DNA of 64,000 nucleotides from Saccharopolyspora elongata (GTDB taxonomy: Bacteria; Actinomycetota; Actinomycetes; Mycobacteriales; Pseudonocardiaceae). The translations under genes and the position numbers were made by a program. The notes under the pieces were generated by a model. The model was not told the DNA's origin and ran no database searches. It saw nothing but the letters and a program-made list of their open reading frames with translations. Of the stretch, positions 1-64,000 are shown piece after piece. The number at the start of each line of letters is the position of its first letter. The stretch's first letter is position 1. The DNA lies in NCBI RefSeq assembly GCF_004348985.1, contig NZ_SMKW01000044.1:1-64000 (forward strand), given 5' to 3'.

Positions 1-482
1 GGCTGGCGCCGCTGCTGCGGCTCCTCGTAGTCGTCCTCGACGCCGTACCGCAACTCCTGCAGGCCGGAACCCTGCTTCTGCGGCTCTTCCTCGTCCTCCG
101 GCATCTCCGGGAAGTACTTGCGGGCCTGGCCCAGCACGTGCTGCGCGGCGGAATCCTCCAGCCCGACCGTGCCCGCCACGGCCTGCTGCATGAGCTCGGG
201 GACCTTCGCCTGCGCGGTCTGCACTGCGCGCATGATCTCGGCCGCCAGCTTCGCCATCGGGCGGTTGCTGGCGTTCTCGGAGAGCTGCAGGCCCTGCAAG
301 ATGCCGGCGGAGTTCACCGTCACCTCGATCGCGCCGTCCCGGGAGGTCTCGGTCACCGAGATCTGCTCGATCTCCTGCTGCATCCGGCCGAACTTCTCGG
401 CCTTCTCCGTGGCCCGCTCCTGCCACTCGCGAACCATCCGCTCGGCCGCGCCGATGTCGCGTCCGAAGTCGTCCTCAGGCAC
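1..482 (-). CDS. YbaB/EbfC-family nucleoid-associated-like protein (3' end outside window)
   Basis: The reverse strand reads open from a GTG at 482 to the window edge, so the C-terminus is missing. The visible protein has an N-terminal coiled-coil-like helix (about residues 10-40, rich in E/K/R/Q), then the YbaB-type beta segment TETSRDGAIEVTVNSAGIL, then a helix ending LAAEIMRAVQTAQ, and an acidic, Gln-rich tail. The family binds DNA as dimers. Actinobacterial members with this tail often sit beside type VII secretion substrates, and a second, similar gene lies at 3240 in the EspC-like cluster. The gene is divergent from the MocR-type regulator, with about 280 bases between the two starts. 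The role in secretion is inferred from context only. Confidence 0.75.
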   Translation of the reverse strand, partial: MPEDDFGRDIGAAERMVREWQERATEKAEKFGRMQQEIEQISVTETSRDGAIEVTVNSAGILQGLQLSENASNRPMAKLAAEIMRAVQTAQAKVPELMQQAVAGTVGLEDSAAQHVLGQARKYFPEMPEDEEEPQKQGSGLQELRYGVEDDYEEPQQRRQ

Positions 483-760
483 CCGTCCCCCGACCCGCTC
501 CGCCGCGCACCGGCCGGAGCGCTGCGCCACCACCCGGCGACAGCCCGCGCTCCCCAGCCCTGGCACGGTTTCCCACTCGATCTCGTCCGGCGGGAACCGT
601 ATCAACCGCGCGCGCGAGGCCGGGTCGGATCTGCGGGATTTCCCGTGTAGTGACGATCACGAGCCCGGTCCGCCGGACGACCATAACGACGCAAAAGGTT
701 CATAGTGCCGCGACCGAAGCCGGGATCGGCGAATCGGGCACTTCGGTAGGGTCGGTGGTT

Positions 761-2152
761 GTGACAGTCGGATGGCCCGCTTCGCTGGATCTGCACCTGG
801 ACTGGGCGGGCCGGCCGGACAGCAGCAGGCTGGCCGAGGCGCTGCGCACCGCGATCCGCGACGGCCGCCTCCCGGCCGGCAGCCGCGTCCCGTCCACCCG
901 CGCCCTGGCCCAGGACCTCGGTGTCGCCCGCGGCACCGTCACCCGCGCCTACGACCAGCTGGTCACCGAGGGCTTCCTGCTGTCCCGCCAGGGCGCGCCG
1001 ACCACCGTCGCCGAACGGCTGGCGAGCCCGGATCCGATCGCCGCCCCGCCCGACCCGGAAACCCCGGCGCCGCGTTGGGACTTCCGGCCCGGGCGGCCGA
1101 ACCTCAGCTCCTTCCCGCGCCGGGACTGGCTGGCCGCCAGCCGCCGCGCCCTGCAGTCCACCCCCGACGGCGACCTCGACTACGGCGATCCGCAGGGCCA
1201 CCCGGCGCTGCGGGAGGCCCTCACCGAATACCTGGCGCGGGTCCGCGCGGTGGCCACCACGCCGGAGCGGATCATCATCTGCAACGGCTACTCCCAGGCG
1301 TTGTCGCTGCTCAGCAAGGCCCTGCACGACCAGGGGCTGGACTCGATCGACTTCGAGGACCCGTCCCTGCCGCAGCTGCGCGCGATCCCCGCCGGCTTCG
1401 GCATGGCGGTTCGCGGCGTGCCGGTGGATCACGACGGCATCAACGTCGCGCAGCAGCTCAGCCGGGCCGTGGTGGTCACCCCGGCGCACCAGTTCCCGCT
1501 CGGCGTCGCCATGAGCTCGGCCCGCCGGACGGAGCTCGTGCAGCTCGCGAAGGCCGAAGACAGGCTGATCATCGAGGACGACTACGACGGCGAGTTCCGC
1601 TTCGACCGCAGGCCGATCGGCTCGCTGCAGGGCATGGCGCCCAACCACGTCGCCTACGCGGGCACGGCCAGCAAGACCCTCGCCCCCGCCCTGCGGCTCG
1701 CGTGGCTGGCGCTGCCTCCGCACCTGGTGGCGCCGGTGCGCACGCTCAAGGAGCACAGCGGGCTGCACGGCCCGCTGTTCGAACAGCTGGCCATGGCGGA
1801 ACTCATCCGGTCGGGCGCCTACGATCAGCACGTCCGCCGATCGCGCGCCGTGTACCGGGGGCGACGGGAGCAGCTCCTCGATGCACTGAGCGACCTGCGC
1901 GCGCACCACCGGCCCTACCCGGCCGGGATCTCGGCCGGACTGCACATCACCCTGCAGCTCGACCCGGAGGGACCGACGGAGCGAGAAGTCCTGACTAGGG
2001 CGCGGAAGCATTCGGTGGAGCTCGAGGTGCTCGGGACGCATTGGGCCTCGCCCGGCCAGCATCCGCCCGGCGTGGTCGTCGGCTACGCCGCCCCCGCGGA
2101 ACACGCGTTCCGCCCCGCGCTGCAAGCATTGGTCACCGTTCTGCAGCGGTGA
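761..2152 (+). CDS. MocR/PdxR-type regulator: GntR HTH fused to an aminotransferase-like domain
   Basis: The 463-residue protein starts at GTG 761. An upstream ATG at 650 would add a non-conserved extension, so the GTG is preferred. Residues 15-75 form a GntR winged helix (GRLPAGSRVPSTRALAQDL, then GVARGTVTRAYDQL). Residues 100-460 form a fold-type I aminotransferase domain with IIEDDYDGEFR and the probable PLP lysine in TASKTLAPALRLAW. MocR proteins sense pyridoxal phosphate or amino-compound aldimines and usually control a divergent vitamin B6 or amino-acid gene. Here the divergent gene is the YbaB-like one, and no pdxS/pdxT is in the window, so the target is unknown. Confidence 0.9.
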   Translation: MTVGWPASLDLHLDWAGRPDSSRLAEALRTAIRDGRLPAGSRVPSTRALAQDLGVARGTVTRAYDQLVTEGFLLSRQGAPTTVAERLASPDPIAAPPDPETPAPRWDFRPGRPNLSSFPRRDWLAASRRALQSTPDGDLDYGDPQGHPALREALTEYLARVRAVATTPERIIICNGYSQALSLLSKALHDQGLDSIDFEDPSLPQLRAIPAGFGMAVRGVPVDHDGINVAQQLSRAVVVTPAHQFPLGVAMSSARRTELVQLAKAEDRLIIEDDYDGEFRFDRRPIGSLQGMAPNHVAYAGTASKTLAPALRLAWLALPPHLVAPVRTLKEHSGLHGPLFEQLAMAELIRSGAYDQHVRRSRAVYRGRREQLLDALSDLRAHHRPYPAGISAGLHITLQLDPEGPTEREVLTRARKHSVELEVLGTHWASPGQHPPGVVVGYAAPAEHAFRPALQALVTVLQR

Positions 2153-2204
2153 CCCGATCGGGCGGCGCCGCCGGACCGCCCGACATGTCCGCACCAACAG
2201 AGGG

Positions 2205-2216
2205 GAACATCTGTTC
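2205..2216. promoter_or_regulatory. candidate LexA SOS box
   Basis: The sequence GAACATCTGTTC fits the actinobacterial LexA core GAAC-N4-GTTC. It lies 40 bases upstream of the TTG start at 2257. It is also nested within a wider inverted repeat, GAGGGGAAC (2200-2208) and GTTCCCCTC (2225-2233), which could be an alternative hairpin or operator. Confidence 0.4.
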
Positions 2217-2256
2217 TATTCTGGGTTCCCCTCGCCGCGACACACAGGAGACAGAA

Positions 2257-2733
2257 TTGACCGAAGAGCAGACGAGCACCGAGCAGACCGCGTCGGCCCA
2301 GTCCGAGCATGCCCAGCCGGAGTCGGCCCAGCCCGAATCGACCCAGTCCGAGTCGGCGCAGCCCCAGTCGGAGCAGTCTGAGTCGGCGCAGCCCGAGACC
2401 GAGTCCGCCGCCGAGGCGGCGCCGAAGAAGCCGCGGGCCCGCAAGCAGAGCACCGCCAAGAAGACCCGGACGGTCGAGCTCACGCTGACGGTCACCGGCA
2501 CCGCCGACGGCGAGTGGCAGGCCGACCTGATGCACGCGGGCAAGCGCATCGTGCAGGCCCTGCCGGTCGCGGCGGCCGCGGTGTCCAAGGCGGCCGCCGA
2601 GCTGCACCAGGACATCTCCGACACGATCGAGAGCGTGCTGAACGAGGCGCGCCAGCAGCACGAAGCGAAGCTCGCCGAACTGGAGGCCGAGGTCGAGCGG
2701 GTCCGCAAGGCCCTCGCCGAGCTCGAAGGCTGA
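2257..2733 (+). CDS. DUF6319-like small protein with ESAQP-type repeats
   Basis: The start is TTG 2257, six bases after an AGGAG ribosome-binding site; the open frame extends further upstream but has no such site. The 158-residue product has a low-complexity N-terminus (residues 5-50) of repeated E-S-A-Q-P/S units, a basic stretch PKKPRARKQSTAKKTR (about 55-70), then a conserved-looking domain beginning VELTLTVTGTADGEWQADL and a C-terminal coiled coil (EAKLAELEAEVERVRKAL). I recall this arrangement from Pseudonocardiaceae proteins named DUF6319; that is memory, not a search. No function is known. A SOS-box-like site lies upstream. Confidence 0.75.
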   Translation: MTEEQTSTEQTASAQSEHAQPESAQPESTQSESAQPQSEQSESAQPETESAAEAAPKKPRARKQSTAKKTRTVELTLTVTGTADGEWQADLMHAGKRIVQALPVAAAAVSKAAAELHQDISDTIESVLNEARQQHEAKLAELEAEVERVRKALAELEG

Positions 2734-3239
2734 CAGCCGCGAACAGCCGGGCATGCCGTGCCGGCCCCTCGACGACACGGCATGCCCGCCGCAGTCCCGA
2801 CCCGGTCGGCTCCGCCGACCGCACTACCGCGGGGCGAGCCGCGAGGCTGGGAGACTCCCAGATTCGGCGGCGACCCCGCAACTTTCGATACCGGGCGGTC
2901 GATCGAGCCCCATGCTACGCCGCACGACATGCGCTTCCCGGTCCGAGAGCCCGGCCGGCTCCCGGCGATCCGCCCGGAAAACGCGTTTGGTCGAGCCAAT
3001 TTCGGGCGGCCGATTCGAGAAACTGCGCGCGTCATTGAGGTAAACCGCGGCGTCGCGGCCGATGAATTCGGTTCCAAATGCCGGGAATTCGAACGCAGTG
3101 GCGATGACCAGCTGGTACGTCCGGACCGGAAAGGGTTGCGCCATCTCCGGGTTTTTTCCGGGTATTCGTCCCGCCGCTCCGTCCGATGGGCAAGGATAGC
3201 CGATCAGACCCAATCAGCACTGGGCCGAGGAGGCGAATC
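2734..3239. other. 506-base intergenic region
   Basis: No convincing gene. A 129-codon reverse frame (2824-3213) lacks a ribosome-binding site and recognisable features. The part near 3050-3130 is visibly less GC-rich than its surroundings and probably holds the promoter of the YbaB-EspC-WXG operon that starts at 3240. Confidence 0.5.
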
Positions 3240-3677
3240 ATGTCCGCGGATCTGGATGATCTGCAACGCAAGCTGGACGCGCTCAAGGAAGCCGGCCGCC
3301 GGGCCGAGGAACGAATGGGCGATTTCGGCCAGATACGCGAGCAGATCAGCGAGCTGCAGGTGGCCGCCACGTCCGCGGATCGCTCGGTCACCGTCACCGC
3401 AAGCCCCGGCGGCGTCACCGGCATCGAGTTCACCCAGGACGCGATGCGCCTGTCGCCCGCGCAGTTGTCGGGCACCGTCATGAGCACCTTGCAGCTCGCG
3501 GTCGCCGAGGCCGCCCGCAGGCAGGCCGAGATCGTGCAGGAGTACGTGCCGGACAGCGACGTCCTCGACCGCGTGCTGCGCACCCAGGAAGAGCTGTTCG
3601 GCGCCCAGCCCGAGCAGCACGAAGAGCCGGTCGACGACGACGAGCAGCCGGATTCCTTCCTCGACGGCAGGAGATGA
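3240..3677 (+). CDS. YbaB/EbfC-family protein, first gene of an ESX-substrate-like operon
   Basis: 145 residues from ATG 3240, preceded by CGAGGAGGCG as ribosome-binding site. An N-terminal helix (LQRKLDALKEAGRRAEERM) and a YbaB-like strand region (TVTASPGGVTGIEFT) are followed by a helix rich in A/E/R and an acidic tail. It is a diverged paralogue of the gene at 1-482. The stop overlaps the next start (ATGA at 3674-3677), so translation is probably coupled. In mycobacteria, YbaB-like proteins of this type (EspL and relatives) are made with ESX-secreted EspC-like proteins. DNA binding versus chaperone-like function cannot be decided from sequence. Confidence 0.75.
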   Translation: MSADLDDLQRKLDALKEAGRRAEERMGDFGQIREQISELQVAATSADRSVTVTASPGGVTGIEFTQDAMRLSPAQLSGTVMSTLQLAVAEAARRQAEIVQEYVPDSDVLDRVLRTQEELFGAQPEQHEEPVDDDEQPDSFLDGRR

Positions 3678-4030
3678 CGATGCCGGGGTACAAGGCACCC
3701 GCCGAAATGATCATGCAGTGCGGCGGCAACATCGGCAGGATGAACGCCGACGCGAAGGCCGTCCGGGACAAGGTCGCCGGCGCGGAGGTCCCGGAGGTCT
3801 CGTGGGGGCTGCTCGGCCTGGCCACCACCTACAGCTCCTACCGCGACCTGCTGGAGAAGTTCAAGCAGCACCTCGACGAGATGAGCCGAGGGCTGACCAA
3901 GGCGGGCGAGGACATCACCGCCTGCGGCCGTGACTACCAGGAATCCGACGAGTCGATGGCCGAGATGTTCGGCAAGATCCTCGGCGAGGTCGGCAAGGGC
4001 GGCGGCGGTGGCGGAGGCGGTTCCTGGTGA
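3674..4030 (+). CDS. EspC-like (DUF2580-type) ESX secretion-associated protein
   Basis: 118 residues, helical hairpin type, with a WG turn in VSWGLLGLATTYSSYRDLLEKF and a second long helix (EMSRGLTKAGEDITACGRDYQESDESMAEMFG) that includes the YxxxD/E-like motif YQESDE used in type VII secretion signals. It ends in an unusual run of eight glycines followed by SW. The start overlaps the upstream YbaB-like gene and the stop overlaps the next GTG, so the three genes are one unit. No ESX core genes (eccB-E, mycP) are visible in the window, so if it is secreted, the machine is encoded elsewhere. Confidence 0.7.
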   Translation: MTMPGYKAPAEMIMQCGGNIGRMNADAKAVRDKVAGAEVPEVSWGLLGLATTYSSYRDLLEKFKQHLDEMSRGLTKAGEDITACGRDYQESDESMAEMFGKILGEVGKGGGGGGGGSW

Positions 4031-5253
4031 CCACCAACGCGGAAGCGATCAGCGAGAACAGCGCGCTCAACCCGGCGGCCCCGCGCGTCGACGGGTCGGC
4101 GTTCGGGAAGCTGCCGTTCGTCAAGGACATCATCAAGGCCAGTGACGACGCCGGTAAGGGCGACATCGAGGCGCTTAAGGGCGACATCGAGAGCTACCTG
4201 TCCAGCGCGACCAGCTTCGCGCTGGACCCGATGGGCTTCCTCATCGGCACCGGCGTCGAGTTCGTGATCAACTTTGTGGCCCCGGTGCGCGACGCGATCC
4301 AGCTCGTCACCGGCGACAGCGAGGCGCTGGCCAAGAGCGCCCAGTCGTTCGCCGAGGTCCAGGACGAGATCAACAAGCTCGGCCAGAATCTGACCGACAG
4401 GCTGGACAGCGAGCTCGCGGACTGGGACGGCGAAGCCGCCGACGCGCTGCGCAAGAAGATGGCGAAGTTCATCGACGGCGTGCATGCCACCGGCGGCCAG
4501 GCGAACAACATCTCGCAGCTGCTGCAGATGAGCGGCACCATGATGGAAGCCGCCGAGGGCGTGATCAAGGGCATCCTCGCCGACTTCCTGACCTGGGCGA
4601 TCACCACCTGGATCACGGCGACGGCCTCGGCGGGCCCGACCTTCGGCGGCTCCATCGCCGCGGCCACCGCGGTGACGACGGCGGAAGCGGGCATCACCTG
4701 CGCCCGGGCCGCCCAGCAGATCCAGAAGATCACCAAGATCATCGGCCACATCATGGACGTGATCACGGCGATCAAGGCGATCCTGGACACGATCCGGATC
4801 ATCGAGAGCGTCCAGCAGATCACGGACGGGAAGCCCGGCGGGGACGGCGGCAAGAGCCTGGCGGACATGGGCAGCAAGATCCTCGGCGGAGTGACGAAGG
4901 AAACCGCGGACGAGCGCAAGGTCGTGGGCCAACTCGGCACGGGATTCCAGTCCGAAGCCGAAGACCGCGGCTACACCGTCGACGGTGATGGCGACATCGC
5001 GTCGGTCGGCGAAGACGGAACCCGCACCAAGCTCGACGAACACGGCAACCCCGTCCGCGACGAGCACGGAAACCCCGTCACATCGGAGAAGCCCACGCCG
5101 TCTTACGGCGCGAGGGACGTCGCCAAGTCCGGCTTCAACCAGGTCGCCGGCGGCCTCGGCTCCGCCGCTGACGCCCTGGAGAAGCAGGCTCAGGGAGGCG
5201 GCTTCACCGACGTACCCCCGGACGAAACGATCAGCGGCGACCTCAATTGGTGA
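4027..5253 (+). CDS. large WXG100/PPE-like protein, putative type VII secretion substrate
   Basis: 408 residues, GTG start overlapping the previous stop (GTGA). Residues about 55-90 are helical with a hydrophobic patch (DPMGFLIGTGVEFVINFVAP). A WDGEAADALRKK motif near residue 138 is the WXG-like turn of an ESX helical hairpin. Residues 180-260 are strongly hydrophobic and Ala/Ile-rich (ADFLTWAITTWITATASAG, later IIGHIMDVITAIKAIL). The C-terminal third is polar and contains a duplicated D-E-H-G-N-P-V unit. No known toxin domain is visible. It may be a pore or carrier-type effector or a structural substrate; this is inference. The operon ends at a strong hairpin at 5272-5320. Confidence 0.6.
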   Translation: MTTNAEAISENSALNPAAPRVDGSAFGKLPFVKDIIKASDDAGKGDIEALKGDIESYLSSATSFALDPMGFLIGTGVEFVINFVAPVRDAIQLVTGDSEALAKSAQSFAEVQDEINKLGQNLTDRLDSELADWDGEAADALRKKMAKFIDGVHATGGQANNISQLLQMSGTMMEAAEGVIKGILADFLTWAITTWITATASAGPTFGGSIAAATAVTTAEAGITCARAAQQIQKITKIIGHIMDVITAIKAILDTIRIIESVQQITDGKPGGDGGKSLADMGSKILGGVTKETADERKVVGQLGTGFQSEAEDRGYTVDGDGDIASVGEDGTRTKLDEHGNPVRDEHGNPVTSEKPTPSYGARDVAKSGFNQVAGGLGSAADALEKQAQGGGFTDVPPDETISGDLNW

Positions 5254-5271
5254 GCCCTTGATCGCTTAGCG

Positions 5272-5320
5272 GGTGAAGGGCACCGTCGCGCAGCACGGCT
5301 GCTCAACGGTGCCCTTCACC
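5272..5320. terminator. bidirectional terminator hairpin
   Basis: Perfect 15-base arms GGTGAAGGGCACCGT (5272-5286) and ACGGTGCCCTTCACC (5306-5320). The loop itself can fold (GCAGC/GCTGC). It lies between convergent genes, so it can serve both. Confidence 0.8.
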
Positions 5321-5329
5321 TCGAATAGA

Positions 5330-6103
5330 TCAGACAAAGGGAAGCTGCAGTTGCGGCAGCGGAATGCTCTGGCGGTCGGCCTCAGCAGCTGCCGGATCCT
5401 GGTACGCGGCAGGCGGAATCCAGCGCTGGATCTCCTGGGCTATTCCGAGGAGATTGTCGAGCACGACGGGATCCTCGAAGTTGCGGCCGCACCAGACGAT
5501 GATCTTGCGACCGGACAGGCGGAAGTGGACCTTGCCCAGCGTGGTGTTCGGGGCCGGACCGCGTCCCTCGTTGTACAGCCAACGCGTCCGATCCGGTGTC
5601 ACCACCGCGCGCGCGTACTCCGGCGAGGCACCGGAAACGTGGTAGATGTTCAGCGAAGCCGGCCCGACGTCGATTCCCTTGCCCTGGACGACGTTCTTGG
5701 AACGGTTGAAATCGAACAAGCTGGCAATGTCGCCAAGCTTGTCCCGCTTCTCCTCCACCACCAGTTCCGGAACCGGTGACGGCATCTCGAGGACCACCGT
5801 TCCACAGGTCACCACCTGCTTGCTCGTCTTCGACGCGCCGTTCATGTACATGCCCGCGCTCGACGAGTAGTGGGAACTGCCAGGACTGGAATTCTTCTTG
5901 CTGAAGCGGATGTGCACCGCCAGCCCGGGCATCCCCTGGTAGAAGCCCGCCATCAGCAGCGGCACGGACCTGCGCCGATAGTTGTGGAAAGGCGCGCCGG
6001 GCAACTGGTCCAGCACGTTGTCGGGCACGTTCCAGGCCATCCGCCAGCCGAGTCGCTGCGCCCAGTCCGCAACCGGGACGCCCGGCTGTCCAGGTTGGTT
6101 CAT
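5330..6103 (-). CDS. uncharacterised actinobacterial protein
   Basis: 257 residues from ATG 6103, with GGGAGGCGGG just upstream as ribosome-binding site; an ATG four codons earlier (6115) is possible. No signal peptide or membrane segment is seen. The order of features (GWRM near the N-terminus, a central VEEKRDKLGDIASLFDFNR, then ARAVVTPDRTRWLYN and a WCGR strand before IPPAAYQ) resembles a widespread uncharacterised actinobacterial family with a D-I-x-x-F-N core. The C-terminus is Pro/Leu/Gln-rich. It is convergent with the WXG-like gene across a terminator, so an immunity role is only speculation. Its upstream region contains a displaced copy of the rpoC 3' end. Confidence 0.6.
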   Translation of the reverse strand: MNQPGQPGVPVADWAQRLGWRMAWNVPDNVLDQLPGAPFHNYRRRSVPLLMAGFYQGMPGLAVHIRFSKKNSSPGSSHYSSSAGMYMNGASKTSKQVVTCGTVVLEMPSPVPELVVEEKRDKLGDIASLFDFNRSKNVVQGKGIDVGPASLNIYHVSGASPEYARAVVTPDRTRWLYNEGRGPAPNTTLGKVHFRLSGRKIIVWCGRNFEDPVVLDNLLGIAQEIQRWIPPAAYQDPAAAEADRQSIPLPQLQLPFV

Positions 6104-6160
6104 CCCGCCTCCCATCGCCGCCGCACACCGTATCTGCCGAGCCCCCGCTGGCCAACCGAC

Positions 6161-6200
6161 CAGCTGCTTCAGCGGTAGTCGTGGCCGAAGTCGTAGTCGT
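6161..6200 (-). repeat. displaced copy of the rpoC 3' end (att-like direct repeat, left)
   Basis: Positions 6162-6200 match 8314-8352 at 37 of 39 bases in the same orientation. The match spans the last codons of rpoC, its stop codon and 7 bases beyond. The left copy is detached from any RNA polymerase gene and would encode only the last few residues and the stop. Together with the right copy it brackets a 2.1 kb segment. Confidence 0.85.
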
Positions 6201-6204
6201 AGGG

Positions 6205-6528
6205 TTAGTGGTCTGCCCGGTGGTGGTGTTTCCCAGCCGGCCGGACGGCGCAAGCAGACCCGTCGGGGCAGATCGTGGGGAATGGGAATCCCATTGGTAT
6301 TTCGGGAAATTCGTGACCGGCGGCGCGGTTGTGTCCGGCGTTGCGGGATTCGGCGTTTTCGGCTTCGATGTCGGCAATGAGGCGCCAGACGGTGTAGTCG
6401 CCTTCGCCGCCTCCGGCGTGCTGGCCTGTGGCGGTGAACGCGATGGCTCGTGCGGGGATCTGGGTGGTGAGCATGGCGAGGATCAGCAGGTTGAACAGGA
6501 CGAACATGCTGAGCTGAATCCAGAACAT
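6205..6528 (-). CDS. small membrane-anchored protein of unknown function
   Basis: 107 residues from ATG 6528. The N-terminus MFWIQLSMFVLFNLLILAML is a clear single transmembrane segment or signal anchor, followed by a soluble part containing DYTVWRLIADIEAENAESR and a His-rich end. The stop lies 4 bases from the displaced rpoC-end repeat. I do not recognise a family. The coding potential of the first half (hydrophobic helix after a plausible GGAA site) is better than that of the tail, which may have been created by the rearrangement at the repeat. Confidence 0.5.
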   Translation of the reverse strand: MFWIQLSMFVLFNLLILAMLTTQIPARAIAFTATGQHAGGGEGDYTVWRLIADIEAENAESRNAGHNRAAGHEFPEIPMGFPFPTICPDGSACAVRPAGKHHHRADH

Positions 6529-6560
6529 GAGTTTGGGTTCCTTCCGTGGCTTGAGGTGCG

Positions 6561-6620
6561 CCGTTTTCGCGCGAAACCGGCGTTTCGCCTGCGTGGCGGC
6601 GCCGTTTTCGCGCGAAAACG
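6561..6620. repeat. two TTTCGCGCGAAA palindromes
   Basis: Copy 1 is at 6561-6580, centred on TTTCGCGCGAAA with one mismatched pair. Copy 2 at 6603-6620 is the perfect palindrome CGTTTTCGCGCGAAAACG. Further copies are at 20236-20253, 23257-23280 and 23302-23320, all intergenic. Confidence 0.8.
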
Positions 6621-6765
6621 CCACCTCCACCCAGACGTGTCAGGGGCGGGCGGCGAGGACGTGCCAGCAGCGCATGCACGCTCCGCAGAACGCCACCACC
6701 GGCACACCCGCAGGGGTTTTCGTTGCTGCGATTGGGAAAGCGTGGCGGCCTCCCGTGACCGGGCG

Positions 6766-6792
6766 TCAGACGTAGATCAAGTAGTCGGACAT
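6766..6792 (-). other. possible 8-codon leader ORF (MSDYLIYV)
   Basis: An ATG preceded by GGAGG (AATGGAGGCTGCTC) begins an 8-codon reading frame, MSDYLIYV. The same frame after its stop reads on through a Cys-containing stretch (GACMRCW) that has no obvious start of its own. This could be a leader peptide or chance; nothing else supports it. It lies in the 6529-7092 gap, which otherwise holds the palindromes and the regulator's operator. Confidence 0.2.
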
Positions 6793-6985
6793 GAGCAGCC
6801 TCCATTGCCGAACGTGCAGCTCTGCTTGGCCGGGTGGGCCGGTGGGTGGAGGTCGGGGAAAGGTCACCGCACCGGCCCGGCTCGAAGGCCCGCCCCGCCA
6901 TTGCTGTCCCTGCAAGACCGGCGGGACGGGCTGCGCTACCGGTTTCGAGCCCTCGCATCCCCGGCGGCACATTGATCAAGCTAGT

Positions 6986-7001
6986 CCATGTGTACACATG
7001 G
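6986..7001. promoter_or_regulatory. 16-base perfect palindrome, probable operator of the XRE regulator
   Basis: CCATGTGTACACATGG is a perfect 16-base palindrome 92 bases before the XRE gene. It is flanked symmetrically by two TGATCA sequences (6973-6978 and 7013-7018). The symmetry and position suggest autoregulation by the adjacent gene; this is inference. Confidence 0.45.
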
Positions 7002-7092
7002 GCTCAATTACCTGATCAGGGGAAGCCAATGTGAACACTCGCCAGGCAAGATGTGGATCAACCGAAGAGTCCGCGTTACCAGGGAGCACTTG

Positions 7093-7977
7093 ATGGCCGA
7101 CCTGACCGATGACCTGCTTGACGATGAAGGGCCGGGCCCGAACCTGCGTCGCCGAGAACTCGGCCGCGAGCTGCGTGCGTTGCGGGAGCAGGCCGGGAAG
7201 AAGGTTGCAGATGCCGCCAAGTACGCGGGCCTGACCGTCACCACGATCAACCGCATCGAAGGTGGCAAGCAGGTCATCTTGCCGCGCAACGTTCGCCTGC
7301 TCTGCCAGTTCTACGGTGTCGAAGCCCCGATGTCCGACCACCTCGTGCGCCAAGCCGAGGAGTCGAACGAACGCGGCTGGTGGGCCATGTACTCCGACAA
7401 CATGCCCGACTGGTTCGAGAAGTACGTCGGCCTGGAGTCCGACGCCGCCGAGCTGTGGAACTACTCGGCTACCGCCGTCGACGGCCTGCTGCAAACGCCG
7501 GAATACGCAGAGGCGTTCTTCGCAGTTCGGCCGGATGGCGAAGAACGCGGTATCCGGCGAGCTGTTGAGCTCCGACAGGCACGCCAAGAACGGGTCAACC
7601 GCGCGAACCACCCGACTCACCTGCACGTGATCCACGACGAGGCGGCGATGCGCCGGATGGTCGGCGGTCCCGAGGTGATACGCGATCAGCTCCAATACCT
7701 CGTCAAAGCAGCCGACCGCCCCAACATCACCGTCCAAGTCGTGCCGTTCAGCATCGGTGCGTACCCCGGTGGCAACAGTTCCTTCTCGATGATCCGGTTC
7801 CCAGAAGGCTTCGACGACATGGATGCCGTGTACCTCGAGAACCAGCGCGGGGCGGTGTGGCTGGAACGACCGGCCGACATCAAGCACTACGGCGAGGTGT
7901 TCGCGCGACTTCGGAACGTTGCGCTCTCACCGGAAAAGTCCGTGGAGTTCATGGCTAGCCTTGCGATGTCCCTGTGA
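7093..7977 (+). CDS. XRE-family regulator with DUF5753 ligand-type domain
   Basis: 294 residues from ATG 7093, after AGGGAG at 7081. Residues about 15-80 form the HTH (LRRRELGRELRALREQAGKK, then VTTINRIEGGK). The rest is the DUF5753 domain, with the typical VGLESDAAELWNYSATAVDGLLQTPEYAEA, a central RQERVNRANHPTHLHVIHDEAAMRR, and NITVQVVPFSIGAYPGGNSSFSMI. Such regulators (WhiJ and relatives in Streptomyces) are multicopy in actinomycetes and act with small DUF397 partners in development and antibiotic control. The DUF397 gene follows by 24 bases. The pair sits inside the segment bracketed by rpoC-end repeats, consistent with mobility. Confidence 0.92.
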   Translation: MADLTDDLLDDEGPGPNLRRRELGRELRALREQAGKKVADAAKYAGLTVTTINRIEGGKQVILPRNVRLLCQFYGVEAPMSDHLVRQAEESNERGWWAMYSDNMPDWFEKYVGLESDAAELWNYSATAVDGLLQTPEYAEAFFAVRPDGEERGIRRAVELRQARQERVNRANHPTHLHVIHDEAAMRRMVGGPEVIRDQLQYLVKAADRPNITVQVVPFSIGAYPGGNSSFSMIRFPEGFDDMDAVYLENQRGAVWLERPADIKHYGEVFARLRNVALSPEKSVEFMASLAMSL

Positions 7978-8001
7978 GACATCTGCAAGGAGAAGCTCGG
8001 A

Positions 8002-8202
8002 ATGTCGAACCTCAATGGCGCTGTGTGGCGCAAGTCGAGCCGCAGCCACGAGCAGGGCCAGTGCGTCGAGTTGGCCCAGAACCTGCCCGGCGTCGCTGCC
8101 GTCCGTGACTCGAAGACCCCTGAGCAGGGCGCCCTGGTGTTCACCAAGGCCCAGATCCAGACGTTCCTTTCCACCGTCAAGTCAGGCCGGCTCGACCTCT
8201 GA
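8002..8202 (+). CDS. DUF397-domain small protein, partner of the XRE regulator
   Basis: 66 residues from ATG 8002, preceded by AAGGAGAAG. It shows the DUF397 signature: GAVWRKSSRS near the N-terminus, a Cys-Val-Glu strand (GQCVELAQNL), AAVRDSKTPEQGALVF, and a C-terminal W/F-x-x-F helix-like end (IQTFLSTVKSG). DUF397 proteins are encoded next to XRE/DUF5753 regulators and are thought to antagonise or modulate them. The gene is transcribed with the upstream regulator and closed by a strong terminator. Confidence 0.92.
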   Translation: MSNLNGAVWRKSSRSHEQGQCVELAQNLPGVAAVRDSKTPEQGALVFTKAQIQTFLSTVKSGRLDL

Positions 8203-8212
8203 CGCCGGACGA

Positions 8213-8250
8213 ACAAAGCCCCATCCCGACGGTGCCGGGATGGGGCTTTG
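8213..8250 (+). terminator. terminator of the XRE-DUF397 pair
   Basis: AAAGCCCCATCCCG and CGGGATGGGGCTTT form a perfect 14-base stem with a short loop, followed by GTTCG. Confidence 0.85.
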
Positions 8251-8268
8251 TTCGTATCAGCACAGAGA

Positions 8269-8305
8269 AGGGCCCCTGTCCGGAGGAGTCGGACAGGGGC
8301 CCTTT
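8269..8305 (-). terminator. rpoC terminator
   Basis: Stem of AAGGGCCCCTGTCCG (8269-8283) with its complement ending in GGGCCCTTT. It lies 16 bases past the rpoC stop and back-to-back with the XRE-DUF397 terminator. Confidence 0.8.
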
Positions 8306-8320
8306 GGTCAACTAGCTACT

Positions 8321-12232
<3,912 letters not shown>

Positions 12233-12343
12233 GTCGGGTCTTCTCCCTTGATCGAAAGGTTCTGCCGGGTAACACCGGCAGCGGTGCCAGGTTGGGTCGG
12301 ACGCCGGTCCGCGAGATCAGCTCCCGCGGACCGGCGGCGAGGT

Positions 12344-15838
<3,495 letters not shown>

Positions 15839-15922
15839 GATGCGTCCTTCCGGGACTCTGAACTGGCTACAGCCGCATCAGCGAAAGTGCCCGGCGAAGT
15901 GACCGACGGGGGTCCGTACCCG

Positions 15923-15952
15923 CTGGCACAGTTCGCTAACACAGCTGTCAAG
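15923..15952 (-). promoter_or_regulatory. candidate rpoB promoter
   Basis: On the reverse strand an exact TTGACA (-35, at 15947-15952) lies about 110 bases upstream of the rpoB start. The expected -10 position (TGCCAG, 15923-15928) is poor, so the assignment is tentative. Confidence 0.3.
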
Positions 15953-16432
15953 GGTGCAATGGCGCCCACGATCCTACGGTCCGGTGCAGGACAGACGGAA
16001 AGAGGGCAGCGCAAAGTAGCAGTCTAGCCGGAACTACGCCAGCTGTCGAGGGGGCCCACCGATGGCGGCCCAGCCCCGTGTTGAGCACCAGAGTGAACCC
16101 GCGCGAGCCCGCAGTCAAGAGATCACGCTTCGATCACCCTCGTGGCGCAAAACACGATCACCGCTCGTGACCATCAGAGGCGTCGTCTTGCCTGGTCAGC
16201 GCGCCATCTGCAGGTAACCGCAGGGACCCCGTGGCGACACTCCCGGCACCCCTCCGAACGGCCCTTGACAGTTCCGCCGGCGATCGCCCCACGAGTGACG
16301 AGCACCTCAACATCCGGGATCGCGTTCCCTATTCCTGGGACGACTCGGCCGAACGGAGCCATTCCCGCAAACCCGCCCCGCCACATTCACCCCGCGTGCT
16401 CACATCGACACCTGCAGTCATTTCCATTCCCA

Positions 16433-16564
16433 GGGAATTCGATCTTCGAATTCCCGATCCACCCCAGGGAGGCGCGGAGTGCCACCGAGCACGCAACGTC
16501 GCGATGCGCGCACGGCGCGGGATCTGGCGATCACCCGCATTCGTCCGGTGTGGACGAATGCGGG
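16433..16564. other. two perfect hairpins in the 1.06 kb rpoB / TPR-CHAT divergent gap
   Basis: The region 15839-16896 has no convincing gene. It holds GGGAATTCGA (16433-16442) facing TCGAATTCCC (16446-16455), and CCCGCATTCGTCC (16534-16546) facing GGACGAATGCGGG (16552-16564). Both stems are perfect. Neither is followed by a T-run on either strand, so operator or RNA-structure roles are as likely as termination. Confidence 0.55.
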
Positions 16565-16896
16565 GCGAGCACGGAGCGCGCGCGGCCCGGCACGGCGGGA
16601 AAGATCCGGCCGACGCGATCACCCGAGCACGACGACGTCCGCCGCCCGATCTCGAAGTCGCCGCCGCCGGCGCGTGCCGTCCGTGAGTAGCAATGGTCGC
16701 AGTAATGACATTTCCCGCTGCGAACCGGTACTTTCGATCAGGAGCGCTTAACGAATGGTGCGTTCGGGCACAACTGCCCAACAGCACGATCTCAGGTGAT
16801 GCACGCGGGCTATTCGGCGCTCGCGTCCGCCGGTAGCGTGATACGCCCCACCTGTTCCAGGTGCCCCGGGTGAGCAGGCCACAGGAGAACCGACCG

Positions 16897-19800
16897 ATGA
16901 CAGACGATGCAAGCCGCGCGAGCGAACGGTTCAGCGGGCTGCAGCGTTGGACAGGGGGGCCGGACCGCAGCGGTTCCAGCTCGAGCTGGTTCGCCGCCGA
17001 GCCGGAGGACGCCACGCCCCCGCCCCGGCAGGCCCCGCAACCTCCCGAGGCGCCGGCCCCCGAACCCCGGCGCAGCGCCGAGCAGCGCTACGCCGACGCC
17101 ATCGCGGCGATGAACAAGATCGTCACCACCCTGGACTTCGAGCAGCTGCCCTGGGTGACCGAGGTGTTCCGGGCGACCGCCGGAGTGCTGAACGAGAACG
17201 ACCCCGCGCGCGCGGGCGTGCTCAACAACCTGGGTAGCGCCGCGCAGCTGACGCACGTGCGCAGCGGCGCGCTGGCCGACCTGGAAGACGCGATCTCCTA
17301 CTACCGGTCGGCGCGGGACTCGGCGCACAGCAGCGACCAGGACCGCGTGCTCTACCAGTGCAACCTCGCGCTGGCACTCACCGATCTCGCGAGCAAGACC
17401 GACAGCGCCTCATCGGCGGCGGAGAGCGTGCAGGTCGCGCGGGAGACCGTCGAGCAGACGCCGCGCCGCGACCAGCGCCGCGCGATGGCGCTGATCCGGC
17501 TGGCCAACGCGTTGCGGCTGCACGCCCGGCTGGCCGACGAGCCGCGGTCCGACGACGAGTCGATCGACGTGTTCCGGGAGGCCGCCCGGATCTCGCCGGC
17601 CAACGACCCGGCCACCTCCGAGCTGCTGATCAACCTCGGCGCGGCGCTGCTGCGCCGGTTCGAGCGCGGCGGCTCGCCCGAGGACCTCGACGAGGGCATC
17701 AAGCACCTCGGGTCCGGCGCCGGCGCCCTCGCCGACGGCGAGCCGCGGCGGGCCGCGTTGTGCCACCTGGCCAAGGCGCTACGGCTGCGGTTCCAGCGCA
17801 ACGGCGATCTGACCGATCTGAACTCGGCGATCAGCGAGCTGATCGGCGTGCTCGGCATGCTGGAAAGCGGAAATCCCTTGCTGGGCACGGCGATCTGGCA
17901 CCTCGCCGCGGCGACCGTCGAGCACGTCGACGCCACCGGCGAGGCGAGCCAGCTGCGCCGCGTGCTGCGGCCGATCGCGCCTGCGGTGCGCGCGATGTCC
18001 GCCGACGACCAGAGCCGCTCCGTCGCCCTCACCGGTTACGCGACCTTGCTGCGCAGGCATTTCCTGCACGGCGGGGAGGCCAAGGTGCTGGACACCGCGG
18101 TCACCGCAGGCGAGGCCGCGGTGGAGGCGGCGAGCGCGGCGGACCGCGGCGTGATGCTGCATTCGCTGGTCACCACGTTGATCGGCCGCTTCGAGCACCA
18201 CGGGGAGGCCACCGACCTGGACCGGGCGGCCGAGATCGCGCGCGAAGCCGCGAAGCTCGACGCCGCGTCGCAGCCCGCGGCGTGGGCGCAGCTCGGCATC
18301 GTCTCGGCGCACCGGTTCCGGTTGACCGCCAAGACTCGGGACATCGAGGCCGCCATCGAGCTGCTGGACCAGGCGCTCATCGCGACGCCGGCGACCGCGC
18401 CGAACCGCGCGGGCATCGCCGTCCACCTCGGCCGCGCTCTGCGCACGCTCTACCAGCGCAGCGGGCGGAGGCGGTACTACCGGTGGGCGCGCAAGGTGCT
18501 CATGGAGGCCGCCGAGCAGTCCAACGCCCCCGCCGACCAGCGGCTCCGGGCGGCGAGCCTGTCCGGTCAGATCTGCGCGCAGGCGCACCGGTGGTCGGAG
18601 GCGCTGGAGTCGTTCGAGGTCGCGGTCGACCTGCTGCCGCTGGTCACGCGCGGCAAGCGGGTCGTCGCGTCGCCTGCCGCGCAGCAGCGGTGGGCGACGA
18701 TCGCGGCCGATGCCGCGGCGTGCGCGTTGGAGAGCGGCGCGCCCGAGCGGGCCGTGGAGCTGCTGGAGCACGGGCAGAACGCGGTCCTGGCGGACTTCCT
18801 GCCGACCGGTGGAGAGCTCGGCGCGCTGCACCGCACCCATCCGGACCTCGCGGACGAGGCGGTCCGGGTGCGGCGGCTGCTGGACCGGCCGGTGGACGAG
18901 CCGGTGCTCATCGGGTCCGACGACCGGATGCGGCTGGCGCACACCTGGGACGAGCTGCTCGCGGAGATCCGCCAGGTGCAGCCGGGCCACCTGCTGCGCA
19001 CGCCGATCGAGCAGCTGTCGGCCGCGGTGCCGGAAGGCTGCGCGGCGCTGGTCAACCTCAGCCGCTACCGGTCGGATGCGCTGGTGCTCATCGCCGGGCG
19101 AGTGCTGACCGTGCCGCTGCCGAACGCCGCGCCGGAGACCGCGGCCGACCGGGCGGGCGAGCTGCTGGCGGCCGCGCAGCAGGACGACCACGAGGCGCTG
19201 TCCGAGGCCCTCGACTGGACCTGGGACCGGATCGCGCGCCCGGTCATGGAGCGGATGGGCTACCTGCGCACGCCGGAGCCCGGCGCCCGGTGGCCGAGGA
19301 TGTGGTGGAGCGCCCTCGGCGCGATGGCGTTCCTCCCGGTGCACGCGGCGACCTCGCGGACCGGTGAGTCCACATTGGACCGCGTGGTGTCGTCGTACAC
19401 CCCGACGCTGGGCTGCCTGCTCCGGGCGACGCAGCGGCCGGTGCCGACGGGCGGCCGGGCCCTGGTGGCGGCCGGATCCGCCGAGCAGGTCGGGCGGGAA
19501 CTCCCGCCGCAGAACCAGGTCCTGGCGCAGTACTGGCCGTCGGCGGAGATCGCGTCGGTGGAGAGCACCAGCGCGACCGAGATGCTGCAGCTGCTGCCGG
19601 AACACCCGTGGTTGCACGTGTGCGAGCCGAGTTCGCAGTTCCCGGGGCAGCCGGCGGCGGCGCTGCTGCTGGACCGCGAATCACCGCACCGGCCACTGGG
19701 CGTGGTCGAACTGGGCCAGGCGCCGTTGGAGGAAGCGGAGTTCGGCTACCTCGGCCAGTGCGCGACGGCGGCCGACCCGCCGTGCGCGGCGGCGGTGTCC

Positions 19801-20034
19801 CTGCCCGGAGCGCTGGGCTTCGCGGGGTTCACGCACGTCATCGGCACCCTGTGGGAGATCGACCCGGAGAGCGCGGTGCAGGTGCACGCCGACGTCTACG
19901 CCGCGGTGTTCGGCGGCGAGGAGTTCGACACGGACCGCTCGTCCTACGCCCTGCACAACGCGGCCCGCCAGCTCCGGGCCCGCTATCCCGAGGAGCACTG
20001 CATCTGGGCGGCCCACGTCCACATCGGACCGTGA
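16897..20034 (+). CDS. TPR-repeat protein with a C-terminal CHAT (caspase-like) domain, catalytic His missing
   Basis: 1045 residues from ATG 16897, with ACAGGAGAACC as ribosome-binding site. Residues about 60-620 are helical repeats of the TPR type, with many copies of a pattern like A-x-x-L-x-x-A-I/L-x-x-x-R. The last 300 residues are a CHAT domain: an MWWSALGAMAFLPVHAA strand, then LHVCEPSSQ, later YLGQCATA, and ALGFAGFTHVIGTLWEIDPESA. In active CHAT peptidases the first motif ends C/T-H-G; here the His is Glu (codon 19624-19626), while the Cys (19759-19761) remains. TPR-CHAT proteins act in actinobacterial signalling or defence; this one may be a non-proteolytic scaffold. It stands alone, with a long upstream gap. 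Confidence 0.85.
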   Translation: MTDDASRASERFSGLQRWTGGPDRSGSSSSWFAAEPEDATPPPRQAPQPPEAPAPEPRRSAEQRYADAIAAMNKIVTTLDFEQLPWVTEVFRATAGVLNENDPARAGVLNNLGSAAQLTHVRSGALADLEDAISYYRSARDSAHSSDQDRVLYQCNLALALTDLASKTDSASSAAESVQVARETVEQTPRRDQRRAMALIRLANALRLHARLADEPRSDDESIDVFREAARISPANDPATSELLINLGAALLRRFERGGSPEDLDEGIKHLGSGAGALADGEPRRAALCHLAKALRLRFQRNGDLTDLNSAISELIGVLGMLESGNPLLGTAIWHLAAATVEHVDATGEASQLRRVLRPIAPAVRAMSADDQSRSVALTGYATLLRRHFLHGGEAKVLDTAVTAGEAAVEAASAADRGVMLHSLVTTLIGRFEHHGEATDLDRAAEIAREAAKLDAASQPAAWAQLGIVSAHRFRLTAKTRDIEAAIELLDQALIATPATAPNRAGIAVHLGRALRTLYQRSGRRRYYRWARKVLMEAAEQSNAPADQRLRAASLSGQICAQAHRWSEALESFEVAVDLLPLVTRGKRVVASPAAQQRWATIAADAAACALESGAPERAVELLEHGQNAVLADFLPTGGELGALHRTHPDLADEAVRVRRLLDRPVDEPVLIGSDDRMRLAHTWDELLAEIRQVQPGHLLRTPIEQLSAAVPEGCAALVNLSRYRSDALVLIAGRVLTVPLPNAAPETAADRAGELLAAAQQDDHEALSEALDWTWDRIARPVMERMGYLRTPEPGARWPRMWWSALGAMAFLPVHAATSRTGESTLDRVVSSYTPTLGCLLRATQRPVPTGGRALVAAGSAEQVGRELPPQNQVLAQYWPSAEIASVESTSATEMLQLLPEHPWLHVCEPSSQFPGQPAAALLLDRESPHRPLGVVELGQAPLEEAEFGYLGQCATAADPPCAAAVSLPGALGFAGFTHVIGTLWEIDPESAVQVHADVYAAVFGGEEFDTDRSSYALHNAARQLRARYPEEHCIWAAHVHIGP

Positions 20035-20356
20035 CGCCATAGCGGGCAGAACCGGGGCACTCCCGCGGCCACACCGGCTGCAGGCCCGGGAACGCCCAAT
20101 TTTAGGCAAAATCGGAACAGCACCCCGCCACAGCCAGGCTGGCCACAGGCCCGGGGACGGTTCCAATTTCAGGGGTCGTTCCAGAATGGCTCCGCCTGGT
20201 CGTCCAGGAGGCGCCCGGCGCCTGACAGGCGGTGCCGGTTTCGCGCGAAACCGTGGCCCTGCACCCCAGACGTTCACGTCCCACACATCCCCGCGCACCA
20301 TTCTAAAACGACCCCTCGGGCAGGGCCGGGGTGTGGTCGGCGGGTGGATTTCGCTT
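20035..20356. other. convergent intergenic region rich in palindromes
   Basis: The 322 bases between two convergent genes contain no gene. They hold a copy of the CCCAATTTT family (20095-20115), an inverted-repeat-bounded 146-base block (20171-20316) and the palindrome CGGTTTCGCGCGAAACCG (20236-20253) inside it. Confidence 0.7.
20171..20316. repeat. 146-base block bounded by 19-base inverted repeats (MITE-like)
   Basis: The ends AGGGGTCGTTCCAGAATGG (20171-20189) and the complement of CCATTCTAAAACGACCCCT (20298-20316) match at 17 of 19 positions. The block contains a perfect TTTCGCGCGAAA-type palindrome. It is too small for a transposase. It lies 40 bases past the stop of the truncated sigma-recombinase gene. 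Confidence 0.55.
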
Positions 20357-22336
20357 TCAGGGGCGGGGTTTCAGCCGACGGAGGGTGTAGCCGTCGCCGG
20401 TCGGGTCCAGGGCCGCGGTGGCTCGCTTGAACAGGTACTCGGCTCGTTCGTAGGACAGGCGGCTGCGGCCCGTCTCCGGGCACAGGTCGCCGTCCTGGGG
20501 CGGCCTGGACGGCCCGGGTCTGCGATCGGTCAGGAACAGCGGGCCCCGGGTGCGGCCCGCCACCAGCTCGGGGAGCAGCGCGGCCGTGCCGGATCGCCAG
20601 CTCACCCAGGCGCCGGCCACCCGGGCGCGGCGGTCGTCCAGGTCCAGGTCCTCGACGTTCAGGGACAGGACCGCCGTCACCGCGGCCCCGGATTCGTGCA
20701 GCAGCCGCCACAAGGTGCGTTCCCGCAGCGGGATCCCGGGGCGGTTCCAGATCTCGTCGAGCTGCGCGGGGTCGATCGGCAGCGCCGGGGAGCGGGTTTC
20801 GGCGCGGCGGTCCAGGCCCGCCGCCAGATCGTCCAGGCCCGCCCAGGCGGCGAACGACCGGATCGCCGCGCGGTGCCGGTTCCACGTCTTCGCCGCCACC
20901 GAGCCCCATGCCGTCTCGAACACCCTCGCCACTTGCTCGGCGGTCATGGCGGCCAGCGGCCGATCCCCCAGGGCAAGGCGCAGCCGTCGCAGGGTCTGCC
21001 CGTAGGAGCGGATCGTCGCGGCGTTCAGCTCGTCGCGTGCCAGGAACTCCTCGACCGCCGCCCCTAGCGTCGGACCGGAATCGCCGCCGGCGAGCTCTCC
21101 CGCGCGGCGGAGCAGGAAAGCGCGTTCTGCGCTGTTCTGGGTGAGCGCCGCGGCCCGCTCGAACTCGAACTTCGCCTCTCCGCCGCGCCCGAGCCGCGCC
21201 AGGAGGTCGCCCCGGACGCTGGGCAGCAGGTGGTAGTTCTGCAGAACCGGGTCGGCGCCCAACGAATCGACCAGCGCGAGCCCGGCGTCCGGCCCGCGCG
21301 CCATACCGACCGCCACAGCCTTGTTGAGCTGCACGATCGGCGTCGGCAACAGCCGGGACAACGCTTCGTAGAGCGCCGCGATCTGCGCCCAGTCGGTGTC
21401 CTCGGCGGTCCGCGCCCGCGCGTGGCACACGGCGATCGCGGCCTGCAGCACGTACGGGCCGGGGGCGCCGCCGATCTCCTTCGCTCGCAGCAGTGCGGCG
21501 AAGCCTCGGCGGATGAGCAGCTGATCCCAGCGCCCCCGGTTCTGCTCGTGCAGCTGGACGGGCTCCCCCGACGGGCCGGTGCGCGCGGCCGATCGCGACT
21601 CCTGGATCTCCATCAGCGCGACCAGCCCGTGCACCTCGGCCTCGTGCGGCGCCAGCTCGGCGAGCAACCGCCCCAGCCGCAGGGCCTCCTGGCAAAGTCC
21701 GGGGCGCAGCAGGTCGTCGCCGGCGGTAGCCGAGTACCCCTCGTTGAAGATCAGGTAGACGACGCCGAGCACCGACGAGACGCGATCGGCCAGCTCCGGG
21801 CCGTCCGGGAGGTCGAACGGCACCTGCCCCCGGGCCAAGGTCCGCTTCGCCGCGGCGATCCGCCGAGCGATCTGCGGTTCGCTGACGAGGAACGCCCGGG
21901 CGATCTCCGCGGCCGTCAGGCCACCGAGCAGCCGGAGGGTCAGCGCGACCCGCTCCCGCATCGGAAGCACCGGGTGGCAGGAGATGAACATCAGCCGCAG
22001 CACGTCGTCCTGTTCGAGGTCCTGCTGCCGTTCCTGCTCGTGCGCCAGCTGCTCGTGCTTCTCCTCCAGGCGGCGGGACCGCCGGATGTGGTCGATGGCG
22101 CGGCGCTTGGCGATCGCCATCAGCCAGGCGCCCGGGTTGTCCGGGATGCCCGCGGGCCATTGCTCCAGCGCGGCCACGAGCGCGTCCTGGGCCAGCTCCT
22201 CGGCCAGGCCGACGTCGTGCACCAGCCGCGTGAGCCCGGCGATGATCCGGGCCGATTCGAGCTTCCAGATCGCGTCGACGGTGCGCCGCACGGCGGGTGC
22301 GCCGCCCCGGTCGGGGCGGCGCGGACCGGGTGTCAC
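20357..22336 (-). CDS. ECF sigma factor (ECF42/DUF6596 type) fused to a truncated tyrosine-recombinase-like domain
   Basis: 659 residues from GTG 22336, which overlaps the stop of the upstream DGPF gene (GTGA). Residues 10-100 are sigma region 2 (ELAQDALVAALEQWP, GAWLMAIAKRRAIDHIRR), 115-170 region 4 (LRLLGGLTAAEIARAFLV) and 175-415 the DUF6596/TPR-like extension of ECF42 factors (LIFNEGYSATAG, LLPTPIVQLNKAVAVGMARG). From about 422 a core-binding domain begins (TLGAAVEEFLARDELNAATI), then KTWNRHRAAIRSFAAW and a catalytic-like domain (RERTLWRLLHESG, LSLNVEDLDLDDRRARV, LLPELVAGRTRGPLFL). The first catalytic Arg position is not Arg, and the protein ends at YTLRRLKPRP where HxLRH and the Tyr would follow. 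The recombinase part is therefore probably inactive. Confidence 0.85.
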   Translation of the reverse strand: MTPGPRRPDRGGAPAVRRTVDAIWKLESARIIAGLTRLVHDVGLAEELAQDALVAALEQWPAGIPDNPGAWLMAIAKRRAIDHIRRSRRLEEKHEQLAHEQERQQDLEQDDVLRLMFISCHPVLPMRERVALTLRLLGGLTAAEIARAFLVSEPQIARRIAAAKRTLARGQVPFDLPDGPELADRVSSVLGVVYLIFNEGYSATAGDDLLRPGLCQEALRLGRLLAELAPHEAEVHGLVALMEIQESRSAARTGPSGEPVQLHEQNRGRWDQLLIRRGFAALLRAKEIGGAPGPYVLQAAIAVCHARARTAEDTDWAQIAALYEALSRLLPTPIVQLNKAVAVGMARGPDAGLALVDSLGADPVLQNYHLLPSVRGDLLARLGRGGEAKFEFERAAALTQNSAERAFLLRRAGELAGGDSGPTLGAAVEEFLARDELNAATIRSYGQTLRRLRLALGDRPLAAMTAEQVARVFETAWGSVAAKTWNRHRAAIRSFAAWAGLDDLAAGLDRRAETRSPALPIDPAQLDEIWNRPGIPLRERTLWRLLHESGAAVTAVLSLNVEDLDLDDRRARVAGAWVSWRSGTAALLPELVAGRTRGPLFLTDRRPGPSRPPQDGDLCPETGRSRLSYERAEYLFKRATAALDPTGDGYTLRRLKPRP

Positions 22337-22662
22337 GGGCCGAAGACCTGCTGGACCACGCTCTCGCCGTCACCGACGATCTTGCGGAACCGGCGGGCCA
22401 GCTCGATCGCCTCCTCCTTGGACCGGACCTCGACCAGCGCGAAGCCCGCCACCGACTCCTTGGCCTCGGCGAACGGCCCGTCCGTCACGGTGATCTCGCC
22501 GTCCGCGGAGGTCACCCGGACGCCGCCGGGTTCGAGTCCGCCGGTGGCCAGCAGGACCCCGGCCGCGGTCAGCTCCTCGACGAACTTGCCCATCTCGACG
22601 TACAGGCTCTCGTCGGGAGCGGCATCGGAGTCGGAGGCCTTGGTCATCATCAGATAGCGCAC
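22333..22662 (-). CDS. YCII-related DGPF-domain protein
   Basis: 109 residues from GTG 22662, after AAGGGGA. It carries the family signature TDGPFAEAKESVAGFALVEV and an N-terminal MRYLMMTKASD. These DGPF proteins are the standard partners of ECF42 sigma factors and are usually encoded directly upstream, as here, with overlapping stop and start. In Streptomyces the sigma factor is reported to control DGPF genes. The enzymatic role of DGPF proteins is unresolved; the ferredoxin-like fold resembles small-molecule-handling YCII proteins. Confidence 0.92.
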   Translation of the reverse strand: MRYLMMTKASDSDAAPDESLYVEMGKFVEELTAAGVLLATGGLEPGGVRVTSADGEITVTDGPFAEAKESVAGFALVEVRSKEEAIELARRFRKIVGDGESVVQQVFGP

Positions 22663-22806
22663 GGCGCTGTCCCCTTCCTTCGCTGAGCTGCCTTCCGCAT
22701 CAGCGTCGGACGAGCTTATGCGACGGGGAACGGGCGCATTCCCTGTCGCATCGCCGGTTCGACGTGTTGGCGAGAACCCGAGCACCGCAACAGGAAGGAC
22801 GAAGCC

Positions 22807-23175
22807 ATGGCCAAGTTCGCCACCGTGCAGGAGTACACCGCCTCGCTCCCCGAGGCCCAGCGCGCGATCGCCGACGAGCTGCTTCCGCTCATCGACGAGG
22901 CGCTGCCCGGCGCGGGAGCGGTCTGGCACGGCCACCCGGTGTGGAGGCTCGGCCCGGCGCCCGGCAAGTCGCCGGTCTGCTTCATCAAGGCCTTCTCCGC
23001 CCACGTGTCCTTCGGCTTCTGGCGCGGCCAGGAGATCACCGACGCGTCCGGCCGCCTCGAACCCGGCTCACGCGCGATGGCGAGCGTCAAGCTCCGCACC
23101 CCGTCCGACATCGACGCCGGGTTGTTCACCGACTGGCTGCGCGCGACCCGCGACCTGGAGACCGCAACCGCCTGA
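22807..23175 (+). CDS. DUF1801 (YdhG/YjbR-like) small protein
   Basis: 122 residues from ATG 22807, after GGAAGGACG. The pattern fits DUF1801: ATVQEYTASLPEAQRAIADE, an early LIDEALPGAGAVWHGHPVW strand-turn, PVCFIKAFSAHVSFGFW, and a C-terminal SDIDAGLFTDWLRAT helix. DUF1801 proteins are small phosphoribosyl-like or nucleotide-binding folds without a settled function. It is divergent from the DGPF gene and convergent with the Mce-associated gene, from which a strong hairpin separates it. Confidence 0.85.
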   Translation: MAKFATVQEYTASLPEAQRAIADELLPLIDEALPGAGAVWHGHPVWRLGPAPGKSPVCFIKAFSAHVSFGFWRGQEITDASGRLEPGSRAMASVKLRTPSDIDAGLFTDWLRATRDLETATA

Positions 23176-23183
23176 CCTGAACC

Positions 23184-23221
23184 CGGGTGAGCAGCGCCGA
23201 CCACCCGACGCTGCTCACCCG
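23184..23221. terminator. bidirectional terminator hairpin
   Basis: CGGGTGAGCAGCG (23184-23196) and CGCTGCTCACCCG (23209-23221) form a perfect 13-base stem between convergent genes. Confidence 0.75.
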
Positions 23222-23256
23222 TGTGCCGGAGGAGCCGTTCGGGAACGTGTTCCGTA

Positions 23257-23320
23257 CGCCGTTTTCGCGCGAAAGCGGCGTTCCCCACGCCTAGCGGGTG
23301 ACGGTTTCGCGCGAAAGCGG
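23257..23320. repeat. two further TTTCGCGCGAAA-family palindromes
   Basis: 23257-23280 and 23302-23320 each centre on TTTCGCGCGAAA, the first with CGCCG/CGGCG arms and two mismatched pairs. Both lie between the DUF1801 terminator and the end of the mce operon. Confidence 0.75.
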
Positions 23321-23345
23321 CGCTTCTGAAGGGTCGCGGCGTCGG

Positions 23346-24299
23346 TCAGCGCAGGGTGATCTGGGTGATCTTCCACTTCTCGCCCTGCTTCTCGGCACTC
23401 ACCGAGATCTGGGCCGGGCCGACGTTGCTCTCGCCGGTGTTGGCGCGCATCGCGTGCTGGTCGACGAACAACAAGAGCTCGGCGCGGTCGCCCTGCAGCC
23501 TCGTCACCGCGCTGTTCTTCACCGTCGTGGTGACGATCAGCTGCTGCTGCGGGGCCTGCTCCCGGACCACCTTGAACAGGTCGTCGTACTTCTGCACCGC
23601 CGAGCCGACCAGCAGGTCCCGCGCGGCGGCCTCGGTCTTGCCCGTGTCGTTGAAGTCGTAGGAGAACACCTTCTCCACGGCATCGCCGATCTGGCCGTTG
23701 ACCTCGCTGGTGGCCCCGGCCGAGACCAGCGCCTGGTTGGCCCCGGCCCCGGAGTACCGCGCGTCGAACGCCTTGATGCCGAGGAACACCGCCGCCCCGA
23801 TGAACAGGACCGCGAGGATCCAGACCGTCCACGCCAGGCCCGTCAACGACGTCTTGCCGGACGCTGCCGCGCCGGCCGCGACACCGGGCTGCGCCCCGGT
23901 CCACGCCTGCTGCGCGTCGTACGGGGCCGCGGCTACGCCGCTGGACCCCTCCGGCTCCACACCAGCCGCTTCGCTGCCCTCCGCGACCGGCTCCGCCGAG
24001 CCGCGCTCCGCCGAGCCGCGCTCCGCCACATCGGCTTCGCCGACCTCGACGGTCGGCTGCACCGAACCGGCCGCCGGTGCGACGTCGCTGCGCTCCGGCG
24101 CGGCTTCGACGGAACCGTTGCGCGGGGTCTCGGCATCCGGCTCCCGCTTCGCGGTCCCCTTGGCAGCCTGCCGCTCCTCCGCGGCGCGCCGGGCTTCCCG
24201 GGCCTCCTCCTGGAGGGCGTCGCCGAGCAGGGTTTCGCGGTTGCGCAGGCCCGCCACCTTGGGACGGCGGGTGGGGGTCTTGCGGCGGTTGCTTGGCAC
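23346..24299 (-). CDS. Mce-associated membrane protein (last gene of mce operon)
   Basis: 317 residues from GTG 24299, placed 8 bases after GAGGAG; other upstream starts have no such spacing. The N-terminal 150 residues are disordered, with a basic start (SNRRKTPTRRPKV) and Ala/Glu/Gly-rich tandem AERGS/AEP units. One transmembrane segment (LAWTVWILAVLFIGAAVFLGI) precedes an extracytoplasmic NTF2-like Mas domain ending EKWKITQITL. Mas proteins stabilise Mce transporters; they are encoded after mceF, as here. Confidence 0.85.
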   Translation of the reverse strand: MPSNRRKTPTRRPKVAGLRNRETLLGDALQEEAREARRAAEERQAAKGTAKREPDAETPRNGSVEAAPERSDVAPAAGSVQPTVEVGEADVAERGSAERGSAEPVAEGSEAAGVEPEGSSGVAAAPYDAQQAWTGAQPGVAAGAAASGKTSLTGLAWTVWILAVLFIGAAVFLGIKAFDARYSGAGANQALVSAGATSEVNGQIGDAVEKVFSYDFNDTGKTEAAARDLLVGSAVQKYDDLFKVVREQAPQQQLIVTTTVKNSAVTRLQGDRAELLLFVDQHAMRANTGESNVGPAQISVSAEKQGEKWKITQITLR

Positions 24300-24336
24300 T
24301 GACTGCACTCCTCGAATTGCTTGCGAGTGTCGCCGT

Positions 24337-24864
24337 TCAGCCGACCGGCACGGTGCCGAGCGCACTGAGCTTCCAGGTCTCGCCTTCGCGGGTGAGCTCG
24401 GCCTGGTAGCGGTCCTGCTTGTTGGTCGGCTGCTGGCCCTCGATGGTGACCGTCACCTGCACGACGGCGATCATCCGGGCCTTGCCCGCGTTCTCGTCAA
24501 GCTCGACGATCCCGGCGTCGAGCACCCGGGCCGTGGTGCTGCTCTTGGCCTGGGTGATCTGGGTCGCGTAGTTCTGCCGGCCTTGCCGGATCTCGTCTCG
24601 CAGCGGGCCGGTCGAGTTGTCCTCCCAGCGCTTCAGGCCGCCGTCCACATCCCGGTAGTCGAGGCTGTTGAAGCTGATGATCGCGCTCGTCCCGTCGTGC
24701 AGCGCCGCGTCCCGCACCTCCGCGCGGGCGACCGAGTCGCTGTTGCCGGCCAGCGCCCACGTGACGCCGAAGAACAGGCTGGCCACCACGCCGATCGCGA
24801 GCAGCGTCAGGCCCGTGATCAGGCCCAGGACCGGGCGCTTCCGCTCAGCGGTTCCGGTGGTCAT
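24337..24864 (-). CDS. Mce-associated membrane protein
   Basis: 175 residues from ATG 24864, with GGGAGGAGG upstream. A transmembrane segment (LGLITGLTLLAIGVVASLFFGV) is followed by an extracytoplasmic Mas domain with SFNSLDYRDVDGGLKRWEDN, QAKSSTTARVLDAGIVEL and a C-terminal GETWKLSALGTVPVG. It lies 13 bases after mceF and 37 bases before the next Mas gene, so it is cotranscribed. It likely helps to assemble or stabilise the Mce complex in the periplasm-like space. Confidence 0.88.
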   Translation of the reverse strand: MTTGTAERKRPVLGLITGLTLLAIGVVASLFFGVTWALAGNSDSVARAEVRDAALHDGTSAIISFNSLDYRDVDGGLKRWEDNSTGPLRDEIRQGRQNYATQITQAKSSTTARVLDAGIVELDENAGKARMIAVVQVTVTIEGQQPTNKQDRYQAELTREGETWKLSALGTVPVG

Positions 24865-24877
24865 TTCGGCCTCCTCC

Positions 24878-25981
24878 CTACTGTCCCGGTGCATTCTGCG
24901 CGCCGCGGACCGACGTGTCACTGCCCTGGGGCTCCGCGCAGTGCGCGTTGGGGTTCAGCGGCATCTCGCGGAAGTCGTCGCCGGCGCGGCGCTCGGTCGA
25001 CTCGTAGCCCTTGGTGCAGGGCAGCGGGTCGAACACGTTGAGCACCAGGCCGAAGTGCGCGGTGCCGTCGCCGGGCACCACCGTGTTGCTGGCGGTGACG
25101 ATCGCCGGGTACAGCGTCATGATCTGCTCGATGCCGTCGACGCGTTCGGCCATGACCCGCGATGTGGTCGTCAGGTTCGCCAGCAGCGGTCCGAGCTGCT
25201 GGTTCTCCTGCAGGAGCGCGCTGACCTGGCGGGCCGCCGGTGGGGCGCGCTCGATCACCGCGCGCAGGTCGCCGTCGGAGTTCTTCACCGACTCCGACAG
25301 CAGCCGCAGGTCTTCGCCGAACGACCTGATCGCCGAGCCCTGCTCGTTCTGGGTGGCCAGGACTGCCTTGCCGTCCTGGAGCAGCTGCACCGTCTGCGGC
25401 AGGTGCTCCTGCGCGGCGGCGGTGAACTCGCGGCTGGTGTCCAGGATGGTCTGCAGGTGGCCGCCGTTGTCGCGGAACGCCGTGCCGAGCTCGCTGACCA
25501 CGGTGCGCAGCGACTCCTCCGGCACCGAGTTCGCGAACGCGTCCAGGTTCGTCATCAGGCTTTCCACCGGCAGCGGCGTGGTCGCGGATTCCTGCGCGAT
25601 CACCGAACCGTCAGCCAGGAACGGGCCGTCGTCGCTCTTGGGCCGCAGATCGACGTACTGCTCACCGACCGCGGACCGGTTGGTCACCACCGCCTGCACG
25701 TCGCGCGGGATCCGCGGCGCGCTGGACTCGATGTCCAGCGGCACCTCCACGCCGGTGCCGGTCAGCTTCAGGTCGCCGACCCGGCCGACCGGCACCCCGC
25801 GGTAGGTGACCTCGGCGTTGTTGAAGACGCCGCCGGTGTCGGCGAGTTGCAGCGTCACCACGTAGCCGCGCGGGCCGAACAGCCGGTCCAGGCCCGCGTA
25901 GCGGGCTCCGGCGTAGCTGACGCCGACCAGGGCGATCGCGACGAACGCGATGATCTGCAGGCGCACTCGACGGGTGAGCAT
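24878..25981 (-). CDS. mceF: MCE-family protein MceF
   Basis: 367 residues. The N-terminal anchor (LQIIAFVAIALVGVSYAGA) is followed by the MlaD/MCE domain (residues 38-120: TLQLADTGGVFNNAEVTYRG, VPVGRVGDLKLTG, SAVGEQYVDLRP) and a long helical tail that would extend the lipid channel. The C-terminus holds the Mce-typical PLPCTKGYESTERR segment. The start ATG 25981 overlaps the mceE stop. It is the sixth MCE subunit of the hexameric substrate channel of an ABC lipid importer. Confidence 0.93.
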   Translation of the reverse strand: MLTRRVRLQIIAFVAIALVGVSYAGARYAGLDRLFGPRGYVVTLQLADTGGVFNNAEVTYRGVPVGRVGDLKLTGTGVEVPLDIESSAPRIPRDVQAVVTNRSAVGEQYVDLRPKSDDGPFLADGSVIAQESATTPLPVESLMTNLDAFANSVPEESLRTVVSELGTAFRDNGGHLQTILDTSREFTAAAQEHLPQTVQLLQDGKAVLATQNEQGSAIRSFGEDLRLLSESVKNSDGDLRAVIERAPPAARQVSALLQENQQLGPLLANLTTTSRVMAERVDGIEQIMTLYPAIVTASNTVVPGDGTAHFGLVLNVFDPLPCTKGYESTERRAGDDFREMPLNPNAHCAEPQGSDTSVRGAQNAPGQ

Positions 25982-27141
25982 CAGCGGCCACCTCCCAACA
26001 ACGAGCCCAGCAGGCCACCGGATTCCCGCTCCGGCTCGGCCGGCGGTTGCGCGGGCTGCTCCGGCGGCGCCTGCGGCGTCAGCGGCAGCGGGATGGACTT
26101 CAGGGCGTCCGGCAGCGGGATCAGCGGCTGCCGGCTGCGACCGAGGTTCTCGAGCACGTGGGTGAGGTTCAGGTCCACGTTGGCGTAGAGGTTGGTGAAG
26201 TCGCTGTTGCCGATGCCGTCGACCGCGTTGTCCGGGAACGGGAACGAGACGAGCACCTCCAGCGACTTCGGCAGGCTGTCACCCGCCGCGGCCAGCTGGT
26301 TCAGGGCCGGCGCGAGCTGGTTGAGGTTGTGCACCAGGTCGTCGCGGGACCTGTTGACCACGTCCGTGCCGACGCCGGAGAGCTGGTCGAGCGACTGCAG
26401 CATGGTGACCAGCTGGGTGCGCTGCTCGTTGAGCACCCGCAGCCCGGGTTCCAGGTCGCGCAGCGCGGTGTCGATGCTCCCGCGCTGCTCGTTGAGCCGG
26501 GCGCTGAGCCGGTTGATGCTGTCCAGTGCCCGCGTGATGTCGTCGCGCTGCGCGTCCAGCCCGGCGACCAGTTCGTCCAAATTGGACAACAGGCTGCGGA
26601 CGTCGGACTCGCGGCCCTCCAGCGCGGCGTTGAGCTCCTTGGTGATGTTCTGCAGCTGCGCCACGCCACCGCCGTTGAGCAGCATGGACAGCGCGCCGAG
26701 CACCTCTTCCACCTCGGGGTTGCGGCCGGTGCGGTCGAGGCCGATCAGGGCTCCGTCAGCGAGGCGGCCGACGTCGGACTGCCCCTCCGGCGGGCCGGCG
26801 AGCTCGACGTACTTCTCGCCGAGCAGGCTGGACTGCCGCAGCCGGGCGGTCGCGTTGGCCGGCAGCTTGACGTCGCCGTTGACCTGCACGGTCACCTCGG
26901 CCTGCCAGGAGTCGGGGGCGAGACCGATGGTCGACACCCGGCCGACCGGCACGTCGTTGACCCGCACCCCGGCGTTGGGCCCCAGGTCCAGCACGTCGGC
27001 GAAGCGCACCTTGACCTCGTAGGGGTCGCTGCCGAGGTCGGCGCCGCCGGGCAGCGGCATGTCGTAGACGCCCTGCGAACTGCACCCGCCGAGCACGACC
27101 AGCGCCAGCACGGCGGCCCCAACCTTCGGACCACATCGCAA
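25981..27141 (-). CDS. mceE: MCE-family lipoprotein MceE
   Basis: 386 residues from TTG 27141; an in-frame TTG at 27174 would add 11 residues but begins inside the palindrome. The short start MRCGPKVGAAVLALVVLGGC gives a textbook lipobox (VLGGC, Cys20), which identifies the lipoprotein subunit, Mce position E. The MCE domain follows (YEVKVRFADVLDLGPNAGV, VPVGRVSTIGLAPDSWQAEV, LLGEKYVEL), then helices and a Pro/Glu-rich tail. A large palindrome (27170-27215) separates it from mceD. Confidence 0.9.
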   Translation of the reverse strand: MRCGPKVGAAVLALVVLGGCSSQGVYDMPLPGGADLGSDPYEVKVRFADVLDLGPNAGVRVNDVPVGRVSTIGLAPDSWQAEVTVQVNGDVKLPANATARLRQSSLLGEKYVELAGPPEGQSDVGRLADGALIGLDRTGRNPEVEEVLGALSMLLNGGGVAQLQNITKELNAALEGRESDVRSLLSNLDELVAGLDAQRDDITRALDSINRLSARLNEQRGSIDTALRDLEPGLRVLNEQRTQLVTMLQSLDQLSGVGTDVVNRSRDDLVHNLNQLAPALNQLAAAGDSLPKSLEVLVSFPFPDNAVDGIGNSDFTNLYANVDLNLTHVLENLGRSRQPLIPLPDALKSIPLPLTPQAPPEQPAQPPAEPERESGGLLGSLLGGGR

Positions 27142-27169
27142 CGACGACCGTGCCCGCCCCGAGCGGGTC

Positions 27170-27215
27170 CGCAATTTCCATTGAAATCGAAGGTTCGATT
27201 TCAATGGAAATTGCG
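27170..27215. repeat. 46-base perfect palindrome between mceD and mceE
   Basis: Two perfect 22-base arms (27170-27191 and 27194-27215) centred on GG, with core ATTTCCATTGAAAT and its complement. It is AT-rich within GC-rich DNA and lies inside the mce operon. Related copies are at 50259-50306 and 50378-50399. Confidence 0.9.
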
Positions 27216-27230
27216 TCAGAAACAGTCCCT

Positions 27231-28421
27231 TCACCGGGTGCCTCCCGCGGTTTGGGTGCCGCTCGCGTCGGAGAGCGGAAGCGGAAGCGGTGGGAGCTTG
27301 CCGTTCTGGATGGCGTTGAGGGTCTCCGCCGGGGTCGGCAGCTTCACCACGCCGTCGAGGATCGGCTGCAGCGACTTGCACGCGTCGCTGACGTCCTTCG
27401 GCAGGTCCGCCGGGCTGTGCTGCTGCAGCATCTTGCACACCGCCACCACCGGCGGCTGGTTCAGCTCGTTGAAGTTCGCGCGGACGTCCAGCGTTCCCGC
27501 CGCGCCGTTGTAGGCGTTGTTGAGGTTGCTCAGCGCCAGCGGCGCGTTGTTCAGCGACTCGCTGAGCGCTTCCTTCTGCTCCACCAGCACGGTCGCCACC
27601 GCGTTCAACTGGTCGACGTTGGACTTCACCAGGCCCCGGTTGTCCCGCACGAAGGACTCGACCTTGCCCAGCGCCACGGCCAGCTCCGCCAGCGCCGCGC
27701 TCATGTCCTCGCGCTCGCCGGCCAGCAGCGAGCTGACCTGCTGCATCTGCGTGTTGAACCGGCGCACCTGGTCGTCGTTCTCGGCCAGCATCGTGGTGAA
27801 CCGCTGCACGTTGTCGACGGTGGCGAACAGCTGATCGCTGTTGCCGGACAACGTGGTGCCGACCTCGCCGAGGTTGCGGATGGTCTCCGACAGCGCCTTC
27901 CCGTTGCCGTCGAGGTTCGCCGCGCTGGTGTTGAGCAGGTCGGTCAGCGCGCCGTCGGCGTTGGCGCCGTCGGGCCCCAGCGCGGTCGTGATGTCGTTGA
28001 GGCTGCGGTAGATCTGGTCCAGCTCCACCGGAGTCGCGGTGCGCTCCTTCGGGATCACCGCACCGTCGGCCAGCTCCGGCCCGCCCCGGTAGACGGGGGC
28101 GAGCTGCACGTAGCGGTCGCTGACCACGCTCGGCGCGACCGCCACCGCGCCCGCGTCGGCGGGCACCTTCACGTCGCGGTCCACGCTCATCACGACGCGC
28201 ACCACCTGGCCCTGCGGCACGACCTCGTCGACGGTGCCCACCGGGACCCCGAGGATCCGCACGTCACCTCCCGGGTAGATGCCGACGGCGGCGTGGAAGT
28301 ACGCGGTGACCTTCCGCTCGGCGGCGCCGAAGAACAGCCACCACACCCCGGTGGTCACGGCGAGCACGACCACCACGGCGATCGACAGCGTCCTGGTCAG
28401 CGACGGGCGTGCGCTGGTCAT
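27231..28421 (-). CDS. mceD: MCE-family protein MceD
   Basis: 396 residues from ATG 28421, overlapping the mceC stop. Signal anchor (TLSIAVVVVLAVTTGVWWLFF), MCE domain (VTAYFHAAVGIYPGGDVRIL, VPVGTVDEVVPQGQVVRVVM, VVSDRYVQLAPVYRG) and a long alpha-helical channel segment with many LN/SN heptads. The C-terminus is Pro/Leu-rich (KLPPLPLPLSD), typical of position D. One subunit of the Mce lipid channel. Confidence 0.93.
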   Translation of the reverse strand: MTSARPSLTRTLSIAVVVVLAVTTGVWWLFFGAAERKVTAYFHAAVGIYPGGDVRILGVPVGTVDEVVPQGQVVRVVMSVDRDVKVPADAGAVAVAPSVVSDRYVQLAPVYRGGPELADGAVIPKERTATPVELDQIYRSLNDITTALGPDGANADGALTDLLNTSAANLDGNGKALSETIRNLGEVGTTLSGNSDQLFATVDNVQRFTTMLAENDDQVRRFNTQMQQVSSLLAGEREDMSAALAELAVALGKVESFVRDNRGLVKSNVDQLNAVATVLVEQKEALSESLNNAPLALSNLNNAYNGAAGTLDVRANFNELNQPPVVAVCKMLQQHSPADLPKDVSDACKSLQPILDGVVKLPTPAETLNAIQNGKLPPLPLPLSDASGTQTAGGTR

Positions 28422-29398
28422 GGCTGGCAGCCCTTCTGGTTGATCGGACCGATGGCGGGCGGCAGCAGGCCGCAGATGTAGGTGTCGAACCAGCGGCCGT
28501 TGCCCAGAACGTTGGAGAAGTACCTGGTGAACGGGGCGAACATCTCGAGGCTGCGGTTCAGGTTGTCCTGGTTGCGCTGCAGCATCTTGGTGACCCGGTC
28601 GAGCTGCTGCAGCGCCGGGCCGATCTGCGCGTTGTTGTCGTCGACCAGCCCGCTGAGCTGCTGGGACAACGTGCGGGTGCCGTCCAGCAGGCCGCTGATC
28701 GAATCCCGCCGCGCCCGGATCTCCTGCAGCAGCAGGTTGCCGTCGGCCAGCAGCTTCTCGAAGTCGGCGTTGCGGTCGGCGATCGTCTTCGACACCTGCG
28801 AGGTGTTGCTCAGCAGGTGCTCCAGCTGCTCGTCGCGCGAGGAGATGGTCCGCGACAGCTGCGACAACCCGTCCAGCGCGCCGCTGACCTCGTCCGGCGT
28901 GCCCTTGAACGTGTTGGAGAGCGTGCGGAAGCTCTCCGCGAGCTGCCCGGTGTCGATCTTGTCCACAGTGGTCGAGAGGTCGCTGAAGGCCTCGATGACG
29001 TCGTAGGGCGACACGGTGCGCTGCAGCGGGATCGGCTCGGACGGCGACATTTCCTCGCCGCCCTGCGGGTCCAGCGCCAGGTACTTCTGGCCGAGCAGCG
29101 TCTTGATCCGGATCGCGGCCGTGGTGTGGTCGCCCAGCCACGCGTCGCCGACCCGGAAGCTGACCAGCACGTGGTCGCCCTCGATCTCGACGTCCGAGAC
29201 GGTGCCGACCTTCACCCCGGCGATGCGCACCTCGCTGTCCGGCCGCAGCCCCGCGGCCTCGGTGAACTGCGCGGTGTAGGTGGTGCCGCCGATGAACGGC
29301 AGGCGCTCGAAGTTCAGCGCGAGCAGGAACATCAGCACCAGCGCCAGGAGGCCGGCGATGCCGATCTTGAGCGGGTCGCGCTGGGAGAATGCGGTCAT
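28418..29398 (-). CDS. mceC: MCE-family protein MceC
   Basis: 326 residues from ATG 29398; a longer frame upstream overlaps mceB and is rejected. Anchor helix (IGIAGLLALVLMFLLALNF), MCE domain (YTAQFTEAAGLRPDSEVRIA, VKVGTVSDVEIEGDHVLV, LLGQKYLALDP) and a helical tail ending RWFDTYICGLLPPAIGPINQ, with the Cys pair seen at this position. Overlaps its neighbours by a few bases on both sides, so translation is coupled through the operon. Confidence 0.93.
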   Translation of the reverse strand: MTAFSQRDPLKIGIAGLLALVLMFLLALNFERLPFIGGTTYTAQFTEAAGLRPDSEVRIAGVKVGTVSDVEIEGDHVLVSFRVGDAWLGDHTTAAIRIKTLLGQKYLALDPQGGEEMSPSEPIPLQRTVSPYDVIEAFSDLSTTVDKIDTGQLAESFRTLSNTFKGTPDEVSGALDGLSQLSRTISSRDEQLEHLLSNTSQVSKTIADRNADFEKLLADGNLLLQEIRARRDSISGLLDGTRTLSQQLSGLVDDNNAQIGPALQQLDRVTKMLQRNQDNLNRSLEMFAPFTRYFSNVLGNGRWFDTYICGLLPPAIGPINQKGCQP

Positions 29399-30420
29399 CG
29401 CTGGCACCTCGGCTGCGTCACCGGCATCAGCGGCAGCGGCAGGTTCAGCTCGCCGATGCCGACCGTGCCACCGGCCTTGCACATGTAGAAGTTGAACCAG
29501 GAGCCGTGGCTGGCCGTCCGGCCGATCGTTTCGAGCTTGCCGGGCATGTTCTGCAGCACCCGCTCGGTCAGCTGCTCGTGGTCGTTGAGGTTCTTCGACA
29601 GCTCACCGAGACCCGCGATGTCCTGCTGCAGCCCCGGTCGCGCCTCGGTCAGCAGGCCCGCGGTGCTGTTCGTCAGGCCGTCCATCGCGGTGATCGCGGA
29701 GCCGATCGAATCCCGGTCGGCGGACAGCCCGGACACCACCTGCTGCAGCTGGCCGATGAGCTCGGACAGCTGCTGGTCGCGGGAGTTGACGGTGTCCAGG
29801 ACGCCGTTGAGGTTGTCGATGACCTGCCCGATCACCTGGTCGCGGGAGGCGATCGTGGAGGTCAGCGAGGCGGTGTGGGCCAGCAGGCTCTCCACCGTGC
29901 CGCCCTCGCCCTGCAGCACCTGGATGATCTCGTAGGACAGCTTGTTCACGTCTTCCGGCGAGAGCGCCTGGAAAAGGGGCTTGAACCCGCCCAGCAGCAC
30001 GGTCAGGTCCAGCGCCGGCTTGGTGCGCTCCAGCGGGATCTCGCCGCCCGGGGGCAGGACTCCGCTGGAATCGCCCGCGCCCTGCTCCAGCGCGATGTAC
30101 CGCTGGCCCACCAGGTTCCGGTACTTGATGGTGGCGGTCACCGAGCTCGGCAGCCGCCGGTCCGACACGTTGAACCGCACCTCGGCGATCCGCCGGTCGA
30201 CCACCTCGATGCTCTCCACCTGGCCGACCTTCACCCCGGAGATGCGCACCTCGTCGCCCTCGTTGAGGTTGGTGACGTCGGTGAACCGCGCCGTGTAGGA
30301 CTCCGACGCGCGCAGGTCCCGGTTGGCGATGGTCAGCACCAGCAACCCGGTGGCCAGCACGGTGACCAGCACGAAGATCAGGAACTTCACCAGTGGTGCG
30401 ACGATGCTGCGGCCGTTCAC
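29395..30420 (-). CDS. mceB: MCE-family protein MceB
   Basis: 341 residues, GTG start at 30420 overlapping the mceA stop. Anchor helix (FLIFVLVTVLATGLLVLTIA), MCE domain (YTARFTDVTNLNEGDEVRIS, VKVGQVESIEVVDRRIAEV, LVGQRYIALEQG) and a helical region with repeated IGSAI/DRDS segments. It ends with SWFNFYMCKAGG, the usual MceB terminal motif. Part of the hexameric channel. Confidence 0.93.
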   Translation of the reverse strand: MNGRSIVAPLVKFLIFVLVTVLATGLLVLTIANRDLRASESYTARFTDVTNLNEGDEVRISGVKVGQVESIEVVDRRIAEVRFNVSDRRLPSSVTATIKYRNLVGQRYIALEQGAGDSSGVLPPGGEIPLERTKPALDLTVLLGGFKPLFQALSPEDVNKLSYEIIQVLQGEGGTVESLLAHTASLTSTIASRDQVIGQVIDNLNGVLDTVNSRDQQLSELIGQLQQVVSGLSADRDSIGSAITAMDGLTNSTAGLLTEARPGLQQDIAGLGELSKNLNDHEQLTERVLQNMPGKLETIGRTASHGSWFNFYMCKAGGTVGIGELNLPLPLMPVTQPRCQR

Positions 30421-31766
30421 CGGTAGCTCACCTCCGCTCCGCGAAGCACGGGCCCGACCAGCAGCGAGCCCCAGTCCGGCACCTCACTCGCCGGGCGGCC
30501 CACCGCGGGCGCCAGCAACACCGCCACCATGTCCCGCTCGGCCGGGGAGTTCACCCAGGTCGCGGACTGCGGCGAGGTGCTGGCGGGCAGGTAGCCCTGG
30601 CCCATCGACGGCGGGTTCAGGCCGCCGTCGGCCGGCCGCGACGCGGGCGGCGGAACCGAGCCGTCCTTGTACGGCCCGTCCGGCGGGTACTCCGGCACCG
30701 GATCCGGCAGCGGCATGAAGTTGTAGCAGCGCGGGCCGCGCTTGTCGGCGAACTCCGGCTCGTCCTGGTTCGGCACGTACTTGCCGCGGGTCGCGACGAC
30801 CTCCAGGGTGATGTGCAGGCCCGGCTCGGCGGACCCCTCGCCCAGCACCTGCCGCATCCGCGGCACGAACTCCGCCATCTCCTGCAGGAAGCACGGGTAC
30901 TCGGGCGCGTACTTGGCCAGCACGTCCAGCGTCGGCCGCTGCGCCTCGCCGAGCTGGATGATGTTCTGCCGGTTGTCCCGCAGGAAACCGGTCAGATCAC
31001 CGGAGCTGGTGGTCAGCTGCGAGGTGAGCGCGGTCAGGTTCTCCCGCTGCGCCACCAGGGTCCGGGCGGTGGTGCTGAAGTTGTCCAGCGCCTCCAGCAC
31101 GTCCGGCGCGGCCTGCTCGTAGGTCTGCGCGACGCCGACCAGCTCCTGCAGGTTCTCCTTGAGGTCCGGCACCGACGGGTTGAGCCCGTCCAGGTAGGTG
31201 TTCAGCTGCGACAGCGTCTCGCCCAGCGGCTTGCCGCGCCCGGCCAACGCCTGGTCCAGCGCGTTCAGCGTCACGGCCAGGTCGTCCGGGTGGACCGCCT
31301 GCAGCACCGGCATCGTGTCGGACAGCACCTGCTCCAGCTCGATGCCCGCGCTGGTGCGGTCCTGCTCGATCACGTCACCGGAGGCCAGTGTCGTGGTCGA
31401 CGCCTGCTCCGGCAGCTCCAGCGACACGTACCGCTCGCCGAAGAGCGTCCGCGGCAGCAGCCGCGCCGACACGTTCGACGGCAGCTGCTCGGCCCGCTCC
31501 GGGTCCAGCGCCAGCCGCAGCTCCGCACCGTCCCCTGTGGACGTCACGCTCACCACCCGGCCGACGACCATGCCGCGCACCTTCACGTCCGACTCGGGCA
31601 GCAGCTGGTTCCCGGTCGACGGCGCCTTCAGCACGACGTCCACGCTGGACGCGAAGGCCTTCTGGTAGATCGCCACGGTCAGCCCGATGAACAGCACCAT
31701 GCTCATCAGCAACGCCAGGCCGAGGGCGCGGCGCCGGAGCGTCGTCAACGCGCTTCGCGTGCTCAT
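30417..31766 (-). CDS. mceA: MCE-family protein MceA
   Basis: 449 residues from ATG 31766, overlapping the yrbEB stop. Anchor helix (LGLALLMSMVLFIGLTVAIY), MCE domain (SVDVVLKAPSTGNQLLPESD, VVGRVVSVTSTGDGAELRL, LFGERYVSLELP), helical region and a C-terminal soluble part with CYNFMPLPDPVPEYPPDG and a Pro-rich tail. MceA is the first MCE subunit after the permeases; in mycobacterial Mce systems it is implicated in substrate entry at the cell envelope. Confidence 0.93.
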   Translation of the reverse strand: MSTRSALTTLRRRALGLALLMSMVLFIGLTVAIYQKAFASSVDVVLKAPSTGNQLLPESDVKVRGMVVGRVVSVTSTGDGAELRLALDPERAEQLPSNVSARLLPRTLFGERYVSLELPEQASTTTLASGDVIEQDRTSAGIELEQVLSDTMPVLQAVHPDDLAVTLNALDQALAGRGKPLGETLSQLNTYLDGLNPSVPDLKENLQELVGVAQTYEQAAPDVLEALDNFSTTARTLVAQRENLTALTSQLTTSSGDLTGFLRDNRQNIIQLGEAQRPTLDVLAKYAPEYPCFLQEMAEFVPRMRQVLGEGSAEPGLHITLEVVATRGKYVPNQDEPEFADKRGPRCYNFMPLPDPVPEYPPDGPYKDGSVPPPASRPADGGLNPPSMGQGYLPASTSPQSATWVNSPAERDMVAVLLAPAVGRPASEVPDWGSLLVGPVLRGAEVSYR

Positions 31767-32602
31767 CCCGTGATCCGAACCGTCGTCGTGGTGCCCCAGA
31801 TCGCGAGGCTGAGGAAGAAGTCGAGCAGCGCGGTGGTCACGATCGCGGTCCGCACCGCGCGCCCCACCGCGATGCCGACACCGGCCGGGCCGCCGCTGGC
31901 GCGGTAGCCGTAGTAGCAGTGCGTCATGATCACCACCACGCTGAAGACGAGCACCTTCCCGAAGGACCACAACACGTCCTCGGGAGGCAGGAACAGGTTG
32001 AAGTAGTGGTCGTAGGTGCCCGCGGACTGGCCGTAGATGTAGATCGTGACCGCGCGGGCGGCGATGTACGACGTCAGCAGGCCCAGCACGTACAGCGGGA
32101 TCACCGCGATGAACCCGGCGATCACGCGGGTCGTCACCAGGTACGGCAGGCTGGGGACGCCCATGACTTCCAGCGCGTCGATCTCGTCGGAGATCCGCAT
32201 CGCGCCCAGCTGCGCGGTGAAGCCGGAGCCGACCGTCGCCGACAGCGCGAGCCCGGCGACCAGCGGCGCGATCTCGCGGGTGTTGAAGTACGCGGAGACG
32301 AAGCCGGCGAACGCCGAGGTGCCGAGCTGGTCCAGCGCCGCGAAGCCCTGCAGGCCGACCACGGTGCCGGTGAACAGCGTCAGGCCGATCATCACGCCTA
32401 CCGTGCCGCCGATCACCGCCAACGCGCCGCTGCCGAAGCTCACCTCGGCCAGCAGCCGCAGCGTCTCCTTCGCGTAGCGGGCGATCGCCCGCGGAATCCA
32501 CGCCAGCGAGCGCAGGTAGAACGACATCTGGTCGCCCAGGTCGTCCAGCATCACCAGCGGCCGCCGGGCCGCGCGCTTCGCGCGCTGCGAGATGGTCACC
32601 AT
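31763..32602 (-). CDS. yrbEB: YrbE/MlaE-family permease subunit B
   Basis: 279 residues from ATG 32602. About five to six transmembrane helices, with GALAVIGGTVGVMIGLTLF, the family signature ARAVTIYIYGQSAGTYDHYF and MRISDEIDALEVMGVPSLPYLV, the coupling region that contacts the ATPase. Forms the Mce importer membrane core with yrbEA. A 206-base gap holding a dispersed repeat separates it from yrbEA, unlike the tight overlaps elsewhere in the operon. Confidence 0.95.
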   Translation of the reverse strand: MVTISQRAKRAARRPLVMLDDLGDQMSFYLRSLAWIPRAIARYAKETLRLLAEVSFGSGALAVIGGTVGVMIGLTLFTGTVVGLQGFAALDQLGTSAFAGFVSAYFNTREIAPLVAGLALSATVGSGFTAQLGAMRISDEIDALEVMGVPSLPYLVTTRVIAGFIAVIPLYVLGLLTSYIAARAVTIYIYGQSAGTYDHYFNLFLPPEDVLWSFGKVLVFSVVVIMTHCYYGYRASGGPAGVGIAVGRAVRTAIVTTALLDFFLSLAIWGTTTTVRITG

Positions 32603-32606
32603 GTCA

Positions 32607-32812
32607 TTTCCGCCTCTTTGAAGCGGCGAAGCCGCTTAGCCCACCTACGCGACTCGCACCGCCGCGGGTTCTCAGACGTCGTCCTCGCGAGGACAGCCCC
32701 AGCGTGGTGTATTGGACATACATGAGTCGGGGATCCCGCAGTCGAGGCGGCGTCTGAGGTTCCGCTATCCGCACCGCTGAGCAAACCGAGTTCCGGGAAC
32801 ACGCTTCTCATG
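32607..32812. other. 206-base gap inside the mce operon carrying a dispersed repeat
   Basis: The two permease genes are normally adjacent. Here the gap contains the 54-base repeat (32615-32668). A 71-codon reverse frame runs through it (32596-32811), starting at an ATG that overlaps the yrbEA stop, but its composition suggests a by-product of the insert. Translational coupling through this frame is possible. Confidence 0.5.
32615..32668. repeat. 54-base dispersed repeat, copy 1
   Basis: Matches 55137-55190 at 50 of 54 bases. It contains a hairpin (AAGCGGC/GCCGCTT, 3-base loop) followed by a conserved single-strand-like part, GCGACTCGCACCGCCGCGGG. Confidence 0.85.
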
Positions 32813-33604
32813 TCACATTCCCTTTGGCGGGACCAGTTGCAGGTAGAGCGTCGTTAAGACGAAGTTCACGGCGAACAGGAGCAGGAAGGTGATCACCACC
32901 GACTGGTTCACCGCGTCCCCGACGCCCTTCGGTCCCGGCGGCGGGTGCAGGCCGCGATAGGCGGCCACCACGCCGGCCAGGAACCCGAAGATCACCGCCT
33001 TCAGCTCGCCGATCCACAGGTCGGACAACTGCGCCAACGCGTTGAAGCTCGCCATGTACGCGCCGGGCGTGCCACCCTGCATGATCACGTTGAACGTGTA
33101 ACCGCCGAGCACGCCGACCACGCTGACCATGCCGTTGAGCAGCAGCGCCACCAGCATCGCGGCCAGCACCCGCGGCACCACCAGCCGCTGGATCGGCGAA
33201 ATCCCCAGGACCTCCATCGCGTCGATCTCGTCGCGGATCTTCCGGGAACCGAGGTCCGCGCAGATCGCCGAGCCGCCGGCCCCCGCGATCAGCAGCGCGG
33301 TCACGATCGGGCTGGCCTGCTGGATGATCGCCAGCACGCTCGCCGCGCCGGTGAACGACTGGGCGCCGATCTGCCTGGTCAGCGAGCCGAGCTGGAGCGC
33401 GATCACCGCACCGAACGGGATCGACACCAGCGCGGTCGGCAGGATCGTCACGCTGGCGATGAACCAGCACTGCTGGATGAACTCGCGGATCTGGAACGGG
33501 CGGCTGGGCATCGCCCGCACCACGTCGAGCGCCAGCGCGAACATGCGGCCGGTCTCGCGAAGCCCGCCCGCCCCCGGGAACCGCGCCTGGGACGGCGAAC
33601 TCAC
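32813..33604 (-). CDS. yrbEA: YrbE/MlaE-family permease subunit A
   Basis: 263 residues, GTG start at 33604 overlapping the ATPase stop. Contains VSIPFGAVIALQLGSLTRQI, the AGAGGSAICADLGSRKIRDEI DAME coupling segment, and several transmembrane helices. With yrbEB it forms the permease of the Mce lipid ABC importer. Confidence 0.95.
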   Translation of the reverse strand: MSSPSQARFPGAGGLRETGRMFALALDVVRAMPSRPFQIREFIQQCWFIASVTILPTALVSIPFGAVIALQLGSLTRQIGAQSFTGAASVLAIIQQASPIVTALLIAGAGGSAICADLGSRKIRDEIDAMEVLGISPIQRLVVPRVLAAMLVALLLNGMVSVVGVLGGYTFNVIMQGGTPGAYMASFNALAQLSDLWIGELKAVIFGFLAGVVAAYRGLHPPPGPKGVGDAVNQSVVITFLLLFAVNFVLTTLYLQLVPPKGM

Positions 33605-34788
33605 GACTCACCCCGCTTGCGGCCGAACCAGCGGCGCCGCGACGACTCGGCCGACTCCTCCGCATCCCACGGCGTCGACTCCGGCTGCCGGGGGTGGGGC
33701 GTCGGGCGCACCTGCTGCGGCGGCACATCGGCGACCGCCGCCGGCGGCAGCCGGTCCTGGGCCGGCGCCTGCACCGGCTCGGTCTGCTGCGGCCACGCAC
33801 CGGTCGCGGGCGTGGAAAAACCGTAGAGCGCCAGCTCATCCGGGGTGAGCGTCTTGAGGATCTCCTGCTGCGCCGACGGGTTCAGCGTCCGCAGCTGGCG
33901 CAGCACCCGGTCCTTGCGGCGGCGCACCGCGGTCCGCTCCGGCATCCCCGGCGAGACCTCCAGCTGCGCCATCATCGGCGGCACGGCGAGCTGGCTCAGC
34001 CGCGCCAGCTCGGACGGCCCGATGTCCTTCTCCTCGCTCATGCCGATCGGCCCGTCGGCGCGCCCGTTGAGGAACTGCACCACCACCGGCTCGGCAGAGG
34101 TCAGCAGCACCTCGCGCGGCCCGAACATCACCAGGTTCCGGCGGTAGAGCATGCCGATGTTGTCCGGCACCGTCCGGGCGGTGTTGATGTCGTGCGTGAC
34201 GATCAGGATCGTGGCGTCGATCTGCGCGTTCAGGTCGACGATCAGCTGGTTCAGCAGCACGGTGCGGACGGGGTCCAGCCCGGAGTCGGGCTCGTCGACG
34301 AGGATGATCTCGGGGTCCAGCACCAGCGCGCGGGCCAGCCCGGCGCGCTTGCGCATACCGCCGGAGATCTCGCCGGGCAGCTTCTCCTCGGCGCCGAGGA
34401 GACCGACCATCTCCATCTTCTCGAGCACCAGGTCGCGGATCTCGGACTCGCCCTTGCGGGTGTGCTCGCGGAGCGGGAACGCGATGTTGTCGTAGAGGTT
34501 CATCGACCCGAACAGCGCGCCGTCCTGGAACAGCACGCCGAACATCTTCCGGATCTCGTAGAGCTCGCGCTCCGAGCAGGTGCAGATGTCCGTGCCGTTG
34601 ATGACCACCTTGCCCTGCTCCGGCTTCAACAAGCCGACCAGGGACTTCAGGAACACCGACTTTCCGGTCCCGGAAGGCCCGAGCAGCACGCTGATCTCGC
34701 CGGGAGGAAGCGTCAGGCTGACGTCCCGCCAGATGGTCTGCGCGCCGAAGGACTTCGACAGTCCGTCGACAACCACCTCGACGCCCAT
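33601..34788 (-). CDS. mkl: Mce-system ABC ATPase (Mkl/MlaF type)
   Basis: 395 residues from ATG 34788, with GGAGG spaced 5 bases. Walker A is GPSGTGKS, the signature is SGGMRKRAGLARAL, Walker B IILVDEPDSGLDP, and the switch His lies in VTHDINTA. The C-terminal 130 residues (from about LSQLAVPPMMAQLE) form the long extension of Mkl-type ATPases, ending in a Pro-rich and basic tail. It energises lipid import for the following yrbE-mce genes. Its position beside rplL echoes mkl (Rv0655) in mycobacteria, from memory of that genome. Confidence 0.95.
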   Translation of the reverse strand: MGVEVVVDGLSKSFGAQTIWRDVSLTLPPGEISVLLGPSGTGKSVFLKSLVGLLKPEQGKVVINGTDICTCSERELYEIRKMFGVLFQDGALFGSMNLYDNIAFPLREHTRKGESEIRDLVLEKMEMVGLLGAEEKLPGEISGGMRKRAGLARALVLDPEIILVDEPDSGLDPVRTVLLNQLIVDLNAQIDATILIVTHDINTARTVPDNIGMLYRRNLVMFGPREVLLTSAEPVVVQFLNGRADGPIGMSEEKDIGPSELARLSQLAVPPMMAQLEVSPGMPERTAVRRRKDRVLRQLRTLNPSAQQEILKTLTPDELALYGFSTPATGAWPQQTEPVQAPAQDRLPPAAVADVPPQQVRPTPHPRQPESTPWDAEESAESSRRRWFGRKRGES

Positions 34789-34990
34789 CCGCACCTCCGC
34801 GTTCCTCGAATTAACCGCATCGGGGGTCACCCCGGTGAGGCAGCCTGGCACATGTGACGCGCTTAACGAAGGTCATCGGCGTCACACCTATGCAACGAGC
34901 CTGACGCGAACGGGTTACTCGCCAGTTCACTTCGATTCGGGAAACCACAGGATTTGTCCGGTAAAAGCGATTCTTCTTTCCCGGACAGCA

Positions 34991-35030
34991 AAAAAGGCGA
35001 GCACTCGCAACCGCGAGTGCTCGCCTTTTT
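34991..35030. terminator. perfect bidirectional terminator after rplL
   Basis: 18-base arms AAAAAGGCGAGCACTCGC and its complement with a 4-base loop, with A- and T-runs on both sides. Ends rplJ-rplL transcription. Confidence 0.95.
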
Positions 35031-35046
35031 ACCGTCAGTCAGATGC

Positions 35047-35430
35047 TCACTTGACGGAGACCGACGCGCCGGCCTCTTCCAGCTTGGCCTTGACCTCTTC
35101 GGCCTTCTCCTTCTCGACCTTCTCCAGGATCGGCTTCGGAGCGCCCTCGACCAGCTCCTTGGCCTCCTTCAGGCCCAGGCCGGAGACGATCTCACGGACG
35201 ACCTTGATGACCTGGATCTTCTTGTCGCCAGCGCCCTCGAGGATGACGTCGAACTCGTCCTGCTCCTCGGCGGCCGGGGCAGCGGCGCCGGCCGGGCCCG
35301 CCACGACGGCGGCCGGGGCGGCGGCGGTGACGTCGAAGGTCTCCTCGAACTGCTTCACGAACTCCGACAGCTCCAGGAGGGTCATCTCCTTGAAGACGTC
35401 CAACAGCTCTTCGTTGCTCAGCTTCGCCAC
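35047..35430 (-). CDS. rplL: 50S ribosomal protein L7/L12
   Basis: 127 residues, ATG 35430, GGAA upstream. N-terminal dimerisation helix ([20 protein letters not shown]), an Ala/Pro-rich hinge (about 35-55), and the C-terminal factor-binding domain ([20 protein letters not shown], then [17 protein letters not shown]). The stalk protein recruits translation GTPases. It is the second gene of the rplJ-rplL unit and is followed by a strong terminator. Confidence 0.99.
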
Positions 35431-35516
35431 GGCGGCGTTCCTTTCAGTTCAGTGCCCGGGAACGGGAAGTGCCCGGGTGGGGAGTTCTTGCAACCGACAA
35501 CTGCGCCCGAAGGGAC

Positions 35517-36044
35517 TCAGGCGTCGGCTTCGCCGCTCTTCTTCTCCTGCAGAGCGGCGGCCAACCGAGCCACCTGGGACGCCGGCGCGGCGAACAGCGC
35601 AGCGGCCTGGCCCATCTTGGCCTTCATGGCACCGGCCAGCTTGGCCAGGGTGACCTCGCGGGAGTCGAGGTCGGCAATGCCCTCGACCTCGGACACGGAC
35701 AGCGCGCGGCCGTCCATGTAACCGCCCTTGATCACCAGGGCCTTGTTGTCCTTGGCGAATTCACGCAGAGCCTTGGCCGCGTCGACCGGCTCGCCCTCGA
35801 CGAAGGCGATCGCGGTCGGGCCGACGAACAGGTCGTCGAGGCCCTCGACGCCGGACTGCTCGGCGGCACGCTTGACCAGCGTGTTCTTCGCGACACGGTA
35901 CGAGGTGCCCGCACCGAGGGCACGACGCAGCTCAGACAGCTGCGCCATGGACAGCCCGCGGTACTCGGTCACGACCGCAGCGGTCGAGTTGCTGAACTTA
36001 TCCGCGATCTCAGTGACCGCATCAACCTTGTCGGGCTTCGCCAT
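35517..36044 (-). CDS. rplJ: 50S ribosomal protein L10
   Basis: 175 residues from ATG 36044. Typical features are [51 protein letters not shown] and a C-terminal helix that binds L7/L12 ([14 protein letters not shown]). L10 anchors the stalk and represses its own operon by binding the mRNA leader; a leader-like structure lies just upstream. Confidence 0.99.
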
Positions 36045-36290
36045 GTCGCCTCCTCTCTATCTCCGACTGTGATCCGCATCCAGTCGGTCCTGAGACGACA
36101 AAACGCCCCGGCGCAGAAAGCACGGGGCGTCAAGATCATGGGCGCGCGGTGGCGCGCACGGATAGCCTCGTCCCTCCTGCGCGGGCCGCCCGCATCTCAC
36201 GGGACCTTCGTTCTCCCCGCCCCTGGCGGGGCACGAAGAAGACCAGCGGTCTTGGGTGGAACCTCGACCAGCGTACGCGACCCGTCCCGG
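36045..36290 (-). promoter_or_regulatory. L10 leader (autoregulatory mRNA structure) and promoter region of rplJ-rplL
   Basis: On the reverse strand a stem ACGCCCCG/CGGGGCGT (36103-36110 with 36123-36130) is followed by UUUUG. This is the position and shape expected of the attenuator-like part of an actinobacterial ribosomal L10 leader. Further pairing segments lie up to about 36290. The boundaries are approximate. Confidence 0.6.
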
Positions 36291-36371
36291 GGTCCACCAA
36301 CCACCCCCTGTCTCGCCTTCCGGCGGTCACCGGTCGTGACCTGGACGCGACGGCCGGGCATCATGTTGTGC

Positions 36372-37190
36372 GTGGCTGATCAGCACGAGTCGCCCCGCCC
36401 GAACCTGCCGGAGAAACCGCGCACCGCGGAGGTCGTCGACGCCGAGGTGGTGGACAGCGAGGTCGTCGAGGCCGACGCACCGGCGCGCCCGCAGCAGTCG
36501 GCGGACGACGCGGAGTTCCGCCAGTACCAGCAGTTCCTGGAGTTCCAGAAGTTCCGCGAATGGCAGCGGTCCCAGGACGGGGAAGTAGCGGTTCCGCCGT
36601 CGGCGGCGCCCCCGGCCGCGAAGCCGGAAGCGCCGAAGAAAGCCTGGTGGAAGCGCGCCCTGGGCCTGCTGCGCTACAAGCTGGTCCGCCGCCTGATCTA
36701 CCTGCTGCTGGCGCTCCTGCTGCTCAACTACCTGTACAACAGCGTGATGACGTCCTGGTTCGGCAGCACCGGAGGCGGCAATGGCACCGGCAACAGCGGC
36801 ATACCGACCGACTCGGTGCCGGTGAAGTCGACGAACCCCCAGCAGGCGGTGCGCAGCGTCTACAACTACCTGCGCGGGGCGGGTCCGGAACGGACCTGCG
36901 AGCTGTTCGACGCGGATGGCAAGTCCGGCTTCGCCGGCGCCTACCAAGCCCCGGACTGCGCCACCGCGGCGCGCCAGGTGCACCAGCAGATCACCGACCC
37001 GAACGCGTACGCGAACCCCAAGTTCGACCACAACGCGGTGACCGAGATCGGCCAGGAGGCCCAGGTCCTCGGCTGCCGCGTGCAGGTCAACGGCGGTCCC
37101 CGCCTCGGCACCTTCAAGCTCACCAAGCAATCGGACGGCGGCTGGACGATCAGCGCCTACGCCCTCCAGGCCGAGAGCTGCGGCGGCTAG
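36372..37190 (+). CDS. single-pass membrane protein of unknown function
   Basis: 272 residues from GTG 36372 (an ATG three codons earlier is possible; neither has a clear ribosome-binding site). The cytoplasmic N-terminus is acidic with VVDAEVVDSEVVEAD repeats and a F/Q/R-rich segment (EFRQYQQFLEFQKFREWQR). A transmembrane helix (RLIYLLLALLLLNYL) leads to an extracytoplasmic domain of about 140 residues, with VRSVYNYLRGAGPERTCELF and a Cys at each end, ending GWTISAYALQAESCGG. The domain fold is unrecognised. It is divergent from rplJ. Confidence 0.75.
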   Translation: MADQHESPRPNLPEKPRTAEVVDAEVVDSEVVEADAPARPQQSADDAEFRQYQQFLEFQKFREWQRSQDGEVAVPPSAAPPAAKPEAPKKAWWKRALGLLRYKLVRRLIYLLLALLLLNYLYNSVMTSWFGSTGGGNGTGNSGIPTDSVPVKSTNPQQAVRSVYNYLRGAGPERTCELFDADGKSGFAGAYQAPDCATAARQVHQQITDPNAYANPKFDHNAVTEIGQEAQVLGCRVQVNGGPRLGTFKLTKQSDGGWTISAYALQAESCGG

Positions 37191-37196
37191 CAAGCT

Positions 37197-37287
37197 CCCA
37201 ATTTTGCCTAAAATTGGGCGTCCCTCCTGGTGAGGCCAGCCGCGCACCCAGGGGGAGCACCCAATTTTGCCTAAAATTGGGCGTCCC
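37197..37287. repeat. two copies of the CCCAATTTTG palindrome
   Basis: Copies at 37197-37218 and 37260-37281 are identical 22-base near-palindromes (CCCAATTTT and AAAATTGGG around a 4-base centre). Each is followed by CGTCCC. They lie between the convergent membrane-protein gene and rplA. A third, inverted and diverged copy is at 20095-20115. Confidence 0.9.
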
Positions 37288-37296
37288 ACATGCGAA

Positions 37297-37330
37297 AGGG
37301 CGGGCCGCCCCTGGTGGGGTGGCCCGCCCT
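37297..37330. terminator. rplA terminator hairpin
   Basis: AGGGCGGGCC (37297-37306) pairs with GGCCCGCCCT (37321-37330). It lies 19 bases past the rplA stop. Confidence 0.65.
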
Positions 37331-37348
37331 CTCAGCGGAACTCCGGGA

Positions 37349-38056
37349 TCAGGCCGAGGCCGTGATCCGGGTCGCGTTCGGGTCGACCGGGATGCCCGGG
37401 CCCATCGTGGTGGTGAAGGTGACCTTCTTCAGGTACCGGCCCTTCGACGCCGACGGCTTCGCGCGCAGGATCTCGTCCAGCGCCGCCGCGTAGTTCTCCA
37501 CCAGCTTCTCGGTGTCGAACGACGCCTTGCCGATGATGAAGTGCAGGTTGGCCTGCTTGTCGACGCGGAAGTTGATCTTACCGCCCTTGATCTCCGTGAT
37601 CGCCTTGGTGACGTTCGGAGTGACGGTGCCGGTCTTCGGGTTCGGCATCAGGCCGCGCGGGCCGAGCACCCGAGCGATCTTGCCGACCTTGGCCATCTGG
37701 TCCGGGGTGGCGATCGCCGCGTCGAAATCGAGCCAGCCGCCCTGAATGCGCTCGATCAGGTCCTCGGAACCAACCGCGTCCGCACCGGCGGCCTCGGCCT
37801 CGGCGGCCTTGTCCCCGACGGCGAACACGATGACGCGGGCAGTCTTACCAGTGCCGTGCGGCAGGTTCACGGTGCCGCGGACCATCTGGTCTGCCTTGCG
37901 GGGGTCGACGCCCAGCCGCAGCGCCACCTCGACGGTGGCGTCGTACTTGACCTTGGCGGTCTTCTTGGCCAGCTCGGCGGCCTCCGTCGGCGCGTACAGC
38001 CGCGCGCGATCGATCAGCTCGGCCGCCTGCTGGTATGCCTTGCTGCGCTTTGCCAT
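37349..38056 (-). CDS. rplA: 50S ribosomal protein L1
   Basis: 235 residues from ATG 38056 ([17 protein letters not shown]). Contains [22 protein letters not shown] and [18 protein letters not shown] motifs that define L1, and the C-terminal [20 protein letters not shown]. It binds 23S rRNA at the mobile stalk that ejects the E-site tRNA. Cotranscribed with rplK, 82 bases downstream. Confidence 0.99.
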
Positions 38057-38138
38057 TTCTGTCCCTATCGCAGGTGGATCAGTTGTGGTTGGTCGGGCTG
38101 CGCTGGAGCCCTCCCACACTGCCAGCCGTCCGGCTGGG

Positions 38139-38573
38139 TCAGCCCTCGACCGTCAGGCCCATCGACCGGGCGGTGCCGGCGATGATCTTGGCGGCCTGGT
38201 CGATGTCGTTGGCGTTGAGGTCGGCCATCTTGGTCTGCGCGATCTCGCGGACCTGGTCCATGGAGACCTTGCCGACCTTGGTCTTGTGCGGCTCGCCACT
38301 GCCCTTGGCCACGCCCGCCGCCTTGAGCAGCAGCTTGGCCGCCGGCGGGGTCTTCAGCGCGAAGCTGAAGGAGCGGTCTTCGAACACGGAGATCTCGACC
38401 GGCACGACGTTGCCACGCTGGTTCTCCGTGGCGGCGTTGTAGGCCTTGCAGAACTCCATGATGTTGACGCCGTGCTGACCCAGCGCCGGGCCGACCGGCG
38501 GGGCCGGGTTGGCCTGGCCGGCCTGGATCTGCAGCTTGATGATCGCTGCGAGCTTCTTCTTCTTGGGCGGCAT
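38139..38573 (-). CDS. rplK: 50S ribosomal protein L11
   Basis: 144 residues from ATG 38573. [20 protein letters not shown], the [19 protein letters not shown] core and the C-terminal RNA-binding [12 protein letters not shown] are all present. L11 forms the GTPase-associated centre and is a target of thiopeptides. It follows nusG at 156 bases in the conserved block. Confidence 0.99.
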
Positions 38574-38729
38574 GTTTGCTTCCTGTGTCTTCGCTATCCG
38601 GTTGCCCGGCCCCGCCTAGTGGCGGAGCCGAATCGGCGAGACCACGAAACGGTGGCTTCGCCCGGTTCTGCGCACGGGTCCTGCCAGATCCGCGCGCAGC
38701 CGCCGCACTCCCGCACCGCGGGAGAACGG

Positions 38730-39578
38730 TCAGATCTTGGAAACCTGGCTGAACGAAAGCTCAACCGGCGTTTCGCGGCCGAAGATCGACACCAGCACCT
38801 TGAGCTTCTGGGCGTCCGGGTTGACCTCGTTGATCGTCGCGGGCAGGGTCGCGAACGGCCCGTCCATGACGGTGACGGACTCGCCGACCTCGAAGTCGAC
38901 CTCGACCGAGGGCTTGGCGGCGGCCGACGCGGCGGCCTTCTTGCCCGGCTCGGCCTTCTTCTCCTCGACCTGCGGTGCCAGGAACTTCAGCACGTCGTCG
39001 ATGGTCAGCGGCGACGGCTTGGAGGTGGCGCCGACGAAGCCGGTGACACCCGGCGTGTTGCGCACCGCGCTCCAGGACGCGTCGTTGAGCTCCATCCGGA
39101 CCAGGATGTAGCCGGGCAGCACCTTGCGCTGCACCAGCTTGCGCTGGCCGTTCTTGATCTCGGTGACCTCTTCGGTCGGCACCTCGACCTGGAAGATGAA
39201 GTCCTCGACGTCGAGCGTCTGGGCCCGCGTTTCGAGGTTGGTCTTGACCTTGTTCTCGTAGCCCGCGTAGGAGTGCACGACGTACCAGTCGCCGGGGGCG
39301 CGCCGCAGCGCCGCGCGCAGCTCCTCGACCGGGTCCGCTTCGGCGGCCACTTCTTCGCCGGCCGCTTCCTCGCCGGTTTCGCCTTCCTCACCGGTTTCGT
39401 CGGCGTCCTCGGCCGACTCCTCGGCCTGGTCGGCCGAGTCGGTGTCCTCGCCGGAGTCGGCGCTGTCCGCGGATTCGACTGCGTCGACCGAGTCAGCGGT
39501 CGCCTCGGCCTCCGCGGCCTCGGGCTGCACCTGCTCGTCGGTGAGGCCGGTGGATTCCTGGCCCTCGTGGGAGGTCAC
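38730..39578 (-). CDS. nusG: transcription antitermination factor NusG with acidic N-terminal extension
   Basis: 282 residues from GTG 39578. The first 85 residues are an acidic, low-complexity E/D/A/S extension, common in actinobacteria but long here. The NGN domain follows ([46 protein letters not shown]) and the KOW domain ends the protein ([36 protein letters not shown]). NusG tethers RNA polymerase and regulates pausing and Rho termination. The gene lies between secE and rplK. Confidence 0.98.
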
Positions 39579-39660
39579 AGTCGGTCTCGCTTCCTCTCGT
39601 GCGTTGCGTGCCGGGTCGTCGTTCCGCCGCCGGCACCACCTAGGGCGGGCCCGCAGCCGT

Positions 39661-40071
39661 TCAGCCGGAGCCGAACAGCCAGCCCACTCCCTTGGCGAAG
39701 AGCACGTCCACGCCGGCGACGAACGCCACCATGATGCTGACGAAGACCAGCACCACGAAGGTGTAGGTCGCCAGCGCCTTGCGCGTCGGCCAGATGACCT
39801 TGCGCAGTTCGGCGACGACCTCGCGCAGGAAGCGTCCGATCTTCCGGAACAGCGAAACCCGACCCTGCCGGCCATCCCGCGACGGGGTCGGCCGACCCTT
39901 CGACTCAGTTGTGCGCGCCGAGTTCGCTCCGGTCGAACCCGACTCACCGGACCGGCCCTTGCGACCGGCCGGACGGGCGGAGGCACGGCGCTCGCGCCGC
40001 GCCGCGGCGCTGGACGGACGGGCTGCGTCTTCGCGCGCTCCGTCCTGCTCCTGCTCGCGGTCCTCGCTCAC
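39661..40071 (-). CDS. secE: preprotein translocase subunit SecE
   Basis: 136 residues if the GTG at 40071 is used, which sits 6 bases after GGAGG; ATG 40077 directly abuts that site. A long charged N-terminal region (Arg/Ala-rich) precedes the SecE core [20 protein letters not shown] and a single transmembrane segment ([22 protein letters not shown]) with the conserved W-P-T-R motif. It stabilises SecY. The neighbours nusG and tRNA-Trp are canonical. Confidence 0.96.
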
Positions 40072-40101
40072 GCCCATCCTCCGCTCACCGTCGCATCGAC
40101 G

Positions 40102-40174
<73 letters not shown>

Positions 40175-40380
40175 TTGCGGCCCTGGAGCTCGACCGCACT
40201 TCGGGACACCCGACACCGGCCATGGAACCGGAGTTCATGGTGTTCAGGCATCCCAGGTTCGAAAGTGTACGGCACGCCGACGACCTTGCTCCAACGGCAC
40301 CCCCTGAGGCGGGTCATGAACAACTCCGCCGCAGGTGGGGAGCGTGTTCGACGACACGCCGCGTCTGTCAGGATGCAAGC

Positions 40381-41610
40381 ATGGCCGCACCTCAGACAGA
40401 CCAAGAGACCAGGGCGCGGGTGTCCGCGCGGATCGGCGGGATCAGCGAGTCCGCCACGCTGGCCGTGGACGCCAAGGCGAAGGCGCTCAAGGCGGCCGGC
40501 CGGCCGGTGATCGGGTTCGGCGCCGGCGAGCCGGACTTCCCGACGCCGCAGCCGATCGTGGATGCCGCCATCGCCGCCTGCTCCGACCCGAAGAACCACC
40601 GCTACAGCCCGGCGGCCGGCCTGCCGGAGCTGCGCGACGCCATCGCCGCGAAGACGCTGCGGGATTCCGCCTACACCGTGCAGGCCAGTCAGGTGCTGGT
40701 GACCAACGGCGGCAAGCAGGCCGTCTACCAGGCGTTCCAGACGCTGCTCGACCCGGGCGACGAGGTCCTGCTGCCCGCCCCGTACTGGACCACCTACCCG
40801 GAGGCGATCACCCTGCCGGGTGGAGTTCCGGTAGTGGTGCCCGCCGACGAGTCGACCGGCTACCTGGTTTCCGTCGAGCAGCTGGAGGCCGCGCGGACGC
40901 CGCGCACCAAGGTGCTGCTGTTCAACTCGCCGTCCAACCCGACCGGCGCGATCTACCCGCCGGAGCAGGTCGAGGCGATCGGCCGCTGGGCGCTCGAGCA
41001 CGGCATCTGGGTGGTCACCGACGAGATCTACGAGCACCTGGTCTACGGCGACGCCCGGCACGTGTCGATGCCCGCCGTGGTCCCGGAGCTCGCGGACACC
41101 TGCGTGGTGCTCAACGGGGTCGCCAAGACCTACGCCATGACCGGCTGGCGGGTGGGCTGGATGATCGGCCCGCAGGACGTCATCAAGGCGGCCGCGAACC
41201 TGCAGTCGCACCTGTCGTCCAACGTCGCCAACGTCTCGCAGCGGGCCGCGCTGGAGGCCGTCAGCGGCTCCCTGGACGCCGTCGCGGAGATGCGGTCGGC
41301 GTTCGACCGCCGCCGCCGCAAGATCGTCGAGCTGCTCTCGGCGATCCCCGGCGTCAGCTGCCCGGAGCCGCAGGGCGCGTTCTACGCGTACCCGTCGGTC
41401 AAGGGCCTGCTGGGCAAGGAGATCCGCGGCGTCCGCCCGGAGACCAGCGTGGAGCTGGCGAGCCTGGTCCTGGAGCAGGCGGAGGTCGCGGTGGTCCCGG
41501 GCGAGGCCTTCGGCACCCCGGGATACTTCCGCCTGTCCTACGCCCTCGGCGACGAGGACCTCGTCACCGGCGTGACCCGGATGGCGGAACTCCTCGGCGA
41601 AGCCAAGTAG
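40381..41610 (+). CDS. aspC: aspartate-family aminotransferase (fold type I)
   Basis: 409 residues from ATG 40381. The N-terminal [15 protein letters not shown] and [20 protein letters not shown] motifs, the [17 protein letters not shown] substrate loop, [14 protein letters not shown] and the PLP lysine in [16 protein letters not shown] match subgroup I-alpha aspartate aminotransferases. The C-terminal [11 protein letters not shown] contributes the substrate Arg. It transfers amino groups between aspartate/glutamate and keto acids. It is on the opposite strand between hadB and tRNA-Trp. Confidence 0.93.
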
Positions 41611-41624
41611 TCCCGCAACCCGCG

Positions 41625-41660
41625 AAAGGCGCCCCCGGCGGCTCGGCCGGGGGCGCCTTT
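41625..41660. terminator. bidirectional terminator
   Basis: AAAGGCGCCCCCGGC (41625-41639) and GCCGGGGGCGCCTTT (41646-41660) between convergent aminotransferase and hadB genes. Confidence 0.85.
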
Positions 41661-41671
41661 TCGCGTTCTCG

Positions 41672-42097
41672 CTACTCCGGGAGGCGGACGGTGGCGCTGG
41701 CGCCGCCGAGAACGCCCTGGTCCGCGCTGCGGGCCGTGATGCTGACCTTCACCGTGCCGTCGTCGTTCTTCTTCGCGACCTTGCCGGACAGCTCGACCAG
41801 CGCCCCGGTTCCGTCGTCGGGGACCACCACCGGTCGGGTGAACCGCACGCCGTAGTGCACGATCGCGCCCGGGTCGCCCGTCCACTCGCTGACCAGGCGG
41901 CCGGCGACGGCCATCGTGAGCATGCCGTGGGCGATCACGTCGGGCAGGCCGACCTGGGTCGCGAACCGCTCGTTCCAGTGAATCGGGTTGAAGTCGCCGG
42001 ACGCCCCGGCGTAACGGACCAGATCGGCACGGGTTAGCGGCACGCTCAGCACCGGCAGCTGGTCGCCGACGGCGACCTCGGACATCCGCACGCTCAT
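41672..42097 (-). CDS. hadB: MaoC-type (3R)-hydroxyacyl-ACP dehydratase subunit HadB
   Basis: 141 residues from ATG 42097. The catalytic hot-dog motif DFNPIHWNERFATQVGLPDVIAHG carries the Asp/His dyad of R-specific hydratases, with MAVAGRLVSEWTG following. It pairs with HadA to dehydrate long-chain hydroxyacyl-ACP in fatty acid elongation. The start overlaps the stop of a 47-codon ORF that connects it to hadA. Confidence 0.92.
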   Translation of the reverse strand: MSVRMSEVAVGDQLPVLSVPLTRADLVRYAGASGDFNPIHWNERFATQVGLPDVIAHGMLTMAVAGRLVSEWTGDPGAIVHYGVRFTRPVVVPDDGTGALVELSGKVAKKNDDGTVKVSITARSADQGVLGGASATVRLPE

Positions 42098-42237
42098 GCC
42101 AGTTCCGCCTCTCCGCGTTTCACAGTCGTGGTTGCGTCCGGCTCAATCCCGCGTTTCGCAGTTTCTTGCGGCTGGTTTGCGTCACGTTCCCCTGAGGTGC
42201 GGTTGAGGAGGACTCGGGTTGCCACAGGGCTACTCAT
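42094..42237 (-). CDS. 47-residue ORF bridging hadA and hadB by ATGA overlaps
   Basis: The frame starts at ATG 42237, overlapping the hadA stop (ATGA), and ends at TGA 42094, overlapping the hadB ATG. It reads MSSPVATRVLLNRTSGERD and is then polar, with Thr/Lys/Arg-rich sequence ending VKRGEAELA. There is no recognised domain. The DNA is visibly less GC-rich than both neighbours. Function could be simple translational coupling across an insert; whether the peptide itself matters is unknown. Confidence 0.45.
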   Translation of the reverse strand: MSSPVATRVLLNRTSGERDANQPQETAKRGIEPDATTTVKRGEAELA

Positions 42238-42698
42238 GCGCCCTCCCCCTCGTCGGCCGCGCCGCGGGCCACCAGCATCGACTTCGCGGTGCACACCGGC
42301 TCGCCGTCGACGGTGCCGATCTCGGCGCGCACCGTCAGGAAGTCGTTGCCCGCGCGGGCCTTGATGTCGTCCACGTGCACCACGGTGACGAGGCGGTCGC
42401 CCGCCCGGATCGGCCGGTGGTGGGTGAAGTCCTGCTGGCCGTGCACCACGCGGCTGTAGTCCAGGCCGAGCTGCGGGTCCTCGACGATCGCGTCGTGGGC
42501 ACCCATGGAGAGGATCACCGCGAACGTCGGCGGCGCGATCACGTCCGGGTATCCGGCGGCCTTGGCTGCGTCGACGTCGCGGTACAGCGGCGAGTCGTCC
42601 TTGATTGCCGCGGCGAACTCGCGGATCTTCTCCCGGCCCACCTCGTAGGCGGCCGTGGGCGGGTATTCACGCCCGATAAATGACTGGTCAAGCGGCAC
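42234..42698 (-). CDS. hadA: MaoC-like dehydratase subunit HadA
   Basis: 154 residues from ATG 42698. N-terminal hot-dog type (FIGREYPPTAAYEVGREKIREF), with YPDVIAPPTFAVILSMGAHD and HGQQDFTHHRPIRAGDRLV, the pattern of the non-catalytic but substrate-binding HadA/HadC subunit. It partners HadB in the FAS-II dehydratase. In Mycobacterium a third gene, hadC, follows; none is seen here. Confidence 0.92.
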   Translation of the reverse strand: MPLDQSFIGREYPPTAAYEVGREKIREFAAAIKDDSPLYRDVDAAKAAGYPDVIAPPTFAVILSMGAHDAIVEDPQLGLDYSRVVHGQQDFTHHRPIRAGDRLVTVVHVDDIKARAGNDFLTVRAEIGTVDGEPVCTAKSMLVARGAADEGEGA

Positions 42699-42733
42699 GC
42701 CCGCAGGCTACCCGGCACACCTGGGCCCAATGA

Positions 42734-42770
42734 CGAGAGCCCACCCCCGGAATCCGGGGGCGGGCTCTCG
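42734..42770. terminator. terminator hairpin after rpmG
   Basis: CGAGAGCCCACCCCCGG faces CCGGGGGCGGGCTCTCG around AAT; one mismatched pair. It lies between the rpmG stop and the hadA start. Confidence 0.75.
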
Positions 42771-42796
42771 CTGAAGCTGGGGTTGGAACCGCTGGA

Positions 42797-42961
42797 TCAG
42801 CGGGTTTCCTTGTGCAGCTTGTGCGTACCGCAGTTCGGGCAGAACTTCTTCATCTCCAAGCGGTCCGGGTCGTTGCGCCGGTTCTTGTTGGTGATGTAGT
42901 TGCGGTGCTTGCACTCCTCGCACGCCAGCGTGATCTTGGGTCGGACGTCGGTGGCGGCCAC
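42797..42961 (-). CDS. rpmG: 50S ribosomal protein L33, zinc-binding form
   Basis: 54 residues from GTG 42961 ([18 protein letters not shown]). It has two CxxC pairs (CEEC and CPNC), so this is the zinc (C+) form, and ends HKLHKETR. It lies beside tRNA-Met and tRNA-Thr upstream of hadA, as in other actinobacteria. Confidence 0.97.
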
Positions 42962-43031
42962 GGGGGTGCCTTTCTCTCTCGGTCGTAAATCCGGAACGGT
43001 TCGCCGTAGATCTGTGCGAACCCGTGACTGG

Positions 43032-43104
43032 TAGCGGTGGCCGGACTTGAACCGGCGACACAGCGATTATGAGCCGCTTGCTCTACCGACTGAGCTACAC
43101 CGCC
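43032..43104 (-). tRNA. tRNA-Met (anticodon CAT, elongator type)
   Basis: 73 bases on the reverse strand, GGCGGTGTAGCTCAGTCGGT at the 5' end, anticodon loop CTCATAA in stem GCGG(C)/CGC, and T-loop GTTCAAG. First pair G-C, so it is not the initiator. Confidence 0.95.
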
Positions 43105-43209
43105 ATGCTGGGACCTTCGGTGCACGCACCTCGCGCCTCAGCCGACGCAGGGTATCCCATGCAAAACAGCCACAGCACCCAGTTTACCGAGTACCGCAGC
43201 TGTCTTTCG

Positions 43210-43282
43210 AGCCCCAATACGGAATCGAACCGTAGACCTTCTCCTTACCATGGAGACGCTCTGCCGACTGAGCTATTGGGGC
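43210..43282 (-). tRNA. tRNA-Thr (anticodon GGT)
   Basis: 73 bases: acceptor GCCCCAAT pairs with ATTGGGGC, loop ATGGTAA in stem TCTCC/GGAGA gives anticodon GGT, and T-loop GTTCGATTC. Confidence 0.95.
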
Positions 43283-43415
43283 GTTTCCTTGCGGAACGTC
43301 TAGAACTTTACACACCACCCGGACCCCCTCGAAACAGGGGGGTACCTTTTGGCGAAAACGCAGGTCATGACGGGGTTTTCGACCCACAGGCGGCGCATGG
43401 GGGCGAAAACCGGGC

Positions 43416-46049
43416 TCAGTGCAGGAGTGTGAGGACGGTCTCGGACCGGGCGCCCCGGCCGCGCTTGGTGCGGGCCTGGAGCCACGCCTCGAACCGCTCC
43501 TCGGAGAGCGGGCGCGAGATCAGGTAGCCCTGGGCGACGTCGCAGCCCATCTCCACCAGCTGATCGCGGGCGGCGTCGTCCTCCACGCCCTCGGCGACCA
43601 CTGCGAGGTCCAGCGAGTGCCCGAGCTCGACGATGGAGCGCACCACCGCCATGTCGCCGAGATCGGTGCCCATGCCGAGCACGAAGCTCTTGTCGATCTT
43701 CACCTCGTCCACCGGCAGCTGCCGCAGGTAGGCCAGCGACGAGTAGCCGGTGCCGAAGTCGTCCACCGCCAGCACCACGCCCATCGCGTGCAGCCTCCGC
43801 AGCAGCGGCAGGGAGCGCTCCGGGTCGGCCATCACGCTGGACTCGGTCAGCTCGAAGGTGAGCAGCTCCGGCGGGATGTCGTGGCGCAGCAGCGCCTCGC
43901 CGACCCGGTCCGGGAAGGTCTCGTCGGCGAGGTTGCGCACCGACAGGTTCACCGCCACCGACATCCGCAGGCCGCGATCCATCCACTTCCGGATCTTGAC
44001 CAGCGCGCACTCCATGACGAACGCGGTGAGCGCGTCCACCAGCCCGGTCGCCTCGACCAGCGGCACGAACTCGTCCGGGTCCAGCCGCCCGTACTCGGGG
44101 TGCGACCAGCGCACGAGGGCTTCGGCGCCCACCACCTGGCGTTCGGGCAGCGCGACCTTCGGCTGGTAGTGCACCTCGACCTGGCCGGTGTCCAGCGCCT
44201 GCCGGAACTGGGTGACCAGCTGGAAGCGGCGCAGGAAGACCTGGCCCATCGCGGGGGCGTAGCCGCGCACCCCGTCCTCGCCGTTGCGGGCCGCCCGGAC
44301 CGCGACGTCGGAGCGTTGCAGGAGGGTGTCGATGTCGGTCTCGCACTCGCCGTCGGCCGGCGCGGATGAGGCGTACCCGGCGACGCCCGCGGCCTCCACG
44401 ACGATCCGGTCCAGCGGGTACGGCTTGCCGATCACCTCGCGCAGGTGCTGGGCGAACTCGTGCGCCTGGGCCTCGCTGTGGTCCAGCAGCAGCACCGCGA
44501 AGGAGTTCGCTTCGAGCCTGGCCAGCGGCGCCTCGCCGAGTTCGTCGCGCATCCGGCGCCCGGCGGCGACGATCATCCGGTCGCCCCAGGTGTAGCCGAG
44601 GGCCTCGCTGACGGTGGTGAGCACGTCGAGGTCCATCCGCAGCACGACCGCGGTGCGCCCGTTGCGCAGCTCCTCGGCGGCCATCTCGCGGAAGCCGGTC
44701 CGGTTGAGCAGACCGGTCAGCGGATCGTGGTAGGCGTCGTGCCGCAGCCGCGCGAGCAGCCGGCGGTTGTCCATCGCGGTCGCGAGGTGGCTGGCCAGGG
44801 TGTGCAGCAGTCGCACGTCGGCCCGGCCGAAGCCGCGCCACCGGCTGACCCGGTCGTGCACCTCGACCGCCCCGAGCAGCTGGCTCGCACCGCGCAGCGG
44901 CACCACGAGCGCCTCATAAGCGCCGCGTTGGCGCAGCGCGCGCCGCACCTCTTCGGGGGCTTCGAGCGTCCGGAAGGAACGCACGTGGCTGCCCGGCAGC
45001 TGGAGCAACGGATCGTCGCGCAGCGCCGAGGGCGCGGCTTGCTGCGCCATCTCCGGCAGCGACTCCCCCGCGACCAGCGTGCTGACCTCGCCGCTGGGGT
45101 CCAGCCGCAGCCGCAGCACCACGCGGGTCGCGTTCAGCTGCTCCCGGATCCGCTCCGCGACCGGCTCCCACTCGCTGACCGACACCTCCGGCTCGCCGGC
45201 CACGGCGTCTGAAGGGCCGTGCGCGGCGGTCTGCCCGGAGCGGGCCACGCTCAGGCTGACGTCGCTGAGCGCCTCCAGGTCGCGCTGCTCGCGCAGCAGG
45301 CCGGAGTAGGCGCGGTACAGGCCGATCACGGCCACCGCGACCAGCGCCACCAGCAGCCAGCCCCACGGCGTGCTGATCGAGACCTCGTAGCCGACCAGGC
45401 CGACCGAGGTGTTGAGCAGGCCCACGGCCAGCGTGTTCACCGCGAGCCGCACGCCGGCGGATACCCGCATCGCGCCGCCCAGCACGTGCAGCGCGGCGAG
45501 CGCGAAGGCGCAGCTGATCAGCGGCGACGTCAGAGTGCCGATGACCGGGCCGAACCAGGCCGGGGCCACGTCGACCAGCGCCAGGTTGACCGCGTTGGCC
45601 ACCGCGAACGGCACCGCGATCTCCAGGCACAGCACGCCCGCGTTGTAGACGACGTGGGTGGCCGCGCGACGGCCGACCTGCGCGCCGAGCCCGGCCAGCA
45701 GGTTGGCCGCGAGCACCACCTCGAACGGCACCGTCAGCAGCCCGAGGATCAGCGGGATCTCGGTGAACGAGATGGTCCAGCCGACCCGCTTCACGTCGAC
45801 GTCGATGGTCAGCTGCTCGGCCAGCAGGAAGCCCATGGCCAGCAGCGGCCCGATGAACAGCAGGTCCGAGCGGTAGTGGAAGGGCAGCCAGGCCGAGGTC
45901 GCGGCGGACGCGAGGAGGCCGGCGGCGAGGACCACGAACGAGAACCCGGTGAACATCCGGCGCCGGACCGGATCCACCTCGGCGCGCACCGGCGGGCGGG
46001 CGGATTCCAGGCTGGATTGCGGACCGAGGGAGCGGTGACGCTCGATCAT
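43416..46049 (-). CDS. membrane-anchored cyclic-di-GMP phosphodiesterase (GAF, degenerate GGDEF, EAL)
   Basis: 877 residues from ATG 46049, with GGGAGGAGCG upstream. Residues 30-265 hold seven or eight transmembrane helices. Residues about 330-470 look like a GAF domain. The GGDEF domain (about 475-635) has EANSF in place of GGDEF (bases 44499-44513), so diguanylate cyclase activity is unlikely. The EAL domain (650-870) keeps GAEALVRW, the NLSVRNL Asn, ELTESSVM, DDFGTGYSSLAYL, KIDKSFV and AEGVED, so it should hydrolyse cyclic-di-GMP. It is likely a membrane sensor lowering c-di-GMP. A YajQ binding protein is 2.8 kb away. Confidence 0.9.
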   Translation of the reverse strand: MIERHRSLGPQSSLESARPPVRAEVDPVRRRMFTGFSFVVLAAGLLASAATSAWLPFHYRSDLLFIGPLLAMGFLLAEQLTIDVDVKRVGWTISFTEIPLILGLLTVPFEVVLAANLLAGLGAQVGRRAATHVVYNAGVLCLEIAVPFAVANAVNLALVDVAPAWFGPVIGTLTSPLISCAFALAALHVLGGAMRVSAGVRLAVNTLAVGLLNTSVGLVGYEVSISTPWGWLLVALVAVAVIGLYRAYSGLLREQRDLEALSDVSLSVARSGQTAAHGPSDAVAGEPEVSVSEWEPVAERIREQLNATRVVLRLRLDPSGEVSTLVAGESLPEMAQQAAPSALRDDPLLQLPGSHVRSFRTLEAPEEVRRALRQRGAYEALVVPLRGASQLLGAVEVHDRVSRWRGFGRADVRLLHTLASHLATAMDNRRLLARLRHDAYHDPLTGLLNRTGFREMAAEELRNGRTAVVLRMDLDVLTTVSEALGYTWGDRMIVAAGRRMRDELGEAPLARLEANSFAVLLLDHSEAQAHEFAQHLREVIGKPYPLDRIVVEAAGVAGYASSAPADGECETDIDTLLQRSDVAVRAARNGEDGVRGYAPAMGQVFLRRFQLVTQFRQALDTGQVEVHYQPKVALPERQVVGAEALVRWSHPEYGRLDPDEFVPLVEATGLVDALTAFVMECALVKIRKWMDRGLRMSVAVNLSVRNLADETFPDRVGEALLRHDIPPELLTFELTESSVMADPERSLPLLRRLHAMGVVLAVDDFGTGYSSLAYLRQLPVDEVKIDKSFVLGMGTDLGDMAVVRSIVELGHSLDLAVVAEGVEDDAARDQLVEMGCDVAQGYLISRPLSEERFEAWLQARTKRGRGARSETVLTLLH

Positions 46050-46362
46050 CCACGCTCCTCCCAAGCCGGCGGCGCGTGCGCACCACACGAATGCCGTGGC
46101 AAATCGTGACGCACGACCGCGCGGAAGGCCAGGGGCCAATGGTCCCCGTCGCATCTGCCGGACGCACGCATCTGCGTTGATGCGGGTGCTTCGCGGCGAC
46201 ATCCTTGCACAGCATCGGGAGTTGACCAGCAAAGATTTCACAACGGCCGCCGGGCGCCGCGGTCCGGTGGGCGCGACGAGGCACACCCCGAAGATTTGTG
46301 ATGATCGCCGCAGCAACCGATCGGCTCGGATACCGTACGCGACCGGCGAAAACGCACGGTTA
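46050..46362. other. 313-base intergenic region
   Basis: Between the phosphodiesterase start and the hydrolase stop. No gene and no strong hairpin with a T-run is seen. It should contain the phosphodiesterase promoter. Confidence 0.5.
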
Positions 46363-47340
46363 CTACTGCAGCCCGAACTCGTCGAGGAAGTCCCGGACCG
46401 CGCGGTCGAGATCCGCCAGCCCCGACTCCTCCACCGGGAGGTGGCCGGCACCGCTGAGCGTCGCGAAGCGGGTGGGCCCGGCGATCCGGTCGAAGAACTG
46501 GCGGGACAGCAGCAGCGGCGTCCACCGGTCGTCGTCGGGGTGCGCCAGCAGCAGCGGCGGCCCAGCGTAGTCCTCGGGCGCCACCGCGGGCGGAGTGGCC
46601 AGGCAGCTGCGGGCGAAGCCGAGCGCGAGCCAGCTACCGCCGCCGATCTCGTCGGCCCACACCAGGTTGGCGAACTGGCCGTGGTTGGACGCCGCGGCGA
46701 TGTTCGTCAGCCAGTGCACCGGCACCCGCGCCGCCGCGAGCGGCTTCGGGACCAGCGTCAGCAGCCCGGCCCACTGGGCCATCTCCGGCCGGGCCGCGAG
46801 CCGCCGCCGGACGTCGTCGCGCCGCGGGTCGGCCAGGCAGGTCGCGATCACGCCCGCCACCGCGCCGCCGGCCTGCGCGGCGACGTCGTAGGCGAGCCGG
46901 CCGCCGGTGCTGACGCCGAGCAGCACGATCGGCCGCTCGTCGCGGGAGCGCTCGGCCTCGACCAGGTCGAGCACGCAGGAAACCCAGTCCCGGTAGGTGA
47001 TCGCGCGCCGCGGGGCGCCGCTCAGGCCGAAGCCGGGCAGGTCTGGGGCGATGAATTCGAAGTCCGCCAGCGACGGCAGCCGCCCGTACGGGGCGAGCAT
47101 GCGGCCGTAGGTGCCGACTCCGTGCAACGCGATCAGCTTGGTCGGGGCGCTCGGGCGCGCGACGCGGTCGAGGTGGACCACCGTGCCGCGCCACGGCCAC
47201 CACTGCTCGGCCGGGGCGTTCTCGGCGGTGACGCGGAGCGCACCGGGGAAGAAGTCCTGGTAGCGGAGCCAGTACTGCTGGTCGCGGTAGCCGGGGCCGA
47301 CGACGGTGGCGGACCCTGGGGTGGATGGAGCCGAAGGCAC
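46363..47340 (-). CDS. alpha/beta hydrolase
   Basis: 325 residues from GTG 47340; an ATG at 47376 would run into the divergent gene's start and is rejected. Nucleophile elbow GVSTGG (Ser), catalytic Asp in HPDDDRW and His in GAGHLPVEES complete the triad, with oxyanion-hole HGVGTYGR. A lid-like segment (LLTLVPKPLAAARVPVHWL) lies before the last strand. Substrate unknown. It is divergent from the F420-type oxidoreductase. Confidence 0.85.
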   Translation of the reverse strand: MPSAPSTPGSATVVGPGYRDQQYWLRYQDFFPGALRVTAENAPAEQWWPWRGTVVHLDRVARPSAPTKLIALHGVGTYGRMLAPYGRLPSLADFEFIAPDLPGFGLSGAPRRAITYRDWVSCVLDLVEAERSRDERPIVLLGVSTGGRLAYDVAAQAGGAVAGVIATCLADPRRDDVRRRLAARPEMAQWAGLLTLVPKPLAAARVPVHWLTNIAAASNHGQFANLVWADEIGGGSWLALGFARSCLATPPAVAPEDYAGPPLLLAHPDDDRWTPLLLSRQFFDRIAGPTRFATLSGAGHLPVEESGLADLDRAVRDFLDEFGLQ

Positions 47341-47368
47341 ACTCCGAACATACGGACCGGACCGGACG

Positions 47369-47788
47369 ATGCGCATCAGCCAACAGCAGGCACGGAGCTG
47401 GTTCGCGCGGGCACGGGCGGCACGCCTGGCCAGCGCCGATGAGCTGGGACGACCGCACCTGGTGCCGATCACCTTCGCGATCCGCGGGGATGTGATCGTC
47501 ACCGCAGTGGACCACAAGCCGAAGCGGACCACGAACCTCAAGCGGCTGCGCAACATCGCCGCGAACCCGCAGGTGGCGCTGCTCGCCGACCACTACGAGG
47601 ACGACTGGTCCCGCCTGTGGTGGGCGCGCGCCGACGGCGAGGCGGAGCCGACCGCCAGCGCGGCGCGCCCGGACCTCGTCGCGGCGCTCGCGGAGAAGTA
47701 CCCGCAGTACCGGGAGCACCCGCCGACGGGCACGTTGATCGTGATCCGGGTGGCGCGGTGGAGCGCCTGGTCGGCCGAACCGCCATGA
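47369..47788 (+). CDS. PPOX-class F420-dependent oxidoreductase (Rv0121-like)
   Basis: 139 residues from ATG 47369. Split beta-barrel: QQQARSWFARARAARLASAD, GRPHLVPITFAIRGDVIVTA, VDHKPKRTTNLKRLRNI and NPQVALLADHYEDDWSRLWW, the pattern of the Rv0121/TIGR03668 group (from memory). These proteins bind flavin or F420 and reduce small substrates. The start overlaps the promoter area of the hydrolase on the other strand. Confidence 0.85.
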   Translation: MRISQQQARSWFARARAARLASADELGRPHLVPITFAIRGDVIVTAVDHKPKRTTNLKRLRNIAANPQVALLADHYEDDWSRLWWARADGEAEPTASAARPDLVAALAEKYPQYREHPPTGTLIVIRVARWSAWSAEPP

Positions 47789-47828
47789 CCGCCCACCATT
47801 CCCGATGGTCACGGACCCGGCAGGGGCC

Positions 47829-48086
47829 TTACCCGCTTTTCCGCTCCAGGTGGACGACGTCCGAGTCGAGATCGAGCGGGCCGCCCGCCTCCCGGTCGTC
47901 CTCCTTGACGACCTCCACCCAGGCGAGCTGTTCCAGCTGGTGCCTGGCTCCCGCGCTGAACAGGCCCTCGATGCCCAACGCCGCCGAGGCGGTCCGGCGC
48001 TGCTCCTCGGGCTGCGCCGGGGCGGGCGGTGCCGCGGCGCGCTGCTCCTGCCGCCGCTTCGCCCGACCTGCTCGATCTATGGCCAT
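47829..48086 (-). CDS. small charged protein, possibly DUF6191-related
   Basis: 85 residues from ATG 48086. Basic N-terminus (IDRAGRAKRRQEQR), Pro/Ala linker, then ALGIEGLFSAGARHQLEQLA and an acidic end with DLDSDVVHLERKSG. The C-terminal order (L-F, a helix with E-Q-x, then D-L-D) weakly resembles DUF6191. No function can be assigned. Confidence 0.55.
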   Translation of the reverse strand: MAIDRAGRAKRRQEQRAAAPPAPAQPEEQRRTASAALGIEGLFSAGARHQLEQLAWVEVVKEDDREAGGPLDLDSDVVHLERKSG

Positions 48087-48190
48087 CTGCCCAGGTTAGC
48101 CCGGTCGCGGCGGCGTAGGCCGGTGCTGCCGAGAAGACGCCAAGCCGCGCCCGGCGGCCGGCGGGCGCGGGTCAACTAGGCTGCGGATTC

Positions 48191-48499
48191 GTGCCCGATC
48201 CGTACTTTGTCCTGGTCAGCACGGCGGAACTCGCGGATCTGGCGAGCGCGCTGGACGTCGTCGACGACCAGGCCGAGCTCAACCACCGCTACCGCAAGCT
48301 GATCGCCGACTCCCGCCAGGTGCTGGCGGCCGAGGAGATCCGCCTCACCCAGGCCCGCGGGCTCGCGAAGCGGCTGATGGTGCTCGTCAAGGCGGCCGGC
48401 CCGGACTTCCGCGACGGGCTGCCGGAGACGGCCCGCGCGGCGCTCGACGCGGGCTTGGCCCAGGCCGATGCGCTGGTCTTCCACCCCGAGCCGGACTGA
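48191..48499 (+). CDS. hypothetical helical protein
   Basis: 102 residues from GTG 48191. Predominantly helical: DPYFVLVSTAELADLASALD, NHRYRKLIADSRQVLAAEEI, ARGLAKRLMVLVKAAGPDF. No membrane segment, no known motif. It directly precedes tRNA-Tyr. Confidence 0.6.
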   Translation: MPDPYFVLVSTAELADLASALDVVDDQAELNHRYRKLIADSRQVLAAEEIRLTQARGLAKRLMVLVKAAGPDFRDGLPETARAALDAGLAQADALVFHPEPD

Positions 48500-48571
48500 G
48501 CAGGCCCCCTGGAATACCGGCGGCGGCCGGTATGTATTATTTCCTCGCAAGCCAGCGATGCTGGTGCGCAC

Positions 48572-48653
48572 GCCAGGTTGCCCGAGCGGCCAAAGGGAGC
48601 TGACTGTAAATCAGCCGGCAATGCCTTCGGAGGTTCGAATCCTCCACCTGGCA
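48572..48653 (+). tRNA. tRNA-Tyr (anticodon GTA)
   Basis: 82 bases with a class II variable arm: acceptor GCCAGGT/ACCTGGC, anticodon loop CTGTAAA in stem GCTGA/TCAGC, variable arm GGCAATGCC, T-loop GGTTCGAATCC. Confidence 0.97.
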
Positions 48654-48843
48654 CTCAGCGAAGATGCCCCTGTGACCGGTCCGGTCGCGGGGGCATCTTC
48701 GTTTGCGCTGTTCGTGGCCGATGCCGGGGGCGAGCGCGAATCGACTCCGGCTCGACCGGTCTCCGGTCTGCTGCGTTGGCCGGTAGCGTGTGGCGGCAGA
48801 ACTTCGCAGCTCGCGCTGCTTCGGCTCAACAGGAGGTAGTCAC

Positions 48844-49335
48844 GTGGCAAACCCGTCCTTCGACGTGGTGAGCAAGGTGGACCACCAAGAGGTGGACAAC
48901 GCGCTGAACCAGGCGGCAAAGGAGCTCGCCAACCGGTTCGACTTCCGCGGCACCGGCTCGAAGATCCAGTGGTCGGGCGAGAACGGCGTGGTGCTGGAGT
49001 CGGAGACGGAAGAGCGCTGCAAGGCCGCCATCGAGGTCTTCAAGGAGAAGCTGATCAAGCGCGGCATCTCGCTGAAGGCGCTGGACATGGGTGAGCCGGC
49101 CAGCTCCGGTCAGATCTTCCGGGCCACCGGCAAGGTCGTGCAGGGCATCTCGCAGGAGGTCGCGAAGAAGATCTCCAAGAAGATCCGCGACGAGGGCCCC
49201 AAAGGCGTCCAGGCCCAGATCCAGGGCGAGCAGCTGCGGGTGTCCGGCAAGAAGAAGGACGACCTGCAGGCCGTGATCCAGCTGCTGAAGTCCGGCGACT
49301 TCGATGCCCCGCTCCAGTTCGAGAATTTCCGGTAA
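48844..49335 (+). CDS. YajQ-family cyclic-di-GMP-binding protein
   Basis: 163 residues from GTG 48844, after AGGAGGTAG. Starts [20 protein letters not shown] and contains [27 protein letters not shown] and [20 protein letters not shown], all diagnostic. YajQ proteins are nucleotide receptors; in Xanthomonas one (XC_3703) binds cyclic-di-GMP and a LysR regulator. With the EAL enzyme nearby it suggests local cyclic-di-GMP handling. rmlA follows after 20 bases. Confidence 0.95.
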
Positions 49336-49355
49336 ACCACCGCTGGAGGACCCAG

Positions 49356-50237
49356 GTGAAGGGGATCGTGCTGGCGGGCGGCAATGGGACGCGCCTGCAT
49401 CCGCTGACGCAGGCCGTGTCCAAGCAGCTGCTCCCGGTCTACGACAAACCGATGATCTACTACCCGCTGTCGGTGCTGATGCTGGCCGGCATCCGGGAAG
49501 TGCTGCTCATCTCGACCCCGGCCGACATGCCGCTGTTCCGGCGGCTGCTCGGGGACGGCTCCCAGTTCGGCATCCGCATCGAGTACGCCGAGCAGGCCCA
49601 GCCCAACGGCCTCGCCGAGGCGTTCGTGATCGGGGCGGACTTCATCGGCGATGACCCGGTGGCGCTGGTGCTCGGCGACAACATCTTCTACGGGCAGGGC
49701 TTCTCCCGGGTCCTCCAGCAGTGCGTTCGCGACCTCGACGGCTGCACCCTGTTCGGCTATCCGGTCCGCGACCCGCAGCGCTACGGCGTCGGCGAGGTGG
49801 GCGAGGACGGCCGGCTGGTGTCGATCGTGGAGAAGCCGGCGGAGCCGAAGTCCAACATGGCCATCACCGGCCTGTACTTCTACGACAACGACGTGGTGGG
49901 CATCGCCAAGGGGCTGACGCCGTCGGCTCGCGGCGAGCTGGAGATCACCGACGTCAACCTCGCCTACCTGCGGGAGGGCCGGGCGCGGCTGACGCAGCTC
50001 GGCCGCGGCTTCGCCTGGCTGGACACCGGCACCCACGACTCGCTGGTGGAGGCCTCGCAGTTCGTGCAGGTGCTGGAGCACCGGCAGGGCGTGCGGATCG
50101 CCTGCCTGGAGGAGATCGCCCTGCGCATGGGCTACATCTCGGCGGACGAGTGCTTCGAGCTCGGCGCCAAGCTGGCCAAGTCGGGCTACGGCGAGTACGT
50201 CATGGACGTCGCCCGCCGCTCCGGCGCCACGGGCTGA
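49356..50237 (+). CDS. rmlA: glucose-1-phosphate thymidylyltransferase
   Basis: 293 residues from GTG 49356, after GGAGGA. Nucleotide-binding signature [20 protein letters not shown], catalytic-site [47 protein letters not shown] and [10 protein letters not shown]. It makes dTDP-glucose, the first step of dTDP-rhamnose and of many deoxysugars. The other rml genes are not in the window. Confidence 0.97.
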
Positions 50238-50258
50238 CCCGTCCGCTCCTCCCACCTG

Positions 50259-50399
50259 CCGCAATTTCAATGGAAATCGAAGGTCTGATTTCCATTGAAA
50301 TTGCGGAAGTTGTCCACAGGAACCCGAGGTTGTCCACAGGTTGCGGCGTGTCGGGGCGCGACACGCCGTTACTGTTCCGCAATTTCCATTGAAATTGCG
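50259..50399. repeat. palindromes and two DnaA-box sequences in the rmlA/htpX convergent gap
   Basis: A large palindrome (arms 50259-50278 and 50287-50306) has the core AATTTCAATGGAAAT. Two perfect TTGTCCACA sequences (50310-50318, 50330-50338) are directly repeated with a 20-base period. A hairpin CGGCGTGTC...GACACGCCG (50344-50368) and a second AATTTC/GAAATT palindrome (50378-50399) follow, the last touching the htpX stop. Confidence 0.85.
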
Positions 50400-51278
50400 T
50401 CACCAGGCCGGGGGCAGCTGGTGCCCGGCCATGCCTTCCAGGCGGCTGATGCGGTCGGCCATCGGCGGGTGCGTGGAGAACAGCCGCGCCAGCCGCTCGC
50501 CGGGGCGGAACGGGTTCGCGATCATCAGGTGCGACTGGGACACCAGCTGGGGCTCCGGTGACAGCGGCGCCAGCTGGGTACCGCGCTCCAGCTTGCGCAG
50601 CGCCGACGCCAGCGCCAGCGGATCCCCGGTCAGCTGCACCCCGGACGCGTCGGCCTGGTACTCGCGGGAGCGGCTGACGGCCATCTGCACCACGGCGGCC
50701 GCGATCGGGCCCAGCAGCGCCACCAGCAGCATCGCGAACGGGTTGGGCCGGTTCTCGTCGTTGCCGCCGCCGAACATGCCGAAGAACATCCCGAAGTTGG
50801 CCAGGAACGTCACCACGCTGGCGAGCGCCCCGGCGACGCTGGAGATCAGGATGTCGCGGTTGTAGACGTGCGAGAGCTCGTGGCCGAGCACGGCGCGCAG
50901 CTCGCGCTCGTTGAGCAGTTCGAGGATTCCCGACGTGCAGCACACCGCGGCGTTGCGCGGGTTGCGGCCGGTGGCGAAGGCGTTGGGCGCTCGCGTCGGG
51001 CTGATGTACAGCGCGGGCATCGGCTGCCGCGCCGAGGTCGCCAGCTCGCGCACGATCCGGTACATGGCCGGCTGCTCGGCCTCCGACACCGGCCGGGCGC
51101 GCATCGCGCGCAGGGCCAGGTTGGCCGAGTTGAAGTACGCGTAGCCGTTCATGCCCAGCGCCACGAAGAACGCGATGACCAGGCCGGTCCGGCCGAAGAT
51201 CGACCCGACCAGCAGGACCAGCGCGCTCATGCCGCCGAGCAGCAGAGCGGTCTTCAAACCGTTGACGTGACTGTGCAC
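50400..51278 (-). CDS. htpX: zinc metalloprotease HtpX
   Basis: 292 residues from GTG 51278. Transmembrane helices at about 8-25, 28-47, 145-165 and 178-195. Zinc site HELSH and the third ligand Glu in SREYQAD. Membrane-protein quality-control protease. Divergent from the YceI gene; its stop is directly preceded by an AT-rich palindrome. Confidence 0.95.
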
Positions 51279-51532
51279 CGTGCCTGCCTCCGCCCGAGGG
51301 CCAGCCCCGGTTCCCCGACCGGGATGGATGGCCTCCCAGAACACCTTTCCACGTAATCCGAAGGTCACCCAGAAAACGACTCGGCGCGAGTCGTAGTTCC
51401 GCTGGGCGGATGTGCTGAAGCCAACGCCTCCGGAGGGCCGGACCACCGGGCTCGCGGCCTTACCATGGTCAGTTAGTTGAAATCACAACCTTTATCCGGT
51501 TCGGGGACCGGAGGACCAGAAGAGGGCACCGA

Positions 51533-52444
51533 ATGATCTTCGCCAGGCTGCGTCGCCGGCACTCGACCAGCAAGGGCACGCCGGCTCGAACCGGCATCTC
51601 CGGCGGCTTCCTCCCCCCGACGCCGCTCGACAGCGGCCTGCTGACCTGCCAGGTGCACGACGAGAGCGGATCGCTGCTGCCCGGCGCGACCGTGACGCTG
51701 CTGGACCGGCTGAACCAGCGGTCCGCGCACGGCACCACCGACAGCTACGGCTGCTTCGTGACGTCGATCGCGCCCGGCACCCACAAGTTGTCGATCAGCG
51801 CGGGCGGCTACCGCCGGTACACCACCCGCGTGGAGGTGCGGGTCAACCAGCACTGCTCGCTCGGCGGCATCCGCCTGGAGCCGGACACCTCGCTGGAACT
51901 GCCGCGCCCGGGCCGCTACCGGTTCGACCCGTACCACACCGAGGTCCGGTTCATCGCCCAGCACATCGGCATGTCAAAGATCCACGGGATGTTCAAGAAC
52001 TACGACGGCGTGGTGGAGGTGGCGCCGCGGTTCGAGGACTCGCGGATCCAGGTGGCCATCGACGCGGCCAGCATCGAGACCGGCGTGAAGATGCGCGACG
52101 ACCACCTGCGGTCGGCGGACTTCTTCGACGTGGCCAACCACCCGCGGATCACCTTCACCAGCGACCGGTTCACGCACCTGCGCGCCGATCGCTGGATGAT
52201 CAGCGGCCGCCTGGCGCTGCGCGGCACCAGCAGCCCGGTGCAGCTGGAGACCACCTACCTGGGCCAGCGGAAGTGGCAGGGGCCGGGCTTCGACGGCGAC
52301 CTGCGGGTCGCCTGCCACGCGACCGCGACGCTGCGCCGCGAGGACTACTCGGTGAACTGGCAGGCCACCCTGGCGAAGGGCATCGCCGTGGTCGGCCCCA
52401 CGATCAGCATCGAGCTCGGCGTGCAGGCCGTCCTGGAGCAGTGA
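51533..52444 (+). CDS. YceI-family protein with N-terminal carboxypeptidase-regulatory-like domain
   Basis: 303 residues from ATG 51533. Residues 35-115 form a Cna/CarboxypepD_reg beta-sandwich (GLLTCQVHDESGSLLPGATV, SYGCFVTSIAPGTHKLSISA). Residues 125-300 form a YceI lipocalin-like barrel (YRFDPYHTEVRFIAQHIGMS, GVKMRDDHLRSADFFDVANH, ITFTSDRF). YceI barrels bind polyprenyl or other long lipids. No signal peptide is seen at the basic N-terminus. A terminator follows at 52450-52480. Confidence 0.9.
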   Translation: MIFARLRRRHSTSKGTPARTGISGGFLPPTPLDSGLLTCQVHDESGSLLPGATVTLLDRLNQRSAHGTTDSYGCFVTSIAPGTHKLSISAGGYRRYTTRVEVRVNQHCSLGGIRLEPDTSLELPRPGRYRFDPYHTEVRFIAQHIGMSKIHGMFKNYDGVVEVAPRFEDSRIQVAIDAASIETGVKMRDDHLRSADFFDVANHPRITFTSDRFTHLRADRWMISGRLALRGTSSPVQLETTYLGQRKWQGPGFDGDLRVACHATATLRREDYSVNWQATLAKGIAVVGPTISIELGVQAVLEQ

Positions 52445-52449
52445 CGAAG

Positions 52450-52480
52450 AAGGGCGTCGTTGCAGGTCGACGACGCCCTT
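52450..52480. terminator. terminator between YceI and DDAH genes
   Basis: AAGGGCGTCGT (52450-52460) and ACGACGCCCTT (52470-52480) between convergent genes. Confidence 0.75.
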
Positions 52481-52494
52481 CGCACCCCGCCCCC

Positions 52495-53349
52495 TCAGGC
52501 GTGGAGTTCCATCGTGCAGCACTTCGGGCCGCCGCCGGACTTCCGGAGCTCGGAGATGTCCAGCAGGACCGGCTCGTAGCCGCGGGCGGCCAGCTGCGCG
52601 GCGAGCCCGGTCGCCTCCGCAGGCAGCACCACGTGCCGCCCGTCGGAAACCCCGTTCAGGCCGAGGCAGGCGGCGTCGGTGGCGTCGGCGATCACGGCGT
52701 CCGGGAACATCCGCTCCAGCACGCGGCGCGACCCGGGCGAGAAGGCATCCGGGAAGTAGGCGATCTGCGCCCGCTCGCCGCGCTCCAGCACGAACAGCGC
52801 GGTGTCCAGGTGGTAGTAGCGCGGGTCGACCAGCCGCAGCGAGACCACGGGCACCCCGAGCACCTCCTGTGCCTCCGCGTGCGCTTCCGGATCGGTGCGG
52901 AACCCACTGCCCGCCAGCAGCACCCGGCCGGTCCAGGCGAAGTCGCCCTCCGCCTCGTTGATCCGGGACGGCATCACCAGGTTCCGGTAGCCGCGGGTGA
53001 CGAACCAGCGCCGGAAGTGCTCCGCCTCGGCGGCCCGCTGCGGTGCGCGGAACCGGGCGCCCAGCACCCGGTCGTCGATCACGGTCGCCGAGTTGGCCGC
53101 GAACACCATGTCGGGCAGGCCAGGCTGCGGCTCGACCAGCTCGACGACGTGCCCGAGCCGCTCGTAGGCGCGCTTCAGCTCCGTCCACTGGACCATCGCC
53201 AGGTCGGCGTCCACCGGCTTGCCCGGGTCCATCCACGGGTTGATCGAATACTCGACGGTGAAGTACTTGGGCGCGCACATCACGTAGTGGCGCGTGGTGG
53301 CCTGGGGCGGCGCGAGGGTCTCAAGAGCCGAACCGGCGGTAACCGTCAT
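52495..53349 (-). CDS. ddaH: dimethylarginine dimethylaminohydrolase-family enzyme
   Basis: 284 residues from ATG 53349. Guanidino-modifying fold: FTVEYSINPWMDPGKPVDAD, LPDMVFAANSATVID, EGDFAWTGRVLLAGSGFRTD, the His in YYHLDTALFVLE and the nucleophile Cys in SGGGPKCCTMELH. It hydrolyses methylated arginine or arginine-like substrates to citrulline. Its divergent neighbour is an Lrp-family regulator, which likely controls it. Confidence 0.92.
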   Translation of the reverse strand: MTVTAGSALETLAPPQATTRHYVMCAPKYFTVEYSINPWMDPGKPVDADLAMVQWTELKRAYERLGHVVELVEPQPGLPDMVFAANSATVIDDRVLGARFRAPQRAAEAEHFRRWFVTRGYRNLVMPSRINEAEGDFAWTGRVLLAGSGFRTDPEAHAEAQEVLGVPVVSLRLVDPRYYHLDTALFVLERGERAQIAYFPDAFSPGSRRVLERMFPDAVIADATDAACLGLNGVSDGRHVVLPAEATGLAAQLAARGYEPVLLDISELRKSGGGPKCCTMELHA

Positions 53350-53414
53350 GAATCGAAATCTAAGTGTTCTCCTGACCACCCATCAATAACGCTACGTTCG
53401 TTTTTTACGGCAGA
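53350..53414. promoter_or_regulatory. AT-rich divergent promoter region, ddaH and lrp
   Basis: 65 bases between the two starts, with T-runs and TAAC/TACG motifs and markedly lower GC than neighbours. It is the probable target of the Lrp protein. No clear consensus is visible. Confidence 0.45.
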
Positions 53415-53867
53415 ATGTTGCGTATGGACGCCTTGGACCAACGAATCATTTCGCGCCTGGTGGCCGACGCCCGAGCGAGCTACGCGGAGATCGGCGCGGA
53501 GGTGGGCCTGTCGGCGCCCGCGGTGAAGCGCCGGGTGGACAAGCTGCTGGACCAGGGCGTGCTGCAGGGGTTCACGGCCGTCGTGGACCCGGAGGCGCTG
53601 GGCTGGGGCACGGAGGCGTTCGTGGAGGTGCACTGCGACGGCAACGTCCCGGCGCACCGGATCCGCAACGGCCTGGAACCGCTGCCGGAAGTGGTCGCGG
53701 CCTACACGGTGTCGGGGCAGGCGGACGCGATCGTGCACCTGCGGGCGGCGAACATCCACCACCTCGAAGAGGCGATGGAGCGCCTGCGGTCGGTCGAGTT
53801 CGTGAGCCGGACGGTGTCGACCGTGGTGCTCTCCCGACTCCTGGAACGCCAGCCCCAACCAGAGTGA
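53415..53867 (+). CDS. Lrp/AsnC-family regulator
   Basis: 150 residues; ATG 53415 or ATG 53424 (MDALDQRIISRLVADARASY). HTH at about 20-50 (YAEIGAEVGLSAPAVKRRVD), then the RAM effector domain (FVEVHCDGNVPAHRI, VVAAYTVSGQADAIVHLRAA). Senses an amino acid or related ligand; its divergent partner suggests arginine-derivative metabolism. Confidence 0.93.
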   Translation: MLRMDALDQRIISRLVADARASYAEIGAEVGLSAPAVKRRVDKLLDQGVLQGFTAVVDPEALGWGTEAFVEVHCDGNVPAHRIRNGLEPLPEVVAAYTVSGQADAIVHLRAANIHHLEEAMERLRSVEFVSRTVSTVVLSRLLERQPQPE

Positions 53868-53878
53868 GGAAAGGCCGG

Positions 53879-53924
53879 CCCGTACGCGTTTTGTGCTGTT
53901 ATGGCAACACAAAACGCGCACGGG
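53879..53924. terminator. imperfect long hairpin, lrp / sunset-gene terminator
   Basis: CCCGTACGCGTTTTGTG (53879-53895) pairs with CACAAAACGCGCACGGG (53908-53924) with one mismatch. The T-run lies inside the stem; it can act for both convergent genes. Confidence 0.65.
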
Positions 53925-53939
53925 ACCCAGGCGGAGCGC

Positions 53940-54992
53940 TCAGGTGGTGCGCTGGCCGTTCCAGGGCACGAAACCGGCGATCTCCGCGTCGGCCGGGGTG
54001 CGGAACCACACGTCGGCGACGATCTTGTCGTAGGCCGGCGATTCGGGGCTGTGGTACTGCCTCGACGCGGAGTGCCCCTTGATCATCGGCCCCGAGCCGC
54101 CCTCCCGCCCGGGCCGCGGCCCGGCGCCGGGCGTCCGCCGCGGCAGCGGCGGCGGCTCCGCCGACCCCTCCGCGCTGTCCGCGCTCTCCGGCCCTCGGTC
54201 TGCGACCTTCGGGATCACCTGCGTCGCATCCGCTCCGACCGGTGGCACGTACGGTGTCTCGGCCGCTGCGCCGCTGCGCGGCTCCACGTTCTCGAACAGC
54301 GACCGCAGCTGCCCGGACAACCGCGACTCCGTCGCGTCGTCCGCGTCTTCGAGCCGCCCGGTGATCCGCGACTCCGTCGGCTCCGCCTCCGGCCATGCCG
54401 AGATGTCGGTCGCGGGCTCCTCCGGCGTCGCCTTCCGCTCCGCGGCAGCCGGCTCCGCCGGCGCTTCCGCGGGCGGCTCCACCGGCTTCACCGATGCCGT
54501 CGGCTCGTCCGCCTCCGGGTCCTCGGGCTTCGGCTCCGCGGGCTTCGACTCCACAGTCCTCGGCTCCACCGGCCTCGGCTCCTCAGCCGGTGGCACTCGC
54601 GGCTGAACCGCGGTCACGGCGGCGTCGGCCTGGTCGACCCCGTTCACGCGTTCGTCCCACTGGCGGAACCACTCGCTGTCCGAGTCGGACCGCTCGGGAC
54701 CGGACTTCTCCGGCGCCACCCAGGCGCGCGGGGCCCGGCCCCAGTCGCCGACCTCGGGGTCGTCCGGCCGCTCCCAGCGCGGCGGCGCGGGCCGCAGCAG
54801 GTCCAGCGGGGCTTCGGCGGCGACCGGCTCGTCCTGCTGCTCGTACACGTACTCGCCCTCCGGGTAGCCGGCGGTGAGTTCGGCCAGCTGCCTGCGCAGC
54901 GGGCGGACGAAGAGCAGCCAGGTGATCAGCGCTCCCAGTGCGAACGCGGCGAGGCTCCACAGCCACACCTGGGTGAACAGCCAGGTGATCAC
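53940..54992 (-). CDS. membrane protein with C-terminal sunset domain (ArfC-like)
   Basis: 350 residues from GTG 54992; the frame extends upstream into a dispersed repeat and is rejected there. Residues 1-25 form a transmembrane segment (WLFTQVWLWSLAAFALGALI). A long disordered Pro/Glu/Ala-rich middle (about 100-290) leads to the C-terminal sunset domain (IKGHSASRQYHSPESPAYDK, then ADVWFRTPADAEIAGFVPWN). Such domains occur in ArfC-type channel-accessory proteins of mycobacteria; function is uncertain. Confidence 0.8.
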   Translation of the reverse strand: MITWLFTQVWLWSLAAFALGALITWLLFVRPLRRQLAELTAGYPEGEYVYEQQDEPVAAEAPLDLLRPAPPRWERPDDPEVGDWGRAPRAWVAPEKSGPERSDSDSEWFRQWDERVNGVDQADAAVTAVQPRVPPAEEPRPVEPRTVESKPAEPKPEDPEADEPTASVKPVEPPAEAPAEPAAAERKATPEEPATDISAWPEAEPTESRITGRLEDADDATESRLSGQLRSLFENVEPRSGAAAETPYVPPVGADATQVIPKVADRGPESADSAEGSAEPPPLPRRTPGAGPRPGREGGSGPMIKGHSASRQYHSPESPAYDKIVADVWFRTPADAEIAGFVPWNGQRTT

Positions 54993-55136
54993 GAGAGATT
55001 CCCTCCTCAGGGCTCCAGCAGCGCCGCCAGTTCTCCGGGGATACCTATCACGCGGCGCCCCGGCCGCGGACCAGCTTGACCGGCTCGTGACACACGCGGG
55101 TGGTGCTTGCACAACTTTCCGGGCACGTGTGCTTCT

Positions 55137-55190
55137 TCTTTGAAGCGGCGCAGCCGCTTGGCCCACCCAAGCGACTCGCACCGCCGCGGG
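55137..55190. repeat. 54-base dispersed repeat, copy 2
   Basis: 50 of 54 bases match 32615-32668, same orientation, including the AAGCGGC/GCCGCTT hairpin. It lies in the 296-base gap (54993-55288) between the polyprenyl synthase and the sunset-domain gene. Confidence 0.85.
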
Positions 55191-55288
55191 GGCCTCCCGG
55201 CCCCGACGTGGTTGCACAGCGAGGAGGCCGCAGCAACTCCGCAGGGGCCGCCACGCAGAACAAGCCTGGAAGCAGGTTCAGCCGGCGA

Positions 55289-56320
55289 TCAGCGGGTGCG
55301 CGCCACCACGTAGTCGACCAGCATCGACAGCGCTTCGCGGGCCGGGACGTCGGGCAGCGAGGCGAGTTCCTTGCGGGCGTCGTCGGCGTACTCGTCCAGG
55401 GTGGCGCGGGTCCGCGCGAGCCCGCTGGACCCGCGCAGCAGTTCCAGCGCCTCGTCGACCTCGGCGTCCTCGGTCAGCGGCCGGGACAGCAGGTCGCGCA
55501 GCCGCGGGGAGGTCTCCGGGTCCGCCAGCGCGTACAGCATCGGCAGCGTCCGGACGCCCTCGCGGAGGTCGGTGCCCGGGGTCTTGCCCGATTCCTTGGC
55601 CGGCGAGGCGATGTCGATGATGTCGTCGGAGATCTGGAAACCGGTGCCGATGATCCGGCCGATCCGCTCCAGGGCGTCGATCGTCGCCTGGTCCGCGCCG
55701 GAGAACCAGGCGCCGAACCGCCCGGCGGTGGCGATCAGCGAACCGGTCTTCTCGAAGATCACCTTCAGGTAGAACTCGACGGCGTCCTCGTCCTCGCCGA
55801 CCCCGACGGTCTCCCGCATCTGGCCGGTGACCAGCGCCTCGAAGGTGCCCGCCATCTCCCGGACCGCGGCACCGCCGAGATCGGCGATCAGCCGGGACGC
55901 CTGGGCGAACAGGAAGTCACCGGTCAGGATCGCCACCGAGTTGTCCCAGCGGGCGTTGGCGCTGGTCGCGCCGCGCCGCATGGTCGCCTCGTCCATCACG
56001 TCGTCGTGGTAGAGCGTGGCGAGGTGGATCATCTCGATCACCGCGGCGGACTTGATCACCTCGTCCGCGGCGGGGTTGCCGAACTGCGCGGCCAGCAACG
56101 TGAACAGCGGCCGGAACCGCTTGCCGCCCGCGTCCACCAGGTGCAGCGAGGTGCGGGTGGCGAACTCGAGGTCGCTGCGCACGGATTCGCGCAGGAGCCG
56201 CTCCACCCGGTCCATGCCCTGCCGCACCGAGTCGGCCAACGCCTCGTCGGCGATGTCGACGAACCCGCCCAATCCACCCGCGGTCAGGTCGTTGATCGGG
56301 TCACCCGCTGGCTTGCTCAC
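55289..56320 (-). CDS. trans-polyprenyl diphosphate synthase (menaquinone side chain)
   Basis: 343 residues from GTG 56320. First Asp-rich motif HDDVMDEATMRRG and second QISDDIIDI; chain-length region LVDAGGKRFRPLFTLLA, FARM/SARM spacing normal. Builds the isoprenoid tail of menaquinone from IPP. It follows nuoN by 47 bases, the usual place in actinobacteria. Confidence 0.95.
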   Translation of the reverse strand: MSKPAGDPINDLTAGGLGGFVDIADEALADSVRQGMDRVERLLRESVRSDLEFATRTSLHLVDAGGKRFRPLFTLLAAQFGNPAADEVIKSAAVIEMIHLATLYHDDVMDEATMRRGATSANARWDNSVAILTGDFLFAQASRLIADLGGAAVREMAGTFEALVTGQMRETVGVGEDEDAVEFYLKVIFEKTGSLIATAGRFGAWFSGADQATIDALERIGRIIGTGFQISDDIIDIASPAKESGKTPGTDLREGVRTLPMLYALADPETSPRLRDLLSRPLTEDAEVDEALELLRGSSGLARTRATLDEYADDARKELASLPDVPAREALSMLVDYVVARTR

Positions 56321-56366
56321 GTCACCGTCGCCTTCGCTCCCCCGGTTCGCCCTACGGGCGAGCACT

Positions 56367-57947
56367 CTACGACACGAAGCCGCCGACGTTCGCCCAGTCC
56401 AGCGCCAAAGTCGGCAGCACGCCCAGCAACAGCGTGACGACCACACCGAGCGTGATCGCCGCTGTCGTGAACGCACCCGGCACGCTGACGGTGGGGCCGT
56501 CCTCGGCGGGTTCGCTGAAGTACATCAGCACGATGACACGAAGGTAGAAGAAGGCGGCAACCGCACTGGCCACCAGGGCCACCACCACCAGCGGCGCCAT
56601 GCCGTCGGCCAGCGCCGCCTCGAACACCACGAACTTTCCGACGAAACCGCTAGTCAGCGGGATGCCCGCGAGGGCGAACAACAGGAAGGTGAACACCCCT
56701 GCGACCAGCGGAGAACGCTTCGCCAGCCCCGCCCAGTCCGAAAGGTGAGTTGCCTCACCATCGGCGCGTCGCACCAGGCTGATCACCCCGAACACGGCGA
56801 TCGTCGTGAACCCGTAGGCCAGCAGGTAGAACAGCGTGGCGGACAGGCCGCGGTCGGTCAGCGCCAGCGAGCCGATCAGCATGAACCCGGCGTGCGCGAC
56901 GGACGAGTAGGCGATCATCCGCTTGATGTCGCGCTGCGTCAGGCCGAGCACCACGCCGATGACCATCGAGGCGATCGCGACGGCCCACAGCACGCCGCGC
57001 CACTCCCAGCTGGAGGCCTGGAACGCGACCTGCAGCACCCGCAGGATCCCGCCGAACGCGGCGACCTTGGTGCAGGCGGCCATGAAGCCGGTGACCGCGG
57101 TCGGGGCGCCCTGGTAGACGTCCGGAGTCCAGGTGTGGAACGGGCCGACCGAGGCCTTGAACAGCAGACCCACCAGCAGCAGGCCGAGCCCGGCGAACAG
57201 CAGCGTGTCCGAGCGGTCCGAACCGGCGGTGGCGTCCGCGATCGCCTGCAGCTTCACCGAACCCGCGTAGCCGTAGAGCAGGGCCAGGCCGTACAGGAAG
57301 AACGCCGAGGCGAACGCGCCGAGCAGGAAGTACTTGACCGCCGACTCCTGCGACAGCAGCCGCCGGCGCTTGGCCAGCCCGCACATCAGGTACAGCGGCA
57401 GGCTCAGCACCTCGAGCGCGATGAACATCGTCAGCAGGTCGTTCGCCGCGCAGAACACCATCATCCCGCCGAGCGAGAACAGGGCGAGCGGGAAGACCTC
57501 GGTACGCATCCCCGCGACCCCGGCGGCCGCGCGGGTCATCGCGCCCGGCCCGTCGGTCGCCCGCGACTCGGCGACGAACGCGCCGCCCGGCTCCACCGAG
57601 CGGTCCGCGATCAGCAGGAACGCGCCCAGGCCGAGCGCGAGGAGCGTGCCCCAGAGGAACAGCGTGGGCGGGTCGATCGCGAGGGTGTCGGACAGCGTGG
57701 TCACGCCGGTGCTGCCGGAACGGGCGTACACCGCCAGCGCCACCCCGGCGACGACGATCGCCACCAGGCTCAGCCCGACCTGGACCGACCAGCGCTGGTG
57801 CCGCGGCAGGAACGCCTCGACGAGGATCGCCAGGCAGGCCGCGCCGAGGATCACCAGGATCGGCGCGATGGCCGCGTAGTCGATCGGCGGGATCTCCACG
57901 GGCGGGAGCTGCGCGAAGGCAGCCGGCCCCTGCGTCAAAGCACCCAC
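56367..57947 (-). CDS. nuoN: NADH-quinone oxidoreductase subunit N
   Basis: 526 residues from GTG 57947. Fourteen or so transmembrane helices with the antiporter-like core: lysines in SKRRRLLSQESAVKYFLLGA-type and FKASVGPFHTWTPDVYQGAP segments. Proton-pumping membrane arm of complex I. Two bases separate its start from the nuoM stop. Confidence 0.97.
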   Translation of the reverse strand: MGALTQGPAAFAQLPPVEIPPIDYAAIAPILVILGAACLAILVEAFLPRHQRWSVQVGLSLVAIVVAGVALAVYARSGSTGVTTLSDTLAIDPPTLFLWGTLLALGLGAFLLIADRSVEPGGAFVAESRATDGPGAMTRAAAGVAGMRTEVFPLALFSLGGMMVFCAANDLLTMFIALEVLSLPLYLMCGLAKRRRLLSQESAVKYFLLGAFASAFFLYGLALLYGYAGSVKLQAIADATAGSDRSDTLLFAGLGLLLVGLLFKASVGPFHTWTPDVYQGAPTAVTGFMAACTKVAAFGGILRVLQVAFQASSWEWRGVLWAVAIASMVIGVVLGLTQRDIKRMIAYSSVAHAGFMLIGSLALTDRGLSATLFYLLAYGFTTIAVFGVISLVRRADGEATHLSDWAGLAKRSPLVAGVFTFLLFALAGIPLTSGFVGKFVVFEAALADGMAPLVVVALVASAVAAFFYLRVIVLMYFSEPAEDGPTVSVPGAFTTAAITLGVVVTLLLGVLPTLALDWANVGGFVS

Positions 57948-57949
57948 TG

Positions 57950-59527
57950 TCAGTTACCTCCCTGCGAGGTCACGGGGTCGGTGACGCCGACCTCGCTCAT
58001 GGTTGCCGCGACCGACGGGTTGATCACGTCCAACACCGGCTTCGGGTAGAAGCCCAACGCGAGCACCAGCACGATCAGCGGGGTCAGCACCGCGATCTCG
58101 CGGGCGCCGAGGTCGGCCACCCGCAGCCGGTGCGCGCCCGGCTTGTTCGGGTCGGTCACCGCGCCCGGGCCGCCGGCGGTACCCAGCAGCGCGTCGCCGC
58201 GCACCGGGCCCTGCATCGTCCGCTGGTACAGCCAGAGCACGTAGACGGCGGCCAGCACCATGCCGACGGTGGCGAGCACCGTGTAGACCGGCTGCGTCTG
58301 GAACGCGCCGACCAGCACCAGGAATTCGCTGATGAACGAGTTCGTGCCCGGCAGCGACAGGGTGCTCAGCCCGGCGATCAGCAGCGTGCCGGCCAGCAGC
58401 GGCGCCACCTTCGCCATGCCGCCGTAGTCGGCGATCCGGGTGGAGCCGCCGCGCGCGATCACCATGCCGATCACCAGGATCAGCATGCCGGTCGCGATGC
58501 TGTGGTTGATCATGTACGACACCGCGCCCACCTGCGCCTGCGAGGTGAACGCGAAGATGCCCAGCGCGATGAAGCCGAAGTGCGCGATCGACACGTAGGC
58601 GATGAAGCGCTTGAGGTCGGTCTGGCCGAAGGCCTGCAGCGAGCCGTAGAGCACGCCGATCACGGCGAGCACCAGCACCAGCGGGGCGAGCAGCTTCGAC
58701 GCCTCCGGCGTGAGCGGCAGGCTGTAGCGCAGGAAGCCGAAGGTGCCGACCTTGTCGAGCACGCCGACGACGATCACCGCCACGCCGATCGGCGCCTGCT
58801 GCGCCGCGTCCGGCAGCCAGGTGTGGAACGGGATCAGCGGGGCCTTAATGGCGAACGCGGTGAAGAACCCGAGGAACAGCCACACCTGCACGCTGGTCGG
58901 CGCTTCGGAGAGCACCGGCACCAGCGTCGCCCAGTCGAAGGTGCCGGTGCCGGTGACCTCTGCGCTGTAGACGTACGCGCCGATCGCCGAGGCCAGCATG
59001 ATCAGGCCGCCGAGGAAGGAGTACAGGAAGAACTTCACCGCGGCGTAGGTGCGCTTCTCGCCGCCGTAGCCGCCGATGAGGAAGTACATCGGGATCAGCA
59101 TGATCTCGAAGAGCACGTAGAACAGGAACAGGTCGGTCGCGGCGAACACCGCCACCGTCAGGGCCTGCTCCAGCAGCAGCAGCGAGAAGAAACCGCCGTG
59201 GGTGCGCCCGGCGGGCAGCCGCTCGCCCCAGCTGTAGCCGAGCACCAGCGGGGTGAGCAGCGCGATCACCGCGACCATCACCAGCGCGATGCCGTCCACG
59301 CCGAACGAGAGCCGGATGTCGAACGCCGGGATCCACTCCACCGAGCTGGTGAGCTGCAGCCGCGGACCCGCCGGGTCGTAGGCGGCCCACGCGGCGAGCG
59401 CGATCACCAGCTCCACCAGGGAGAACCCGAGCGCGGTCCACTTGGCCACCGGCGCGTTGCCGCGCAGCAGCGCCACCACCACCGACCCGACGATCGGCAG
59501 CAGGATCAGTGCGAGGAGCAGGGTCAT
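57950..59527 (-). CDS. nuoM: NADH-quinone oxidoreductase subunit M
   Basis: 525 residues from ATG 59527. Key segments FVLFEIMLIPMYFLIGGYGG, YAAVKFFLYSFLGGLIML and FAIKAPLIPFHTWLPDAAQQ carry the conserved Glu and Lys of the pump. The gap to nuoL holds two palindromes. Confidence 0.98.
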   Translation of the reverse strand: MTLLLALILLPIVGSVVVALLRGNAPVAKWTALGFSLVELVIALAAWAAYDPAGPRLQLTSSVEWIPAFDIRLSFGVDGIALVMVAVIALLTPLVLGYSWGERLPAGRTHGGFFSLLLLEQALTVAVFAATDLFLFYVLFEIMLIPMYFLIGGYGGEKRTYAAVKFFLYSFLGGLIMLASAIGAYVYSAEVTGTGTFDWATLVPVLSEAPTSVQVWLFLGFFTAFAIKAPLIPFHTWLPDAAQQAPIGVAVIVVGVLDKVGTFGFLRYSLPLTPEASKLLAPLVLVLAVIGVLYGSLQAFGQTDLKRFIAYVSIAHFGFIALGIFAFTSQAQVGAVSYMINHSIATGMLILVIGMVIARGGSTRIADYGGMAKVAPLLAGTLLIAGLSTLSLPGTNSFISEFLVLVGAFQTQPVYTVLATVGMVLAAVYVLWLYQRTMQGPVRGDALLGTAGGPGAVTDPNKPGAHRLRVADLGAREIAVLTPLIVLVLALGFYPKPVLDVINPSVAATMSEVGVTDPVTSQGGN

Positions 59528-59576
59528 CGGATCTCCTCCCGGAGCTCACTCGGCCAACCGAGTCCACAGTGGACGT

Positions 59577-59640
59577 GCAGTTTCAATTGAAACCGCGGCC
59601 CGGATCCCCGGGGCGACCGCAGTTTCAATTGAAACCGCGG
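59577..59640. repeat. two GTTTCAATTGAAAC palindromes between nuoL and nuoM
   Basis: Copies at 59577-59596 and 59617-59640 share the core GTTTCAATTGAAAC, flanked by GCA and CGC/CGCGG. They lie 42-40 bases apart inside the nuo operon, 50 bases before nuoM. Confidence 0.85.
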
Positions 59641-59660
59641 TCCGGGGCGCAGCCAGGTCG

Positions 59661-61676
59661 TCATGTCGGGATCCCCACTGCCATCAGGGCGGCGATCACC
59701 AGGATTCCGCCGAAGAGCATGGACAGGGCGTAGGACCGGACGAAGCCGGTCTGCAGCCGGCGCAGGCGGCCGGAGCTGAAGCCGAGGAATCCGGCGATGC
59801 CGTTGACCGCGCCGTCGACGCCCTTGCGGTCCACGGTGACCAGTCCGCGCGACAGGCCGAACGTCGGCCGCACCGCCAGGGCGTTGTTCAGCGCATTGCC
59901 GCCCAGGTCCGCGCGGGCCGCGCGGACGATCGGCGAAACCCGCTCCGGGCGCTCCACCGGCACCGGCTTGCGCCCGACCACCAGCCAGGCGATCAGCGCG
60001 CCCAGCGCGGACAGCGCGACGGTCAGCGCCGGGATCAGCGCGTGCGGGATCGCGGTGTGCTCGGCCTCGTGCAGCTCGCCCAGCGACGGCGCCAGGAACC
60101 CGACCAGCCGGTCGCCGCCGGCGAGGAACATGCCCGCCGCGACCGAACCGATGGCCAGCACGATCATCGGCGCGGTCATCACCGCGGGCGACTCGTGCGG
60201 GTGAAAGTCCTTGCCGTTGCTCGCCTTCAGGTTCTCCCAGCGCTTCTCGCCGAAGAACGTCATCAGCACCAGACGGGTCATGTAGAACGCGGTGATCGCC
60301 GCGCCCAGCATCGCCGCGCCGCCGAACACCCAGCCGCGCCAGCCCTCCTGGCCGAACGCCGCCTCGATGATCGCGTCCTTCGAGTAGTACCCGGACAGGA
60401 ACGGGAAGCCGATCAGCGCCAGGTAGCCGAGCCCGAAGGTGGCGAAGGTGATCGGCATGAACCGGTAGAGGCCGCCGAACTTGCGCATGTCGACCTCGTC
60501 GTTCATGCCGTGCATCACCGAACCGGCGCCGAGGAACAGCCCGGCCTTGAAGAAGCCGTGGGTGAGCAGGTGCATGATGCCCAGCGCGTACCCGGCCGGC
60601 CCGAGCCCGACAGCCAGCATCATGTAGCCGATCTGGCTGACCGTGGAGTACGCCAGGACCTTCTTGATGTCGTCGTAGGCGCAGCCGATGATGCAGCCGA
60701 CCAGCAGCGTCACCGCACCGACGATGGTGACGGCCAGCTGCCCACCGGGCGAGAGCGTGAACAGCGGGTTGGACCGCGCGATCAGGTACACGCCCGCGGT
60801 GACCATCGTCGCCGCGTGGATGAGCGCGGACACCGGGGTCGGGCCCTCCATCGCGTCCGGCAACCACGCCTGCAGCGGCACCTGGCCGGACTTGCCGCAG
60901 GCACCCAGCAGCAGCAACAGCGTGATGGCCAGCAGCACGCCCGGCGTGAGCTCACCGGCGCGGGCGAAGACCTCGGTGTACTGCGTGGTGCCGAGGTTGG
61001 CGAACAGCAGGAAGATCGCCAGCGCCAGCCCGACGTCGCCGACGCGGTTCATCACGAACGCCTTGGTCGCCGCCGCGGCCGCCGACGGCCGGCCCTGCCA
61101 GAAGCCGATCAGCAGGTACGACGCGAGACCGACGCCCTCCCAGCCGAGGTACAGGGTCACGAAGCTGTTGCCCAGCACCAGGATCAGCATCGCCGCGACG
61201 AACAGGTTGAGGTAGGCGAAGAACCGGCGGCGTTCGGTGTTGTCCCGCCCGGTGCGGCCTTCCTGGTCGTGCGACATGTAGCCGATCGAGTAGACGTGGA
61301 TCAGCGAGCCGACGCCGGTGATCAGCAGCACGAACACCATCGACAGCGGGTCCATCCGGAGCCCGAAGTCGACCTGCAACGCGTTCACCGGGATCCACGA
61401 GAACATGTGCAGTTCCCGCACCTGGCCACTCTCGGGCATCCCGGCGATGGAGCTGAACAGCAGCAACCCGTACACGAACGACGCGATCACGGTGGCGCAA
61501 CCGAGGATGTGCCCCCAGCCGTTGGCCCGGCGCCCGGCGACGAGCAGGATCAGCGCGCCCAGCGCCGGGAACGCGACCAGCAACCAGGCGTTCTCCTGGA
61601 ACCCGCCGGCCGCGCTGGTCACTTCCGGGTGTTCCCCGGTGAGGAAGGCCCCGGTAGTCATCATTACCGTCACCAC
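59661..61676 (-). CDS. nuoL: NADH-quinone oxidoreductase subunit L
   Basis: 671 residues, GTG 61676 (ATG 61664 or 61661 possible). Contains [20 protein letters not shown], the [16 protein letters not shown] core, [20 protein letters not shown] and the long lateral helix near the C-terminus. Most distal proton pump of complex I. Confidence 0.98.
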
Positions 61677-61684
61677 GCGCCCTC

Positions 61685-61984
61685 TCAGTACTTCAGCAGG
61701 TTTGCGTCATCGACCGAGGCCGAGCGACGCGTCCGGAAGATCGACATGATGATGGCCAGGCCGACCACCACCTCGGCCGCGGCGACGACCATCACGAAGA
61801 AGGCCATGACCTGCCCGTGCACCGAACCCTCGATGCGCGCGAAGGTCACCAGCGTCAGGTTGACCGCGTTGAGCATCAGCTCGATGCACATGAACACCAC
61901 GATCGCGTTGCGCCGCACCAGCACCCCGACGGCGCCGATGGTGAACAGCAACGCCGACAGCAGCAGGTAGTAGGTGGGGGTCAC
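61685..61984 (-). CDS. nuoK: NADH-quinone oxidoreductase subunit K
   Basis: 99 residues, GTG 61984 overlapping the nuoJ stop (GTGA). Three transmembrane helices with the conserved Glu in [16 protein letters not shown] and the second Glu in [14 protein letters not shown]. Confidence 0.98.
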
Positions 61985-62922
61985 TGCCGGACCTCCTCGG
62001 AGGAGACGTGCTCGGACTCGTGGCCGTTGTTCTGGTGGGCCCCGTTCCCGTTGGTGTGCGGCGACTTCGGCTCGGGCACCGGGGGCGTCTCCTCGTGGTG
62101 GCCGCCGGTCAACGCGTGCGGGTCGGGCGCCGGCTCCTGGCCTGCGACCGCGCGCCGCTCGTCGCCGAGCCGGTCTGCGGGCAGGTTCTCCAGCAGCTCG
62201 GACAGCGACTCCGGCGCCACCGAGCCGTCGGGCAGCAGCGCCGGGACGGCGACCGAGTTGGCCGTCGCGTACACGCCGGGCCCGGGCAGCGGCGACGGGC
62301 GGGAGCCGCGGAACCGGGCTTCGGCCCGCTCCTTCTGGCTCAGCCGCGGGCCGCGGCCCTTGCCGCCGTAGGCCAGCACCATCGCGCCCACCGCGGCGGT
62401 GATCAGCAGCGCCGAGGTCAGCTCGAACGGGAACAGGTAGTCGGTGAAGATCAACCGGCCGAGGCCGCCGGCGCCGCCGCCGGTCGGCGTCCAGGGGTCC
62501 AGCGGCGCGGCGGGCGTCACCTCCGCCAGCGCCCGCGCCAGGCCGGACACCAGCAGGGCCGCCAGGCCGATGCCGCCGATCCCGGCCCACAACCGCTGCC
62601 CGCGCAGGACCTCGACCACCGAGTCGGACGAGTCGCGGCCGACCATCATCAGCACGAACAGGAACAGCATCATGATCGCGCCGGTGTAGACGATGATCTG
62701 CGTGAACCCGAGGAACGGTGCGCTCTGCGCCATGTAGAGCACGCCCAGGCACAGCATCGTCAGCACCAGCCACAGCGCGGAATGCACCGCGTTGCGGGCG
62801 AAGACCATGCCCAGCGCGCCGACCAGCGCCAGCGGTCCGAGCACCCAGAAGGCCACCGTCTCGCCGGTGCCCACAGTGCCGCTGGGCGCCTGCGCGAGGA
62901 ACTGCACCGCTTCGATGGTCAT
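61981..62922 (-). CDS. nuoJ: NADH-quinone oxidoreductase subunit J with hydrophilic C-terminal extension
   Basis: 313 residues from ATG 62922. Five transmembrane helices in residues 20-195 ([18 protein letters not shown]), then about 110 residues of Pro/Gly/His/Glu-rich tail, longer than the usual 165-200 residue NuoJ but known in actinobacteria. The tail would face the cytoplasm. Confidence 0.96.
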
Positions 62923-63521
62923 CTCCCGGCCTCCTCGTGCCCGGACTCGACCGTCTGCTCGAGGGGAACATCGTCACGCTGGCTGTGCTGATGGCTCGAC
63001 CCTGCAAGCAGGTCGAGCGCCAGTTCCGGCCCGCGCACGTAGTAGTCCTGCTCGTCGTTGCCGAGCCGCATCGGGTGCGGCGGCTGCTCCATGCCGGGCA
63101 GCAGCGGCGCCAGCATGTCCGCCTTGGTGTAGATCAGGTCCTGGCGGTTGTCGTCGGCGGTCTCGTACTCGTTGGTCATCGTCAGCGCGCGCGTCGGGCA
63201 GGCCTCGATGCACAACCCGCAGCCGATGCAGCGCAGGTAGTTGATCTGGTAGTCCTTGCCGTAGCGCTCACCGGGCGAGTACCGGGCCTCTTCAGTGTTG
63301 TCGCCGCCCTCCACGAAGATCGCGTCGGCCGGGCACGCCCACGCGCACAGCTCGCAGCCGACGCACTTCTCCAGCCCGTCCGGGTGCCGGTTGAGCTGGT
63401 GGCGGCCGTGGAACCGGGGCGCCGGGATCTTCTTGACCTCGGGGTACTCCTCGGTGACGACCTTCTTGAACATGGTCGAGAAGGTGACGCCGAAGCCCTT
63501 GATCGGATCAAACATTCCCAT
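62919..63521 (-). CDS. nuoI: NADH-quinone oxidoreductase subunit I (2 x 4Fe-4S)
   Basis: 200 residues from ATG 63521, with AGGAGG upstream. Two ferredoxin motifs, [16 protein letters not shown] and [16 protein letters not shown], bind the N6a/N6b clusters. The start overlaps the nuoH stop by about 14 bases. Confidence 0.98.
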
Positions 63522-64000
63522 GAGGCGCCTCCTCGCCTTCCGGACCCGCGACCTCGCCCGCAGTGCGGTCGGCACCGCTGTGCACCGGGGTGCGGCGCGG
63601 CGGGGTCTCGGGGACTTGCAGGTCCAGCGGCGGAACGGGGTATCCGCTGCCGGCCAGCGGGATCTCGTCGGCGTCCTTGGCCGGTTTGCGGTCCGGGATC
63701 AGGAACGTCGCCGCCAGCAGGATCGCGATCACGATGCCGCCGCCGATGAGGAACTGCTGCGAGCTGACCGCTTCCTCGTTGCGCAGCGCCCGGATCACGG
63801 TGACCGCGATGATCCACAGCAGGCTGAGCGGGACCAGGAACTTCCAGCCCAGGTTCATGAACTGGTCATAGCGCAGGCGGGGCAGCGTGCCGCGCAGCCA
63901 GATGAAGAAGAACAGGAACGCCACCGTCTTGCCGAGGAACCACAGCGCCGGCCACCAGCCGGTGTTGAGCACCCCGTCGCCGATCAGCGACAGCGGCCAC
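63508..64000 (-). CDS. nuoH: NADH-quinone oxidoreductase subunit H (5' part outside window)
   Basis: The C-terminal 163 residues are present. [20 protein letters not shown] and [20 protein letters not shown] are the conserved quinone-chamber segments, followed by two transmembrane helices and a Pro/Arg-rich tail. The N-terminus lies beyond base 64000. Confidence 0.97.

What the first reader, a model, noticed from the sequence alone, without database searches (positions are those of the whole stretch)
20357..22336. ECF sigma factor fused in frame to a truncated tyrosine-recombinase domain
One 659-codon frame joins a complete ECF42-type sigma factor (residues 1-415) to a core-binding plus partial catalytic domain of an actinobacterial tyrosine recombinase (about 422-659). 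The joint reads through GGDSGPTLGAAVEEFLARDE with no stop. The first catalytic Arg is replaced and the protein ends before the HxxR and Tyr motifs. It may be a new architecture in which a recombinase fold serves as a DNA-binding or regulatory module, or the frozen trace of an integration or deletion. The upstream DGPF partner and overlapping start are intact, so the sigma part looks functional.
Basis: partly seen in the sequence, partly recalled or inferred. Interest (0 to 1): 0.75.

Follow-up and report, generated by a model that had tools for sequence, protein, structure and literature searches.

The report
Sigma factor wearing a recombinase domain
A bacterial transcription start factor has captured the DNA-gripping half of a DNA-cutting enzyme, together with that enzyme's palindromic landing site, and appears to use the pair to find its own promoters in place of its usual promoter-reading helix.

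Summary
The 659-codon frame is real: an ECF42-type sigma factor joined to a catalytically dead, truncated tyrosine recombinase. It is no private accident: 90 distinct fusions, in 28 named genera of 6 actinobacterial families, form one clade by recombinase part and by sigma part; the domain is under purifying selection.

The new result lies outside the given coordinates. Between the fusion operon and a divergent gene sits a lox-like palindrome, ATGTGACAGGGAA-N8-TTCCCTGTCACAT (window 22718-22751). Its arms accompany nearly all fusions and their three closest stand-alone relatives, but 0 of 46 non-fused ECF42 loci. In most fusions ("late", window included) the usual TGTCGA -35 element is gone, a palindrome arm stands 21-22 nt before the -10-like CGAC, and sigma region 4 has lost invariant residues of its DNA-reading helix; in "early" fusions both are intact.

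Best explanation: the domesticated recombinase domain binds the half-site and replaces -35 recognition, so a recombination site became a two-way promoter. Binding and transcription are inferred, not shown.

The parts
20357..22336 (-). fusion gene, 659 aa: ECF42-type sigma factor plus degenerate tyrosine-recombinase domain
21830..22300 (-). sigma regions 2 and 4 (residues 13-169); recognition helix residues 153-169 at 21830-21880
   Evidence: Pfam; helix from the model
21092..21799 (-). DUF6596 plus helical (TPR-like) ECF42 extension (residues 180-415)
   Evidence: Pfam; model
20360..21073 (-). recombinase-derived domain (residues 422-659): core-binding domain plus N-terminal half of the catalytic domain, ending at the HxxR position
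22333..22662 (-). YCII/DGPF gene, 4-nt overlap (GTGA) with the fusion start
22718..22751 (.). lox-like palindrome: arms 22718-22730 and 22739-22751, spacer 22731-22738; the only TTCCCYGTCRCAT arms in this 10.3-Mb genome
22759..22763 (+). -10-like TCGAC for the divergent gene; its CGAC lies 21 nt after the start of the right arm
22704..22708 (-). -10-like CGACG for the YCII-sigma operon; CGAC lies 22 nt after the start of the left arm
22807..23175 (+). divergent DUF1801 gene; DUF998 stands here in most other late fusion loci

Best explanation
The protein is an ECF42-type sigma factor whose promoter reading has been partly handed to a domesticated tyrosine recombinase. A stand-alone recombinase gene and its palindromic core site were joined once to an ECF42 operon. 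The catalytic residues then decayed and most lineages lost the second half of the catalytic domain, but the DNA-gripping part stayed. In the window's (late) group the C-terminal domain sits on one arm of the palindrome (TTCCCTGTCACAT), which occupies the place of the old -35 element; sigma region 2 melts the -10-like TCGAC 21-22 nt downstream, and sigma region 4 no longer reads DNA bases. Because the two arms point outward, one palindrome serves two divergent promoters: YCII plus the sigma factor itself, and DUF998 or DUF1801. The exact site is nearly unique per genome, so the regulon is mainly this locus. Shown by sequence: architecture, single origin, dead active site, purifying selection, palindrome and its distribution, loss of TGTCGA, decay of the region-4 helix. 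Inferred: that the domain binds the palindrome, that this replaces -35 contacts, and that the outcome is activation.
For: (1) Fusions form one clade by recombinase part (SH-aLRT 96) and by sigma part (98). (2) Catalytic decay: Arg I kept in 4 of 90 fusions vs 16 of 17 stand-alone, Lys 1 vs 14, Tyr 2 vs 13. (3) CTD dN/dS 0.14-0.54 in 20 of 20 pairs; fold pLDDT 92, best matches include recombinase-DNA complexes. (4) 70 of 73 upstream regions exceed the best of 365 shuffles with an arm matrix (33 of them trained it, and some have one arm only; both arms score 9 or more in 47 of 64 late regions). Arms in 78 of 89 fusion loci, 0 of 46 non-fused ECF42 loci; 9 of the 11 misses are loci cut too short, and their genomes carry the arm beside the fusion. 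(5) The three nearest stand-alone recombinases carry the same arms. (6) 24 of 26 exact arms in 27 genomes lie beside a fusion (22) or its stand-alone relative (2). (7) Promoter swap: GTCGA-N17-CGAY in 15 of 22 non-fused, 9 of 9 early, 1 of 64 late; half-site plus N7-9 plus CGAC in 0, 0 and 58. (8) Region 4: T142, Q158, R162 in 47 of 47 non-fused plus early; R162 in 3 of 74 late, T142 in 7, Q158 in 34.
Against: No binding or transcription data. The switch to late promoters happened on one branch, so promoter change, region-4 decay and arm position are one correlated event, not independent replicates. Region 4 still folds in the model and 34 of 74 late members keep Q158, so it may retain some role. 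An operator overlapping a promoter is also the classic layout of a repressor site. The nearly unique site gives a sigma factor with almost no regulon, which is unusual. Early fusions, including L102/L106/L116 with an already truncated domain, keep a canonical promoter and have half-sites further upstream, so the domain's first role was something else. CTD dN/dS exceeds that of the sigma part in 17 of 20 pairs. Seventeen of 64 late regions lack a second arm at score 9; L057 and L063 lack any.
Confidence: 0.62

Rival explanations
1. The domain binds the palindrome but acts as a brake: a dimer of the fusion covers both divergent promoters and represses them until a signal (perhaps through YCII or the DUF6596/TPR part) releases it. 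It is then a self-repressing sigma factor like MrpR-type recombinase-fold repressors, and another sigma factor or the fusion itself reads the -10.
Against: Does not by itself explain why region 4 lost invariant residues only in the group where the arm replaced TGTCGA, nor the tight 21-22-nt spacing between arm and -10 (55 of the 56 late regions that matched, of 64).
Confidence: 0.2
2. Sigma region 4 itself was re-specialised to read the half-site as a new -35 element, and the recombinase domain does something else.
For: Region 4 changed on the same branch as the promoter.
Against: A new specificity should fix new residues, yet position 162 shows at least ten different residues in 74 late fusions while the arm sequence stays nearly constant; the same arms flank stand-alone recombinases that have no sigma part.
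Confidence: 0.06
3. The palindrome belongs to an unrelated regulator encoded nearby.
For: DUF998 or DUF1801 genes share the intergenic region in 56 of 64 late loci; no protein-DNA data.
Against: The same arms flank the nearest stand-alone recombinases L103, L108, L149 and are absent from 46 non-fused ECF42 loci.
Confidence: 0.06
4. The fusion still recombines DNA, alone or with an intact partner recombinase.
For: A few early fusions keep much of the active site (L105: Arg, HxxR, His, Tyr). One genome, G298, holds both a fusion and an intact relative.
Against: Arg I is lost in 86 of 90 and Tyr in 88 of 90 fusions; the window genome has one palindrome and no second copy of the domain.
Confidence: 0.03
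5. Frozen accident: a pseudogene or read-through joint without function.
For: Truncated catalytic domain; 3 of 78 loci are broken.
Against: 28 named genera, dN/dS below 1 in 20 of 20 pairs, similar end point in most fusions.
Confidence: 0.02

Closest known systems
ECF42 sigma factors (Streptomyces venezuelae Sven_0747, Pseudomonas putida ECF-10; PMC8999054, passages read)
   Same: Regions 2 and 4, a C-terminal extension that PMC8999054 describes as TPR-rich (DUF6596 here), a neighbouring YCII gene; most non-fused relatives examined here have TGTCGA-N17-CGAC-type promoters.
   Different: An additional recombinase-derived domain of about 240 residues; in the late group TGTCGA is replaced by a recombinase half-site and region 4 has lost invariant residues.
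MrpR/YopR, master repressor of prophage SPbeta (PMC10516654: abstract, discussion and passages read); SroF of phage phi3T (9rd5, seen as a structure match only)
   Same: A tyrosine-recombinase fold that lost catalysis and became a DNA-binding regulator.
   Different: MrpR is a stand-alone phage repressor; here the fold is fused to a sigma factor, truncated, and its site overlaps the sigma factor's own promoters.
Cre/loxP, XerH/difH, lambda Int core sites (structure matches; loxP dimensions recalled)
   Same: Fold, and a 34-bp site with two 13-bp inverted arms around an 8-bp spacer.
   Different: Catalytic residues lost, one site in the window genome, apparently used as a promoter element.
Stand-alone actinobacterial recombinases (L103, L108, L149; more distant plasmid-borne relatives)
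   Same: Same domain, 55 and 58% identical to the window's for L103 and L108, L149 found by the same profile; the same 13-bp arms nearby.
   Different: Full catalytic domain with all motifs in L103 and L149 (L108 lacks Arg I); not linked to a sigma factor in the frames read.
ECF41 and other ECF groups with C-terminal extensions (PMC8103513 and PMC8999054, passages read)
   Same: Regulatory domain appended to an ECF sigma factor.
   Different: The passages read describe ligand-sensing or protein-binding extensions (SnoaL_2, TPR, metal-responsive); a DNA-binding domain with its own operator is not mentioned there.

Membership tests
ECF42 sigma factors | Sigma regions 2 and 4, no region 3 | tested here: met
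   Pfam
ECF42 sigma factors | C-terminal DUF6596/TPR-type extension | tested here: met
   Pfam; model
ECF42 sigma factors | Neighbouring YCII/DGPF gene | tested here: met
   window; 74 of 75 fusion loci checked
ECF42 sigma factors | TGTCGA (-35) and CGA-type (-10) promoter upstream of the DGPF gene (consensus recalled; seen here in non-fused relatives) | tested here: not met
   15 of 22 non-fused and 9 of 9 early fusions have GTCGA-N17-CGAY, 1 of 64 late fusions (L086), not the window
ECF42 sigma factors | Match to the published ECF-group profile | not testable with these tools
Active tyrosine recombinases | Core-binding and catalytic fold | tested here: met
Active tyrosine recombinases | Arg-Lys-HxxR-His-Tyr active site | tested here: not met
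   Window lacks Arg I, Lys, the His of HxxR, the second His and Tyr
Active tyrosine recombinases | Inverted-repeat core site with a 5-8-bp spacer | tested here: met
   22718-22751, 13-8-13
Active tyrosine recombinases | Recombination activity | not testable with these tools
   needs an assay
Recombinase-fold repressors (MrpR/SroF kind) | Catalytically dead recombinase fold with a conserved site in promoter regions | tested here: met
   binding itself not tested
Recombinase-fold repressors (MrpR/SroF kind) | Represses transcription | not testable with these tools
   needs an assay; the spacing suggests promoter recognition instead

The most novel reading that the evidence does not exclude
A sigma factor has replaced its own -35 recognition with a domesticated site-specific recombinase domain, and a lox-like recombination site has become a bidirectional promoter. 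Intermediates are still alive: non-fused with canonical promoter; early fusion with canonical promoter, intact region 4 and half-sites upstream; late fusion with half-site promoter and decayed region 4.
Probability: 0.58. Interest if true: 0.93.

Novelty: new variant of a known kind. Interest (0 to 1): 0.85.

Why it matters
Sigma factors are thought to read promoters through regions 2 and 4. If a foreign DNA-binding domain can take over the -35 half, promoter specificity is more modular than assumed, and a whole transition series (canonical, intermediate, switched) can be studied in living genera. It also gives another route by which tyrosine recombinases become transcription regulators, a possibility raised in the MrpR paper (PMC10516654, discussion), here with the recombination site apparently domesticated along with the protein. 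In practice, a sigma factor with a private palindromic promoter that is nearly unique in each genome would be an orthogonal bidirectional expression part.

Tried and rejected
Frameshift or assembly error at the joint: rejected, the architecture recurs. Pseudogene: rejected by conservation and dN/dS. Standard ECF42 extension: rejected, non-fused proteins end near residue 415. A first promoter regex with 16-23 nt between TGTC and CGNC gave little; the palindrome came from a shorter-spacing pattern. A larger regulon: exact arms occur only at this locus in the window genome; with 2 mismatches allowed there are 47 matches against 16 for the reversed control, not followed up; two further TGTCGCAT-N-TCGAC matches not followed up. 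A direct sequence match of the domain to solved structures failed (one chance-level match, E 0.75). The first domain searches used a wrong frame and gave nothing; they were repeated in frame. Literature: eight searches, of which I saw listings only (10 of 24 papers), showed no title or abstract start about a recombinase fused to an ECF sigma factor; finds for 'integrase' and 'recombinase' in four papers gave none. The two most relevant papers (ECF42 in S. venezuelae; the 2021 ECF classification) are not held, so prior mention there cannot be excluded. Limits: the region-4 comparison used 34 of the 46 non-fused ECF42 loci; those 46 loci have at most 1.5 kb on either side of the match, and the DGPF gene was found in 22 of the 34; only the best 80 of 154 collection loci were kept; search listings were capped, so genome counts are lower bounds; the pairs share members; trees are quick searches. 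In one search the mechanical choice of the divergent open frame often took a shadow frame, so the divergent genes were tallied by motif instead; only two were checked by Pfam.

Full report
OBSERVATION. The frame is as described: 659 codons on the minus strand, 22336 to 20357, with Sigma70_r2, Sigma70_r4_2, DUF6596 and Phage_int_SAM_1 in that order. The start overlaps the stop of the upstream YCII gene by GTGA. NCBIfam gives only sub-threshold recombinase matches for the last 240 residues, and the rest of the 10.3-Mb genome has no second copy of this domain at E up to 1e-3.

IT RECURS. Among 61 genomes (the window's and 60 relatives), at least 4 have the full-length fusion: the window, G008 (95%), G030 (74%), G048 (67%) (listing capped). 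Only one of 21 other same-genus genomes (G001-G021) shows it, so its distribution is patchy. A scan of genome contigs with the C-terminal domain found 154 loci encoding a relative; the best 80 were kept. Of these, 2 are stand-alone recombinases (L103, L108); 75 have the ECF42 part and the domain in one open frame; L052 and L082 have the sigma part in front in another frame; L063 keeps only the end of the ECF42 extension. In a class-wide sample of 394 genomes, 48 match the domain profile; 15 of the 30 loci returned, the window's included, are fusions. After removing six duplicates there are 90 distinct fusions (the three broken ones included) and 17 stand-alone proteins. G008 and Saccharopolyspora shandongensis (L039) have the same domain sequence and contig length, so the window's genome is probably a Saccharopolyspora (inference). 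The 76 fusions with a named genus span 28 genera and 6 families. A Streptomyces plasmid carries one too, annotated only as 'sigma-70 family RNA polymerase sigma factor', with YciI and a divergent DUF998 gene.

ONE ORIGIN, STEPWISE DECAY. In a tree of the C-terminal domain (110 rows; L063, L142, L143 and L147 dropped beforehand) the 89 fusions are one clade (SH-aLRT 96) whose nearest relatives are the stand-alone L103, L149 and L108. In trees of the sigma part the fusions are again one clade (98), with non-fused ECF42s of family f31 as sister (86) (109 and 84 rows). In the sigma tree two groups appear: an early group of 13 (Microbispora, L105, L117, L102, L106, L116 and kin) and the rest, here 'late', including the window; in the domain tree the early ones are a grade below the late clade. 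Ten of 90 fusions keep 33 or more residues after HxxR, all early; the others end 0-15 residues after it (L063, with a frame-broken tail, excepted). Arg I survives in 4 of 90 fusions against 16 of 17 stand-alone proteins, the Lys in 1 against 14, the His of HxxR in 15 against 15, the Tyr in 2 against 13. Seven fusions, all early, have Phe in place of Tyr. L149 and L103 are intact; L108 lacks Arg I.

THE PALINDROME. Upstream of the YCII gene, fusion loci hold ATGTGACAGGGAA-N8-TTCCCTGTCACAT. With an arm matrix built from 33 loci, 70 of 73 upstream regions exceed the best of 365 single-base shuffles; the 33 match by construction, and some of the others have one good arm only. Both arms score 9 or more in 47 of 64 late regions, 14 of them outside the training set; no early region has such a pair, the half-sites there being direct repeats in 8 of 9. 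Across whole loci, arms at score 15 or more occur in 78 of 89 fusion loci, 0 of 46 non-fused ECF42 loci (193,701 bases), 6 of 20 stand-alone loci, and 0 times in 640 kb of shuffled window. Nine of the 11 fusion misses are loci cut too short to reach the region, and exact arms stand beside the fusion in all nine of those genomes; L057 (no DGPF gene upstream) and L063 (broken) remain without. The stand-alone loci with arms include all three nearest relatives: L149 and L108 with 7-bp spacers, L103 with a 7-bp-spaced pair whose second arm is imperfect plus a third arm. More distant relatives carry variants (ATGTGACAGAGAA in L135); 14 of 20 stand-alone loci have none. In 27 genomes there are 26 exact arms: 22 beside a fusion, 2 beside L149, 2 elsewhere (G004, G364); 15 of 17 fusion genomes have one, G048 and G237 having variant arms. 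In the window genome the only two are the arms at 22718-22751. This ties the site to the recombinase and not to ECF42.

THE PROMOTER SWITCH. Most non-fused relatives have TGTCGA-N17-CGAC-type promoters upstream of the DGPF gene. Counting GTCGA-N17-CGAY in 260 bp: 15 of 22 non-fused loci in which the DGPF gene was found (12 of 34 had none found), 9 of 9 early fusions, 1 of 64 late fusions (shuffled 0.2). Counting half-site, N7-9, CGAC: 0, 0 and 58 of 64; with another pattern the half-site-to-CGAC distance is 21 or 22 in 55 of the 56 late regions that matched. Early fusions have their half-sites further upstream of an intact canonical promoter. Where both arms are present they face outward, and in the window each is followed by a CGAC, between the YCII-sigma operon and a divergent gene. 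By motif the divergent gene is DUF998 in 41, DUF1801 in 8, both in 7 and other in 8 of 64 late loci; the window has DUF1801.

REGION 4. In 34 non-fused plus 13 early sequences T142, Q158 and R162 are invariant; in 74 late ones R162 is kept in 3, T142 in 7 and Q158 in 34, and position 155 (Thr in 33 of 34 non-fused, Ala or Thr in early) is dispersed. Of six positions that went from near-invariant to more than one bit of entropy, four (142, 157, 158, 162) lie in the helix-turn-helix 139-166 and two (30, 175) outside (4 of 16 against 2 of 146 near-invariant positions, Fisher p 9e-4; Mann-Whitney for entropy change p 2e-5). Positions 155, 158 and 162 lie on one face of the helix modelled at 153-169 (by helical spacing). 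That this face contacts the -35 element in ECF sigma factors is general knowledge, not from a call. The p-values treat sites as independent, and the change happened on one branch.

MECHANISM AND NOVELTY. The simplest reading is that the recombinase domain, tethered to the sigma factor, grips the half-site and supplies the upstream contact that TGTCGA and region 4 used to supply. A repressor reading is the main rival. MrpR shows that a dead recombinase can be a regulator, and its authors suggest such recruitment may be more widespread (PMC10516654, discussion). I found no description of a recombinase-sigma fusion in the searches listed under Tried and rejected, but two key ECF papers are not held. 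I file it as a new variant of ECF42-type sigma factors that fails one tested ECF42 feature, the TGTCGA promoter.

Noticed in passing
window 16861-20034, + strand: Large gene with a CHAT domain at its C-terminus, convergent with the fusion gene.
   Followed up: partly
window 24878-27438, - strand: Genes that look like an Mce (lipid-uptake) cluster by reading; not tested.
   Followed up: no
G000:C191:282151-282171 (L196) and G000:C249:35282-35303 (L198): Two more TGTCGCAT-N-TCGAC matches in the window genome, possible further promoters of the fusion sigma factor.
   Followed up: no
L149 (G298:C64), site at 3112-3144, frame 3948-4976: Intact stand-alone relative with a 33-bp palindrome upstream and, by reading, a reverse-transcriptase-like frame (5563-6864) downstream, in a genome that also has the fusion.
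   Followed up: partly
L254 (NZ_CP108089.1, linear Streptomyces plasmid), 1289-4672: The whole unit (DUF998, YciI, fusion) sits on a plasmid, a possible vehicle for its patchy distribution.
   Followed up: partly
L052, L063, L082: Three broken fusion loci: a frame break in L052 and L082, loss of the sigma part in L063; draft-assembly error or decay.
   Followed up: partly
L134, L135, L137 and other stand-alone recombinases: Related actinobacterial recombinases with variant arms near the gene, so the site may co-vary with the recombinase family. Relatives of L103 occur in 199 plasmid records.
   Followed up: partly
G004:C8:37782-37794 and G364:C104:344-356: Two exact arms without a fusion or known relative beside them.
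   Followed up: no
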